From Gilliamella sp. Lep-s35 (GTDB lineage: Bacteria; Pseudomonadota; Gammaproteobacteria; Enterobacterales; Orbaceae): a stretch of DNA of 58,978 nucleotides. Both the position numbers and the translations under genes were made by a program. The notes beneath the pieces are model-generated. The model worked only from the letters and a program-made list of their open reading frames with translations, did no database searches and was not told where the DNA came from. The stretch lies in NCBI RefSeq assembly GCF_009795845.1, contig NZ_WTEX01000015.1, positions 1 to 58,978 of the forward strand. The letters are read 5' to 3'. Positions 1-58,978 of the stretch are shown here, in pieces; position 1 is the stretch's first letter; each line of letters opens with the position of its first letter.

Positions 1-2
1 AA

Positions 3-662
3 AAAATAAAACATTTAGTTTCAAGTTGTAGTTTAGTCGTCCTATTATCGCTACTAACCGGTTGTGATAACACCGATTATAAAACACGAATCCAGAAAGA
101 AAATGACGACATTAATCCCAATGGTAATAGAGCTATCTGTTTAGCCGTGGGTGAAATTTATAAAGATATGTATCCCTATACCATACATTATCTGGAAGGT
201 GAGATAAACCCGAAAGATCGGTGGGATAAAATTAGACAGAATAATAGACTTAATTTAAAACTCTCCCTATATGCCAAAGAGGGATTATTTACTGAAGAGC
301 TAGTGGGTTATGATGGTGATAAACCGCTATATCGTTATGATTTAACCGATGAAGGTCGCAAATATCTAGATAAAGATTGGTGGGGTGGGACTAACTTTTG
401 TTTTGGCAAAGTGGTGGTAGAAAAAATATTGGAAATTGATCATCAATTGAAAAATATGCCAATGGTACATTTTAGTTACCATATGGAAAATGTGCCCAAC
501 TGGATAAAAAATCCGGAGATTTATCGCTTATACAAAAGTCATGGTTCAGTACAATCTATGGGGGAAGGTAAACGCCTTCTGACAGGTCTCCACTATTATT
601 CTAAAAAAAGTGATGGAACTTTACGATTACGCAAGAGCGTAAGTGGTTTTTATATTTTATAA
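3..662 (+). CDS. Uncharacterised lipoprotein, 5' end outside window
   Basis: The frame is open from the left edge and carries a lipoprotein signal: a hydrophobic stretch ending in LLSLLTGC, with the lipobox Cys encoded near position 63. A GTG at 147 in the same frame could be mistaken for the start, but it lies well inside the mature protein. The start codon is therefore just off the window, probably within a few codons. The mature part is about 200 residues, rich in Tyr, Trp and charged residues, and contains RYDLTDEGRKYL, which resembles winged-helix or small periplasmic lipoproteins. I recognise no family. The gene ends just before IS-derived sequence, so its operon context is lost. Confidence 0.6.
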   Translation, partial: KIKHLVSSCSLVVLLSLLTGCDNTDYKTRIQKENDDINPNGNRAICLAVGEIYKDMYPYTIHYLEGEINPKDRWDKIRQNNRLNLKLSLYAKEGLFTEELVGYDGDKPLYRYDLTDEGRKYLDKDWWGGTNFCFGKVVVEKILEIDHQLKNMPMVHFSYHMENVPNWIKNPEIYRLYKSHGSVQSMGEGKRLLTGLHYYSKKSDGTLRLRKSVSGFYIL

Positions 663-696
663 CTTTCTTATCATTATTAGGTTACTTGTTTGAAAC

Positions 697-828
697 ATGA
701 ATTACACGGCATGCTTTTTACTCAAAATTGAAACAGATAGCCAAGGCAATAAAGCGCTCCCTTATCTGCTTTCTTATCAATATAAGGTGGTCAGTTGGTT
801 TGATGAGCTAGTCGATAATGTAAAATAA
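697..828 (+). CDS. Small ORF or gene remnant (43 codons)
   Basis: An ATG-started frame encodes a 43-residue peptide ending SYQYKVVSWFDELVDNVK. It has no convincing ribosome binding site and no recognised family. Its place between the lipoprotein gene and the left end of an IS3-type fragment suggests the 3' remnant of a gene eroded by insertion. It could equally be a chance ORF. Confidence 0.2.
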   Translation: MNYTACFLLKIETDSQGNKALPYLLSYQYKVVSWFDELVDNVK

Positions 829-851
829 AGCAATCAAAAAAACAGGTAATT

Positions 852-1488
852 TGTAACCACCCCCTAAAATAGCACAACAAAAAAGTAGAAAATTCTCTAT
901 GATAAAAGAAAAGGGGATTTAATTATGAAAAAAATGACTGAACACCAAATTGTATCGATATTAAAAGAAGCAGAAGCAGGTATTCCGGTTAAAGAACTGT
1001 GCCGTAAATATGGCATGGGCAACTCGACTTTTTATAAATAGCGAGAAAAATATGGCGGAATGGAAAGCTCAGATATCAAACGTTTAAAAGAGCTTGATGC
1101 AGAAAATCGCAAGCTTAAGCAGATGTTTGCCGAACTGAGCTTAAAATCCCAGCTTCAGGAAGAAATCATAAAAAAGCTGTAATGCCCACGCAAGAACGTA
1201 AAACGTGGGTGGAAAAGCGACAAGCAACACATGCAATTACAATTGCAATGAGTTGCGCAATAATGGGACTAAGTCGCAGTGCTTATTATTATCAACCTAA
1301 GTTACCGGATGACTCGATGATTATTGCGATATTGAGCGATATCGCAGAAAGACATTTACGTTGGGGTTTTCCTAAATGTTTTCATCGCATTAGAAAGCTC
1401 GGTTATCAATGGAATCGTAAACGGGTTTACCGGGTGTATTGTGAGTTAAAACTTAACTTAAGAGTTAAACGTAAACAGCGTATTCCAC
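852..1488 (+). mobile_element. Truncated IS3-family insertion sequence
   Basis: The fragment holds orfA and the first part of orfB of an IS3-family transposase, most like the IS407 group by its orfA motif KEAEAGIPVKELCRKYGM. The left end is probably near 852, where TGTAACCACCCCC could be the terminal inverted repeat. On the right, orfB stops matching after KRKQRIP (about position 1488), before the DDE catalytic domain, and the sequence becomes the inner part of an amino-acid permease gene on the other strand. Roughly half of a 1.2-1.3 kb element is missing. With orfA interrupted and orfB truncated, it cannot transpose on its own. Exact ends are estimates. Confidence 0.75.
925..1182 (+). pseudogene. 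IS3-family transposase OrfA, interrupted by an in-frame amber codon
   Basis: The 85-codon frame starts MKKMTEHQIVSILKEAEAG and has the helix-turn-helix of IS3 OrfA followed by a leucine-rich coiled segment (LKELDAENRKLKQMF). At 1039-1041 an in-frame TAG interrupts the motif STFYK*REKYGG, where family members have Trp, so a TGG-to-TAG change is likely. Translation would stop after 38 residues. The final TAA overlaps the ATG of orfB, the usual IS3 arrangement that permits frameshift fusion. Confidence 0.75.
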
Positions 1489-1514
1489 TGTTGCGCCGAT
1501 GTGTTTTAAAATAG
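1182..1514 (+). pseudogene. IS3-family transposase OrfB, truncated
   Basis: The frame begins MPTQERKTWVEKRQATH and contains the SRSAYYYQPK and HLRWGFPKCFHRIRKLGY segments typical of the N-terminal part of IS3 OrfB. After about 103 residues it runs into foreign sequence (LLRRCVLK, then stop) that is the reverse strand of the neighbouring permease gene. The whole rve integrase core with the DDE triad is absent, so no active transposase can be made. Confidence 0.75.
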
Positions 1515-1761
1515 GAAAAATTTGTGGCGATCCGTAATAGATAATAAACAGTAAAACAACGGACGGAATACCACGAAACAGTGAAATAAACAGAGCAAAA
1601 ATCGAATCGATAATGATGATTTTTGGGTTACGTAATAGTGCGATAGCTAGCCCAAATGCAGTGGCAAACAGAATCGATACGATGGCAATAAATAGTGTGA
1701 CAGGCAAATACGGCAATATCTGCGGAAACACACTAAAAAAGTAGTCTATATTAAAGTTCAT
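1465..1761 (-). pseudogene. Amino-acid ABC transporter permease, 3' end replaced by IS fragment
   Basis: The frame starts MNFNIDYFFSVFPQILPYLP and matches HisM/GlnP-type permeases: two membrane spans, then ALFISLFRGIPSVVLLFIIYYGSPQ, the motif region expected about a third of the way in. About 90 residues are genuine; the last few codons (EYAVYV) are IS sequence read backwards. A family member has about 215-225 residues, so over half of the protein, including the EAA loop that contacts the ATPase, is lost. The ATG overlaps the stop of the upstream binding-protein gene by four bases. No ATPase gene follows. The transporter is very probably dead. Confidence 0.8.
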
Positions 1762-2537
1762 GAGGTAATGTCTTCGCCAAAATATTTAATTGAAAGGTTT
1801 TTTAATGTGCCATTCGCTTTTAGCTTTTCGAGAGCCTGATTGAATTTTTCACGCAGTGCTCGACCTTTTTCATCCTTGCTAAATGGAAAAGCGACTTGCT
1901 CGATAGTAATTGGTTCGCCAATTAGTTTGAACGGTAAGTTTTTACGTTTGATTTCTGCTAGTAAAATGGGCTTTGAATTGATATAGCCGTCAACCCGTTG
2001 ATATTCGGTGTCATACATGGCACCATCTTGAGTTTCGTAAGTTTTGATAGTGATGTCGTTATTAGGGAAAGCTTTTTTTAAATTATTTATGTGATTCGAT
2101 CCTAAAACACCAGCAATAGTTTTACCTTTAAAATCAGACAATGTATTGATATTATTATCTTTGTGGGTAACAATTTGGCTACCGTAAAAGCTATAAGTGT
2201 TGGAAAAATCATATTTGGCTTGACGAAAAGGGGTGACAGCGACTGCATTGGCAATGGTATCTAAACGTCCTGAATCAAATTGCCCCATTAAACCGCCAAA
2301 TTCTGCAATGACCCATTCGACTTTATAACCTAATTCTTTCGCAATTGCTTCGGTAATTTCTACATCAAATCCAACTAAATTACCATTTTGCTTGTAGCCA
2401 TTTGGGTAACTTTGCCCAGTAGAGCCTACTTTAATAGTAGGTTGTTCAGTAGTTTTGCTGTTGGATTGATTATCACAGCCAATTAAGGTTAGGCTAGTTA
2501 ATAAAAGAACCGATAGTAAAGTTCTTATCTTTTTCAT
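1758..2537 (-). CDS. Amino-acid ABC transporter substrate-binding lipoprotein (cystine type)
   Basis: This 259-residue protein has a lipoprotein signal (LLLTSLTLIGC, lipobox Cys about residue 21) and a family 3 solute-binding fold. Features include GFDVEITEAIAKELGYKVEW, the ligand-loop motif GRLDTIANAVAVTPFR, and LSDFKGKTIAGVLGSNH. The pattern is closest to TcyA/TcyK-like cystine or sulfur-amino-acid binding proteins. It would deliver substrate to a membrane permease, but that permease is truncated downstream and no ATPase is present. It is four-base coupled to the GNAT gene upstream and the permease downstream, so all belong to one transcript. The gene itself is intact, but its function is doubtful. 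Confidence 0.85.
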   Translation of the reverse strand: MKKIRTLLSVLLLTSLTLIGCDNQSNSKTTEQPTIKVGSTGQSYPNGYKQNGNLVGFDVEITEAIAKELGYKVEWVIAEFGGLMGQFDSGRLDTIANAVAVTPFRQAKYDFSNTYSFYGSQIVTHKDNNINTLSDFKGKTIAGVLGSNHINNLKKAFPNNDITIKTYETQDGAMYDTEYQRVDGYINSKPILLAEIKRKNLPFKLIGEPITIEQVAFPFSKDEKGRALREKFNQALEKLKANGTLKNLSIKYFGEDITS

Positions 2538-3058
2538 TGTGTATTACTCCTTTTTTTCCATTCGGAATAGCTTTTGTCATTTAAGATTTTTTCAAAATAG
2601 AGGGTTATATGATCTGGCGTTAAATTTGCGTATCCTATTTTTTTATAACCTTTATTAATATAAGTTTGAGCAAGCCATGGATGATTTGCTGCAGTTCCTA
2701 AGGTAACAGCGGGTAATTTTAGTTGATTAATCAAAACCTGTTGTTCAACAAAATCCCATAGCGTATTACCATAACCGTTTCCTTTATACTCAGGATCGGT
2801 GGCAAACCAGCCTAGATGTGGTAGTCCGTAAGGACCAGAATTATTGTCCCATGGAAAGCGGATGCTTAATGTTGATAATAGTTTGCTATTTTTTTCAAAT
2901 AGGTAGACGGCATTCGATTCAATGTGTTTAATAATTTGTGCTTGTGTGGCTGTTGCTGCTGTAACGTGAATGTCCAATTGCGTGTTAGTTTGATAAGCAC
3001 TATGCAATAGTTTTTGATAAGCAAGAATATCATCATATGTCATTAAGCGAAAACTCAT
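2534..3058 (-). CDS. GNAT-family N-acetyltransferase
   Basis: The 174-residue protein has the GNAT layout: a mixed N-terminal half, the strand LGWFATDPEYKGNGYGNTLWD containing the Q/RxxGxG-like acetyl-CoA loop (KGNGYG), and a C-terminal AQTYINKGYKKIGY. The substrate is not evident from sequence. Both ends overlap neighbours by four bases (ATGA), tying it to the lyase pseudogene upstream and the binding-protein gene downstream. In sulfur-salvage operons of other bacteria, GNAT enzymes acetylate S-modified cysteines before cleavage. That role is an inference here. Confidence 0.8.
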   Translation of the reverse strand: MSFRLMTYDDILAYQKLLHSAYQTNTQLDIHVTAATATQAQIIKHIESNAVYLFEKNSKLLSTLSIRFPWDNNSGPYGLPHLGWFATDPEYKGNGYGNTLWDFVEQQVLINQLKLPAVTLGTAANHPWLAQTYINKGYKKIGYANLTPDHITLYFEKILNDKSYSEWKKRSNTQ

Positions 3059-4416
3059 GCTAATACTCCGCTATGTTCAGCATAGTTAATCACTTGTTCT
3101 ACTTTTTCAGGAGCGGAACCTAGATAGTTAATTGGATCTAACCAAGTATCAAGTTCCGGTTTGGTAAATTCTTTGTTTAAATAAGGATCGTCTAATAAAA
3201 TGTCTTTAAATGAACGATTTTGTTCAAACGCTTTCATGGCACTTTGGTAAACTAAATTGTGGGCTGTTTGTTTACCTAATCGTTTGCCGATTTCGAACAT
3301 TACTTTTTCTGACAATAATAAGCCATTTTGTAGTAATAAATTGGTCAACATTCGGTCAGTATTGACTTTTAATCCTTTAAGTACGGCAAGTGCTGTTTGT
3401 AATTGTGCTGAAATGTAAAGGTTAATTTCGGGGGAGTGCAATCCATTCGGCTCGCCAACTCATGGCATCACGTTCATGTTCAACTTTCATCGATTCATGA
3501 ATTAAAGCGACACTTTTTAATAACGGTGCAGTTAAGCTTGCTAACCCTTCTAATGCGGCTAGATTTCGTTTGTGAGGCATAGTGGTTGAACCGATTTTTC
3601 CGTCAGAAAAGGGCTCTTCAACTTCGTTAATTTCGGTGCGCATCAAGTTGTAAAATTCATTGCCAATTTTACCTAATGTGCCACTAATTAAGGCGATGAC
3701 TGATGCGTATTCTGAAAAACGATCACGAGCTGCTTGCCAACCAATATTTGGAGTATTTAATCTCAATATTGTTAAAGCACGGGCTTCAACCTGAGGTCCT
3801 AACTTACCCATTGATACATAAGTACAGATTGCACCACTGATATTTCCAACCAATACCCGTTGTTTTATTTCACTTAATCGTTGTAGATGGCGAATAAATT
3901 CATCCAACCAAACAGCCAGTTTAAAACCAAAGGTTGTCGGTAGTGCTTGCATGCCGTGAGTTTGTCCGGCCATAGGTAAGTATTGGTATTTTTTGCTAAT
4001 TTTTTGAGCTCAAGCGCAACAAGCTTAGTGCCTCGTTCAATAATAGAAAATGATTGTTTTATTTGTAAAACAGTTGCAGTATCTACAATATCTTGCGTGG
4101 TTGCGCCGTAATGAATATATTGACCCGCTTCACCCACTTGCTTTTGTAAAGCATTAATTGTTGACATTAACGAATGCTTTGCAACGGCTGCTTCTTGCGC
4201 AATTTTCTCTAAAGATAACTTAGTCGCATTAGCTTTTTTGACTATCGTATTAGCCACTTGGGTCGGAATGACTCCAAATTCACCTTCGGCTTTGGCTAAT
4301 GCAACTTCAACAGCAACTTGTTGCTCAAGTCGATTCTGTTCTGACCATATTGACCGCATTTCAGGAGTGCCAAAGTTATTTCCTAAAACTAAAAAATCCA
4401 AAACATGTGATGCCAC
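3055..4416 (-). pseudogene. Fumarase/aspartase-superfamily lyase (PcaB/adenylosuccinate-lyase-like), two frameshifts
   Basis: Three reading frames together make one lyase of about 450 residues. The N-terminal part (LDFLVLGNNFGTPEMR, then QYIHYGATTQDIVDT) is joined to QYLPMAGQTHGMQALP only if the A-run read opposite 3989-3994 had seven bases instead of six. The signature GSTTMPHKRN then follows, and the C-terminal part continues (ALP-EINLYISAQLQTAL) only if the C-run opposite 3430-3434 had four bases instead of five. A GTG at 4416, seven bases after AAGGA, is the best start. The enzyme would eliminate fumarate from an N- or S-succinylated substrate. Both indels are in homopolymers, so either real decay or sequencing error is possible. 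Confidence 0.8.
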
Positions 4417-4516
4417 AAAACAATCCTTAATCAATTTTTATTTATTGATTAATTATTGATAATAATTGCGTTATCGTCTAATAATCAGTTTTCCTATTGA
4501 TATAACTAAATGGCAT

Positions 4517-4548
4517 AAAAAAACCAATAAGCCTGTGGTTTATTGGTT
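4517..4548 (-). terminator. Rho-independent terminator of aspC
   Basis: The arms AACCAATAA (4522-4530) and TTATTGGTT (4540-4548) pair perfectly. On the minus strand the stem is followed by a run of seven T. It lies just after the aspC stop codon. Confidence 0.75.
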
Positions 4549-4579
4549 AGTTTGGGATGATCAATTTGATATTTATTTT

Positions 4580-5755
4580 TTATAGCACTTTAACAATTGA
4601 CTCGCAAAGTCTAGACATATTATCTAATGTCATACCTGCAACATTAATCCGTCCTGAGTTAACAATATAGATACCATAGTCGTTGCGTAATTTGAGTACT
4701 TGTTCTTCATTTAGCCCGCTAAATGAAAACATACCATTTTGTTTAACAATAAAGCTAAAATCTTGACTAGCCCCTTTATCTTGTAAGGTTTTAACAAATA
4801 GTTGGCGCATACGGTGAATGCGTTGGCGCATATTGGTTAACTCATTAATCCATTCTTCTTTTAGTTCTTCATTATTTAAAATGTGAGAAACGATTTTAGC
4901 ACCATGGGCAGGAGGATTAGAATAGTTAGCCCGAATGATCGTTTTTACTTGGCTAAAGGCTCGATCGGCAATTTCACTATTGGCTGCAATTAAAGTAAAT
5001 GCGCCAACACGTTCGTTATAAAGACCAAAGTTTTTGGAATAGGAACTGGCAATGAGTAATTCAGGTTGATTTTGAGCAAAGAGTCTTAAGCCGTAGACGT
5101 CTTCTTCTATACCTTGTCCAAAACCTTGATAAGCAAGGTCAAATAATGGTAGCCAACCATTTTTTAAGGCTAGATCCGAGATAGCTTGCCACTGCTCAGG
5201 TGTTAGATCAATACCTGTTGGGTTGTGACAGCAACCATGAAAAAGTACCGCCTCACCTACTGCAATTTTACTTAAATCTTGCATCAGTCCATCAAAGTCT
5301 AAGCTATGGGTTTGTGCATCATAATAACGGTATTCTCGCACTTCAAGACCGGCAGTTTGGAAGACACTTCGATGATTTGGCCATGAAGGATTACTGACCC
5401 AAATACGTTTTGCTTTGGTTCGGCGAGCCAAAAAATCGGCAGTGATTCGTAAAGCACCCGTGCCTCCTGGTGCTTGTGCCGTTCTGGCTCGTTCATTTTC
5501 GTTACCAAATAATAAGATTTGTGTGGCGATATTAAATTCTTTGATTCCGTCAATGGATAAATAACTTTTTGTGGTTTCGTTATTTAATAAAAATTGTTCA
5601 GCTTTTTTTACGCTTTCTAAAATAGGTGTTTTGGTCGTTTCATCTTTATACACGCCCACACTAAGATTGATTTTATTGGTACGGTCGTCTTTGTTGTAAA
5701 GATCGGCTAGTCCTAAAATGGGATCGGCTAGAGCTGCTGTTAAATATTCAAACAT
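4580..5755 (-). CDS. aspC: Aspartate aminotransferase
   Basis: This 391-residue class I aminotransferase (E. coli AspC has 396) interconverts aspartate and 2-oxoglutarate with oxaloacetate and glutamate, using PLP in the cytoplasm. It starts [20 protein letters not shown], like AspC/TyrB. Visible motifs are [13 protein letters not shown] (cofactor and substrate loop), [10 protein letters not shown], the PLP-lysine segment [15 protein letters not shown], and the C-terminal substrate arginine in SGRINVAGM. It is a single gene with its own terminator. TyrB is the alternative, but overall similarity favours AspC. Confidence 0.93.
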
Positions 5756-5886
5756 AATTCACCTATCTGATCTAATGGCTTTTAGCTCATTATATACACA
5801 TTATTTTGTAAGTTACAATTTTGATAATAACAATCTATTAAAAAGTTATTTAAATAAATTAATCTTATTTTTTAGCATGCTATTTT

Positions 5887-6420
5887 TTAATAATTTGCAA
5901 CAAGTTGCTGTAAAAATTGTGGTAAATCATCTGCTAATACTGTTAACTCTCCAGTAATAAGATCTTCTTTTACCACTTCACCTGTTAGGTTATTTAAGCT
6001 AATGATTTCGGTACTTTCATCAGTCGAGGCAATAAATACCGTTGGTGTACGCCGTAACTTTTTTTGTTGTGATAGATGAGCAATTAAATTTTGTTCTAAA
6101 TTTGAAAAATCATCATCATTCCAAGGCTGAATTAAAACTAAATTGATGTTGTTAAACTTAGCTGTCATATTGCCTGCATATTGTGTGCCATAAAAAACAT
6201 GGCTACTTGGGTGTAGCGTAATGCCTACAAGTTGCTCAACGATAGTTAAGGATCTTGGTGGTGTTAATAAAAAAGGTTGCCAATATACAGTTAATTGTTC
6301 CGTTTTTAGAATGCAAGATGAAGGTATGGCGTGCAGTTCTTCACTTTGTGGTGCATCGTCAAATTGGTCGACCCAACGCGAAGTAAAATCAATTAGGGCA
6401 GTTTTATCTCGGATATCCAT
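5887..6420 (-). CDS. syd: SecY-interacting protein Syd
   Basis: The 177-residue soluble protein matches Syd along its length: the SEELHAIPSSCILKT region, VYWQPFLL, VFYGTQYAGNMTAKF, LIQPWNDDDFSNLEQNLIAH, and the closing NLTGEVVKEDL. Syd binds the cytoplasmic face of SecY through a concave acidic surface and may act as a proofreader of SecYEG complexes. It stands alone between aspC and the long rne leader and shares its strand with aspC. Confidence 0.9.
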   Translation of the reverse strand: MDIRDKTALIDFTSRWVDQFDDAPQSEELHAIPSSCILKTEQLTVYWQPFLLTPPRSLTIVEQLVGITLHPSSHVFYGTQYAGNMTAKFNNINLVLIQPWNDDDFSNLEQNLIAHLSQQKKLRRTPTVFIASTDESTEIISLNNLTGEVVKEDLITGELTVLADDLPQFLQQLVANY

Positions 6421-7159
6421 AAGGTGATTTTGTCTCTTATTGCTTTTATTAATAGTTATTATACTAATTAAGATAAAAGGTGCACCAGTTTATTAAAATC
6501 TTATTTTTGATTAAATCGATAAATAACAAACCCAAAATTGTAAAGATGTTTAAGGTTTGTAAGGCATTTTAATATAAATTAACTGAATAATAATATAAAA
6601 AAAATATTAATTAAAAGCTTATGTGTAAACAATAAGAAGTAACTTGCTAACTGGATGTAAAATAGTGCGCTTAATTTACTTGCTATCCTTTGCTGAAACG
6701 TTAATAATAAGCAGGGATTTTTTTATCCTTGTAATGCAGCAATGGCGTTAGACATTACAATTTATCAGAAAATAAAATAGCGTAAGTAGAGTCATTATCA
6801 TTAAATAATATGTTTATTTTAAACAATTATATGAAGTTTTAGTTTGTCAACTAAAGTCGGTAAGTAAGCTGAAGTTTACAAATTAATTATAACAATAATA
6901 TCAATTAATTATATAATTAATGATGGTTTAAAAATCGTACAAAGGTTTTGAGTGTCATGATGATCTAAAACTTTGTATAGATATTGTATAAACAATACAG
7001 GATTCACATAAAATAATAACAAAAATAACATAAATAAAATAATGAATGCTGTATTGAACTTAATTAAGTTTCGTTATTTATCATTGTTAAAATATTCATT
7101 TATTATTAATAATAAGATTCTGCCTATAGTTAATTAAGATTAATGAAGAGTGTAGAATA
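6421..7159. other. Gene-free 739 bp: syd promoter side and long rne leader
   Basis: No protein-coding frame of note is present. The stretch is very AT-rich. A short hairpin, CAGGGAT/ATCCTTG with a six-T loop, lies near 6713-6732 and could be part of the rne 5' untranslated region. In E. coli the rne leader (about 360 nt) folds into stem-loops through which RNase E controls its own mRNA. The length here fits such a leader, but I cannot align it to the known elements. Repeated AATTAATTATA-like motifs at 6885-6925 are probably composition only. Confidence 0.4.
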
Positions 7160-9853
7160 ATGAAAAGAATGCTAATCAATGCAACCCAGCAAGAAGAACT
7201 GCGTGTTGCGCTTGTTGATGGCCAACGCTTGTATGATTTAGATATTGAAAGCCTTGGGCATGAGCAAAAAAAAGCCAATATTTATAAAGGTAAAATTACT
7301 AAAATCAATCCAAGCCTAGAGGCTGCTTTTGTTTCTTATGGTGGCGAGCGTGATGGATTTTTGCCACTAAAAGAGATTGCAGAAAGTTATTTTCCACCTA
7401 ATATTTCAGGTCGTCGTAGTATTAAACATCTACAAGAAGGCCAAGAAGTCCTTGTTCAAATTGAAAAAGAAATCCGTGGAAAAAAAGGTGCAGCCTTAAC
7501 CACCTATATTAGTTTAGCCGGTAGCTATTTGGTGTTGATGCCAAATGATCCTCGTGCTGGAGGTGTTTCGCGTCGTATAGAAGGTGAGGAAAGAGTCGAT
7601 CTTAAACGAATTATTGATGCAATTGAAAAACCCAAAGGTATGGGCGTTATAGCTCGAACTGCTGGTGTTGGTAAAAGCCAAGAAGAGTTGCAACAAGATT
7701 TAGATGCATTAGTTAACTATTGGACAGCAATTTTAAATGAAGCTAAAAAACATCCTGCTCCAAGTTTAATTCATAAAGAAAGCGATATTATTACCCGTGC
7801 GTTCCGTGATTATTTGCGTGATGATGTGGGGGATATTTTAATTGATAATCCAAAAGTACTTGAAATTGCTAAAAAACGTTTAGCTGATTTAGGACGTGTT
7901 GAGTATGTTAGTCGTCTTAAGCTTTATGAGAGCGACGTGCCTTTATTTAATCATTTCCAAATTGAAGGACAGATTGAATCGGCATTCCAACGAGAAGTTC
8001 GTTTACCATCTGGCGGTTCAATTGTTATTGATACCACTGAAGCACTTACAGCAATTGATATCAACTCGGCTAAGTCGATTCGTGGTAGCGATATTGAAGA
8101 GACAGCCTTCAATACCAATCTTGAAGCCGCTGAAGAAATTGCACGTCAATTACGTTTGCGTGACTTAGGTGGATTGATTGTTATTGATTTTATTGATATG
8201 ACACCAATTCGTAACCAACGTGAAGTTGAAAATCGCCTAAAAGAGGCAATGAAAACCGACCGTGCACGTATTCAAACTACGCGGATTTCACGCTTTGGTC
8301 TGCTTGAAATGTCTCGCCAACGTTTAAGTCCATCTTTACGCGAAGCAACGCATCATATTTGTCCTCGCTGTCAAGGAACAGGTACTGTTCGTGATAATAA
8401 TTCATTATCTCTTTCTATTCTTCGATTAATTCAAGAAGAAGCGATGAAAGATAATACTGTGCAAATTGATGTTATCGTTCCAGTACCTATTGCGAGTTAT
8501 TTACTTAATGAAAAACGCCGTGCTATTACCAATATTGAACGGATGCATCCTGATGTGAAAATTGTGATTGCTAGTGATGAAGAGATGGAAACGCCACTCT
8601 ATAAAGTCATTCGTAAACGTGCAGGTGAAGAAACGGACGTGTTAAGTTATAATCTTCCAAAATTGATTCGTGAACTCGAAGAAGAGGAAGAAGAACAACA
8701 ATCGGTTGAAGTGATTGTTGAGCAGGCAGTATTATCAGGCCCTAAAGTTGAAGCATCTGTTGCTCCAAAAGAAAAAACAGATTCAAAAACTAAAAAATCA
8801 AAAGGTTTATTTGGTGGGTTATTAGGTAAGCTAAGTAAGTTATTTATCACAGAACAAGCAGAACCAGAAGTTAAACCTAAAACAACCAAAAGACGAGATA
8901 ATCAACGTACAAATAATCGACGTCAACGCAATAATCGAAACAATAGCGCTGCTCATACTACAAGTGTCGTTGCAACAATGGGTAATATTGACGAGGCTAA
9001 AGAACAAAGTAGAAATAATAATCGTAGATCTAAACAAAATAGTCACTCAAATACCAATTCTTCAAATTCAACAAGTAATGTAAAAGCAGATAGGTCTGCT
9101 GACGAAACACTACCACCGAAACAGCGTGAAATTAAACCAAGACGTCAACAACGAGCATTGGCTAAAAGTGTTCGTGTAAAAAATAACAATATAAGAGTAC
9201 AAGCTCAAGAAGAAAGCGTAATTATTCCTTCTTTATTATTACCAATTATTGTTTCTAAACAGACTCAAGACAGTATTGTATCTGAAACTCAACCAAAACG
9301 TCAGCGTCGTACTTCAAGGCATTTACGAATGAATGGTCAACGTAATAAACGCCGAGTTCGTAGTGTAGAGCTAAAACAGTCACCAATGCCATTAGAGTTT
9401 GCTGCAGCATCATTAGAATTAGCATTAGGTCGTGTTGTTGTTGATTACAGTCAAATAATAAATGACGATTCCAATATTAAGATACCTGCTATTCCTTCAC
9501 TTTTAGTTCCTGTTATTGTTAAAAATAAAGAGGGCGTAAATAGTCATAGCGTAAATATTGTTACCGTTGATGAAGTCTTTAATCGTTCTTTATCTGCAAA
9601 TGTTCAAAAAAACCTTAAAAATAGTGAAAAAAATAGTAATGATGCCGATTTGGGAATTAATCAATTTCAATCAATAGGTTATTCTTCATCAGCAATGGCG
9701 AAAGCTCCTGCGCCAGAATATGTGGCTTCTGATATTGGCGTAAAAACACGTGAAGAGTCAGATTATTGTTTTGAAGGTAAGGGTAATGCTGGTGGTTTAA
9801 GTGCACAAGATCATGCATATGCCGCAGCAAGTAAACCGGTGATACCGGATTAA
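7160..9853 (+). CDS. rne: Ribonuclease E
   Basis: This 897-residue endoribonuclease initiates mRNA decay and rRNA/tRNA processing and scaffolds the degradosome at the inner membrane. The start MKRMLINATQQEELRVA matches E. coli. Next come the S1 domain (about 35-125), the catalytic Asp in AIDINSAKSIRG (about 300) and another in VIDFIDM (about 343), and the zinc-link CPRCQGTG (Cys 401 and 404). KGLFGGLLGKLSKLF (about 549-563) fits the amphipathic membrane-anchoring helix. Beyond it the C-terminal half is a low-complexity Asn/Arg-rich scaffold, shorter than in E. coli (1061 residues), ending with a conserved-looking tail (GNAGGLSAQDHAYAAA) where PNPase binds in E. coli. Confidence 0.95.
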   Translation: MKRMLINATQQEELRVALVDGQRLYDLDIESLGHEQKKANIYKGKITKINPSLEAAFVSYGGERDGFLPLKEIAESYFPPNISGRRSIKHLQEGQEVLVQIEKEIRGKKGAALTTYISLAGSYLVLMPNDPRAGGVSRRIEGEERVDLKRIIDAIEKPKGMGVIARTAGVGKSQEELQQDLDALVNYWTAILNEAKKHPAPSLIHKESDIITRAFRDYLRDDVGDILIDNPKVLEIAKKRLADLGRVEYVSRLKLYESDVPLFNHFQIEGQIESAFQREVRLPSGGSIVIDTTEALTAIDINSAKSIRGSDIEETAFNTNLEAAEEIARQLRLRDLGGLIVIDFIDMTPIRNQREVENRLKEAMKTDRARIQTTRISRFGLLEMSRQRLSPSLREATHHICPRCQGTGTVRDNNSLSLSILRLIQEEAMKDNTVQIDVIVPVPIASYLLNEKRRAITNIERMHPDVKIVIASDEEMETPLYKVIRKRAGEETDVLSYNLPKLIRELEEEEEEQQSVEVIVEQAVLSGPKVEASVAPKEKTDSKTKKSKGLFGGLLGKLSKLFITEQAEPEVKPKTTKRRDNQRTNNRRQRNNRNNSAAHTTSVVATMGNIDEAKEQSRNNNRRSKQNSHSNTNSSNSTSNVKADRSADETLPPKQREIKPRRQQRALAKSVRVKNNNIRVQAQEESVIIPSLLLPIIVSKQTQDSIVSETQPKRQRRTSRHLRMNGQRNKRRVRSVELKQSPMPLEFAAASLELALGRVVVDYSQIINDDSNIKIPAIPSLLVPVIVKNKEGVNSHSVNIVTVDEVFNRSLSANVQKNLKNSEKNSNDADLGINQFQSIGYSSSAMAKAPAPEYVASDIGVKTREESDYCFEGKGNAGGLSAQDHAYAAASKPVIPD

Positions 9854-9863
9854 TCAATAAATA

Positions 9864-9905
9864 AATCAAAACACGGTGATGTCTTTATGTTATCGTGTTT
9901 TGATT
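9864..9905 (+). terminator. Hairpin terminator after rne
   Basis: The 12-bp arms AATCAAAACACG (9864-9875) and CGTGTTTTGATT (9894-9905) pair perfectly. The following tract is only moderately T-rich. It separates rne from sapB and may be leaky. Confidence 0.55.
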
Positions 9906-9938
9906 ATTTATCATCTATCATCTTAATAAAGATAAACA

Positions 9939-10874
9939 ATGATTATCTATATTTTTAAGAAAATAGTCACATTTTTATTTATTATCTGTGTGCTAGCTCA
10001 GATTAGCTTCTGTTTAGTTTATTTTACTCCTCATTCAATATCTAATTTTCATAATTTAAATTTTATTGATGCCTATAGTGCTTTTTTTGAGCAGTTGCTG
10101 CAAGGTCAATTTAGATTATTAACAGGAGAAACAGTCCTGTTTTTTCATACATTATTAGCGACATTTGAACTGTGCATTCTTGCTCTATTTGTTGCTTTAG
10201 TTGTTGGGTTACCTTTAGGGGTGTTTCTTGGACTAAGCAATATTAATTGGTTAAATAGTACGATTCGCTTAGGGGCTTTATTATTATATTCTTGTCCTAT
10301 CGTTATGCTTGTTATTATTGTGATGTATTGGTTATCACCAACTTGGCTTGTATCAATGAATTTTGATATGTCACCGTCGGTAACGGGGACTTCTTTATTG
10401 GATATTTTTATTTCAACAAAAACATCTAAATGGCAAGCACTACTTGAACAACTACATTATTTAATTTTGCCAATTATTCTTTTAGCTATTCAGCCTAGCA
10501 TTATGACTATTGAATTAATCAGTCAAAATGTAAAAAACATATCGAGACAGAATTTTATTAAAATGGCAGTTATCCGGGAACGTTCATCGTTTAAAATTTT
10601 GCGTCGGCATTTATTACCTAATTCCATTCCTGCGACTATTCCACAGCTGACATATAATACTACAACACTGTTATTCTCAACGATGGTTATTGAAATTCTA
10701 TTTAACCGAGTCGGGCTTGGACAATGGGTGATGACTGCTTATCATTACCATAATTATTTTATTATTTCTATTGCCATTTTAGCTTGTGGCACTGTTATTA
10801 GTTTATTGACGTTATTAGGCGAAATTTTGGCGATTGTGATTTATCCTTTACGCCATAAGGAATATCATGTCTAG
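9939..10874 (+). CDS. sapB: SapB, ABC transporter permease (peptide/putrescine type)
   Basis: This 311-residue inner-membrane permease of the DppB type begins MIIYIFKKIVTFLFIICVLA. It contains FCLVYFTPHS, FELCILALFVALVVGLPLGV and the EAA-like loop segment (RRHLLPNSIPATIPQL) that docks on the ATPases; about six spans are visible. E. coli SapB has 321 residues and the same landmarks. It is the first gene of sapBCDF and overlaps sapC by eight bases. The periplasmic binding protein SapA, first gene of the E. coli operon, is not here. Confidence 0.88.
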   Translation: MIIYIFKKIVTFLFIICVLAQISFCLVYFTPHSISNFHNLNFIDAYSAFFEQLLQGQFRLLTGETVLFFHTLLATFELCILALFVALVVGLPLGVFLGLSNINWLNSTIRLGALLLYSCPIVMLVIIVMYWLSPTWLVSMNFDMSPSVTGTSLLDIFISTKTSKWQALLEQLHYLILPIILLAIQPSIMTIELISQNVKNISRQNFIKMAVIRERSSFKILRRHLLPNSIPATIPQLTYNTTTLLFSTMVIEILFNRVGLGQWVMTAYHYHNYFIISIAILACGTVISLLTLLGEILAIVIYPLRHKEYHV

Positions 10875-11727
10875 GCGAGCAAGGTTACTTAAAAGTATCA
10901 ATTTATGTTTTAATCGATTGCATAGTAATTTTTACTTAATTATTGGTTTTTATGGTATGTTGGCGATTACATTTGTGGCATTGTCAACTAAGTGGTTCTT
11001 TCATGCTCATTTAGATCCGAGTTATCCTACTTTATTACCTCCTGCTTGGTGGCCTAATGGTGATATCAATCATATATTAGGGACAAATGCTAAAGGACAA
11101 GATATTTTTGGTTATTTACTCATTGGTTACCGTTCAACTATATCAATGACATTAAAAACCGTATTTTATGTGGTTGTTATTGGTGGGTTAATTAATTATT
11201 TAATGTTTTTTATTTCGTTGATACGGCCTTTTGTATTATTTATTTTTAAATTTTGTATGGTTGTGCCACCGTTACTTGGTGTGATTGTAATTAGTTTATT
11301 ATTTAAAGATGATATTACCAATATGTTATTGATTATTGGGCTATCATATACACCTCGCTTTATTTACAACATTCATCAAAGCATTATCAATGAATGGAAT
11401 AAAACTTATATTACAGCCTATAGGCTTGATGGTTTATCCTCATTTTCAATTTTAAATCATTATATTTTACCTAATATTTTACCTGTCTATTTGACCGAAA
11501 TTGTTTCGTTATTTGCTTCAATTATTTTATCTATTACCACTACAACTTTTTTAGGTTTTGCTAACGATGTTTCTCGACCTGATTTAGGTATGATGATGTT
11601 TCAAATGAAAGATATTATTGCAACTAATTACTTAGCCTTTTTATCTCCTGGAATTGCGGTGTCTGCTACAATTATTTTTGTTTATTTGTTCAATTTTGGA
11701 TTGTATGGCCGTCGAGCAGGAACTTAA
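10867..11727 (+). CDS. sapC: SapC, ABC transporter permease
   Basis: The 286-residue partner permease of the DppC type has an N-terminal span, the conserved loop [30 protein letters not shown], and an EAA-type segment near [15 protein letters not shown]. It pairs with SapB to form the channel of the Sap transporter. It ends two bases before sapD. The sequence is more diverged than the ATPases, but gene order and the LGT(N/D)xxGxD motif are decisive. Confidence 0.87.
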
Positions 11728-11729
11728 TT

Positions 11730-12719
11730 ATGGCACTATTAGATATTCGAAATTTAACCATTGAGTTTATTACGCCAGATGGCCTTTTGCGCGCGATTGA
11801 CCGTGTTAATTTGAAATTGTCCGAAGGCGAAATTCGAGGCTTGGTTGGTGAATCAGGATCAGGAAAAAGCCTTATTGCTAAAGCTATTTTAGGCGTAACT
11901 AACCATAACTGGAAAATTTCCGCTGATCGTTTTTATTTTGATAATATTGATTTATTAAAGTTAACACCTAAACAGCGGCGAAAAGTCATTAGTGATAATA
12001 TTTCGATGATATTTCAAGAGCCACAATCTTGCTTAGATCCTTCAATGAAAATTGGCCAACAATTGATCGAGGCGATACCAAGCCGAACTTTTAAAGGGCA
12101 TTGGTGGCAAAGGTTATTTTGGCGTAAAAATCGTGCTATTGAACTGTTACATCGAGTTGGCATTAAACATCATAAGGAAATATTAAAATCTTACCCATTT
12201 GAATTGACAGAAGGTGAGTGTCAAAAAGTGATGATTGCAATTGCTCTGGCTAATCAACCAAAGCTGCTTATTGCTGATGAGCCGACAAATGCGATGGAAG
12301 CAACAACTGAAGCGCAAATCTTTAGATTGTTGGCTAGCATGAATCAAAATATGGGTACGACTATTTTGCTGATTAGCCATGATCTGCAGATGGTGACAAG
12401 GTGGACTGATCGTATTAACGTGCTGTATTGCGGGCAAACAGTTGAAGTCGCTGATAGTGAAGAGCTAATTAAATCACCTTATCATCCTTATACTCAAGCT
12501 TTAATTTATGCGATTCCAGATTTTGGTAAAGCGATGCCACATAAAAGTCCGTTAAATACTTTACCAGGAGTCATTCCGTCTCTTGAACATTTACCTATTG
12601 GCTGTCGATTAGGGCCAAGATGTCCTTATGCGCAAAAAAGATGTATTCAAGCGCCTGAGTTAATACCAATAAAAGATCACTTTGTAGCCTGTCATTTTCC
12701 ATTAAATACTGATGAGTAA
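11730..12719 (+). CDS. sapD: SapD, ABC transporter ATPase
   Basis: This 329-residue ATPase closely matches E. coli SapD. It has Walker [10 protein letters not shown]-loop [13 protein letters not shown], the atypical signature LTEGECQKV (as in E. coli instead of LSGGQ), Walker [10 protein letters not shown] and switch His in LLISHDLQM. It has the oligopeptide-transporter C-terminal extension [15 protein letters not shown]. It energises SapBC with SapF. E. coli SapD also supports Trk potassium uptake, and SapBCDF has been described as a putrescine exporter. Confidence 0.93.
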
Positions 12720-12741
12720 CCATAAATAATAGGAATACCCA

Positions 12742-13554
12742 ATGAATCCAATATTAAAAGTGCGTAACTTATCTAAACAATTTAAAATTCCTAAAGGGCT
12801 TTTTGGTCATTTACGAATTAATGCGGTTAATCCTATCTCTTTTTCATTAAATGAGGGGAAAACACTGGCTATTATCGGACAAAATGGTTCAGGAAAATCG
12901 ACTTTAGCTAAAATGTTAGTAGGTATGATAAAACCTAATGGCGGTGATATTTGGATTGATGGTAATAAAGTTGAGTATGGCGATTATAGTCATCGTTGCC
13001 AGTTAATTCGTATGATATTTCAGCATGTAGAAAGTTCGTTTGATCCAAGATTGCGTATTGGACAATTATTAGAAATTCCATTAAAACGCCATACTCATTA
13101 TAACGTTAATGAACGTGAAAAGTTAATTAGTCGTGTATTAAAGCAAGTTGGATTATTGCCCGAACATGCTTCTTATTATCCTTCTGTGATGGCAGCAGGA
13201 CAAAAACAACGTGTAGCATTGGCAAGAGCGCTGATTTTGAAACCTAAAGTGATCATTTTAGATGAAGCTTTAGCGGCGTTAGATATTTCAATGCGCTCAC
13301 AAATTGTGAATTTGATGCTGTCATTACAAGCTGAACAAAACATTTCTTATGTTTATGTCACCCAAGATATTGGGATGATGAAACATATTAGTGATGAAAT
13401 CTTAGTTATGCACAATGGTGATCTTGTTGAATATGGTAATACAGCTGAAGTATTGGCTTCGCCGTTAAGTGATATTACTCAAAAGTTGATAAATAGCTAT
13501 TTTGGTGAGGCATTGACGGCCGATTCGTGGCGCACTGATACCAGAGCTTTTTAA
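12742..13554 (+). CDS. sapF: SapF, ABC transporter ATPase
   Basis: The 270-residue second ATPase has Walker A GQNGSGKS, Q-loop MIFQHVESSFDP, the unusual signature MAAGQKQRVALARAL, Walker B VIILDEALAALD, and a switch position carrying Gln (VYVTQDIGMM) where many ATPases have His. E. coli SapF shows the same departure from the consensus signature. It is the last gene of sapBCDF, 22 bases after sapD. Confidence 0.9.
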   Translation: MNPILKVRNLSKQFKIPKGLFGHLRINAVNPISFSLNEGKTLAIIGQNGSGKSTLAKMLVGMIKPNGGDIWIDGNKVEYGDYSHRCQLIRMIFQHVESSFDPRLRIGQLLEIPLKRHTHYNVNEREKLISRVLKQVGLLPEHASYYPSVMAAGQKQRVALARALILKPKVIILDEALAALDISMRSQIVNLMLSLQAEQNISYVYVTQDIGMMKHISDEILVMHNGDLVEYGNTAEVLASPLSDITQKLINSYFGEALTADSWRTDTRAF

Positions 13555-13677
13555 GTACTTTTTGTTTCGATAATCATCGATAATATATTTAGCTATTGTT
13601 CTGATTTTATGTTAAATATCATATCTATTATTACTCAATAAAAAATCTCGACAAATCAGTGAAAACAAATTATATTT

Positions 13678-13701
13678 AGCTATATGGATTTCTAGACGTC
13701 T
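13678..13701 (+). promoter_or_regulatory. MetJ operator (MET boxes) before metA
   Basis: AGACGTCT at 13694-13701 is a perfect MetJ half-repeat. The two 8-mers directly upstream, GGATTTCT and AGCTATAT, match at five and four positions, giving three tandem boxes as MetJ dimers require. A TAAAAT hexamer at 13714-13719 would place the boxes over the -35 region, so MetJ with S-adenosylmethionine should block polymerase. Confidence 0.8.
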
Positions 13702-13746
13702 ATTTTAGGTGTTTAAAATAACTTACCTTACTTAGGAGTTTTTGTT

Positions 13747-14679
13747 ATGCCTATTTGTATTCCTGATTCATTACCTGCTGTTGATGTGCTGCGTAATGAA
13801 AATGTTTTTGTTATGACTTCGTCTCGTGCAAATACTCAAGAAATTCGTCCACTTAAGCTTCTTTTTCTAAACTTAATGCCTAAAAAAATAGAGACAGAAA
13901 ATCAGTTTTTGCGGTTACTTTCTAACTCATCTTTACAAATTAATATTCAGTTATTACGCATTGATCAACGTGAATCAAAAAATACTCCCACCGAGCATTT
14001 AAATAGTTTTTATTGTGATTTTGATGATATTCGTGAACAAAATTTTGATGGGTTGATAATAACTGGTGCTCCTTTAGGTAAAGTTGCTTTTTCTGATGTG
14101 GTTTATTGGCCAAAATTATTTGAGATTATTTCTTGGGCTAAAGAACATGTTACATCGACAATGTTTGTTTGTTGGGCTGTTCAAGCGGCTTTAAATGTAT
14201 TGTATGATTTGCCTAAATTTACACGAGCACATAAGCTGTCGGGTGTTTATCAACATCAAATTGTTCAACCTAATGCGATTTTAACTCGTGGTTTTGATGA
14301 TAGTTTTTTAGCGCCGCATTCGCGATATGCTGACTTTCCTCTTGATAAAATTGAAAATTATACCGATTTAACTATTTTAACAAAATCTGATATCACAGGA
14401 CCTTACTTAATGGCAACGGCAGATAAACGTATGGCGTTTGTGACAGGGCATCCTGAATACGATTCATTTACATTAGCTAATGAATATTTTCGTGACTTAA
14501 AAGCCGGTATTTATCCCGATCTTCCTGAGAATTATTTTCCTGATAATAATCCTGATTTACAGCCAAAAGCAACTTGGCGTAGTCATGCTTATTTATTATT
14601 TAGTAATTGGCTTAACTATTATGTTTATCAACTAACACCATTTGATTTGACGACTCGTAATTTAACCATTGATGATTAA
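13747..14679 (+). CDS. metA: Homoserine O-succinyltransferase
   Basis: This 310-residue enzyme (E. coli 309) makes O-succinylhomoserine from homoserine and succinyl-CoA, the first committed step of methionine synthesis. The catalytic Cys142 lies in [10 protein letters not shown], and His235 and Glu237 in VTGHPEYD. The acyl-pocket segment is TGAPLGKV with Gly, as in succinyl-specific enzymes; acetyl-specific MetA homologues carry Glu here (TGAPVE). MetJ boxes lie about 50 bases upstream. It is monocistronic and convergent with dtd. Confidence 0.95.
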
Positions 14680-14771
14680 TCAATTAAGATAATTTGTAAG
14701 CTAGGCTGCTATGAGGCTTTAAATATTTTATAAGTTGTGACATTTATCTAAATGTGTATTTAGTTGTATGG

Positions 14772-15206
14772 TCAAACTTGCAACCAAAATGTTACAGGAC
14801 CGTCATTAACCAATGATACTTGCATGTCGGCTGCAAACTGACCAGTTTGAGTTGTTATTTTTTGTTGGCATTGTTCTACAAAAAATTGATAAAGCCTATT
14901 GGCTTCATCAGGCTTAGCGCCTTTAGTAAAGCTTGGGCGCATTCCTTTTTTAGTATCTGCAGCTAGGGTGAATTGAGAAACAACGAGTACTTCTCCATTT
15001 GCTTGACTAACATTTAAATTCATTTTTCCTTCGTTATCACTGAAAATACGATAGCCTAAGACTTTTTCGCATAAACGAATTGCTTTTTGTTCATCGTCAT
15101 CTTGTTCAACACCAAGTAAAACCAGTAACCCCTGATTGATTTGACCAATAATATTATTGTCTACGGCGACACTAGCTTTTTTCACTCGTTGGATTAAGGC
15201 GATCAT
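14772..15206 (-). CDS. dtd: D-aminoacyl-tRNA deacylase
   Basis: The 144-residue DTD (E. coli 145) hydrolyses D-amino acids, and Gly mischarged on tRNA-Ala, from tRNA. It carries both family active-site motifs: SQFTLAAD (about 78-85) and the C-terminal [11 protein letters not shown] with the cross-subunit Gly-cisPro. It starts [16 protein letters not shown] and follows yihY by seven bases, the same yihY-dtd order as in E. coli. Confidence 0.95.
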
Positions 15207-15213
15207 AAGTTTA

Positions 15214-16056
15214 TTACTCTGATAAAGGAGGATTATTAATAATGAGCTTTTTTTTTCGGTTATAGTCAGTTAACGTTGCTGCAAATTCAGCTCCGAATAA
15301 AACAATGCACCAAGAAAAGTAGATCCAAACTAACATGATAGGAATGGAGGATACTACTCCGTAAATAAGCTGATATGTCGGAAACGAAGTCACATATAAT
15401 GCAAACGTGCGTTTACCTAATTCAAATAATATTGCAGCAACAAATGCCCCAATCATCGACTCTTTTAACGGTACTGATTCAGTCGGAATAATGCTATAAA
15501 GTAACCAAAATCCAAATATAGAAATAAAAAACGGTAGGCTACTAAGCAAAATCGTATTTGTTGTTGCTGCTGAAAACCATTTTAGCGAGAATATGTATGA
15601 ACTCACTGCTACGCTTGCACCCATTAAGATAGGACCTAAGGTTAATATTGTCCAGTATATGGTTAGGTTGTACATAAAAGAGCGTTTTTTTTGGGTTTTC
15701 CAAATATGATTAAGTGTCGTATTAATCGAGTTAATAAGTAATAGTGAGGTAACAATTAAACCAATTACACCAAAAAAAGTCATCTTTTTAGTATTGGTTA
15801 TAAATTGTTCTAGATAATTTTGGATTGTATCACTAGCTGTAGGGACAAGATTGTTATAAATCATTTGCTTCAATGAATCACTAACTTCTTCAAACATAGG
15901 AAAGGCAGACAATAAAGAAAAAATAACTGTAATAAGAGGCACTAGAGCCAGTATTGTCGTATAAGCTAGCCCCGCGGCAGAGGTTGTTAAGCGATCTTGG
16001 TTTATACGATCCCATAACATTTTCATAAAGATTTGTATTTGCTTCACTGATTTCAT
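15214..16056 (-). CDS. yihY: YihY/BrkB-family inner-membrane protein
   Basis: The UPF0761/BrkB protein has about six membrane spans. The conserved signature [20 protein letters not shown] and the later [22 protein letters not shown] and [26 protein letters not shown] are clear. The function is unsettled; the family was once mistaken for RNase BN. I chose the ATG at 16056 ([13 protein letters not shown], 280 residues), which aligns with the E. coli start. An in-frame ATG at 16098 would add 14 residues and overlap ftsN by 32 bases. It is in one minus-strand run with ftsN and dtd. Confidence 0.85.
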
Positions 16057-16066
16057 TGTCTTGTTT

Positions 16067-16639
16067 TTAGTTAGAAATAACACAGCTATTAATCCCATTA
16101 CTATTTAATGAGTTTAATACCTTACTTGCTTCTTCTTTACTTTCATATGGACCTACGGTGACCTTATATAGTTGTCCTGATGATATATTACCGCTAATGC
16201 CTGTCATTGCAAGCTTAGCTTTTAGTGTATCAGCATTCGATTTATCTTTGAATGCGCCACACTGCAATAGCCACTTGGTAATCGTTGGTTGTGATGAAGA
16301 GGTAGTGGCACGAGCATTATTGACAAAACTATCTAAAATTTGTTGTCTTTCTTTAGCAATTGAGTTTGATGTTGAACCGTAGTTTACATTAGGTGTTTCT
16401 AATTCTTTAAGATATGTCCAACGCTCTTGTGGCTGTTCTGGTAAAGTTATTACTGGAGGTTGGGTTTTTGCTTTTTGTTGTGCAACGCTTTTTTTAGGAG
16501 CATTATTTGTAACAAAATAGAGAATTGCGGAAAATAAAACAATCAAAATAATCGCCAAAAATACCATTAAATTAGGCTTGTTTCGTGACTTACTTTTTTT
16601 TGATTGGCTCTTCTTTCTAACATAATCACGCTGAACCAC
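16067..16639 (-). CDS. ftsN: Cell division protein FtsN (short form)
   Basis: The 190-residue bitopic membrane protein starts MVQRDYVRKKSQSKK, like FtsN, has one span (about 25-44) and the periplasmic motif PQERWTYLKELE, corresponding to the E. coli essential region (PEERWRYIKELE). It ends in a SPOR domain (about 120-190, WLLQCGAFKDKSNADTLKAKL) that binds denuded septal peptidoglycan. E. coli FtsN has 319 residues; the low-complexity linker is much shortened here. FtsN triggers septal synthesis through FtsA and FtsQLB. It lies upstream of yihY. Confidence 0.85.
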   Translation of the reverse strand: MVQRDYVRKKSQSKKSKSRNKPNLMVFLAIILIVLFSAILYFVTNNAPKKSVAQQKAKTQPPVITLPEQPQERWTYLKELETPNVNYGSTSNSIAKERQQILDSFVNNARATTSSSQPTITKWLLQCGAFKDKSNADTLKAKLAMTGISGNISSGQLYKVTVGPYESKEEASKVLNSLNSNGINSCVISN

Positions 16640-16693
16640 GATAGACTCTCTTCAATTTTATTAACATTACATAAATAGTTAGTATATAAATAA

Positions 16694-16717
16694 AAAAAGT
16701 GGTTTACACCACTTTTT
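16694..16717 (-). terminator. Rho-independent terminator of rpsT
   Basis: The arms AAAAAGTGGT (16694-16703) and ACCACTTTTT (16708-16717) flank a TTAC loop, with T/A tracts on both sides. It lies directly after rpsT and before ftsN, both on the minus strand. Confidence 0.85.
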
Positions 16718-16763
16718 ATCACTTTCTTCAACTATAATACTTAACAGTTAACAAATAAAGCTA

Positions 16764-17027
16764 TCAACCTAATGCTTTGATTTGTTTTATTAAATTTGCT
16801 TTATGACGCGCAGCTTTATTTTTATGAATTAAGCCACGAGCCGCTTGACGGTCAACAACTGTTTGCATGTCTTTGAATGCTACTTCAGCTGTTTGTTTAT
16901 CGCCAACTGCAACAGCAGCGTAAACTTTTTTGATATAAGTACGCATCATTGAACGCTTGCTAGCATTATGTTTACGGCGTTTTTCGGATTGAACAGCACG
17001 TTTTTTAGCTGATTTGATATTAGCCAA
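16764..17027 (-). CDS. rpsT: 30S ribosomal protein S20
   Basis: The 87-residue protein ([20 protein letters not shown]) is the helical 16S-rRNA-binding S20. I chose the TTG at 17027: it stands six bases after a GGGAG ribosome binding site and gives the same start as E. coli rpsT, which also uses UUG, a feature tied to its autoregulation. Another TTG at 17033 abuts the binding site and is too close. It is monocistronic, with a strong terminator. Confidence 0.93.
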
Positions 17028-17253
17028 AGTCAACTCCCAAGTTTTAGATAAAAATTACATATTAATAAGGTGGCAGAATATGCCTGATTTTATTTCTCTT
17101 GTCAATGCTGTTGTATAAAAAATATGAGCCATCATTTTACATTTATGATAACTGTTTATTAATTAACCGATAAAGGTTATAACCTAAAAAAATTTTTTAT
17201 GTTACAATGATAAAAGTTTTTCTATATTTTATTATTTTATAAGAGGAAGTATC

Positions 17254-18417
17254 ATGTCTATTATTAGAATGCAAGATCTTGATTTAAAAGGAAAGCGCTT
17301 ATTTATTCGCTCAGATCTTAATGTGCCAGTAAAAAATGGTAAGGTTACTTCGGATGCGCGTATTAAAGCATCATTACCTACTATTGAAGAAGCCATCAAA
17401 AAAGGCGCTAAAGTAATGGTTACTTCACATATTGGTCGCCCAACAGAAGGGGAATATAATCCTGAGTTTTCATTGCAACCTGTCGTTGATTACTTAAAAG
17501 AACATGTATCATTCCCTGTCCGTTTAGTAAAAGATTACCTTGATGGTGTGGATGTTAAAGAAGGTGAATTAGTAGTTCTTGAAAATGTCCGCTTTAATGT
17601 TGGTGAAGGTAAAGATGATGAAGCTTTATCAAAAAAATATGCAGCACTTTGTGATATCTATGTGATGGATGCGTTTGGTACTGCTCACCGAGCCCAAGCT
17701 TCTACTCATGGTGCAGGTAAATTTGCGCCAGTTGCTTGTGCAGGTCCATTATTAGCCGCTGAGCTTGATGCATTAGGTAAAGCTCTAGATAATCCTGCTC
17801 GCCCAATGGTTGCTATCGTTGCCGGTTCTAAAGTATCAACAAAATTAACTGTACTTGATTCTCTATCCAAAATTGCTGATCAAATTATTGTCGGTGGTGG
17901 TATTGCCAACACCTTTATTGCCGCAGAAGGCTATAATGTGGGTAAATCACTTTATGAAGCTGATTTAATCCCTGAAGCTAAAAAACTAATGGCTAATTGT
18001 GAAATCCCAGTTCCAACTGATGTACGTGTGGCAACTGAATTTAGTGAAACAGCAACCGCGACTGAGAAATCAGTTCAAGATGTTAAAGAAAATGAACAAA
18101 TTCTTGATTTAGGTGATAAATCAGCAGAAGTATTAGCAAATATTATCAAAAATGCTAAAACCATTTTATGGAATGGTCCAGTCGGTGTTTTTGAATTTCC
18201 TAATTTCCGTCGCGGTACTGAAATTGTTGCTAAAGCAATTGCAGATAGTGAAGGATTTTCAATTGCTGGTGGTGGTGATACCTTAGCTGCAATTGATCTA
18301 TTTGGTATTGAAGATAAAATTTCTTATATTTCAACTGGTGGTGGTGCTTTCCTTGAATTTGTTGAAGGTAAAAAACTACCTGCTGTTGCGATGTTAGAAG
18401 CTAGAGCAAAGGCGTAG
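17254..18417 (+). CDS. pgk: Phosphoglycerate kinase
   Basis: The 387-residue enzyme, the same length as E. coli Pgk, transfers phosphate from 1,3-bisphosphoglycerate to ADP in glycolysis. Visible are the substrate-binding [34 protein letters not shown], the AGSKVSTKL hinge motif and the nucleotide loop [13 protein letters not shown]. It precedes fbaA, as in E. coli and many relatives, but epd is absent upstream. An AGAGGAAG-type ribosome binding site precedes the ATG. Confidence 0.96.
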
Positions 18418-18431
18418 TATTTAAATTCAGT

Positions 18432-18465
18432 AAAAGGATGAGGCAATTGCTCATCCTTTAGTTTT
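18432..18465 (+). terminator. Hairpin between pgk and fbaA
   Basis: AAAGGATGAG (18433-18442) pairs with CTCATCCTTT (18450-18459) around a seven-base loop, followed by a short T tract. It can act as a partial terminator, giving different pgk and fbaA levels, or as an mRNA-stabilising 3' end. Confidence 0.7.
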
Positions 18466-18490
18466 TATAAATAAATTTATAGGTAATAAA

Positions 18491-19570
18491 ATGGTTACTA
18501 AGATTTCTGATGTTGTTAAACCTGGCGTAGTCACTGGTGATGATGTTCAAAAAGTATTTCAAATCGCTCGTGAAAATAATTTTGCAATACCTGCGGTTAA
18601 CTGTGTTGATACAAATACAATTAATGCTGTTATTGAAACCGCTGCAAAAGTAGGATCTCCTGTAATTGTTCAATTTTCTAATGGTGGTGCTCAATTTATT
18701 GCTGGCAAAGGCTTAAAATTAGAAGGCCAAGAATGTGCTGTCTTGGGTGCGATTTCTGGCGCAAAACATGTTCATCTTATGGCTGAAAAATATGGCGTTC
18801 CAGTGATTGTTCACACAGATCACTGTGCTAAAAAGTTACTTCCATGGGTCGATGGATTACTTGATGCAGGCGAAACTCATTTTGCAAAAACAGGTAAGCC
18901 ATTATTTTCATCTCATATGATTGACCTTTCAGAAGAGTCATTAAAAGATAACATTGATATCTGTTGTCAATATCTTGCTCGTATGTCAGCAATGAAAATG
19001 ACATTAGAATTAGAGTTAGGTTGTACTGGTGGTGAAGAAGATGGTGTTGATAACAGCCATATGGACAGCTCAGCACTTTATACTCAACCCGAAGATGTGG
19101 CTTATGCTTATGAACGTTTAAGCGCTATTAGTCCTCGTTTTACTATTGCTGCATCATTTGGTAATGTGCATGGTGTTTATAAACCAGGTAATGTTAAGTT
19201 AACACCAAAAATTTTAGATAACTCACAAAAATATGTATCTGAAAAATTTAATTTACCGGCTAAATCATTAAATTTTGTATTCCATGGTGGTTCAGGTTCA
19301 ACACCAGAAGAAATTGCTGAAGCAGTAAGTTATGGTGTAATCAAAATGAATATTGACACAGATACTCAATGGGCTAACTGGTCAGGTATTTTAGAATACT
19401 ACAAAGCAAATGAAGCATATCTACAAGGTCAATTAGGTAACCCTGAAGGTGCTGATGCGCCAAATAAAAAATACTATGATCCACGCGTATGGTTACGTAA
19501 AGGGCAAGATTCATTAATTGAGCGTTTAGAGCTAGCATTTAAAGAACTTAATGCAGTAAACGTTCTTTAA
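18491..19570 (+). CDS. fbaA: Fructose-bisphosphate aldolase, class II
   Basis: The 359-residue zinc-dependent aldolase (E. coli 359) cleaves fructose 1,6-bisphosphate into dihydroxyacetone phosphate and glyceraldehyde 3-phosphate. Zinc ligands are in VIVHTDHCAKK, ELGCTGGEEDGV, FGNVHGVY and FVFHGGSGS. It is the partner of pgk in a glycolytic pair and is closed by its own terminator before the ribosomal protein operon. Confidence 0.96.
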   Translation: MVTKISDVVKPGVVTGDDVQKVFQIARENNFAIPAVNCVDTNTINAVIETAAKVGSPVIVQFSNGGAQFIAGKGLKLEGQECAVLGAISGAKHVHLMAEKYGVPVIVHTDHCAKKLLPWVDGLLDAGETHFAKTGKPLFSSHMIDLSEESLKDNIDICCQYLARMSAMKMTLELELGCTGGEEDGVDNSHMDSSALYTQPEDVAYAYERLSAISPRFTIAASFGNVHGVYKPGNVKLTPKILDNSQKYVSEKFNLPAKSLNFVFHGGSGSTPEEIAEAVSYGVIKMNIDTDTQWANWSGILEYYKANEAYLQGQLGNPEGADAPNKKYYDPRVWLRKGQDSLIERLELAFKELNAVNVL

Positions 19571-19591
19571 TTTATTTAGTTAATTAAACTC

Positions 19592-19625
19592 AAAGCAGGG
19601 TTGTTGCTCTGCTTTTGATTTTTTC
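19592..19625 (+). terminator. Rho-independent terminator of fbaA
   Basis: AAAGCAG (19592-19598) pairs with CTGCTTT (19609-19615), followed by TGATTTTTTC. It isolates pgk-fbaA from the rplK promoter just downstream. Confidence 0.7.
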
Positions 19626-19640
19626 TATTTCAAATAAACC

Positions 19641-19669
19641 TTGCGTTTTTAATTGAATTATAGGATAAT
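19641..19669 (+). promoter_or_regulatory. Candidate sigma-70 promoter of rplKA
   Basis: TTGCGT (19641-19646) and GATAAT (19664-19669) are separated by 17 bases, about 90 bases upstream of rplK. It is the only clear -35/-10 pair between the fbaA terminator and rplK. Confidence 0.55.
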
Positions 19670-19756
19670 TTCGCCCTCATTTAACTTAGGGGAGCTGTCT
19701 ATTTATTAATAATAATTATTAATAGAGGCGTTTGCACCCGAGCAAAGGAAACTAAA

Positions 19757-20185
19757 ATGGCAAAAAAAGTACAAGCTTACATCAAGTTGCAAGTTGCAGC
19801 TGGTGCAGCAAATCCTAGTCCGCCAGTTGGTCCAGCTCTTGGTCAACATGGTGTTAATATCATGGAATTCTGTAAAGCATTCAATGCTAAAACAGAAAGC
19901 ATGGAAAAAGGTTTACCGATTCCTGTAGTAATTACAGTGTATTCTGATCGTTCATTCACTTTTGTAACTAAGACGCCTCCGGCTGCTGTTTTATTAAAGA
20001 AAGCGGCTAAAATTAAGTCTGGTTCTGGTGAGCCTAATAAGAAAAAAGTAGGTAAAGTAACGAGTGCTCAAATTCGCGAAATCGCTGAATTAAAAGCTGC
20101 AGATATGAATGGTGCTACCATTGAAACGATGATGCGTTCTATTGAAGGAACTGCTCGTTCAATGGGCTTGGAAGTGGAGGGTTAA
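19757..20185 (+). CDS. rplK: 50S ribosomal protein L11
   Basis: The 142-residue L11 (E. coli 142) has the N-terminal thiostrepton-site segment [19 protein letters not shown] and the C-terminal rRNA-binding domain ending [10 protein letters not shown]. It forms the GTPase-associated centre with 23S rRNA and is needed for RelA activation. It is first in rplKA, three bases before rplA. In E. coli secE and nusG precede it; here fbaA does. Confidence 0.97.
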
Positions 20186-20188
20186 TTC

Positions 20189-20890
20189 ATGGCTAAATTA
20201 TCTAAAAAAGCTAAACTTATCCGCGAAAAAGTAAATGCAACTAAACAATATGAAATCAACGAAGCGATCGTTTTATTAAAAGAGTTAGCTACTGCTAAAT
20301 TTACTGAAAGCGTCGATGTTGCGGTTAATTTAGGTATTGATTCACGTAAATCAGATCAAAACGTTCGTGGCGCAATTGTACTTCCACATGGTACCGGTCG
20401 TAGTGTGCGCGTGGCTGTATTTACCCAAGGTGCAAATGCACAAGCAGCTAAAGAAGCAGGTGCTGAATTAGTGGGTATGGATGACCTTGCTGATCAAATT
20501 AAAAAAGGTGAAATGGATTTTGATGTTGTTATTGCATCGCCTGACGCTATGCGTGTTGTTGGTCAATTAGGGCAAATCTTAGGGCCTCGTGGTTTAATGC
20601 CAAACCCTAAAGTTGGTACAGTAACTCCTAATGTTGCTGAAGCTGTAAAAAATGCTAAAGCTGGTCAAATTCGTTACCGTAATGATAAAAATGGTATTAT
20701 CCATACTACTATTGGTAAAGCTGACTTTGATGCAGATAAGCTTAAAGAAAATTTAGAAGCATTACTAGTTGCATTGAAACGTGCAAAACCAGCATCTGCT
20801 AAAGGTGTATTTATTAAGAAAGTTAGCCTTTCTACTACAATGGGTGCTGGTGTTGCTATTGATCAAGCAACATTGAATGCAACTGTTTAA
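20189..20890 (+). CDS. rplA: 50S ribosomal protein L1
   Basis: The 233-residue L1 has the conserved [24 protein letters not shown] start of domain I and [18 protein letters not shown]. It builds the mobile L1 stalk at the E site and in E. coli represses its own rplKA mRNA by binding the leader. It is translationally close to rplK and followed by the L10 leader. Confidence 0.97.
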
Positions 20891-20914
20891 TTATTTCATA
20901 ATTAAATAAAAAAA

Positions 20915-21110
20915 TCGGTTGGTGTCTGGCCTTAACCAGACCCCGTCCAAGACCGTAGGTGTGGTTGAAGTTTGACTGCTTAATTTTCCTACGTAGACGG
21001 TGACAGAGCCTGATAAGATATAATAGAAGGTTTCTGCTCATCGTGGTTGTGCTAGTTACGTTTGTAGCTAGTTAAAATAGGTCTAGGCTTTAGCCTAGTA
21101 TAATCCAGGA
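20915..21110 (+). ncRNA. Ribosomal protein L10 leader (autoregulatory mRNA element)
   Basis: The region between rplA and rplJ has the core of the L10 leader: GACCGTAGG (20951-20959) pairs with CCTACG and ACGG near 20988-21000, beside the conserved purine bulge. In related bacteria the L10-(L7/L12)4 complex binds here and blocks translation of rplJ and rplL. A second hairpin, CTAGGC/GCCTAG (21083-21098), sits just before the rplJ ribosome binding site. Boundaries are estimated. Confidence 0.8.
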
Positions 21111-21119
21111 GCAATACCA

Positions 21120-21617
21120 ATGGCACTAAATCTTCAAAATAAACAAGAAATTGTTGCTGAAGTTAACGAAATCGCCAAAGGTGCGCTATCTGCAGTTGTT
21201 GCGGATTCTCGTGGCGTTACTGTAGAAAAAATGACTGCATTACGTAAATCTGCTCGTGAAGCTGGTGTTTATATGCGTGTTGTTCGTAATACGCTATTAC
21301 GCCGTGTTGTTGAGGGTACTCAATACGAGTGTTTAAAAGATACGTTTGTTGGTCCAACTCTAATTGCATTTTCAAGTGAGCACCCTGGTGCTGCAGCGCG
21401 TCTTTTTAAAGCGTTTGCTAAAGAAAATGACAAATTTGAGATTAAAGCCGCAGCCTTTGAAGGTGAGTTGATTACTGCAGCGAACATTGATCGCTTAGCA
21501 ACATTGCCTACATATGAAGAAGCATTAGCTCGCTTGATGTCAACCATGAAAGAAGCCGCAGCAGGCAAATTGGTTCGTACTCTTGCAGCGGTTCGCGATC
21601 AAAAAGAAGCTGCTTAA
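21120..21617 (+). CDS. rplJ: 50S ribosomal protein L10
   Basis: The 165-residue L10 (E. coli 165) starts [19 protein letters not shown] and has the rRNA-binding globular domain followed by the C-terminal helix ([20 protein letters not shown]) that carries L7/L12 dimers. It is controlled through the leader immediately upstream and cotranscribed with rplL. Confidence 0.97.
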
Positions 21618-21675
21618 TTGGCAGTTTGGTTGTGAATTTTATTAATTAAAAAATGTAAATTTAGGAAACTATATT

Positions 21676-22044
21676 ATGTCTATCACTAAAGAACAAATTT
21701 TAGATGCAGTTGCTGAAATGTCTGTTATGGACGTTGTTGAACTTGTATCAATGATGGAAGAAAAATTTGGTGTTTCTGCAGCAGCAGCTGTTGCAGTTGC
21801 AGCAGCAGGTCCGGCTGAAGCAGCGGAAGAAAAAACTGAGTTTGATGTAATCTTAAAAGATGTTGGTGCTAACAAAGTAGCTGTTATCAAAGCAGTTCGT
21901 GGTGCAACTGGTCTTGGTCTTAAAGAAGCGAAAGATCTTGTTGAATCAGCTCCAGCGACAGTTAAAGAAGGCGTTAGTAAAGCTGATGCTGAAGAACTTA
22001 AAAAGGCGCTTGAAGAGTCAGGTGCAGTTGTTGAACTTAAATAA
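21676..22044 (+). CDS. rplL: 50S ribosomal protein L7/L12
   Basis: The 122-residue stalk protein has an N-terminal dimerisation domain ([20 protein letters not shown]), an Ala-rich hinge and the C-terminal factor-binding domain with [15 protein letters not shown]. It recruits elongation factors to the ribosome. It is the last gene before the attenuator that tunes rpoBC expression relative to the ribosomal proteins. Confidence 0.97.
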
Positions 22045-22066
22045 GTTTATCGACAACACAGTAAAT

Positions 22067-22094
22067 GGCTGGGGGTTTTACCTCCAGCCTTTTT
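22067..22094 (+). terminator. rplL-rpoB attenuator
   Basis: A nine-pair GC-rich stem GGCTGGGGG/CCTCCAGCC (one G-T pair) with a TTTTA loop is followed by TTTTT. It occupies the position of the E. coli attenuator that stops most transcripts between rplL and rpoB, letting a fraction through to RNA polymerase genes. Confidence 0.85.
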
Positions 22095-22208
22095 GCGCTG
22101 TAATAAGTTAAAGAATTTTATTTGAAGATTATCAATAAAAAGTAATAAAGAAATAGTATATTTATTAAGCCTAATCAATTGATATTTATAGATATTTTCG
22201 ATGAGGTG

Positions 22209-22241
22209 TCAGGTGTTATCAATTATCGATAGTATCCCTGA
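22209..22241 (+). other. Candidate mRNA-processing hairpin before rpoB
   Basis: TCAGG (22209-22213) pairs with CCTGA (22237-22241), and TATC with GATA inside, leaving asymmetric internal loops. E. coli has an RNase III-cleaved stem in the rplL-rpoB interval. This one is in the right place, but the match is by position and shape only. Confidence 0.35.
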
Positions 22242-22289
22242 TGAATATTTAATCATGCTAAAATAGCAGATAAGCAAGTTGAGGAACTA

Positions 22290-25200
22290 ATGGTTTACTC
22301 TTATACCGAGAAAAAACGAATTCGTAAGAATTTTGGTAAGCGTCCACAAGTCTTGGATATACCGTATCTTCTTTCTATTCAACTTGATTCGTTCCAGAAA
22401 TTTATTGAGCAAGATCCAGAAGGTCAATATGGCTTAGAAGCCGCTTTTCGTTCAATATTTCCGATAAAAAGTTATAGTGGTAGCGCTGAGTTACAATACG
22501 TAAGCTTTAAAATGGGCGAACCTGTGTTTGATGTTAAAGAATGTCAAATTAGAGGGATCACTTACTCAGCACCATTGCGCGTAAAATTACGTTTAGTTAT
22601 TTATGATAAAGAAGCACCAGAAGGAACCGTAAAAGATATTAAAGAGCAAGACGTCTACATGGGCGAAATTCCTTTAATGACAGATAATGGTACATTTGTA
22701 ATCAATGGTACTGAGCGCGTTATTGTTTCACAGTTACACCGTAGCCCTGGTGTGTTCTTTGATAGTGATAAAGGTAAAACGCACTCTTCTGGGAAAGTTT
22801 TATATAATGCTCGGATTATTCCTTATCGTGGCTCTTGGCTTGATTTTGAATTTGATCCTAAAGATAATCTTTTTGCTCGAATTGACCGTCGTCGTAAGCT
22901 TCCTGCAACAATTATTTTGCGTGCGCTAGGTTATGAAACTGAAGAAATTTTAGATATTTTCTTTGAGAAAACCAATTTTGAAATTGGTAAATCTAAATTA
23001 AAGATGGATCTTGTCCCTGAGCGTTTACGTGGTGATACAGCATTATTTGATATTGAATCAAAAGGTAAAATATATGCTGAAAAAGGCCGTCGTATTACAG
23101 CTCGTCATATTCGTGAATTAGAAAAAGATAAAGTTAGTAAAATTGATGTACCTGTTGAATATATTGTTAACAAAGTTCTTGCTAAAAATTATATTAATGA
23201 AGAAACTGGTGAAGTAATTGCTTTTGCCAATACACCAATCACATTAGAACTATTAGTTGAATTATCTAACGCTGGATATAAAAAAATAGAGACATTATTC
23301 ACTAATGATTTAGATCATGGTGCATTTATTTCTGAAACATTGAATGTTGATTCAACGCGAGATCGATTAGGTGCATTGGTTGAAATTTATCGTATGATGC
23401 GTCCTGGTGAGCCACCAACAAAAGAAGCAGCTGAAGCATTATTTGATAACTTATTCTTCTCTGATGAACGTTATGATTTATCAGCAGTTGGTCGAATGAA
23501 GTTTAACCGTTCTTTAGGTCGTGATGATATTGAAGGCGAAAGCGTCTTAACTAAAGATGATATCGTTGAGGTAATGAAGAAATTAATTGCTATTCGTAAT
23601 GGTCACGGTGAGGTCGATGATATTGATCACTTAGGTAATCGTCGTATCCGTAGCGTTGGTGAAATGGCAGAAAACCAATTCCGTATTGGTTTAGTTCGTG
23701 TTGAACGTGCTGTGAAAGAACGCCTTTCTTTAGGTGATCTTGATTCACTCATGCCACAAGATATGATTAATGCAAAACCAATTTCGGCTGCGATTCGTGA
23801 ATTCTTTGGTTCAAGTCAGCTATCTCAGTTTATGGATCAAAACAATCCATTATCTGAAATTACGCATAAACGTCGTATTTCTGCATTAGGTCCAGGCGGT
23901 TTAACTCGTGAACGAGCAGGATTTGAAGTTCGTGACGTACATCCTACCCATTATGGTCGTGTATGTCCAATTGAAACACCTGAAGGTCCAAACATTGGTT
24001 TGATAAACTCATTAGCTGTTTATGCTCGTACTAACGAATATGGTTTCTTAGAAACACCATATCGCCGAGTTATTGATGGTGTTGTTACTGATGAAATTAA
24101 TTACTTATCTGCGATTGATGAAAGTGAATTTGTCATTGCACAGGCTAACTCAAATCTTGATGAAAATGGTCGTTTTAAAGAAGATTTAGTAACTTGTCGT
24201 TTAAATGGTGAGTCGGGTTTATATAGTCCTGAACAAGTCCATTATATGGACGTATCAACGCAACAAATTGTATCTGTTGGTGCGTCATTAATTCCATTCT
24301 TGGAACATGACGATGCGAACCGTGCTTTGATGGGTGCAAACATGCAACGTCAAGCAGTTCCGACGTTAAAAGCGGAAAAACCATTTGTTGGTACCGGTAT
24401 GGAACGTGCGGTAGCGGTTGACTCAGGTGTAACAGCCGTTGCTCGTCGTGGTGGTACTGTTCAATATGTTGATGCGTCACGTATCGTAGTCAATGTAAAT
24501 GCTGATGAAATATATGCAGGTGAAACAGGGATTGATATTTATAACTTAACTAAATATACCCGTTCTAACCAAAATACCTGTATCAATCAAATTCCATGTG
24601 TGGAATTAGGCGAAAAAGTTGAACGTGGTGATGTACTTGCAGATGGTCCATCAACTGATTTAGGTGAACTTGCATTAGGTCAAAACATGCGCGTGGCATT
24701 TATGCCATGGAATGGCTATAACTTTGAGGATTCTATTTTAGTTTCTGAAAAAGTGGTACAAGACGACCGTTTTACCTCGATTCATATTCAAGAGTTATCT
24801 TGTATTTCTCGTGATACAAAATTAGGTGCAGAAGAAATTACGGCAGATATTCCAAATGTGGGCGAAGCAGCATTATCTAAACTTGATGAGTCAGGGATTG
24901 TATACATCGGTGCTGAAGTAAAAGGTGGCGATATTTTGGTTGGTAAAGTGACACCAAAAGGTGAAACTCAACTAACACCAGAAGAAAAGTTACTACGTGC
25001 TATTTTTGGTGAAAAAGCTTCTGATGTTAAAGATACTTCACTGCGTGTTCCAAATGGTGTTTCAGGTACGGTTATTGATGTTCAAGTCTTTACTCGCGAT
25101 GGTGTACAAAAAGATAAACGTGCACTAGAAATCGAAGAGATGCAGCTTAAACAAGCGCGAAAAGACTTAACAGAAGAACTAAAAATATTAGAAGCTGCTT

Positions 25201-26318
25201 TATTTGCTCGTATCCGTGATGTATTAATTTCAGGCGGAATTAAAGCAGATAAATTAGATGCATTACCTCGCGAAAAATGGTTAACAGTAGGTATTGCGAA
25301 TGAAGCTAAACAAGCTCAACTAGAACAGCTTGCTGAGCAATACGACGAAATCAAAGATGAGTTTAACAAAAAACTAGAAGCTAAACGTATGAAGATCACT
25401 CAAGGTGATGACTTACAACCTGGTGTGCTCAAAATTGTGAAAGTTTATTTAGCTGTTAAACGTCAAATTCAGCCAGGTGATAAGATGGCGGGTCGTCATG
25501 GTAACAAAGGGGTTATCTCTAAAATCAACCCAATTGAAGATATGCCATATGATGATAAAGGACGTCCAGTTGATATCGTATTGAATCCACTTGGTGTTCC
25601 GTCTCGTATGAATATCGGTCAGATTTTAGAAACTCACTTAGGTATGGCGGCAAAAGGTATTGGTCAGAAGATCGATGCAATGCTAAAAGAACAGCAAGAG
25701 TTAGCTAAATTACGTGATTTCATTCAAAAAGCGTATGATCTCGGTTTAGGCGCTGCTCAAAAAGTGAATGTGGCTGAGTTTACAGATCAAGAGGTCATGA
25801 CTTTAGCTCAAAACTTACGTAATGGTATGCCACTTGCTACGCCAGTATTTGATGGTGCTAAAGAGCAAGAAATTAAATCACTACTAGAACTTGGTGATTT
25901 ACCGACATCTGGACAAATTACCCTATATGACGGTCGTACAGGTGAACAATTTGAACGCCCAGTTACTGTAGGTTATATGTACATGCTTAAATTGAATCAC
26001 TTAGTTGATGATAAAATGCATGCTCGTTCTACTGGTTCATATAGTTTGGTTACTCAACAGCCATTGGGTGGTAAAGCTCAATTTGGTGGTCAACGTTTCG
26101 GTGAGATGGAAGTGTGGGCACTTGAAGCATATGGTGCTGCTTATACCTTACAAGAAATGTTAACGGTTAAATCAGATGATGTGAATGGCCGTACTAAAAT
26201 GTATAAAAATATTGTAGATGGTGATCATCGTATGGAACCTGCGATACCAGAATCATTTAATGTATTATTAAAAGAAATTCGTTCGTTAGGTATCAATATT
26301 GAGTTAGATGAAGAGTAA
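22290..26318 (+). CDS. rpoB: RNA polymerase beta subunit
   Basis: The 1342-residue subunit has exactly the E. coli length and starts [20 protein letters not shown]. The rifampicin-binding segment (about residues 505-535; [20 protein letters not shown] then [10 protein letters not shown]) is wild-type at the usual resistance positions (Asp516, His526 and Ser531 in E. coli numbering). The active-site [13 protein letters not shown] is intact. It forms the core catalytic cleft with RpoC and follows the attenuator. Confidence 0.98.
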
Positions 26319-26409
26319 ATTTTTACTAACTTAAATGATTTCTATTTATAGGGATAACTTATTAGCAATAATAAGTTATCTAATTGGTTTAACTCCATAG
26401 GAGTCAATT

Positions 26410-29400
26410 GTGAAAGACTTACTAAAGTTTCTAAAAGCACAAACAAAAACAGAAGATTTTGATGCTATCAAGATTGGTCTTGCCTCTCCTGATATGATTC
26501 GTTCATGGTCTTTTGGTGAAGTTAAAAAGCCTGAAACAATCAACTACCGTACTTTCAAACCAGAACGTGATGGATTGTTTTGTGCACGTATTTTTGGACC
26601 AGTAAAAGATTATGAATGTTTATGTGGGAAATATAAACGTTTAAAACACCGTGGTGTGATCTGTGAAAAATGTGGTGTTGAAGTTACTCAAGCTAAAGTA
26701 CGCCGTGAACGTATGGGGCACATTGAACTTGCATCACCAACAGCACATATTTGGTTTTTAAAATCATTACCATCTCGTATTGGTTTATTACTTGATATGC
26801 CACTTCGTGATATTGAGCGTGTTCTTTATTTTGAATCATTTATGGTTCTTGATGGGGGAATGACAAATCTTGAACGTGGTCAGATCTTAACTGAAGAACA
26901 ATATTTAGATGCGTTAGAAGAATTTGGTGATGAATTTGATGCTCGCATGGGCGCAGAAGCTATTCAAGAACTACTAAGAAATATTGATGTTCAAGCGGAA
27001 TGTGAAGCTTTACGTGATGAATTAGCAACGACTAATTCAGAAACTAAACGCAAAAAAATAACTAAACGTATTAAAATTATTGAAGCATTTATTCAGTCTG
27101 AAAATAAACCAGAATGGATGATTTTAAATGTATTACCGGTTCTGCCACCAGATTTACGTCCATTAGTTCCACTTGATGGAGGGCGTTTTGCAACGTCAGA
27201 TCTTAACGATCTTTATCGTCGAGTGATTAACCGTAATAACCGTCTAAAACGTTTATTAGACTTAGCAGCACCAGATATTATTGTACGTAATGAAAAACGT
27301 ATGTTACAAGAATCTGTCGATGCATTACTTGATAATGGTCGTCGAGGACGAGCTATTACTGGTTCAAACAAACGTCCATTAAAATCACTTGCCGATATGA
27401 TTAAAGGTAAGCAAGGTCGTTTCCGTCAAAACTTGTTAGGTAAACGTGTTGATTATTCTGGTCGTTCTGTTATTACCGTAGGTCCATACTTGCATTTGCA
27501 TCAGTGTGGTTTACCTAAGAAAATGGCATTAGAATTATTCAAACCATTTATTTATGGCAAATTAGAGCGCCGAGGCTTCGCTACTACAATTAAAGCAGCG
27601 AAAAAAATGGTTGAGCGTGAGGACGCAGTTGTTTGGGATATCTTAGATGAAGTTATTCGTGAACACCCAGTATTACTAAACCGTGCTCCAACATTACATA
27701 GATTAGGTATTCAAGCATTTGAACCGATTCTAATTGAAGGTAAAGCAATTCAATTGCACCCATTAGTTTGTGCGGCCTTTAACGCCGACTTCGATGGTGA
27801 CCAAATGGCGGTTCACGTTCCATTAACGCTAGAAGCTCAATTAGAAGCGCGTGCGTTGATGATGTCGACTAATAATATTCTTTCACCTGCGAGTGGTGAG
27901 CCTATCATCGTCCCTTCACAGGACGTGGTGTTAGGTCTTTACTATATGACTCGTGATAAAGTCAATGCGAAAGGTGAAGGCATGGTATTAACAGGTCCTA
28001 AAGAAGCAGAAAAACTGTATCGTTTAGGTCTAGTTGAATTGCATGCTAAAGTTAAAGTTCGTATTACCGAAAGTCAATGTAATAGCGTTGGTGAATGGGA
28101 AGAAACCACTTCACTTATTGATACAACAGTTGGTCGTGCAATTTTATGGTTAATCATGCCTAAAGGTATGAACTTCTCAGTTATCAATCAACCACTGGGT
28201 AAAAAAGCGATCTCTAAGATTTTAAATATCTGCTATCGCCAATTAGGTATGAAAGAAACGGTAATTCTAGCAGACCAAATTATGTATACTGGATTTGCAT
28301 ATGCTGCACGTTCAGGTGTATCGGTTGGTATTGATGATATGGAAATTCCGGCGAAGAAAATACAAATCATCAATGAAGCTGAAATTGAAGTTGCTGAAAT
28401 ACAAGAGCAGTTCCAATCAGGTTTAGTGACAGCTGGTGAACGTTATAACAAAGTTATCGATATCTGGGCGGCAGCCAATGAACGTGTTGCTAAAGCGATG
28501 ATGGATAACTTATCAACAGAAAAAGTTACCAACCGTGACGGTGAAGAAGAAGTACAATCTTCTTTCAACAGCATTTACATGATGGCCGATTCAGGTGCTC
28601 GAGGTTCGGCTGCTCAGATTCGTCAGTTAGCTGGTATGCGTGGTTTGATGGCAAAACCCGATGGTTCGATTATCGAAACACCAATTACGGCAAACTTCCG
28701 TGAAGGACTAAACGTACTACAGTACTTTATTTCTACTCATGGTGCGCGTAAAGGTCTTGCTGATACAGCTTTAAAAACAGCAAACTCAGGTTACTTAACC
28801 CGACGTCTAGTTGATGTTGCGCAAGATCTAGTGGTTATTGAAGATGACTGTGGCACTTTAGAAGGTGTTGTTATGACACCAGTTATTGAAGGTGGTGATG
28901 TTAAAGAACCACTTCGTGAGCGTGTATTAGGTCGAGTAACTGCTGAAGACGTATTAAAACCAGGCAGTGCGGATATCTTAATCCCACGAAACACGCTACT
29001 TGACGAGAGTAAATGTGACTTACTTGAAGCGGAATCAGTCGATAGTGTTAAAGTTCGTTCGGTTGTGTCGTGTGATACTGATTTTGGGGTTTGTGCGAAA
29101 TGTTATGGTCGTGATCTTGCTCGTGGTCACTTGGTTAATAAAGGTGAAGCAATTGGTGTTATTGCGGCTCAATCAATCGGTGAGCCAGGTACACAGTTAA
29201 CCATGCGTACGTTCCATATCGGTGGTGCGGCATCGCGAGCAGCAGCCGAGTCTAGCGTTCAAGTTAAAAACAAAGGTAGCATTAAATTAACTAATGCTAA
29301 ATTTGTGACTAACCCAGATAAAAAATTGGTTATCACCTCTCGTAATGCTGAGTTAACGATTATTGATGAACTTGGTCGAATGAAAGAAACCTATAAAGTT

Positions 29401-30627
29401 CCTTATGGTTCGATTTTAAGTAAAGGTGATGGCGCAGCTGTTGACGCTGGTGAAACAATTGCTAACTGGGATCCGCATACTATGCCAGTTATCTCAGAAG
29501 CAAAAGGTTTTGTCCGTTTTGTTGATATGATTGATGGTCAAACTATCACGCGTCAAACTGACGAATTAACTGGCTTATCATCTATCGTGATTTTAGATGT
29601 GGCTGAACGTACTGGTGTAGGTAAAGATTTACGTCCTGCAATCAAACTTATTGATGCTAAAGGGAACGATATTTTCCTTACTGGTACAGAAATGCTTGCA
29701 CAATACTTCTTACCTGGTAAAGCATTAGTACAGTTAGAAGATGGTGCTGAAATCAATATCGGTGATACACTTGCTCGTATTCCACAAGCATCTGTTGGTA
29801 CCAAAGATATTACCGGTGGTTTACCACGTGTTGCTGACTTATTTGAAGCACGCAAACCGAAAGAATCGGCTATCTTGGCTGAAATTGACGGTATTATTTC
29901 ATTTGGTAAAGAGACCAAAGGTAAACGTCGCTTAATTATTACTCCATTAGATGGCAGTGAACCATATGAAGAGATGATTCCAAAATGGCGTCAACTTAAC
30001 GTATTTGAAGGTGAACAAGTTGGTCGTGGTGATGTAATTTCTGACGGACCTGAATCGGCACATGACATTTTACGTCTACGTGGCGTAAATGCGGTAACAC
30101 GTTATATTGTTAACGAAGTTCAAGAAGTTTATCGTCTACAAGGTGTAAAAATCAATGATAAACACATTGAAGTTATCGTTCGTCAAATGTTACGCAAAGC
30201 AACAGTTATTCATCCTGGTGGTTCTCGTCTACTTGAAGGTGAACAGCTTGAAGTTTCTCGCTTGAAGATTATCAACCGTGAACTTGAAGCACAAGGTAAA
30301 GAGCCAATTGTTTACTTACACGACTTGCTTGGTATTACTAAAGCCTCGTTAACGACTGAATCGTTTATTTCAGCGGCTTCGTTCCAAGAAACAACTCGCG
30401 TCTTAACTGAAGCAGCGGTAGCTGGTAAAAATGATGAATTACGTGGCCTAAAAGAAAACGTGATTGTTGGTCGATTAATTCCGGCGGGTACGGGTTATGC
30501 TTACCATAAAGAGCGTTTACGTAAACGTGCAATGCCAGCAACTGATGAGATTCAAACAACAATTTCAGCAGAAGAAGCAACAGCTAACTTAGCTGAGTTA
30601 CTCAACTCTGCTGAAGAGAATCAATAG
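26410..30627 (+). CDS. rpoC: RNA polymerase beta' subunit
   Basis: The 1405-residue subunit (E. coli 1407) has a GTG start after AGGAGTC, as in E. coli. The N-terminal zinc site CLCGKYK...CEKCG (about 70-88), the catalytic NADFDGDQM with Asp460, 462 and 464, and the second zinc cluster around [17 protein letters not shown] are all present. It ends at a strong terminator that closes the rpl-rpo transcription unit. Confidence 0.98.
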
Positions 30628-30648
30628 CCTGTTAGGTTTAATTAACAA

Positions 30649-30676
30649 ATAGCACGCATGGCGTGCTATTTTTTTA
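30649..30676 (+). terminator. Rho-independent terminator of rpoBC
   Basis: ATAGCACGC (30649-30657) pairs with GCGTGCTAT (30661-30669) over an ATG triloop, followed by eight T. Confidence 0.9.
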
Positions 30677-31420
30677 TATGATGTTTAATAAACTATAGGG
30701 ATTATTTACTTTGTTTATAGCTATTTAATTAACTTAAAAAACTATCTTAATAAATATTATCTATCGACACCAAACATTTATCTGGAACATTCATTTATAA
30801 TACTCAAATCATCATAACTCATTATATAATAACAATTTTATTGAATATAAAACACGGAAACTGACAGTGTGATTTTACGTGAGTTTTGTTTTTCCTATAA
30901 AGTAATTACACAACTGTTCACTTTTTAGGTGATATTTTTTGTAAAAAATATTCAGGATTCTATACCGTCTAAAAATTAAAAAAGTCACAAGAGAGAGTCA
31001 ATTTTAATTGTTCTGTAGCATAATTTGCATATTTAAAATATATAAAACAAAAAGTTAAATAATTTGGACAGATTTTTTAAGGTTTTTTGAAGATTATTTT
31101 AATGATGAGACGTAAACAACTCGCATTTTTCTTCAATGTAGCTATTTTATAATTCAGTTAGCCCAACCACGTTTTGTGAGCAATAATAAAACAGATATGG
31201 TGATAAGAAAAGCGTTTAAAACCTAATAGTAAGAATGGAATTTTATATATAAATGATTGATTTTATTTAAAACAAGTATAAAATAAAGCATTTAAATAAA
31301 ATTAGTGGCTTTTTAATGAAATATAGCAAAGCATAAGTGTGTAAAGGTTTTTATATCCCTTGGCTGGGACATCATTTTTTTGAAATATTCATAAAATAAA
31401 CAATAATATGAGGCGTACTG
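30677..31420. other. Gene-free 744 bp upstream of lemA
   Basis: I see no coding frame, tRNA or convincing small RNA. The stretch is strongly AT-rich. It includes an A/T-only dyad, ATATTTTTT (30932-30940) and AAAAAATAT (30943-30951), with only GT between the arms. Such sequence could be a curved, nucleoid-protein-bound segment or hold the lemA promoter; TATAAAAT near 31279 is a possible -10 region. Nothing firm can be called. Confidence 0.3.
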
Positions 31421-32017
31421 ATGAAAATCAAATCGTTATTAATCATTGTAGTGTTAGTTGTTATTGGGGCATTTATCTATTTTACAAGTTATAATGGCAT
31501 CCAAACGAAGGACGAAAACGTGGCTGCAGCGTGGTCTGAAGTACTCAATCAATATAAACGTCGGACTGATTTAGTTCCTAATTTAGTTAATACCGTAAAA
31601 GGTTATGCCATACACGAAAAAAACGTTTTAACCCAAGTAACTGAAGCTAGAGCAAAAGTCGGATCGATTCAGATTAATGCTGATCAGCTAACCGACACAG
31701 CTTTATTCTCAAAATTCCAACAAGCACAATCAGAATTGAGTTCAGCATTAAGTCGCTTAATTGCAGTCAGTGAAAGCTATCCAGACCTAAAAGCTAACAC
31801 CCTGTATCAAGATTTAATGAGTCAGCTTGAAGGTACTGAAAATCGTATCACTGTTGCGCGCGGGCGATATATCGAAGCAGTGCAAACATTTAATATCTAT
31901 ATCCGTAAGTTACCGACTAAATGGGTTGCTGATAGCTTAGGAAAACAACCAAAACAACAATTTACGGTTGACGATGAAAAGCAAATGTCTAATCCACCCG
32001 CAGTAGATTTTGGTTAA
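31421..32017 (+). CDS. lemA: LemA-family protein
   Basis: The 198-residue protein has one N-terminal membrane span (SLLIIVVLVVIGAFIYFTSY) followed by the LemA helical domain: AAWSEVLNQYKRRTDLVPNLVNTVKGY, then VTEARAKVG and FQQAQSELSSALSRLIAVSE. The biochemical role of LemA is not known. LemA genes are commonly paired with TPM-domain (YgcG-type) genes, as here, and the pair is thought to act at the membrane. The first TPM gene starts eight bases after the stop. Confidence 0.88.
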   Translation: MKIKSLLIIVVLVVIGAFIYFTSYNGIQTKDENVAAAWSEVLNQYKRRTDLVPNLVNTVKGYAIHEKNVLTQVTEARAKVGSIQINADQLTDTALFSKFQQAQSELSSALSRLIAVSESYPDLKANTLYQDLMSQLEGTENRITVARGRYIEAVQTFNIYIRKLPTKWVADSLGKQPKQQFTVDDEKQMSNPPAVDFG

Positions 32018-32025
32018 TTATTATC

Positions 32026-32949
32026 GTGAAAAGATATTTTCTATATAGTGTATTATTTATGATCAGTTGGTTCAGTTATGGGCTGACTGACATCCCCCAA
32101 TTTTCCCATCGAGTCATTGACACGACCAAAACCTTAACTGACTCACAAAAAAACGCATTAGAAGCAAGCTTAATTGACTTTGAAAAAACAAGATCAGATG
32201 GAGCACAAATAGCTGTTTTAATGATAACAAAACTTGACAACGAAACTGTGGAACACTACGCAAATAGAGTGTTTAACCAATGGGGAATTGGAAAAAAAGG
32301 GCAGGATAATGGCATCTTATTATTGATTGTAAAAGACGATAAACAGATGCGCATTGAGGTGGGGTATGGGCTTGAAGGCATTGTTACCGATTTGGTGGCG
32401 AGTCGTATTATTCGCGAACAATTAGCCCCACAATTTAAGCAAAATGACTATTATCAGGGTATTATTGATGCAATTTCGGTATTAAAAGGTGTCATAATAG
32501 GTAATGATGTTAATCTAGAGCGGCAAACCCAGAATAATCATAGAATTGGCTTAAGTGACATGTTAGATATGATGTTTAACTGGATTATTCAACAAAGCTG
32601 GAAAGTATTTTCTTTTTTTGTTTGTTTAGTCTTCACGGTTAAATTCGAAAAAAATGTATTTAAACGCACTATCATCACATCACTATCAAATAGTTTGTTT
32701 ATCCTTATTGTAATTTGGTGTGTTCACGGTTTTAGTTATTTATATATGACCGATGTAGTTTTTATTTTGGGTATAAACTATGTGTTTGCTAACTTGTTAT
32801 TCATAGCTATCAGTAGTAAAAAAGGCATAACAAGAATTAGTAGCAGGAGTGGCAGTAGCAGTCGATCCTCATATAGCCATTCTAGCAGAAGTTCCCTAGG
32901 CGGAGGTGGGGGCCGCAGTGGCGGCGGTGGCGCTTCCGGCAGTTGGTAA
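32026..32949 (+). CDS. TPM-domain (YgcG-like) membrane protein, copy 1
   Basis: The 307-residue protein has a signal peptide (FLYSVLFMISWFSYG), a TPM domain (about 25-145; FSHRVIDTTKTLTDSQKNAL, MRIEVGYGLEGIVTDLVASR), hydrophobic spans in the 190-265 region and a Gly-rich tail GGGGGRSGGGGASGSW typical of the family. The GTG start aligns with the ATG starts of copies 2 and 3. TPM proteins face the periplasm and bind divalent metals; some have weak phosphatase activity. It probably shares a transcript with lemA. Confidence 0.85.
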   Translation: MKRYFLYSVLFMISWFSYGLTDIPQFSHRVIDTTKTLTDSQKNALEASLIDFEKTRSDGAQIAVLMITKLDNETVEHYANRVFNQWGIGKKGQDNGILLLIVKDDKQMRIEVGYGLEGIVTDLVASRIIREQLAPQFKQNDYYQGIIDAISVLKGVIIGNDVNLERQTQNNHRIGLSDMLDMMFNWIIQQSWKVFSFFVCLVFTVKFEKNVFKRTIITSLSNSLFILIVIWCVHGFSYLYMTDVVFILGINYVFANLLFIAISSKKGITRISSRSGSSSRSSYSHSSRSSLGGGGGRSGGGGASGSW

Positions 32950-33254
32950 ATTAATTAACAAAAATTAAATGCAATACAGACAATAAATAGTTATTTATTG
33001 TTAATTGAAAAGGCAAAATTTTATTCACAATTGTTAATCATAGGTATGAAATCTAATGAAAAGATATTTTCTAGTTAGCTTATTGTTAATGTTCAGTTGG
33101 TTCAGTTATGGGATGACTGACATCCCCCAATTTTCTCATCGTGTCATTGACACGACCAAAACCTTAACTGAATCACAAAAAAACGCATTAGAAGCAAGCT
33201 TAATTGACTTTGAAAAACCAAGATCAGATGGAGCACAAATAGCTGTTTTAATGA
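32905..33254 (+). repeat. Direct repeat, unit 1 (TPM tail, spacer, TPM start)
   Basis: The last codons of copy 1, the 106-base spacer (32950-33055) and about the first 200 bases of copy 2 recur almost unchanged 976 bases downstream. The two spacers look identical. Only a few substitutions separate the coding parts, so the duplication is recent or kept uniform by gene conversion. Confidence 0.85.
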
Positions 33255-33925
33255 TAGCAAAACTTGACAACGAAACCGTGGAACACTACGCAAATAGAGT
33301 GTTTAACCAATGGGGAATTGGAAAAAAAGGGCAGGATAATGGCATCTTATTATTGATTGTAAAAGACGATAAGCGGATGCGCATTGAGGTGGGGTATGGG
33401 CTTGAAGGCATTGTTACCGATTTAGTGGCGAGTCGTATTATTCGCGAACAATTAGCCCCACAATTTAAGCAAGGAAACTTTAACAATGGGATTAGTAACG
33501 CAATAGCTGCTTTAGCTGTCGCATTGACGACATCTCACCAAACAACCGAATCATTGCAATCGTTATCCCAAACGCAAATCTATAATAAGCAACAAGCCGA
33601 TCTTGGGCAAATACCAACTAATCAAGATTTTTTTCCATATTTTTTTCTATTGATCATACTATCACCGCTTATTAGCATCGCTATTTCATGGTTTACCGCT
33701 AAACGTTTTGCTAAACGGGTTTTGGGTTCTGATTCGTTAAATAGTGTTTTTAGCGTACTTATTTATTATTTACTTACTAAAGATAGACGTTTTAAAACGA
33801 ATAAATCTAGCCGATGGAATGACGATTATAATGACCGAGATCGTTCATCCAATAATAATTCAGACCGTTTTCGTGGTGGTGGTGGGGGCCGCAGTGGCGG
33901 CGGTGGCGCTTCCGGCAGTTGGTAA
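33056..33925 (+). CDS. TPM-domain (YgcG-like) membrane protein, copy 2
   Basis: The 289-residue paralogue shares nearly all of its first 139 residues with copy 1 and then diverges completely. Its middle is a Gln/Thr-rich periplasmic segment (HQTTESLQSLSQTQIYNKQ) and a span (FFPYFFLLIILSPLISIAIS), followed by a charged RWNDDYNDRDRSSNNNSDRF stretch before the same Gly-rich RSGGGGASGSW tail. Signal peptide and TPM domain are as in copy 1. The first ATG is preceded by a weak AGGT site within the repeated spacer. Confidence 0.85.
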   Translation: MKRYFLVSLLLMFSWFSYGMTDIPQFSHRVIDTTKTLTESQKNALEASLIDFEKPRSDGAQIAVLMIAKLDNETVEHYANRVFNQWGIGKKGQDNGILLLIVKDDKRMRIEVGYGLEGIVTDLVASRIIREQLAPQFKQGNFNNGISNAIAALAVALTTSHQTTESLQSLSQTQIYNKQQADLGQIPTNQDFFPYFFLLIILSPLISIAISWFTAKRFAKRVLGSDSLNSVFSVLIYYLLTKDRRFKTNKSSRWNDDYNDRDRSSNNNSDRFRGGGGGRSGGGGASGSW

Positions 33926-34230
33926 ATTAATTAACAAAAATTAAATGCAATACAGACAATAAATAGTTATTTATTGTTAATTGAAAAGGCAAAATTTTAT
34001 TCACAATTGTTAATCATAGGTATGAAATCTAATGAAAAGATGTTTTCTAGTTAGCTTATTGTTAATGTTCAGTTGGTTCAGTTATGGGCTGACTGACATC
34101 CCCCAATTTTCCCATCGAGTCATTGACACGACCAAAACCTTAACTGAATCACAAAAAAACGCATTAGAAGCAAGCTTAATTGACTTTGAAAAACCAAGAT
34201 CAGATGGAGCACAAATAGCTGTTTTAATGC
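33881..34230 (+). repeat. Direct repeat, unit 2 (TPM tail, spacer, TPM start)
   Basis: This is the second occurrence of the unit at 32905-33254: the end of copy 2, the same 106-base spacer (33926-34031) and the first 200 bases of copy 3. Recombination between the units would delete or amplify one whole TPM gene in frame with its signals. Confidence 0.85.
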
Positions 34231-34943
34231 TCTCTAAACTTGATAATGAAACCGTAGAGCAATACGCAGATAGAGTCTTTATTCAATGGAAAATCGGTCG
34301 AAAAGGACAAGACAATGGTATTTTATTACTTATTGTTAAAGATGACAAACGCATGCGCATTGAAGTGGGCTATGGGCTTGAAGGAACTATTACCGACCTA
34401 GTTGCCAGTAAAATTATTCGTGAACAATTGGCACCACAGTTTCAGCAAAATAACTATTATCAAGGTATTGATAATGCCTTATCTGTGCTGAAACAAAAAA
34501 TCGATAATCCTGCCCTGAAATGTGAAGATAATGAACAAGGCCTTAACCTTAACCTGTTATTTTCAGAAGATTTTACTTCTATGTTGAGTAAGTATGCGCT
34601 GGTGTCATTTCTTATTTGTTTTGTACTTGCCAAATTATTGTATCGTAAAGATAAAAGCAAACAATGTTTACGTACAGGTTTATTTAACGCATTATCTGTT
34701 ACTGGATTCACCCTTTGGCATGTGCAATATATATTTGAGATAGCATTTTTGATGTATGTTATAATGTTTGTCGTATTTACTTTGAGTACCATGGTTAGCG
34801 GCTTTTTAACTCCCGGAGCTGGCGGAAGAGGAGGAAATAGTCGCGGAGGAAGTGGCGGTTTTGGTGGTTCTAGCAGTGGCGGCGGCTTTAGCGGCGGCGG
34901 TGGAGGCCGCAGTGGTGGCGGTGGTGCCTCAGGTAGCTGGTAA
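34032..34943 (+). CDS. TPM-domain (YgcG-like) membrane protein, copy 3
   Basis: The 303-residue paralogue is almost identical to copy 2 for the first 66 codons. Beyond that the DNA drifts (ctctctaaacttgataatg against atagcaaaacttgacaacg) while the protein stays similar to residue 145. The middle resembles copy 1 (QNNYYQGIDNALSVLK) and holds spans SFLICFVLAKLLY and AFLMYVIMFVVFTLSTMV. The tail is an extended Gly/Ser run ending GGGGASGSW. Last gene of the lemA-TPM run. Confidence 0.85.
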   Translation: MKRCFLVSLLLMFSWFSYGLTDIPQFSHRVIDTTKTLTESQKNALEASLIDFEKPRSDGAQIAVLMLSKLDNETVEQYADRVFIQWKIGRKGQDNGILLLIVKDDKRMRIEVGYGLEGTITDLVASKIIREQLAPQFQQNNYYQGIDNALSVLKQKIDNPALKCEDNEQGLNLNLLFSEDFTSMLSKYALVSFLICFVLAKLLYRKDKSKQCLRTGLFNALSVTGFTLWHVQYIFEIAFLMYVIMFVVFTLSTMVSGFLTPGAGGRGGNSRGGSGGFGGSSSGGGFSGGGGGRSGGGGASGSW

Positions 34944-35328
34944 TATAATTAATCCCACCAAAAACATTAAATATCAATGGTTAAAAATCAGTCAGAAAGA
35001 GCATTGGTTTTATTGAATTTTTTTTGATTGATTTTTAGGCGTTTTAATAGAAGTGTAAATGGATTTTTCTTGTCTATCTTAGATTGAACGTTTTTAATGG
35101 AAAAATAAATTTAACTTATTTTATGATCTAACTCACAAAATTGAACATAAATTCAATTTGTAAATTATCAATTTAAGAATAATAACATCTGACTATTACT
35201 GTATTTAGCTCATCTTATAACAAATTTCCTGTTACTGCAGGAAAAAGTCTCTATCCACATTAAGTTTTATTTGCATTAGGCTTAAATCATCTAATCCCCC
35301 TTAGCAAAATAAGAGATCTGTATTAGTT
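34944..35328. other. 385 bp regulatory region before the EF_0829-type cluster
   Basis: The stretch has no gene. It holds a CRP-like site (35122-35137), an overlapping-edge dyad AAATTGAA/TTCAATTT (35138-35145 and 35152-35159) and a second dyad TTTCCTG/CAGGAAA (35225-35231 and 35238-35244). The dyads are plausible operators for the PRD-type activator encoded at the end of the cluster. No clear -35/-10 pair and no -24/-12 sigma-54 element is obvious. Confidence 0.5.
35122..35137 (+). promoter_or_regulatory. CRP-like binding site
   Basis: TATGA-N6-TCACA matches the CRP half-site pattern TGTGA-N6-TCACA at nine of ten positions. It is about 190 bases before the first gene of the catabolic cluster and suggests carbon-catabolite control. 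Confidence 0.5.
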
Positions 35329-35658
35329 ATGACCGAAATACAATTTTGTATGATCGAAGATAGCCTTGATCCTGAACGTGTTACCGAACAAACCATTGAC
35401 ATTATTAATGGTTGGTTAGTTCAGCACCAAATTACCCAAAATGATATGCAAAAAGCAATGTTACTATCACATGTAAAAGCGATGGTAACACGTGCTAAAA
35501 CCTTAGAAAAATTACCAGAAGTTGATCCAACTTTATTTGAGGAGCTGTCAGAAGAGTCCTTAGATCTAGCACGGAAAACAGTAAGCTTATTTAATAGTTT
35601 ACCAATGGAAGAAGCTTATTTATTAGCGGTACATTATGAAGTGGCTAAAGCAAATTAA
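35329..35658 (+). CDS. Small PRD-like protein, EF_0829/AHA_3910-type
   Basis: The 109-residue soluble, helical protein begins MTEIQFCMIEDSLDPERVTE. It has conserved histidines at LLSHVKAM and at the C-terminal LLAVHYEVAK, the pattern of a PTS regulation domain (PRD), where HPr or EII components phosphorylate His. It has no DNA-binding part. I match it to the small PRD member that opens the Enterococcus/Aeromonas cluster EF_0829-EF_0839. It may act as a phosphorylation-dependent modulator, but the actual role is unknown. It lies 47 bases before the SFCGS gene. Confidence 0.75.
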   Translation: MTEIQFCMIEDSLDPERVTEQTIDIINGWLVQHQITQNDMQKAMLLSHVKAMVTRAKTLEKLPEVDPTLFEELSEESLDLARKTVSLFNSLPMEEAYLLAVHYEVAKAN

Positions 35659-35705
35659 AACAAATACGAGATATTCTAAAATGAAAATTAAATAGGAGAA
35701 ATATT

Positions 35706-36071
35706 ATGACTGAAGTAGTTATTGTCATTGGCGATAGAATGGGAAAAGGGCAGAAAATCGCAGATGGCATTAATTCTGTGGAAGGATGCCGGGCAATTGT
35801 TATTCCTGGTATGGCAGCGGATATGAAATTGGGCGATGTGATGAATAAAGAAAATGCCGATTTAGGGCTTTCTTTTTGTGGTAGTGGAGGCGCTGGTGCG
35901 ATTACAGCACAAAATAAATATGGTTATCCACAACGTCATGGTATGCGTTCTATCGAAGAAGGTGAAACGGCAATTAATGAGGGATGTAAAGTGCTAGGTT
36001 TTGGTTTTATGGATACACAAGAGCTTGGGGAACGTGTTGCCAAAGCGTTTTTGAGAAAATATCCACGTTGA
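35706..36071 (+). CDS. Glycine-rich SFCGS-family protein (EF_0830-type)
   Basis: The 121-residue protein has the diagnostic motif LSFCGSGGAGAIT (about residues 57-69) and an N-terminal strand/loop TEVVIVIGDRMGKGQKIADG. No signal peptide or span is seen, so it is cytoplasmic. Family function is not established. The exposed Cys in a small-residue loop after a beta strand is reminiscent of PTS EIIB phosphocysteine sites, but that is my inference. It is followed by DUF4312, DUF4311 and DUF4310 genes in the fixed order of this cluster. Confidence 0.85.
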   Translation: MTEVVIVIGDRMGKGQKIADGINSVEGCRAIVIPGMAADMKLGDVMNKENADLGLSFCGSGGAGAITAQNKYGYPQRHGMRSIEEGETAINEGCKVLGFGFMDTQELGERVAKAFLRKYPR

Positions 36072-36088
36072 TAAGATGGAAGATCAGA

Positions 36089-36385
36089 ATGAAAAAAAAT
36101 CAACAGATGGTCGTAAAAGTAAAAGGTCATGGTGATTCTAAGCAAAGAGCATTTGCTACAGCGTTAAGCCAGGTTCAAAAAGAGGTGCTTAAAAATACAC
36201 ATAATATTATGTTACGTATTGAACCGATTGATATTCAGGTTGTATCAGCGATAGCAAAGATAACCACTGAACGGTTTTTGTTTGTTTTCTTACCAAGGAA
36301 AAAAACACTTTATGAAGTTACGCTCGACGTATCTGTTGATATCAGTTTTATTGATCTAAATGAAATTGAATTTAGCGCTAAATAA
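36089..36385 (+). CDS. DUF4312-family protein (EF_0831-type)
   Basis: The 98-residue soluble protein starts MKKNQQMVVKVKGHGDSKQ. It has alternating strands and helices, ending in a hydrophobic and polar sheet (TLYEVTLDVSVDISFIDLNE). I chose the ATG at 36089, preceded by GGAAGA, over the TTG at 36068 inside the previous gene's end. The family is known only by its place in these clusters. It may be a soluble partner of the membrane pair that follows. Confidence 0.8.
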   Translation: MKKNQQMVVKVKGHGDSKQRAFATALSQVQKEVLKNTHNIMLRIEPIDIQVVSAIAKITTERFLFVFLPRKKTLYEVTLDVSVDISFIDLNEIEFSAK

Positions 36386-36405
36386 CATAACGGAAAAGGA
36401 AAGTT

Positions 36406-37158
36406 ATGGAAATTTTAATTATTGCATTGAAGTCTATTGTTATTGGTGGGCTTTGTGGTTTTGGAGTCGGTGTTGGTGCTGCTCGCATGTTTCATGCACC
36501 AACTTATCAAGGGATGGGGGCATTTCGCACTTTAGGTGAACTTAATTCTTGTGAAGGGGATCCTGCTGCGCATTTTTCTTTTGGCCTTGGATTTTTCTTT
36601 AATGCTTGGGCGTCATCGGTTGCGGCTGGATCTTTTACTCAAGATGTTGATCATCGCATTATTCCAAACTGGGGAGCAGCTTTGTTGATGGTAAAAAACC
36701 GTAATATTATCGAAACATTACATGACCCGAAAAAAATGGCATTTGTGTGCACAATTATTGGCGCGATTGTTGTGCTATTTTTGAACACCACAACTTCGGC
36801 AATCCCTGATTCGTTGAAAATTACAGCAACTAAAGTACTCGTACCAGCTGCTAATTTGCTTGTAGCAACTGTCATGCCTGTAATTTTTTGGTTAGCAGCG
36901 TTAGACGCAGGGCGAAGAAGTGGTTTTTGGGGAACACTATTTGGTGGGCTTGCACAGTTAATTATGGGCAATGCTGTACCTGGACTTGTATTAGGTATTT
37001 TGATAGGCAAAGGTGTGGATGATAGTGGTTGGAATCGTGTGATGAAGATTATGTTAGTTGCCATCATTATCCTATTTGTTATGAGTGGTTATTTCCGTGG
37101 CTTTGATATGAAGATGATTAACTCTTTTAGAGATGGTCTATCTTATTGGTTTAAATAG
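36406..37158 (+). CDS. DUF4311 membrane protein (EF_0832-type)
   Basis: This 250-residue integral membrane protein has about six spans. It contains the Gly-rich start GGLCGFGVGVGAARMFHAPTY, the loop AFRTLGELNSCEGDPAAHFS, and GNAVPGLVLGILIGKGVDD. Small-residue helix packing, an amphipathic HFSFGLGFFFNAWASS and conserved charged loops (DVDHRIIPNW) suggest a solute channel or carrier. With DUF4310 it is the likely membrane part of an uncharacterised transporter. It lies 15 bases before the DUF4310 gene. Confidence 0.85.
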   Translation: MEILIIALKSIVIGGLCGFGVGVGAARMFHAPTYQGMGAFRTLGELNSCEGDPAAHFSFGLGFFFNAWASSVAAGSFTQDVDHRIIPNWGAALLMVKNRNIIETLHDPKKMAFVCTIIGAIVVLFLNTTTSAIPDSLKITATKVLVPAANLLVATVMPVIFWLAALDAGRRSGFWGTLFGGLAQLIMGNAVPGLVLGILIGKGVDDSGWNRVMKIMLVAIIILFVMSGYFRGFDMKMINSFRDGLSYWFK

Positions 37159-37173
37159 TATAGGGAAAAAGTT

Positions 37174-37827
37174 ATGAATACAGGAACAACGATTAATAAA
37201 AGTTTTTGGTATGCCGATTGGTCATTCCCTATTATTTGTGGATTATTGTCTGCTGGGATTTTTGCAGGAACGCATACTTTTTATGTTTATGGTATTGGTG
37301 CATTTAATGAAATCGCTTTTGTCGCCATGCTTAAATCAGGAATGACAACTGGTGATTATGGTGCAGTGGCCGCTTTTGGTGCTAGCTTTTTGTTTGCACG
37401 TGTCATTGAAGGGTCGTTAGTTGGGATATTAGATATTGGTGGCGCCTTACAAACTGGTATTGGTTTAGGTGTTCCTGCACTGCTTTTAGCGGGAGGTTAC
37501 ACGTTACCTGTCGAAAACTTTGTTGCTGCATTGGCAACAGGTCTTGTTTTAGGGGGATTGATTGGGCTTATTATTATTCTTATTCGTAAATTTACGCTAA
37601 ATAGTGGCGGCGGATCAACATTTGGTGCTGATGTTATGATGGGAGCCGGTAATGCATCAGGAAGATTTTTAGGTCCAATGATTATTTTATCGGCGATGGT
37701 TGCTTCTATTCCAATTGGTATTGGTTCATTACTTGGTGCGCTCATCTTTTATGTATGGAAAAAACCGATCACTGGTGGTGCTATTTTAGGCGCTATGATT
37801 TTTGGTGGAATCTTCCCAATTGTGTAA
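37174..37827 (+). CDS. DUF4310 membrane protein (EF_0833-type)
   Basis: The 217-residue membrane protein has about six spans with Gly/Ala-rich helices (FGASFLFARVIEGSLVGILD, LGVPALLLAGGY). Its polar loop LNSGGGSTFGADVMMGAGNA is conserved in this family. It is the constant partner of DUF4311. Together they replace the mannose-type EIIC/EIID that Salmonella uses beside its dgaE and dgaF genes. The last gene of the predicted transport part; 50 bases separate it from the amidohydrolase. Confidence 0.85.
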   Translation: MNTGTTINKSFWYADWSFPIICGLLSAGIFAGTHTFYVYGIGAFNEIAFVAMLKSGMTTGDYGAVAAFGASFLFARVIEGSLVGILDIGGALQTGIGLGVPALLLAGGYTLPVENFVAALATGLVLGGLIGLIIILIRKFTLNSGGGSTFGADVMMGAGNASGRFLGPMIILSAMVASIPIGIGSLLGALIFYVWKKPITGGAILGAMIFGGIFPIV

Positions 37828-37877
37828 TTTTAATACTCCTTTGTTATTGCCTAGATTAAGTGGGTTTGGATTTAATT

Positions 37878-39032
37878 ATGTATGATTTAGTGATAAAAAA
37901 AGCCAAATTAATTGACGAATCGATCGTTGATATTGCCGTTCATTTAGGCAAGATTGTTGAGATTAGTAACAACATTACAGAACAATCACAACATGTTTTA
38001 GATCTGCAGGCTAAATATTACGTTAGTGCTGGGTGGATTGATTCTCATACCCATTGTTTTGCTCATTCACCTATTTATTACGATGAACCTGATTTTATCG
38101 GCGTTAAGTCTGGTGTTACTTCAGTTGTTGATGCCGGTAGTGTGGGAGCGCTTGATGTTGATGAATTTTATCAATTAGCGCAACAAGCTCATACTCACGT
38201 TTATTCTTTTTTAAATATTTCGAAAATAGGGCTAATACGACAAAGTGAACTTGCCGATATGAGTGATATTGATGTGTCTTTGTTTGATTCAATGCTGGAC
38301 AAATATTCTAATTTTATTATTGGAATTAAAGTCAGAATGAGTCGTAGTGTTGTTGGTGAAAATGGCATATTACCATTGATTAAAGCTAAAGATATGCAAA
38401 AGAAAAGTGGGTTGCCATTAATGATTCATATTGGAAATAATCCTCCAGAACTTGATGATATTGCGGATTTATTAACAAAAGGAGATATTATTACTCACTG
38501 TTTTAATGGTAAGCCGAATCAAATTTTTGATAAACAAAATAATCTTCGCGATTCAATTAAACGAGCTATTAGGCGCGGTGTAATTTTAGATATTGGTCAT
38601 GGTGGTGAAAGTTTTAGTTTTGCTGTCGCTGATAGGGCTAAATGCCTTGATATTTACCCAAATACAATTAGTTCTGATATCTATTTTAAGAATCGTATTC
38701 AAGGACCAGTATTTAGTTTAGCTAATGTTATGACTAAGTTTATTTGTTTAGGCTATAGCAGGAAAAGAATTATTGATAGTGTTACAAAAAATGCGGCACA
38801 AATTTTGCGTCTTAAAAATAAAGGAGAATTATCCATAGGTTATGATGCTGATCTCACTATTTTTGATATCAAACAAGAAATAGTTTCGTTATCAGATTCA
38901 GAAGGTGAAGTTCGTCAAAGTCATGAACAGTTTGTTCCTTTGGCATGTGTTGTAACTGCAAGTACAGAACATACTGTGCGTATTGAAATAACGGAAGAAG
39001 GTAGTAAAAATGGGCTTAGAATCTCAAACTGA
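37878..39032 (+). CDS. Amidohydrolase/deacetylase-family metallohydrolase (EF_0837-type)
   Basis: This 384-residue enzyme of the dihydroorotase/amidohydrolase superfamily has the first metal motif WIDSHTHCF, then GVTSVVDAGSVG, IHIGNNPPE and ITHCFNGKPN (metal His residues), and DIGHGGESF with SSDIYF carrying the catalytic Asp. The ATG at 37878 (MYDLVIKKAKLI) fits the family start; a GTG at 37860 would add six residues. It should remove an N-acyl group from the substrate before deamination. Its end overlaps the dgaE-like gene by 23 bases. Confidence 0.85.
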   Translation: MYDLVIKKAKLIDESIVDIAVHLGKIVEISNNITEQSQHVLDLQAKYYVSAGWIDSHTHCFAHSPIYYDEPDFIGVKSGVTSVVDAGSVGALDVDEFYQLAQQAHTHVYSFLNISKIGLIRQSELADMSDIDVSLFDSMLDKYSNFIIGIKVRMSRSVVGENGILPLIKAKDMQKKSGLPLMIHIGNNPPELDDIADLLTKGDIITHCFNGKPNQIFDKQNNLRDSIKRAIRRGVILDIGHGGESFSFAVADRAKCLDIYPNTISSDIYFKNRIQGPVFSLANVMTKFICLGYSRKRIIDSVTKNAAQILRLKNKGELSIGYDADLTIFDIKQEIVSLSDSEGEVRQSHEQFVPLACVVTASTEHTVRIEITEEGSKNGLRISN

Positions 39033-40149
39033 AAAAGATATATATAGTAAATATCACTTAAAAAAAGTGATTAATGCTTCAGGTCGTATGACTATTTTAG
39101 GTGTATCAACACCAAGACCGGAAGTGGCACAGACTGTAGTTCATGGTTTAAATGAGTATTTTGAAATTAAAGACTTAGTCGATAAAACGGGACAATATAT
39201 CGCTAAATTACTCAATGTGGAAAATGCGGTTGTTGTATCATGTGCTTCAGCGGGCATTGCTCAAGCCATTGCAGGAATAATTGTTAAGGATGACTATGAT
39301 CTGCTATTTAATTTACATTCGTCAGATAAATATGTTCCTCGAGAAATTATTATCCCTAAAGGTCATAACGTTAATTTTGGTGCTCCGATTAGTACGATGG
39401 TTTCATTAGGCGGTGGTATTGTGGTTGAAGCTGGTTATGCTAATGAATGTAAACCAGAACATATCGAATCTTTAATTAATCCAGACACAGCGGCTATTTT
39501 ATATGTTAAGTCTCATCATTGTGTGCAAAAAAGTATGTTATCAATTGCGCAAGCTGTTTGTATTGCCCAAAAACACAAAATTCCATTAATTGTCGATGCT
39601 GCAGCTGAAGAAGATTTGCAAACATATTATCAACAAGGCGCCGATTTGGTTATTTATAGCGGGGCAAAAGCGATTGAAGGACCAACAAGCGGTTTAGTTA
39701 TTGGTCGTCAACAAGCAGTCGAATGGGTAAAACTCCAGTCTCAAGGTATTGGTCGACCAATGAAAGTTGGTAAAGAAGGTATTTTAGGGTTAACTAAAGC
39801 CATTGAACTTTATGTTACCAAACCAATGCATGAAACAGGACAACAAATGGTAACTAAAATGACACCATTTATTGAAAATTTAAATGTACTTGATGGAATA
39901 TCAGCCAAAGTCGTTTGGGATGGTGCTGGTCGTGATATTGCACGAACAGAAATAGCATTTGATGCTACCGTGATAGGTAAAACGGCAATTGAAATGATTG
40001 AGCTGATGAAACAAGGCGAAATAGCAGTGTACTTCAGAGAATATAAAGCCAATGAAGGTAAAGTTGATGCCGATGTTCGTAGTGTTACATCAGCACAACT
40101 CGATATTGTTTACTGCAAAATTAAAAATATTATTCAAGGAGCAAAATAA
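39010..40149 (+). CDS. DgaE-family PLP-dependent ammonia lyase
   Basis: The 379-residue fold-type I enzyme is of the SelA-related family. It has the glycine and cofactor segment NAVVVSCASAGIAQAIAG, the aspartate motif IPLIVDAAAEEDL and the Schiff-base lysine in VIYSGAKAIEGPTSG. Salmonella DgaE converts D-glucosaminate 6-phosphate to 2-keto-3-deoxygluconate 6-phosphate and ammonia, and I expect a similar reaction. It is not selenocysteine synthase. Its ATG lies within the end of the amidohydrolase gene, and its stop overlaps the dgaF-like ATG by one base. Confidence 0.85.
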   Translation: MGLESQTEKDIYSKYHLKKVINASGRMTILGVSTPRPEVAQTVVHGLNEYFEIKDLVDKTGQYIAKLLNVENAVVVSCASAGIAQAIAGIIVKDDYDLLFNLHSSDKYVPREIIIPKGHNVNFGAPISTMVSLGGGIVVEAGYANECKPEHIESLINPDTAAILYVKSHHCVQKSMLSIAQAVCIAQKHKIPLIVDAAAEEDLQTYYQQGADLVIYSGAKAIEGPTSGLVIGRQQAVEWVKLQSQGIGRPMKVGKEGILGLTKAIELYVTKPMHETGQQMVTKMTPFIENLNVLDGISAKVVWDGAGRDIARTEIAFDATVIGKTAIEMIELMKQGEIAVYFREYKANEGKVDADVRSVTSAQLDIVYCKIKNIIQGAK

Positions 40150-40889
40150 TGCAACTGACTCCCAATTATTATAATGATCGTGTTTGTTTAAATGTATTGG
40201 CTAATTCTATTGATAATGCTAAAGCTATTTATGAAGCGGCAAAAACACATGTTGTTGTCGGTGTTTTGTCTAAAAATTATCTAGATAATGCCTCAGCTAT
40301 TGCCGATATGAAAAAATATGCTTTAGCGATCGATAATGCAATTTCAGTTGGGCTTGGTGCAGGTGATCCGAATCAGTCGATAATGGTTTCTGAAATTTCT
40401 GCTGTACTTCAACCACAACATGTTAATCAAGTGTTTACTGGTGTGGCAACAAGTAGAGCCTTGTTAGGGCAAAACGAAACAGTCGTTAACGGATTAGTTT
40501 CACCAACAGGTAAAGTTGGTTTAGTTAATATTGCAACAGGACCGCTAAGCTCTAAATCTCTAGCCACGAGTGTACCGGTTGAAACGGCAATTGCTTTATT
40601 GAAAGACATGGGCGGAAGCTCAATAAAATATTTTCCTATGGGGGGCTTAAAGCATCAAGATGAATTTGAATATGTGGCTAAGTGTTGTGCAGAAAATGAT
40701 TTTTATCTAGAGCCTACTGGTGGTATCGATTTAGATAACTATGAGTCGATCTTAAAAATTGCTTTAGACTCGGGAGTGAAAAAGATCATTCCTCATATCT
40801 ATAGTTCTATCATTGATAAAGTGACTGGCGAAACTCGAATCAGTGATGTAAAACAGTTGCTATCAATTACAAAAAAATTAGTAGGATAA
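40149..40889 (+). CDS. DgaF-family KDPG aldolase
   Basis: The 246-residue TIM-barrel protein of the DgaF/EF_0839 family starts MQLTPNYYNDRVCLNVLANS. It has SVGLGAGDPNQS, IKYFPMGGLKHQDEF with the probable Schiff-base Lys region, and EPTGGIDLDNYESI. The family cleaves 2-keto-3-deoxy-6-phosphogluconate into pyruvate and glyceraldehyde 3-phosphate. It is coupled to the dgaE-like gene and is followed three bases later by the regulator. Confidence 0.85.
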   Translation: MQLTPNYYNDRVCLNVLANSIDNAKAIYEAAKTHVVVGVLSKNYLDNASAIADMKKYALAIDNAISVGLGAGDPNQSIMVSEISAVLQPQHVNQVFTGVATSRALLGQNETVVNGLVSPTGKVGLVNIATGPLSSKSLATSVPVETAIALLKDMGGSSIKYFPMGGLKHQDEFEYVAKCCAENDFYLEPTGGIDLDNYESILKIALDSGVKKIIPHIYSSIIDKVTGETRISDVKQLLSITKKLVG

Positions 40890-40892
40890 GAA

Positions 40893-42812
40893 ATGTTATC
40901 TAAAGTGCTTTTCTCTTATCAGCGATTAGTTTATCTATTTGATACGATAAAAAATGAGACACTACCTCAGCAAGAGTTAGCAAATCGTTTTTCTGTGTCT
41001 ACACGAACAATTCGAACTGATATTTCAGCACTTAATGATATTTTACGCACTTATGGTGCTCAAGTTGAATATACCAAAAATATCGGTTATCAGCTTGTGG
41101 TATCTGATCCTAATTGTTATGCGACATTACCAATTACGCAACCAATAGAGCAGGTTCCAAGAACAAGTAAAGAGCGAGTTTCTGCTTTATTGATTGCTTT
41201 TTTAACTCAATCAAACTCTGTTAAATTAGATGATATTGCTGGAGAATGGTTTTTAAGTCGTAGTACTTTACAAAATGATGTTATTGAGGTTAAGCAATAT
41301 TTAGATAAATATAATTTATCTATTGAAAATCGACCTTATTATGGGATGCGATTGGTGGGTGAAGAATCATCTATTCGAGCATGTTTAACTGATATTTTGT
41401 GGCGAGGCCATATGATCGAAGATACTATAACGGTAGATAGGCTTAGACAAACCATTTTGAATGATATCGATCTAAATTATCTTGAAAATATTTTACAAAA
41501 CCAATTTGAACGTTTTGAATTAAAGCTAAATGCCGAAGGGCAAGGGTATTTACTTTATAGTTGTGCGGTTTGTATAACTAGAATTACTCAAGGATATGAA
41601 CTCGTTGAATATCAAGTCGATAAAATAAATACGACTGTTATTAGTGCTGCTCGTGAAATTTCTGAAGGGTTTTCTTATTTTTTAGGCAGTGTACTTTCTG
41701 ATGCCGAATTTAACTATTTATGCGTGCAAATTGCTTCCCGAACAATTATCGATTCGCCTAATCAAGCAAAAAGTTTGGCACTGGTTAATCATATTTTGTC
41801 TTATATAAATGATTCTTATCACTATAATTTATGGGATGATAAAAAATTATACCAGGATATGCTAATCCATATTTCTTCAATGTTATCAAGGATTAAATAT
41901 CAAATTAGAACAACGAATCCTTTATTGCATCAAATTAAACAATATTATCCATTTGCGTACGATATTACGTTGTCTGCACTTAATAATACAGAAAAGTATA
42001 CTGATTTTAAAATGACAGAAGATGAAATTAGCTATTTAGCAATTCACATTGGCGTGGCATTAGAGCGCAATTATAACGCAGGTCATGAAAGGTATGCTCA
42101 AATTTTATTAGTTAGTGAACTGGGTAATTCTACGCTAAGAATGATTGAGTCAAAAATTAAGCGAGACTTTCCTCATATTCAGATTAACCGTGTTCTTTCT
42201 TATAGAGAATATGAGCAACTTTTAGATATTGAAGAAGATTTTGTTGTATCAACCGTTCGCTTAACAGAAAAAAATAAACAAATAGTTAAAATTGCACCAT
42301 TTCCTACACTTTATCAACTTGAACAGTTAGGAAGGCTTGCAATGGTCGATCGGACTATGCCATATATTATTGAGCGTTTTTTTGATGAAAAGTTTTTTCT
42401 GATTATCGATAAACCTGTTACACAAAAGGAGCTTTTAAAAAAAGTTTGCCAACGACTTGAGCAATCAGGTTATGTCGATGAAAATTTTTATCCTTCGGTG
42501 ATTGAGCGCGAAGCAATTGTTTCAACATTATTAGGTGAAAATATCGCTATTCCCCATACTGTAGGTCTATTAGCAAAAAAAACAGTGGTAACAACGATTT
42601 TGGTACCGCAAGGTATTTCATGGAATAAAAATGAAATTGCACATGTTATTTTTTTGTTAGCAATTAGCAAAGATGAATATGAAGATGCAATGAAAATCTA
42701 TAATTTATTTGTTAATTTCGTTAAAGAAAGAGCAACTAAACGTTTGTTAAATAGTAAAAATTTTGATAACTTTAGGGCCATTGTTAAAGATAGCTTTGGG
42801 CGACTATCATAA
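40893..42812 (+). CDS. PRD/EIIA-domain transcriptional activator (MtlR/BglG-type)
   Basis: The 639-residue regulator has an N-terminal helix-turn-helix (LPQQELANRFSVSTRTIRTD) and a second winged helix (DDIAGEWFLSRSTLQNDV). Two PRDs follow, the second with YLAIHIGVALERNY. An EIIB-like segment (LLVSELGNSTLRMIES) lacks the usual phosphorylatable Cys. A C-terminal EIIA (fructose/mannitol/Ntr type) has the active His in NIAIPHTVG. It binds DNA rather than RNA. PTS-mediated phosphorylation should set its activity. As last gene of the cluster it probably controls the dyad-bearing upstream region. Confidence 0.85.
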   Translation: MLSKVLFSYQRLVYLFDTIKNETLPQQELANRFSVSTRTIRTDISALNDILRTYGAQVEYTKNIGYQLVVSDPNCYATLPITQPIEQVPRTSKERVSALLIAFLTQSNSVKLDDIAGEWFLSRSTLQNDVIEVKQYLDKYNLSIENRPYYGMRLVGEESSIRACLTDILWRGHMIEDTITVDRLRQTILNDIDLNYLENILQNQFERFELKLNAEGQGYLLYSCAVCITRITQGYELVEYQVDKINTTVISAAREISEGFSYFLGSVLSDAEFNYLCVQIASRTIIDSPNQAKSLALVNHILSYINDSYHYNLWDDKKLYQDMLIHISSMLSRIKYQIRTTNPLLHQIKQYYPFAYDITLSALNNTEKYTDFKMTEDEISYLAIHIGVALERNYNAGHERYAQILLVSELGNSTLRMIESKIKRDFPHIQINRVLSYREYEQLLDIEEDFVVSTVRLTEKNKQIVKIAPFPTLYQLEQLGRLAMVDRTMPYIIERFFDEKFFLIIDKPVTQKELLKKVCQRLEQSGYVDENFYPSVIEREAIVSTLLGENIAIPHTVGLLAKKTVVTTILVPQGISWNKNEIAHVIFLLAISKDEYEDAMKIYNLFVNFVKERATKRLLNSKNFDNFRAIVKDSFGRLS

Positions 42813-42937
42813 TGTGCCTATAGATCATAAAAATGTACGGTTTAGATGGAACTGTTTTACAATAAAAAAATTACATAAATTTAAAAAGTATTAAAGTAAT
42901 GCCCAACATTTAAATCAAATTATATTATGATCTAGCA

Positions 42938-42966
42938 TTGACGAAAATCTTATTTAAAGGTAATAT
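42938..42966 (+). promoter_or_regulatory. Strong sigma-70 promoter for yceD-rpmF-fab operon
   Basis: TTGACG (42938-42943) and TAATAT (42961-42966) are 17 bases apart, followed by a GC-rich discriminator GCGCGCC. Such discriminators are typical of growth-rate and ppGpp-controlled promoters, fitting a ribosomal protein and lipid synthesis operon. Confidence 0.8.
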
Positions 42967-43033
42967 GCGCGCCTTATATATTGTGTTCTTTTCAAGAGAC
43001 ATAAGAATAACTTTAAGGTAGAATGCATATTCA

Positions 43034-43543
43034 ATGCAAAATAAATTGCCATTAACAATTGACCCAATTAAAGCAGCACAAAAAAAGCTTGATTATGTTG
43101 GATATTATCCAATGCAAAGTGCGACAAGGGTTGAACGTCCAAAAAGTGATATTGAGTGTAGCTTATCTTTTTATTATGATGAGCAAAGGCTTTGTGTTAT
43201 TGCAATTGATGCAAAAATCACGTTAGAGCAGATATGCCAACGTTGTTTTAAACCTTTTATCACAGAAGTTCATGTGATGAATAAATTTAGTCCTGTTAAG
43301 AGCGATGCTCAAGCAGAGACACTACCGGAACATTATGAACCTGTTCTTATGAACGAGTTTGGTGAAGTAGATATATTAGCGTTACTTGAGGACGAAATTA
43401 TTCTCTCATTACCAATTGCGCCGGTACATGATAGTAAACACTGCGAAGTGTCAGAGGCTGATATGGTATTTGGTGATATTCCACTTGAAAATGAAAAACC
43501 AAATCCATTTGCAATTTTAGTTAGTTTAAAGAATAAGGGGTAA
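43034..43543 (+). CDS. yceD: YceD, large rRNA-accumulation/DUF177 protein
   Basis: The 169-residue DUF177 protein aligns with E. coli YceD over its length: [19 protein letters not shown], the paired-Cys motif [28 protein letters not shown] and the terminal [13 protein letters not shown]. Homologues affect 23S rRNA levels, and the gene is cotranscribed with rpmF almost everywhere. It lies directly downstream of the strong promoter and three bases before rpmF. Confidence 0.93.
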
Positions 43544-43546
43544 TCC

Positions 43547-43714
43547 ATGGCTGTTCAACAGAATCGTAAAACTCGTGCAAAACGTGGTATGCGTCGTTCT
43601 CATGATGCATTGACCGTTGCTAATATTTCAGTTGATGAATCAGGTAAAACACATTTACGTCATCACGTAACCGCTGATGGTTATTATCGTGGTCGTAAAG
43701 TAATTTCTAAATAA
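43547..43714 (+). CDS. rpmF: 50S ribosomal protein L32
   Basis: This short gene encodes 55 residues, starting [20 protein letters not shown] and ending [12 protein letters not shown], the gammaproteobacterial L32 without a zinc motif. A GGGGTAAT site precedes the ATG. It links ribosome synthesis to phospholipid synthesis through its cotranscription with plsX and the fab genes. Confidence 0.96.
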
Positions 43715-43747
43715 TTACTCTAAAATTAGAAATTATTAGGTGACATT

Positions 43748-44794
43748 TTGGATAGTCTAACCATTGCGTTAGATGCTATGAGCGGGGACTTAGGTCCTCG
43801 CGTTGTTGTTCCTGCTGCAATACAAGCACTAAATTGTTATCCAAATCTTTCTATTTTTCTGGTGGGTGATCCAACAGAAATTGGTCTTTTTTTGTCAAAA
43901 GAAAATACAAAGCTTATTTCTCAGTATAAAGAAAATGGGCGTTTAATTTTGATCGAATCAACGACCGTTATTACTAATGATATGAAGCCTTCTTACGCAA
44001 TTCGTCATAGTCAAGGATCATCAATGAGAATAGCACTTGAACTAGTTAAAGATAACAGTGTTCAAGCTTGTGTGAGTGCTGGTAATACCGGTGCACTGAT
44101 GGGACTTTCTAAATTACTTTTACACTCTTTAACAGGCATTGATCGTCCTGCTTTAGTTGCCACTATTCCAGCCTTAAATAATCAAAATACAGTTGTGTTG
44201 GATTTAGGAGCGAATGCCCAATGTGATAGTGATATGCTTGTGCAATTTGCCATAATGGGGCAAATTTTAGCTAAGACCGTGCTTAAAATTGAACATCCTC
44301 GGGTTGCATTACTTAATATTGGTGAAGAAGATATTAAAGGGTTGGATAAAATACGTGCGGCTGCGTCTATTTTAAAATCGAATGATCAAATTAATTATAT
44401 TGGCTATTTAGAAGGTAATGAGCTTCTAACTGGTAAAACGGATGTATTAGTCTGTGATGGTTTTGTTGGTAATGTGACGTTAAAAACAGTAGAAGGATTA
44501 GTTAAAATTTTTATGTCTTCATTTAAGTCATCCTTTGGTCACAATTCATTATTAATGAAACTATTGAGCAAATGGTTACAAAGAAAAGTGTCAAAAAATT
44601 TTGGTTATTTAGACCCCGGAAGATATAATGGAGCTTGTTTGCTTGGACTCAAAAGTATTGTGATTAAAAGTCACGGTAGTGCCAATCAAAAATCATTTTT
44701 TGCAGCAATTGAACAAGCTATTTTAGCGATACAAACGAATATACCTGAGAAGATTGCAAAGCGCCTTTCTTCCGCACTACCCAAGAGCGAATAA
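43748..44794 (+). CDS. plsX: Phosphate acyltransferase PlsX
   Basis: The 348-residue enzyme makes acyl-phosphate from acyl-ACP for PlsY. Landmarks are [46 protein letters not shown] and [14 protein letters not shown]. The start is a TTG at 43748, six bases after AGGTGA; an in-frame stop lies just upstream, so no longer start is possible. The rpmF-plsX-fabH order is canonical. Confidence 0.94.
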
Positions 44795-44798
44795 TTAG

Positions 44799-45752
44799 AT
44801 GTATACAAAGATATTAGGAACAGGGAGTTATCTTCCAAAACAGATAAGAACTAATGCCGATCTTGAAAAAATGGTTGATACCAGCGATGAATGGATCACA
44901 ACGCGTACAGGCATTAAAGAAAGACGCATTGCATCTCCTGATGAGACTGTAACTAGCATGGCTTATCAAGCAGCAATTAATGCCATTGAGATGGCAAATG
45001 TCGATAAGAATGATATTGGTATGATTATTGTTGCAACAGCCACTTCAGTCAATGCATTTCCAAGCAGCGCAACAGAATTACAAGCCAAATTGGGTATTGG
45101 TGATGTTGTTGCTTTTGATGTGGCCGCCGCTTGTTCGGGATTTGTTTACGCACTAGATATTGCTGATAAATATGTTAAAAGCGGTGCGATTAAATATGCT
45201 TTGGTTGTTGGTTCTGATATGTTAACTCGTGGTGTCGATCCAAATGACAGGGGAACCATCATTATTTTTGGTGATGGCGCTGGAGCTGTTGTCGTTGGTG
45301 CATCAGAAGAGCCGGGTATTATCGCTTCACATCTTCATGCTGATGGTCGTTATGGTGAGTTATTAAAATATCCATATGTTGATCGTCGTGATATGCATGA
45401 TCCTGTTTATATGACCATGCATGGTAATGAAGTATTTAAGATTGCAGTTAAAGAACTTTCAAATTTGGTTGATGAACTTTTAACTGAAAATGCGTTCAAC
45501 AAAGCGGATTTAGATTGGCTAGTACCGCACCAAGCTAATTTAAGAATTATTTCTGCAACGGCAAGGCGTCTAGATATGGATATGAGCAAAGTAATTGTTA
45601 CATTAGATAAACAGGGTAACACTTCAGCAGCTTCTGTTCCGTGTGCCTTAGATGCAGGTGTGCGAGATGGGCGAATTCAACGAGGTCATCTAATTTTATT
45701 AGAGGCTTTTGGTGGTGGGTTTGTTTGGGGATCTGCGCTAGTTAGATTTTAA
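44799..45752 (+). CDS. fabH: Beta-ketoacyl-ACP synthase III
   Basis: The 317-residue condensing enzyme (E. coli 317) joins acetyl-CoA and malonyl-ACP to start fatty-acid synthesis. The catalytic triad is Cys112 ([11 protein letters not shown]), His in VPHQANLRI and Asn in GNTSAASVP. It starts four bases after plsX. Confidence 0.96.
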
Positions 45753-45787
45753 TTTATGCTTTAATTTTTATGATCAAGGATTTAATA

Positions 45788-46723
45788 ATGACCAAATTTG
45801 CAATGGTATTTCCAGGACAAGGCTCACAAGCTGTCGGTATGTTAAAAGAGCTTGCCGATGATTTTCCTATTGTGAAATCAACATTTGATGAAGCCTCTGA
45901 AGTGCTTGGTTACAATTTGTGGGATTTAGTACAACAAGGTCCAGTAGAAGAACTAAATAAAACGTGGCAAACACAGCCAGCGCTACTTGCTTCATCTGTT
46001 GCAATATTTAAAGTATGGCAAAGTGTTAATGGTGCTCAACCCGATTTTATGGCGGGGCATAGTTTAGGTGAGTATTCTGCATTGGTTTGTGCCGGTGTGA
46101 TTGATTTTAAAGATGCCATTAAATTGGTTGAGTTACGAGGTAAATTAATGCAAGAAGCAGTACCAAGCGGTACTGGAGCTATGTATGCTATCATTGGCCT
46201 TGATAACGATTCTATTCGCAATGCCTGTGAGCAAGCCGCTCAAGGTCAAGTTGTTGCGCCTGTAAATTTTAATTCACCAGGGCAAGTTGTGATTGCGGGC
46301 GATAAAGAAGCAGTTGAACGTGCTGGTGTATTATGTAAAGAGGTTGGCGCAAAGCGAGCATTACCTCTTGCGGTTAGTGTACCTTCTCATTGTGCATTAA
46401 TGAAACCTGCTGCAGATAAATTAGCCAATACACTAAATAATATTGAATTTAGTGAACCAAAGTTTGCGGTTATCAATAATGTTGATGTAAACGTTGAAAC
46501 ATCTGCAGAAAAAATTAAAGCAGCATTAATTGCTCAACTTTATAGTCCTGTGCGTTGGACTGAAACTGTAGAATATATGGAAAAACAAGATATAACACTT
46601 TTAGTTGAAATGGGCCCAGGTAAAGTATTAACTGGCTTAACTAAACGTATTGTTGATACACTTTCTGGTATTGCGGTTAATGATAAAGTATCATTAGAAG
46701 CGGCATTAGAAAATACAAAGTAA
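45788..46723 (+). CDS. fabD: Malonyl-CoA:ACP transacylase
   Basis: The 311-residue transacylase loads malonate onto ACP. The nucleophile Ser92 is in AGHSLGEYSA, the N-terminal oxyanion glutamine in FPGQGSQ, and the catalytic His in VPSHCALMKPA. The ATG at 45788 follows AAGGA at a good distance; an upstream ATG at 45770 would add six unlikely residues. Confidence 0.96.
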   Translation: MTKFAMVFPGQGSQAVGMLKELADDFPIVKSTFDEASEVLGYNLWDLVQQGPVEELNKTWQTQPALLASSVAIFKVWQSVNGAQPDFMAGHSLGEYSALVCAGVIDFKDAIKLVELRGKLMQEAVPSGTGAMYAIIGLDNDSIRNACEQAAQGQVVAPVNFNSPGQVVIAGDKEAVERAGVLCKEVGAKRALPLAVSVPSHCALMKPAADKLANTLNNIEFSEPKFAVINNVDVNVETSAEKIKAALIAQLYSPVRWTETVEYMEKQDITLLVEMGPGKVLTGLTKRIVDTLSGIAVNDKVSLEAALENTK

Positions 46724-46739
46724 AAATAAAGAGGTAGTT

Positions 46740-47474
46740 ATGAATCTATCAGGAAAAATTGCTTTAGTTACTGGTGCAAGTCGTGGTATTGGTAAAGCTA
46801 TTGCAGAAAAGCTCGTTGCTTGTGGTGCAACTGTTATCGGTACAGCAACCACAGAAAAAGGCGCTGAGGCTATTAGCCAATATTTAGGCTCAAATGGTAA
46901 AGGTTTAGCCTTAAATGTGACAGATGAAACATCAATCGAATCTGTGATTAATGCAATAAAAACAAAATTTGGTGATATTGATATTCTTGTCAATAATGCA
47001 GGTATTACCCGCGATAATTTATTAATGAGAATGAAAGAAGATGAATGGCAAGATATTTTAGATACCAATTTAACGTCTGTGTTCCGTTTATCTAAAGCAT
47101 TAATACGCACAATGATGAAAAAACGTTATGGCAGAATTGTGACTATTGGTTCAGTAGTTGGTACAATGGGAAATGCTGGTCAAGCTAATTATGCAGCGGC
47201 TAAAGCTGGATTAATTGGATTTAGTAAATCATTAGCACGTGAAGTTGCATCAAGAGGCATTACGGTTAATGTTGTTGCGCCAGGTTTTATTGCAACCGAT
47301 ATGACTGATGCACTAACTGATGAGCAAAAAGCCCTGACTCTATCCCAAGTTCCTGTTGGTCGTTTAGGTGAACCTGCAGAAATTGCTAATGCTGTAGCAT
47401 TTTTGGTTTCAGATGAGGCATCTTACATTACAGGCGAAACTTTACATGTCAATGGTGGTATGTATATGGTGTAA
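46740..47474 (+). CDS. fabG: 3-oxoacyl-ACP reductase
   Basis: The 244-residue short-chain dehydrogenase (E. coli 244) uses NADPH to reduce 3-oxoacyl-ACP. It shows TGASRGIG for cofactor binding, NNAGITRDNL, and the Ser-Tyr-Lys catalytic set in IGSVVGTMGNAGQANYAAAK. An AGAGGTAG site precedes the ATG, 16 bases after fabD. Confidence 0.97.
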   Translation: MNLSGKIALVTGASRGIGKAIAEKLVACGATVIGTATTEKGAEAISQYLGSNGKGLALNVTDETSIESVINAIKTKFGDIDILVNNAGITRDNLLMRMKEDEWQDILDTNLTSVFRLSKALIRTMMKKRYGRIVTIGSVVGTMGNAGQANYAAAKAGLIGFSKSLAREVASRGITVNVVAPGFIATDMTDALTDEQKALTLSQVPVGRLGEPAEIANAVAFLVSDEASYITGETLHVNGGMYMV

Positions 47475-47624
47475 TTGGCTAGAATAGTGTAAAATGAGCC
47501 AATATTTTGATGTTTTGAGTAAAAAATAAGCAGTTGGGTTGAAAAGTGATTGGCATCTTTTTCAACATTTTATAAACTTACATTCACCGCCACTTTCGGC
47601 GATTTTTATAGGAAAAAAAAGAGT

Positions 47625-47858
47625 ATGAGCACTATTGAAGAGCGAGTTAAGAAAATTATTGTTGAGCGACTTGGCGTAAAAGAAGAAGAAGTTAAAAATG
47701 AATCTTCTTTCATTGAAGATCTTGGCGCTGACTCTCTTGATACAGTTGAATTAGTTATGGCTTTAGAAGAAGAATTTGATACTGAAATTCCTGATGAAGA
47801 AGCTGAAAAAATTACAACTGTTCAATCAGCAATAGATTATGTTACTGCAAATCAATAA
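47625..47858 (+). CDS. acpP: Acyl carrier protein
   Basis: The 77-residue acidic four-helix protein carries the phosphopantetheine arm on Ser37 ([12 protein letters not shown]). The ATG at 47625 gives the standard start [17 protein letters not shown]; an in-frame start at 47550 would add 25 residues with no family support. A 150-base gap with a possible weak hairpin separates it from fabG, allowing its own higher expression. Confidence 0.97.
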
Positions 47859-47880
47859 GGTTAGCAGGGTTTTTTTATGA

Positions 47881-47902
47881 TAGGCGGTCAGATGATCGCC
47901 TA
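47881..47902 (+). terminator. Hairpin between acpP and fabF
   Basis: TAGGCGGTC (47881-47889) pairs with GATCGCCTA (47894-47902) around AGAT, followed by a loosely T-rich tract. It is likely a partial terminator that keeps acpP mRNA more abundant than fabF. Confidence 0.6.
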
Positions 47903-48021
47903 GTTTATATTTGTGTTTTTAGTTTTTAAATAAAAATTAGTTTAAGCACGAATTATGATAAAACTCGAAATTAGCATTTCATTGATTCAAATTTCATTCC
48001 AATCCTTTCCTGGAGGACAAT

Positions 48022-49266
48022 GTGTCTAAACGCAGAGTTGTTGTTACTGGAATGGGCATGATATCTCCTGTAGGTAATACAGTTGAATCCACTTGGCAGG
48101 CTTTACTTGCTGGGCAAAGTGGTGTTGAACTCATAGAACACTTTGATACAGCCCCTTTCGCAACGCGCTTCGCAGCAATGGTTAAAAACTTTAATAGCGA
48201 AGATTATAATATTTCACGCAAAGATGCGCGGAAAATGGATTACTTTATCCAATATGGTATTGCTGCGGGTATGCAAGCAATGCAAGATGCTGGTATTGAG
48301 ATTACCGAAGAAAATGCAGAACGAATTGGTTGTGCTATAGGTTCTGGTATCGGTGGACTTGGGTTAATAGAAGAAAACCATAGTGCATTAGTTAATGGTG
48401 GACCGCGTAAAATTAGTCCGTTTTTTGTGCCATCAACTATTGTTAATATGATTGCTGGTCACTTATCTATTATTTATGGATTAAAAGGACCAAGTATTAC
48501 TATTGCAACAGCATGTTCTTCTGGTGTGCATAATATTGGTCACGCAGCACGTATGATTGCTTATGGTGATGCCGATGCAATGCTAGCCGGTGGTGGTGAA
48601 AAAGCAAGTACTCCACTAGGTATTGGCGGTTTTGGTGCAGCGCGTGCTTTATCTACTAACAATGATAATCCTAAAGCAGCAAGTCGACCATGGGATAAAG
48701 ATCGTGATGGTTTTGTTCTTGGTGATGGTGCAGGAATCATGTTTTTAGAAGAGTATGAGCATGCCAAAAAACGTGGTGCAAAAATTTATGCTGAAATTGT
48801 CGGTTTTGGTATGAGTGGTGATGCTTATCATATGACTTCTCCACCTGAAAATGGTAGTGGTGCTGCATTAGCGATGAAATGTGCAATTCGTGATGCAGGA
48901 ATTACGCCTGAACAAGTAGGTTATATTAATGCTCATGGCACATCAACACCGGCTGGTGATAAAGCTGAAACTCAAGCTGTGAAGAGTATTTTCAAAGAAA
49001 ATGCTAATAAAGTAATGGTGAGTTCAACTAAATCTATGATTGGTCACTTACTTGGGGCTGCTGGTGCAGTTGAGTCAATATTCACTGTTCTTGCATTACG
49101 TGATCAAGCTGTTCCGCCGACAATTAATCTTGATAATCCTGATGAGGGCTGTGATCTTGATTATGTACCGCATACTGCCCGCCAAGTTAAGGGTTTAGAA
49201 TATGCACTGTGTAACTCATTTGGTTTCGGTGGAACTAATGGTTCGGTGTTATTTAAGAAAATCTAA
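48022..49266 (+). CDS. fabF: Beta-ketoacyl-ACP synthase II
   Basis: The 414-residue elongating synthase starts at GTG ([20 protein letters not shown]) after TGGAGGA. An ATG two bases upstream is out of frame. The active Cys ([12 protein letters not shown], about residue 165) and the two His ([14 protein letters not shown] and [11 protein letters not shown]) are present. It ends the fab cluster, with a strong hairpin after it. Confidence 0.96.
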
Positions 49267-49276
49267 TTTTTCGTTA

Positions 49277-49302
49277 TCCGTCGATAATATCTTATCGGCG
49301 GA
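49277..49302 (+). terminator. Hairpin after fabF
   Basis: An 11-pair stem TCCGTCGATAA/TTATCGGCGGA (one G-T pair) with a TATC loop lies just after fabF. The downstream T tract is weak, so it may be Rho-assisted or a stability element. Confidence 0.55.
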
Positions 49303-49462
49303 ATATCTTTGATATAGGCATGTTCATTTATCAAAATAGCAATAGATCCTACCTTTTGTTTTTTTTATTCAATTAAATTTTACCATTAAAGAGATAAAGA
49401 TATTTCTACTGTCTATGTTATAATCCCGTATAAATTTTTAAGCATAATCATTTCTGGTAATT

Positions 49463-52400
49463 ATGGCGGAACCTAAATTTATTCATCTTCATTTGCATAG
49501 TGATTTCTCAATGGTTGATGGAATTGCTAAAGTTGGCACATTAGTAAATGAAGTGAGCAAGTTACAGATGCCAGCTTTTGCAATCACCGATTTTACTAAT
49601 CTTTGTGGGCTAGTTAAGTTTTACAGTTCAGCAATGTCAAAAGGTATCAAGCCTATCATTGGAGCCGATCTCGCTATTAGAAGTTCTCAATTGCCTGATG
49701 ATATTTATCGTCTAACTCTGTTAGCTGCTAATAATCAGGGATATCAAAATCTTACTTTATTGATTTCGAAAGCCTATCAGCGAGGATACATTGGAGATTT
49801 GCCTATAGTTGATAATGAGTGGTTAATTGAGCATCAAGAAGGATTAATTGTATTAGCTGGGCGAGAAAGCGATATTGGTATAGGTATTGTTCGCAATAAC
49901 CAAACTATTATTGATCATGCTATTAATTTTTACCTTGAAAATTTTAATGGGCATTTTTATTTTGAATTAGTACGCACTAAACGTGCTAATGAAGAGTTGT
50001 TCATTCATGGTGCTATAAAGCTTGCTGAACAATATTTATTACCTGTTGTTGCAACTAATGACGTTCGGTTTTTAAAGTCTTCTGATTTTGAAGCTCACGA
50101 GATTCGAGTTGCGATTCATGATGGGAATACTCTTGATGACCCTTCACGACCCAAAAATTACTCGGCAGATCAATATTTACGTTCTGAACAGGAAATGTGT
50201 GAGCTATTTTCTGATATTCCTGAGGCGCTTGAAAATAGTGTTGAAATAGCAAAACGATGTAATGTGTCTATTCGGCTAGGTGAATATTTTTTACCTAAAT
50301 TTCCGACAGGCGATATGACTACTGAAGACTTTTTAGTTTATAAGTCGCGTCAAGGGTTAGAAGAAAGGTTAGAGTTTTTATTTCCAGATCCTGAAATTAG
50401 AAAACGAAAAAGGCCAGAATATGATGAGCGTTTAGAAACGGAATTAACTGTTATTAATCAAATGGGCTTTCCAGGTTACTTTCTAATTGTAATGGAGTTT
50501 ATTCAATGGTCAAAAGATAATGATATTCCTGTCGGACCAGGGCGTGGTTCAGGGGCTGGTTCTCTCGTTGCATATGCATTAAAAATTACCGATTTAGATC
50601 CATTAGCATTTGATCTACTTTTTGAACGTTTTTTAAATCCTGAACGTGTTTCAATGCCCGATTTTGACGTCGATTTTTGTATGGAGAAACGCGATCTGGT
50701 TATCGAACATGTTGCCGATATGTATGGAAGAGATGCTGTATCTCAAATTATTACTTTCGGAACTATGGCTGCCAAAGCGGTAATTCGCGATGTTGGTAGA
50801 GTCCTTGGGCATCCTTATGGGTTTGTTGATCGTATTGCGAAATTAATACCATTAGATCCTGGAATGACTTTAGCTAAAGCTTTTGAAGTTGAACCTCAAC
50901 TTCAAAATTTATATGATAATAATGAAGAAGTTAAATCATTAATTGATATTGCTCGGCAATTAGAAGGCGTAACTCGAAATGCTGGTAAGCATGCTGGAGG
51001 GGTTGTAATTTCTCCAACTAAGATTACAGACTTTTCGCCAATTTATTGTGATCCAGAAGGTCATCATCCTGTTACTCAATTTGATAAAAATGATGTTGAA
51101 TATGCAGGACTTGTGAAGTTTGACTTTTTAGGGTTAAGAACATTAACCATTATTGATTGGGCAATCAAAATGATTAATGAACGCCGACTACAAGAAGGTA
51201 AGGAAAAAGTTGATATAACTCGAATCCCCTTAGATGATGAAAGCTCCTTCGAATTATTATTAAAAGCTGAAACTACAGCAGTATTCCAACTTGAATCTCG
51301 GGGGATGAAAGATTTAATAAGGCGTTTAAAACCTGACTGTTTTGAGGATATGATTGCTTTAGTGGCGTTATTTCGCCCAGGACCGTTACAATCAGGTATG
51401 GTTGATAACTTTATTGACAGAAAACATGGCCGCGAAGAAGTTTCTTACCCTGATATTAAATATCAGCATGAATCATTAAAACCTATTTTAGAACCCACTT
51501 ACGGTATTATTTTATACCAAGAACAGGTTATGCAAATTGCACAAACCCTATCGGGTTATACACTAGGCGGAGCTGATTTATTACGTCGAGCTATGGGAAA
51601 GAAAAAACCCGAAGAGATGGCAAAACAGCGTTCTGTTTTTAAAGAGGGGGCAGAAAAGCAGGGCATTGATGGCGAGCTTTCAATGCGAATATTTGATTTA
51701 GTTGAAAAATTTGCCGGTTATGGTTTTAATAAATCCCATTCAGCAGCTTATGCGCTTGTTTCCTATCAAACGTTATGGTTAAAGACTCACTTTCCAGCTG
51801 AATTTATGGCAGCTGTTATGACCGCCGATATGGATAATACTGATAAAATTGTTGGTTTAGTTGATGAATGTTTAAGGATGGGGTTAAAAGTTAATCCTCC
51901 TGATATTAATAGTGGCCTTTATCACTTTCATGTAAATGATAAAGGTGAAATTGTTTACGGCATTGGTGCTATAAAAGGTGTCGGAGAAGGGCCTATTGAG
52001 GCGATTGTCGAAGCTCGTAATAGTGGTGGTTATTTTAAGAATATTTTCGAACTTTGTGCTCGAACAGATATGAAAAAGATCAACCGCCGTGTACTTGAAA
52101 AACTTACTATGGCAGGGGCATTTGATAAATTAGGTCCTCATAGAGCAGCTATTTTACATAGCATTAATGATGCCATGCAAGCTGCTGATCAATATGCTAG
52201 AGCACAAAATATTGGTCAAGAAGATATGTTTGGTGTCTTGGCTGAAGAGCCCGAACAAGTTGAACACGCTTATGCCGCGGTTCCTGAGTTACCTGAGCAG
52301 GTTTTACTTGATGGTGAACGTGAAGCTTTAGGGCTTTATTTGACAGGGCATCCTGTAACCCAATATTTAAAAGAATTAAATCGTTATACAGGTGGGCTAC

Positions 52401-52942
52401 GAATAAGTGAAGCATCTCCTACCGGGTGGGGTAAATTAGCAACCTTTGCAGGTATTGTTGTCGATGCAAGAATAAGAGTTACTAAAAAAGGTAATAAAAT
52501 TGGTTTATTTACTTTAGATGATCGCTCTGGTCGTATTGATGGCATGTTGTTTTCCGATTCCTTAGATAAATTTGGGCATTTATTAGTAAAAGATAGAATC
52601 CTTATTGCTTCAGGTCAAGTTAGCAATGATGATTTTAATGGCGGATTTAAAATGTCTGTGCGAGATCTTGTTGATTTGAAAGATGCTCGTGCTAAATATG
52701 TAAAAGGATTATCCATTACTTTAACTGAGAATGAAACAAATCAAACAATATTACAGCGATTACAACAGTTATTTGAACCTTACATGAATGGAAGTGTGTC
52801 AGTTAATTTATATTATCACCGGGATGATTCGGTTGTTAGAATACAATTTGGCACAAGGTGGCGAGTTATCCCAGAAGATTCTTTGATTGTTGAATTAAAA
52901 ACTCTACTTGGTATTGACCGCGTCGAATTTGAGTTTGAATAA
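49463..52942 (+). CDS. dnaE: DNA polymerase III alpha subunit
   Basis: The 1159-residue replicative polymerase (E. coli 1160) has an N-terminal PHP domain ([13 protein letters not shown]), the palm with catalytic [11 protein letters not shown] (about residue 400), [32 protein letters not shown] in the fingers, and C-terminal helix-hairpin-helix and OB regions. Several PHP metal positions are changed as in E. coli (TDFTN, NDVRF), so proofreading should rely on DnaQ, although the first HxH is intact. A TATAAT sits 39 bases before the ATG. It precedes accA as in E. coli. Confidence 0.97.
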
Positions 52943-53135
52943 ATAAAGCTTCATTTTAGTAATGTAGATGACTAGATTTTGGAAAAGTGCAGTCTATTGA
53001 TATAAATATAGGTGACTTTAATGAGTATTACATAGTAGAATTGGCTTAATTTTATCTTAAGAATTAATCCGTATACTATGTTAGATAGTGTATTTTTAAA
53101 AATACCGAATAAATTAAGAGGCAATTACAAGCGTT

Positions 53136-54095
53136 ATGAACAATTTTTTGGAATTTGAAAAGCCGATAGCGGAATTAGAAGCAAAAATTAATTCCTTAAA
53201 GAATATTGATTCGCAACAAGTTGAATTAGATATTAATTTAGATAAAGAGATCAAGCAATTACATAAAAAAAGCCGTGAATTAACAAAAAAAATATTTGCC
53301 AATTTAACGCCTTGGGAAATTGCACAACTAGCTAGACATCCAAATCGACCTTATACATTGGATTATATAAAGGAAATTTTTACTGATTTTGATGAATTAG
53401 CCGGTGATAGAGCTTATGCTGATGATAAAGCAATTGTTGGTGGGATAGCGCGGATTGATGGACGGACTGTGGTGGTTATTGGTCATCAAAAAGGTCGAGA
53501 AACAAAACAGAAAATTTATCGTAATTTTGGTATGCCTGCTCCAGAAGGGTATCGTAAAGCTTTACGACTAATGCAATTAGCGGAGCGTTTTAAATTACCA
53601 ATTATTACTTTTATTGATACTCCAGGCGCTTATCCTGGTATTGGTGCGGAAGAGCGAGGTCAAGCAGAAGCGATTGCCCGTAATTTAAGAGAGATGTCAC
53701 GCCTTAATGTACCAACTATTTGCACAGTAATTGGTGAAGGTGGATCTGGGGGAGCACTAGCTATTGGTGTCGCAGATAAAGTTAATATGCTTCAATATAG
53801 TACTTATTCTGTCATTTCGCCTGAAGGTTGTGCTTCAATTTTATGGAAAAGTGCGGATAAAGCATCAGTTGCAGCCGAAGCAATGAATATGACTGCAGAT
53901 AAATTATTAAAACTAAATCTTATTGATTCAATCGTGCCTGAGCCACTTGGTGGAGCCCACCGTGATTATGCAACCGTATCAACTTCACTCAAAACGCAAC
54001 TACTTAGTGATCTTGATGAACTTGAAAGTATGGATTTATCTGTACTACTAGAAAGAAGATTTCAACGTTTGATGAACTATGGTTACGTAAGGTAA
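53136..54095 (+). CDS. accA: Acetyl-CoA carboxylase carboxyltransferase subunit alpha
   Basis: The 319-residue alpha subunit (E. coli 319) transfers carboxyl from biotin to acetyl-CoA with AccD. It starts [18 protein letters not shown] and shows [32 protein letters not shown] and the Gly-Gly oxyanion region. It supplies malonyl-CoA for the fab genes upstream. A 193-base gap separates it from dnaE. Confidence 0.96.
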
Positions 54096-54116
54096 TTTTA
54101 AATTTGGAATATTATA

Positions 54117-54485
54117 ATGAAAAAATCGACAGGCTTACTACGTATCCTTAAAGCAGCAAAATATTCTTTAAAAGGTTTAAAATCAGCGATAAAATATGAA
54201 ACTGCATTTCGCCAAGAGTTAATTCTATTAGTTGTGGCTTATGTTATTGTAATGCTAGTCGATTTTTCTATTTATGAACGTATTTTATTACTTGGTTCAA
54301 TTGGAGTTGTGATGATTACTGAGCTAATAAATAGTGCAATTGAGTGTGTAGTTGATCGCATTGGTTCTGAAAGACACGATTTATCAGGCCGAGCAAAGGA
54401 TTATGGCTCGGCTGCTGTATTTTTGTCGTTATTATTAACTGTTATCTTGTGGATTTATCTATTTTCTTGTCACTTTTCATCATAA
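54117..54485 (+). CDS. dgkA: Diacylglycerol kinase
   Basis: The 122-residue three-span inner-membrane enzyme phosphorylates diacylglycerol to phosphatidic acid, recycling lipid left from membrane-derived glucan synthesis. It has the amphipathic start RILKAAKYSLKGLKSAIKYE, the catalytic ELINSAIECVVDRIG and RAKDYGSAAVF. It starts 22 bases after accA, probably as one transcript. Confidence 0.94.
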   Translation: MKKSTGLLRILKAAKYSLKGLKSAIKYETAFRQELILLVVAYVIVMLVDFSIYERILLLGSIGVVMITELINSAIECVVDRIGSERHDLSGRAKDYGSAAVFLSLLLTVILWIYLFSCHFSS

Positions 54486-54545
54486 TTTTATATTTAAACG
54501 TAGCTTTTTCTGAAAGTTTTTGACAATAGTTTAATGACCTAAAAA

Positions 54546-55388
54546 CTATTCAGGAACTAACTCTCTAATGATGAAATTTCCTGTTTTTTCAACGTTTAAT
54601 GTTTTTTTTAGCCATGGCAAGATTGTACGCATTTGTTCGTGTAATTTCCATGGTGAGTTAATTACTATCATGCCTGAAGCTGTCATGCCTTTTTGATTAT
54701 TATCAGGTTTTATTGCTAGCTCAAATTGTGAAATTCGCTTTATGCCTAAGTTAACAATATTATCAATCATTTTTTGAGTTTGTGTACGAGATACCACAGG
54801 ATACCAAATTAAGTAAACACCTGTTGCAAAACGTTTATATGCTTCCAATAATGCTATAGGGATTTTTTGATAATCGTCTTTAATTTCATAAGAAGGATCA
54901 ATCAATACTATTCCCCGACGAGATTGCGGAGGTAGCTTTGATTTTAATTGAGCAAAACCATCTTCACGTAAAACTTTAGTCCGTTTATCTTTACTAAATT
55001 CTTGTTTTAATAAAGGGTAATCTGTTGGGTGTAACTCGGTAAGGTTGAGCTTGTCTTGTTCACGTAATAATTGCTTGGCAATTAATGGTGAACCAGGATA
55101 ATATTTTATTTCCTCAAAAGGATTATAACGTTTAAGTACCGAAATATAAGTATTGATTAATTCTGGAACATTAGATTGTTGCCATAACAAATTAATTCCA
55201 GATAGATATTCGCCTGTTTTTTCAGAATGTTCACTTTTCAATAAATATCGCCCTGCGCCTGAGTGTGTATCTAAATATAAAAAAGGCTTTTCCTTTTCTT
55301 TTAATGATTCAATGCATAGTGTTAATACTATATGTTTTAAGACATCTGCATGATTACCTGCATGGTAACTATGGCGGTAGCTTAACAT
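54546..55388 (-). CDS. rlmJ: 23S rRNA (adenine2030-N6)-methyltransferase
   Basis: The 280-residue Rossmann methyltransferase starts MLSYRHSYHAGNHADVLKH, which matches RlmJ. It has the AdoMet site YLDTHSGAGRY and the catalytic N6-methylase motif DPSYE (VLIDPSYEIKDDY). It methylates A2030 of 23S rRNA. It is the last gene of the metK-led run, and its start overlaps the end of the membrane-protein gene by seven bases. Confidence 0.94.
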   Translation of the reverse strand: MLSYRHSYHAGNHADVLKHIVLTLCIESLKEKEKPFLYLDTHSGAGRYLLKSEHSEKTGEYLSGINLLWQQSNVPELINTYISVLKRYNPFEEIKYYPGSPLIAKQLLREQDKLNLTELHPTDYPLLKQEFSKDKRTKVLREDGFAQLKSKLPPQSRRGIVLIDPSYEIKDDYQKIPIALLEAYKRFATGVYLIWYPVVSRTQTQKMIDNIVNLGIKRISQFELAIKPDNNQKGMTASGMIVINSPWKLHEQMRTILPWLKKTLNVEKTGNFIIRELVPE

Positions 55389-55999
55389 TGGGAATTTACT
55401 CTCTTTTGTTCATTTTTTTGCATATAAAAGGTTATTAAGGCTAAGCAAAGAAGACAAGGGATTTCCATTAATTCTTCAATGAGATCTTTTCGCTCTTTTG
55501 TCATAACTAAAAATTCATGCCCAATACGGCGGTGTTCTGCAATATCAGCTATACCTAAGAATAGAAAAGCAAAGAATATATGCCAAAATGGTATTTTTTC
55601 GAATTTGTAGCGGCGAGCAATTTCTCGGCGAATTGTGGGTAAAAATATAGTTAGTATTGGGATCGCTATTAATATACTAGCAATGATTTTATAATAGAAA
55701 CGAGGTACCTCAGGGAAAAAGTCTCGTCCCCAACTAATTCCTCGACCAAAAAGCATAAACCACCAGAAAATTGTCCAAATCCAAAACCTATAAAGTTCAG
55801 AATGTTCAGATACTTGTTTTGCATAATAATAGGTATAACAACACATAAATAATAAAAACAGTGATTGAATATGTTCGATAATGGTAACCGTTAGCCCATT
55901 ATACAAAGGTATAAACCAATTTCCCGTAATATAAAAGATAATGCCAAGAGCAGTAATTAATAACGAACTTTTGTAAAAATGAAAATCTAACTTACACAT
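55382..55999 (-). CDS. Uncharacterised multi-span membrane protein
   Basis: The 205-residue protein has about five or six hydrophobic spans (for example SSLLITALGIIFYITGNWFI, IIEHIQSLFLLFMCCYTYYY, IPFWHIFFAFLFLGIADIA). Conserved-looking polar patches are RGISWGRDFF and ELMEIPCLLCLAL. I do not recognise a named family. It lies between sprT (14 bases) and rlmJ (seven-base overlap), so it is translated with them. Nothing else in the sequence indicates its job. Confidence 0.7.
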   Translation of the reverse strand: MCKLDFHFYKSSLLITALGIIFYITGNWFIPLYNGLTVTIIEHIQSLFLLFMCCYTYYYAKQVSEHSELYRFWIWTIFWWFMLFGRGISWGRDFFPEVPRFYYKIIASILIAIPILTIFLPTIRREIARRYKFEKIPFWHIFFAFLFLGIADIAEHRRIGHEFLVMTKERKDLIEELMEIPCLLCLALITFYMQKNEQKRVNSQC

Positions 56000-56013
56000 A
56001 TAATATCTCAGTA

Positions 56014-56517
56014 TTAAATAGCACTTTTAAGTTTGAGTATAGTACCGCATTTACGACATAAATAACTAGTTTTATTATTTTGAATTTTGTTGTGTCTTAT
56101 CGAAGTTAAGTGATGTTGTTGACAACTGCAGTAGTATAAATAAGTATTGCGTTGAACGGTAAAATGGTGAGTTGTTGCAGGGATTTTTCCTAATATTTCT
56201 GACATAATATATTGCCATTCTTTACCATGTGGTTTTACTTTGCCAAACTTTTTAAACACAATAAGATGAGCTAATTCGTGAGGCACCACTTCCTCAATAA
56301 ATTGAGTACCATTATCTAGCAACATAATCGAATTAAGTTGAATTTCCCAACGTGTTAAAAAGGCACTACCAGCAATACTGCCTTTGGGTTTATAAATGAT
56401 CTTAGGTTCTTTATATTGGGAATGTAGACGTTGATTGGCTTGCATTAAGTGAGTTCTTAGACAAGCCATAGTTTGATTATGTAAATAAATTGGTATGCGT
56501 TTATAATCCTGCTGCAT
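56014..56517 (-). CDS. sprT: SprT-family zinc metalloprotease-like protein
   Basis: The 167-residue protein has the HELAH zinc motif in [28 protein letters not shown] and a C-terminal zinc ribbon (YYCSCQ then YLCRKCG), all matching E. coli SprT (165 residues). The ATG at 56517 ([17 protein letters not shown]) aligns with SprT and overlaps the metK end by 17 bases. An ORF opening at 56571 lies further inside metK. Bacterial SprT function is not well defined; the eukaryotic SPRTN relative degrades DNA-protein crosslinks. Confidence 0.88.
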
Positions 56518-57652
56518 CACGTAGTAGTGCCGCTTTATCAGTTTTTTCCCAAGGGAATATATCTCGACCAAAATGACCGTAACTTGCAGTTTGTTGATAG
56601 ATCGGTTGAATTAGATCAAGCATTTGGATCAATCCATAAGGTCTTAAATCAAAGAATTCTTTAATAAGCGATACAATTTTATTGTGATGGATTTTTTCTG
56701 TGCCGAAAGTATTGACATAGATTGATGTAGGATTGGCAATACCAATTGCATAAGATATTTGTAATTCACATCTGTCAGCAAGTCCTGCAGCAACAATATT
56801 CTTTGCAACATAGCGTGCTGCATAAGCTGCTGAGCGGTCAACTTTTGAAGGATCTTTTCCAGAAAAGGCCCCACCACCATGATGAGCTGCTCCACCGTAC
56901 GTATCGACAATGATTTTTCGTCCAGTTAGTCCACAGTCACCCATTGGCCCACCAATAACAAATCGCCCAGTTGGATTAATAAAGTATTTTGTTCTAGGTG
57001 TTAACCATTCGGCTGGCAATGTTGGCTTAATGATTTCTTCCATGACAGCTTCATGTAATATTTTTTGTTCAATACATTCTGAATGCTGAGTAGATAAAAC
57101 GATTGTATCAACACCTTTTATCTGACCGTCTTGGTAAATTAACGTGACTTGGCTTTTTGCATCAGGTCTTAACCAAGGCAGTGTACCATTTTTTCTAACT
57201 TCTGCTTGGCGGCGCATTAAGTCATGAGCATAGCTTATAGCAGCTGGCATCAAATTGGGCATTTCATTTGTAGCATAACCAAACATAATACCTTGGTCAC
57301 CAGCGCCTTGCTCTAGGGGATCATTTCGATCAACTCCTTGATTGATATCTGGAGATTGTTTGCCGATAGCATTAAGCACCGCACATGAATTTGCATCAAA
57401 TCCCATTTCCGAACTGGTATAACCAATATCATTAATGGTTTTTCGAGTTAATTCTTCGATGTCTACCCAAGCTGAAGTAGTGATTTCACCGCCAACTAAG
57501 GCCATACCTGTTTTTACATATGTTTCGCAAGCAACACGCGCTTTGGGATCTTGTTTTAAAATTGCATCAAGCACGGCATCTGATATTTGATCGGCAATTT
57601 TATCTGGATGACCTTCTGAAACAGATTCAGAAGTAAATAGAAACTCTGACAT
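56501..57652 (-). CDS. metK: S-adenosylmethionine synthase
   Basis: The 383-residue enzyme (E. coli 384) makes S-adenosylmethionine from methionine and ATP. It has [20 protein letters not shown], the hexapeptide GAGDQG, and the P-loop-like [20 protein letters not shown]. It is first in a minus-strand run metK-sprT-membrane protein-rlmJ; its product serves RlmJ among many methylases. MetJ boxes lie about 60 bases upstream, so expression should fall when AdoMet is plentiful. Confidence 0.97.
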
Positions 57653-57708
57653 AGAATACCTTCTTAACTTAATTCTTGCATAAGTATATTTATTTATTTT
57701 AGCAGTTT

Positions 57709-57724
57709 TACCGTCTAGACGTCT
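57709..57724 (-). promoter_or_regulatory. MetJ operator (MET boxes) before metK
   Basis: On the minus strand a perfect AGACGTCT (57724 to 57717) is followed at once by AGACGGTA (57716 to 57709), which matches the MET box at five of eight positions. Two tandem 8-mers are the minimum MetJ target. The site lies in the metK-murI divergent interval and could also touch the murI promoter. Confidence 0.8.
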
Positions 57725-57842
57725 AGCCCATAATTTATAGAACTAAATACAACATTAGGTTGGGTAAAATACTTGCATTAATTTTTAATCAATTTACGAT
57801 ATGACGCGTTTATAATTTATTAATTAATGTTCTATAGCTAAA

Positions 57843-58658
57843 ATGAATATCGTAAAACAACCGCCTTCAGTGTTAGTGTTTGATTCAGGTATTGGTGGTT
57901 TATCTGTTTATAATGAAATTTACAATAAAATACCTAATGCACACTATATCTATGTATTTGATAATGAAATGTTTCCTTATGGAGATAAATCCTCCGAGTT
58001 TTTAATTAATAGAGTTAATTCTGTCATTGAAGCAGTTACTAAATTTTATACAATTGATTTAGCAGTTATTGCTTGTAATACAGCTAGCACTATCTGTTTA
58101 CCTAGTTTGCGCGCTAAATTTTCTTTTCCAATTATTGGCGTTGTACCAGCAATTAAACCAGCTAGCTTACTTACTAAAAATAAATGTATAGGATTATTAG
58201 CAACAAAAGCAACTGTTGAAAGAACTTATATAACCGATTTAATACAGCAGTTTGCCGCACACTGTACTGTTAAATTGTTAGGCTTATCAGAATTAGCACT
58301 CATAGCTGAAAATAAGTTACAAGGCATTACTGTAGATATGAAACAGTTAAAAGACTTAATGCAACCTTGGCTTGGGTTACAAACAATTCCTGATACAATA
58401 GTATTAGGTTGTACGCATTACCCTTTTATTAAAACAGAATTACAGATGCTTTTTCCTCAAGCGAGCTTAATCGATTCGGGTTATGCGATCGCAACAAGGG
58501 TCTATAATTTGCTAAATGATAAATATAAACTAAACAATATAATTCTTTCTACATCTGAAAATATTGTATTAAGCACAGTTTATACTCAGTCTGTAGAAAA
58601 GTTGGTTAAAAAATTATCTGATTATAATCTTAATAAATATCATACTATTAAAGTTTAG
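57843..58658 (+). CDS. murI: Glutamate racemase
   Basis: The 271-residue racemase makes D-glutamate for peptidoglycan. Motifs are VFDSGIGGLS, the first catalytic Cys78 in ACNTAST and the second, Cys190, in GCTHYPF. The ribosome binding site is weak. It lies directly upstream of an rRNA operon, the same murI-rrn neighbourhood as rrnB of E. coli. Confidence 0.95.
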   Translation: MNIVKQPPSVLVFDSGIGGLSVYNEIYNKIPNAHYIYVFDNEMFPYGDKSSEFLINRVNSVIEAVTKFYTIDLAVIACNTASTICLPSLRAKFSFPIIGVVPAIKPASLLTKNKCIGLLATKATVERTYITDLIQQFAAHCTVKLLGLSELALIAENKLQGITVDMKQLKDLMQPWLGLQTIPDTIVLGCTHYPFIKTELQMLFPQASLIDSGYAIATRVYNLLNDKYKLNNIILSTSENIVLSTVYTQSVEKLVKKLSDYNLNKYHTIKV

Positions 58659-58704
58659 CGCGCTTAAAACTTATGCGACTGATTAAGTATCTGGACTTTT
58701 TTAC

Positions 58705-58732
58705 TTGCCAAAAAAAAAGAAGGCCCTATAAT
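58705..58732 (+). promoter_or_regulatory. rrn P1 promoter
   Basis: TTGCCA (58705-58710) and TATAAT (58727-58732) are separated by 16 bases, as in E. coli rrn P1. An A-rich spacer and a GC-rich discriminator (GCGCACCC) follow the rRNA pattern that responds to ppGpp and initiating NTP. Upstream T/A tracts could serve as an UP element. Confidence 0.8.
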
Positions 58733-58814
58733 GCGCACCCACTGACACGCAGTCAGCATAAAGCAGGCGGTGAATAAGGTCGGTAGGCAAGGTCAAAAAT
58801 TTTCAAAAAAGATC

Positions 58815-58843
58815 TTGACGAATAAAAAAGGTTAGCGTAGTAT
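58815..58843 (+). promoter_or_regulatory. rrn P2 promoter
   Basis: TTGACG (58815-58820) and TAGTAT (58838-58843) are 17 bases apart, 110 bases downstream of P1, matching the tandem promoter layout of rRNA operons. Confidence 0.75.
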
Positions 58844-58978
58844 ACGCAACCCTTGAGACAGCGAAGTAAAACAACGAAATGTTGGGTTAGTTGAAAAGCT
58901 GTCAGCTCTTTAAAAAGAAGAAACAGACAATCTGTGTGGGCACTTGCGAGACAAAAGATAAAAGTCTACGGACTAAAA
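58844..58978 (+). promoter_or_regulatory. rRNA leader with boxA antitermination site
   Basis: The leader contains GCTCTTTAA (58905-58913), the boxA core for the Nus-factor antitermination complex. It is followed by ACAGACAATCTGTGTGGGCA, nearly the E. coli leader sequence that precedes 16S rRNA. The mature 16S start is beyond the window, so no rRNA gene is annotated. Confidence 0.8.

Follow-up and report, generated by a model that had tools for sequence, protein, structure and literature searches.

What the EF_0829-type gene cluster does for the bacteria that carry it is the question raised by a 58,978-nucleotide stretch of DNA (the window) from Gilliamella, a bee-gut bacterium, in whose frame listing nine closely packed plus-strand genes occupy positions 35329-42812 (Table 1). 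We infer, at about even confidence, that these genes form a PTS-linked operon whose products take up and degrade an N-acylated 2-amino-2-deoxy-aldonic acid, for which N-acetyl-D-glucosaminate (GlcNAc1A) is the best candidate.

Table 1. The nine genes of the cluster and the CRP-like site upstream, in positions of the window
Feature	Position	Strand	Basis
CRP-like site TATGATCTAACTCACA	35122..35137	+	Upstream of gene 1; 1 mismatch to TGTGA-N6-TCACA
EF_0829-type stand-alone PRD protein	35329..35658	+	TIGR03582, 113.7 bits vs cut-off 69.35; H48, H102 in 81/81 rows
SFCGS protein (EF_0830)	35706..36071	+	TIGR03577; predicted RpiB/LacAB fold, invariant Cys58
DUF4312 (EF_0831), small soluble partner	36089..36385	+	TIGR03578, 117.2 bits; no hydrophobic segment found
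DUF4311 (EF_0832), membrane protein, proposed permease subunit	36406..37158	+	TIGR03580, 459.9 bits; hydrophobic segments
DUF4310 (EF_0833), membrane protein, proposed permease subunit	37174..37827	+	TIGR03579, 356.6 bits; hydrophobic segments
EF_0837-type amidohydrolase/deacetylase, proposed deacylase	37878..39032	+	TIGR03583, 520.3 bits vs cut-off 432.15
DgaE-like PLP ammonia lyase	39010..40149	+	TIGR01437, 560.7 bits
DagF/DgaF-type KDPG aldolase	40149..40889	+	TIGR03581, 397.2 bits; NF047796, 385.9 vs 300; KDGP_aldolase (Pfam)
HTH-Mga-PRD-EIIA_2 activator	40893..42812	+	Pfam HTH, Mga, PRD, EIIA_2; EIIA-site His555

Eight of the nine genes score above the curated cut-offs of NCBIfam models (TIGR03582, TIGR03577, TIGR03578, TIGR03580, TIGR03579, TIGR03583, TIGR01437, and TIGR03581), and the activator, which has no over-cut-off model of its own, is recognized by its Pfam domains, which confirms the gene content and order of the original prediction. 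With the neighbors in the conserved order, the cluster belongs to the EF_0829 type, and the amidohydrolase, lyase, and aldolase, previously called recognizable, all lie above the cut-offs of their families. Consecutive genes are separated by 47, 17, 20, 15, 50, −23, −1, and 3 bp, and this close spacing on a single strand makes one operon, as was also claimed, likely. The ORF list holds alternative starts for DUF4312 (TTG at 36068) and the amidohydrolase (GTG at 37860). The intergenic gaps are free of terminator-like sites (4 in the whole region vs 4.6 expected by chance), promoter and terminator scans of the region gave no excess over shuffles, and Rfam had no match in the window at the gathering score.

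The co-occurrence search suggested for these genes was run on 80 loci and on 149 genomes of one Enterobacterales family, and it revealed joint presence and a fixed order; conservation of gene order is far above chance. The 80 loci are the closest 80 of 541 relatives, so that the counts are biased toward near relatives: among them, genes 1-8 keep identical order and strand in all 80 with few absences, with genes 1, 2, 4, 5, 6, and 7 present in every locus. DUF4312 was found in 78 loci and DgaF in 75, whereas the activator, also found in 78, lies downstream in 61 and upstream in 17. In the 149-genome family, DUF4311 and the amidohydrolase occur above cut-off in exactly the same 68 genomes, and SFCGS in 70, namely those 68 and two with DUF4311 pieces only. 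The cluster is found in 23 of 44 Orbaceae genomes and in at least one Enterococcus faecalis record, whose DUF4311 is 67% identical to that of Gilliamella; copies exist in both Enterococcus and Aeromonas, as had been stated, the Aeromonas one being broken. In Xenorhabdus, DagF is missing from all five loci. A distant DUF4311 relative in E. coli was looked for but not found: 780 bases of a Kosakonia DUF4311 gene had no DNA match in E. coli genomes, and comparable weak hits in two Enterobacterales genomes (L116 and L117), which fall at the start of a presumably DjlA-like frame over a single hydrophobic stretch, are taken as spurious.

The claim of a probable new system holds in part. Because curated NCBI models are named after EF_0829/AHA_3910 and their neighbors, the cluster is already catalogued and not new as such. 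A functional description is another matter: the literature searched, as far as its text was available, gives no functional account of the cluster, just mentions of single E. faecalis members, among them an annotation of the lyase EF0838 as a selenium transferase. The view that neither the substrate nor the transporter type is established stands, and the literature searched yielded no experiment on the cluster.

An amino-sugar acid had been guessed as the substrate, and the enzyme families support it as the best guess; no mechanism came with that guess. In the pathway envisaged here, the DUF4311/DUF4310 membrane pair, together with cytosolic SFCGS and DUF4312, would import the acid, which would reach the lyase as a 6-phosphate. 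The amidohydrolase, judging by its family chemistry, would take off the acyl group, after which the DgaE-like PLP enzyme, by homology, would eliminate water and ammonia, turning the D-amino acid into 2-keto-3-deoxygluconate-6-phosphate, and DagF, which is above its equivalog cut-off (NF047796), would split the latter into pyruvate and glyceraldehyde-3-phosphate. The presumed ligand residues of the amidohydrolase, H57, H59, K151, H184, H207, H241, and D267, are present in 81/81 alignment rows. In DGL, the phosphate of D-glucosaminate-6-phosphate was placed near R301, R332, and R346 by manual docking (Phillips et al.). These residues align with R312, R343, and R357 of the DgaE-like lyase, and His162/163 of DGL with its H169/H170, all five of which are kept in 81/81 rows; the arginines may not be phosphate-specific, however, because the homolog 8t7j has all three. 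That the phosphate was located in DGL by docking likewise counts against the reading preferred here.

The lyase reaches 371.9 bits with the DGL equivalog model, well under the cut-off of 600, a score that would also suit enzymes of the DgaE/DgaF type that have drifted to a non-sugar substrate, with a D-amino or D-hydroxy acid, acylated at N or O and not a sugar, as the substrate of the amidohydrolase. Characterized relatives of the amidohydrolase, described in a 2013 paper, reportedly act on small alpha-acyl acids. Such a substrate is nevertheless improbable, given that DagF exceeds the KDPG-aldolase equivalog cut-off, that the E. faecalis EIIC discussed below is tied to NagY and GlcNAc, and that 11 of the 80 loci (best 80 of 541) have a lactonase-family gene inserted after DagF and before the activator. 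This gene, the sole recurrent insertion, is also found at the cluster in a Klebsiella record (its identity, PF10282, was checked on 3 of the 11 loci), and its product would turn a lactone into the aldonate. By eye, the lactonase N-terminus resembles a signal peptide.

Import of the acid would depend on membrane proteins for which neither a family nor a fold could be recognized. DUF4310 and DUF4311 match no PTS family in Pfam, and genes 1-8 contain no EIIB, EIIC, or EIID Pfam family at E 0.1. The predicted model of DUF4311 (pLDDT 60.4) is too poor for use and has no fold match at E 0.001, no homology between DUF4311 and DUF4310 is seen (hhalign probability 1%, with both alignments shallow), and solved structures searched with the SFCGS protein, the SFCGS profile, and the DUF4311 profile yielded nothing convincing. 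SFCGS itself is predicted to adopt the fold of ribose-5-phosphate isomerase B (RpiB/LacAB), and shares with that family the CGxG cysteine motif, whose Cys58 is found in 81/81 rows. Both features would be expected of a true sugar-phosphate isomerase, from which the pathway would start with an aldose or ketose phosphate rather than an aldonic acid at entry. This is very unlikely, as SFCGS is shorter than RpiB/LacAB and below the family cut-offs (no PF02502 match at E 0.1; TIGR02133 at 21.1 bits vs 168.2), and no recurrent oxidoreductase that could form the acid for the lyase is inserted between the genes of the 80 loci. RpiB has a second histidine and C-terminal phosphate arginines, to which the short SFCGS offers no evident counterpart. 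Returning to import of the acid, a bolder version is that SFCGS, DUF4312, DUF4311, and DUF4310 constitute a PTS permease of a new class that has no relation to the enzyme II superfamilies known so far. The RpiB-fold SFCGS, an EIIB analog derived from an isomerase, would then use Cys58 as phosphoryl carrier, and the permease would deliver N-acylated aminoaldonates as 6-phosphates; we regard this as doubtful.

A link to the PTS is also proposed for regulation. The PRD/EIIA activator, whose EIIA-site His555 is kept in all 75 rows retained for the count, and the stand-alone PRD protein, probably a PTS-phosphorylated regulator, would report the state of the PTS. The CRP-like site would add catabolite control; sites of this kind with at most one mismatch occur in 20 of 81 upstream regions vs 1.45 expected from mononucleotide shuffles, and in 10 of 15 Gilliamella loci (L027-L041). 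On a Bartonella plasmid, the entire cluster is followed directly after the activator by an HPr-EI fusion, which suggests that some component of the cluster needs PTS phosphoryl transfer, although the fusion could serve the PRD regulators alone.

The E. faecalis cluster (EF_0829-EF_0839) contains all nine families, but differs from that of Gilliamella in that its activator lies upstream and lacks a recognized EIIA_2, whereas the Gilliamella activator is downstream and has one, and in its extra genes, which encode a LacE-type EIIC, a 99-aa hypothetical protein, a MupG-family protein, and a KDG-kinase-like protein. The DagF frame is broken in this record. The LacE-family PTS EIIC is taken to be ef0834, based on its annotation and its place: exactly three genes separate the EF_0833 and EF_0837 homologs, and it is the first of them. 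According to the available part of one report, ef0834 is listed in the target set of NagY, a GlcNAc antiterminator with 26 direct targets determined by RNA-seq and RIP-seq together with their operons (PMC12502629). The KDG-kinase-like PfkB gene that adjoins the cluster counts against the reading preferred here, because a phosphorylated substrate would not need a KDG kinase, and so does the lack of a recognized EIIA_2 in the E. faecalis activator.

This kinase would be at home in a route on which the same class of acid enters unphosphorylated, with DUF4310/4311 as a secondary transporter, the lyase producing KDG, a genomic KdgK phosphorylating it before DagF, and the PTS elements being regulatory only. 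The missing PTS family match of DUF4310/4311 agrees with such a route, as does the parallel ong pathway of a marine bacterium, which acts on GlcNAc1A according to the part of the report available (PMC9537276). Of 25 relatives with the cluster, 22 have a KdgK gene at another place in the genome (over cut-off), and in another family the same is true of 66 of 68 genomes with the cluster at E 1e-40, 65 of them scoring over the cut-off; these counts should be borne in mind wherever the absence of KdgK is offered as proof of a phosphorylated substrate. However, KdgK is common in genomes lacking the cluster as well, two cluster-bearing genomes (G403 and G446) have no KdgK match at E 1e-40, and a third (G033) has KdgK fragments only, near that family's score. 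Moreover, neither KdgK nor the Enterococcus PfkB kinase has a relative in the available flanks of the 80 loci (E 1e-5), and the proposed phosphate-site arginines are invariant. Entry without phosphorylation is thus considered possible but unlikely.

If GlcNAc1A is the substrate, chitin oxidation comes to mind as its source, and co-occurrence with chitin LPMOs was considered as support but rejected. A search of 44 Orbaceae genomes, among them the one to which the window belongs, detected no LPMO (PF03067, E 0.001), and in the other family LPMOs occur in 14 of 70 cluster-bearing genomes vs 13 of 79 without the cluster (p 0.67, no genome-size filter). Given this absence and lack of enrichment, chitin oxidation in the same cell is unsupported as a source.

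A known substrate would name seven hypothetical-equivalog families together, correct the selenium transferase annotation of the lyase, and provide a route for acylated amino-sugar acids beyond the ong pathway, for a cluster that, judged by SFCGS, is present in roughly every second genome (70/149) of the Enterobacterales family sampled. Should the transporter prove to be PTS-driven, an unrecognized permease class would be at hand.

Two characterized systems bear comparison with the cluster. The dga operon of Salmonella, for D-glucosaminate, comprises the PTS DgaABCD, reportedly of the mannose family, the lyase DgaE, and the aldolase DgaF. Common to both are a DgaE-type PLP lyase, in which the catalytic residues and those of the proposed phosphate site are the same, a DgaF-type aldolase over the equivalog cut-off, and a link to the PTS. 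In contrast to dga, the Gilliamella cluster has an additional amidohydrolase, DUF4310/4311/4312/SFCGS as transporter genes in place of a mannose-family EII, an activator of the HTH-Mga-PRD-EIIA type, and a lyase under the DGL equivalog cut-off. With the ong system of Pseudoalteromonas (OngIT, OngB, OngC, and KdgK), an oxidative chitin pathway, it would share the logic by which an N-acetylated aminoaldonate is first deacylated and afterwards deaminated to KDG(-6-P), although the 44 Orbaceae genomes searched lack an LPMO. As described in the available part of the report, ong relies on a sodium-solute symporter, a D-aminoacylase-like deacetylase, and a D-amino acid deaminase working on the unphosphorylated acid (PMC9537276), whereas the proteins of the window belong to other families, as set apart by family names, and are accompanied by PTS-linked regulators.

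The nine genes predicted as an EF_0829-type cluster lie on one strand with intergenic distances of 47, 17, 20, 15, 50, −23, −1, and 3 bp from the first to the last. Eight match the expected NCBIfam models above curated cut-offs, and the ninth carries HTH, Mga, PRD, and EIIA_2 domains, which bears out the claimed order: a PRD protein, SFCGS, DUF4312, DUF4311, DUF4310, an amidohydrolase, a DgaE-like lyase, the DagF aldolase, and an activator. The original prediction of an undescribed system stands only in part: the cluster is real and already catalogued, but the literature searched yielded no functional assignment for its families (DUF4310, DUF4311, DUF4312, SFCGS, and EF08xx members). Its function is most likely the PTS-linked use of an N-acylated aminoaldonate. 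Immediately upstream, a local duplication is seen as two TPM-domain genes in tandem, whose N-termini are nearly identical and whose tails are rich in Gly and Ser.

Coordinates of the cluster and of related features
Feature	Record	Coordinates	Remark
Tandem TPM-domain genes	Window	33056–34943	
CRP-like site	Window	35122–35137	
Nine-gene cluster	Window	35329–42812	+ strand
KdgM-family porin	L081 (Pantoea)	5332–6072	~2.7 kb from cluster; Pfam, checked on L081 only
Complete cluster with HPr-EI fusion gene	L108 (Bartonella plasmid)	7630–17420	
Broken copy	L110 (Aeromonas caviae)	8945–13351	
Split DagF frame	L107 (E. faecalis record)	18579–19321	
Fragmented SFCGS, DUF4311, and amidohydrolase	G342, contig 1	near 4580338–4583605	Genome completeness low

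DUF4311 has at least 541 coding relatives in named genomes, and because the best 80 were used, the locus counts are biased to near relatives, the nearest being Gilliamella loci (96–97% DUF4311 identity). In these 80 loci, the first eight genes keep their order and strand wherever present. The PRD protein, SFCGS, DUF4311, DUF4310, amidohydrolase, and lyase occur in all 80; DUF4312 is present in 78, as is the activator, and DagF in 75. The five loci lacking DagF (L050, L065, L067, L073, and L075) are the complete set of Xenorhabdus loci among the 80 and otherwise retain the cluster. The activator is downstream in 61 loci and upstream in 17, and one of the two loci without it (L045) is shorter and runs to the contig end. 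In another Enterobacterales family (149 genomes), DUF4311 and the amidohydrolase exceed their cut-offs in 68 genomes each, and the two sets are identical; SFCGS is found in 70, the two extra genomes (G342 and G358) having DUF4311 as pieces only. DUF4311 is present in 25 of 80 genomes related to that of the window (itself counted), 23 of them among 44 Orbaceae, and SFCGS in 5 of 249 drawn evenly across the phylum, again counting the window's own. Given these order and co-occurrence counts, the cluster is inherited as one unit, with a patchy distribution. In the broken copy of A. caviae, a partial DagF frame and the activator come directly after DUF4311; DUF4310, amidohydrolase, and lyase were not detected at E 1e-5.

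The simplest pathway is one in which an acyl-aminoaldonate would pass through the amidohydrolase, the DgaE-like lyase, and DagF in turn. The closest solved structures to the amidohydrolase are 8wzy, 2ics, and 2ogj, and its metal-ligand and catalytic residues, presumed from the amidohydrolase-superfamily pattern, are identical in 81/81 rows (80 loci and the window). The same holds for lyase K220, taken as the PLP lysine, and for H169, H170, R312, R343, and R357. In Phillips et al. (PMC9529869), the counterparts of these five are His162/163, near the active site, and Arg301, Arg332, and Arg346, near which manual docking sets the substrate phosphate. Caution is due in reading a phosphate site, as the three arginines also occur in the homologue 8t7j and may not be specific for phosphate. 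DagF exceeds the cut-off of the 2-dehydro-3-deoxy-phosphogluconate aldolase equivalog. Judged by homology, the catabolic half of the assignment is moderately secure.

An unphosphorylated route through the 2-keto-3-deoxygluconate (KDG) kinase KdgK is possible nearly everywhere, since KdgK is nearly universal in cluster-bearing genomes. It exceeds the cut-off in 22 of the 25 cluster-bearing relatives, the exceptions being G031 (59% completeness), G078 (75%), and G033 (99%), where only KdgK fragments rank above other kinases. In the other family, it is found at E 1e-40 in 66 of 68 (65 over the cut-off; exceptions, G403 and G446). The E. faecalis cluster differs in having a KDG-kinase-like PfkB gene downstream, genes for a LacE-family PTS EIIC, a 99-aa hypothetical protein, and a MupG-family protein, and an activator in which no EIIA_2 domain was found. 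This version may import a disaccharide ending in an aldonate, which the MupG-like enzyme would cleave, with the PfkB kinase phosphorylating the KDG released. Such a reading would reconcile the kinase in E. faecalis with the absence, at E 1e-5, of any relative of it or of KdgK from the examined flanks of the 80 loci, all Proteobacterial. PMC12502629 places ef0834, a cellobiose-type PTS gene, within the target set of the GlcNAc antiterminator NagY (26 direct targets and their operons); ef0834 is equated with the EIIC because the annotation agrees and the stretch from the EF_0833 to the EF_0837 homologue encloses exactly three genes, of which the EIIC is the first. Elsewhere, ef_0839 or ef_2975 is among urine-induced promoters (PMC2912369), EF_0838 among biofilm-only proteins (PMC11135667), and ef0836 served as a stable control transcript (PMC9120511).

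Two histidines of the stand-alone PRD protein are invariant in 81/81 rows, and the activator EIIA-site His555 is kept in 75/75 (74 loci and the window; of the 78 activator-bearing loci, four were left out because their frames are shorter than 500 aa). CRP-like sites with at most one mismatch occur in 20 of 81 upstream regions versus 1.45 expected from mononucleotide shuffles, 10 of them among 15 closely related, nonindependent Gilliamella loci (L027–L041). The proposed permease subunits DUF4311 and DUF4310 both contain hydrophobic segments and are strikingly conserved (DUF4311, 67% identity between Gilliamella and Enterococcus), neither has a PTS-family match, and homology between them is not apparent in shallow alignments. 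The DUF4311 structure model is poor (pLDDT 60.4), with no fold match at E 0.001.

Accessory genes extend some Proteobacterial loci. A lactonase-family gene, whose N-terminus resembles a signal peptide by eye, lies between DagF and the activator in 11/80 loci (PF10282 checked on three) and again in a Klebsiella record; it fits an aldonic-acid substrate. Seven Pantoea loci (L081, L083, L087, L088, L094, L097, and L102) have a KdgM-family porin gene upstream, whose product may let acidic sugars through the outer membrane. In Bartonella, the cluster is followed by a 671-aa gene with HPr (residues 9–86) and EI domains. The plasmid that carries both is 56 kb long, and duplicated genes for replication and partition lie next to them, which suggests horizontal transfer.

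LPMO (PF03067) is found in 0 of 44 Orbaceae genomes and shows no enrichment among cluster-bearing genomes of the other family (14/70 versus 13/79 without the cluster; Fisher p 0.67, all genome sizes). The ong pathway (OngIT, OngB, OngC, and KdgK), an oxidative chitin route described in PMC9537276 and PMC12017989, solves in another way the chemistry proposed for the cluster.
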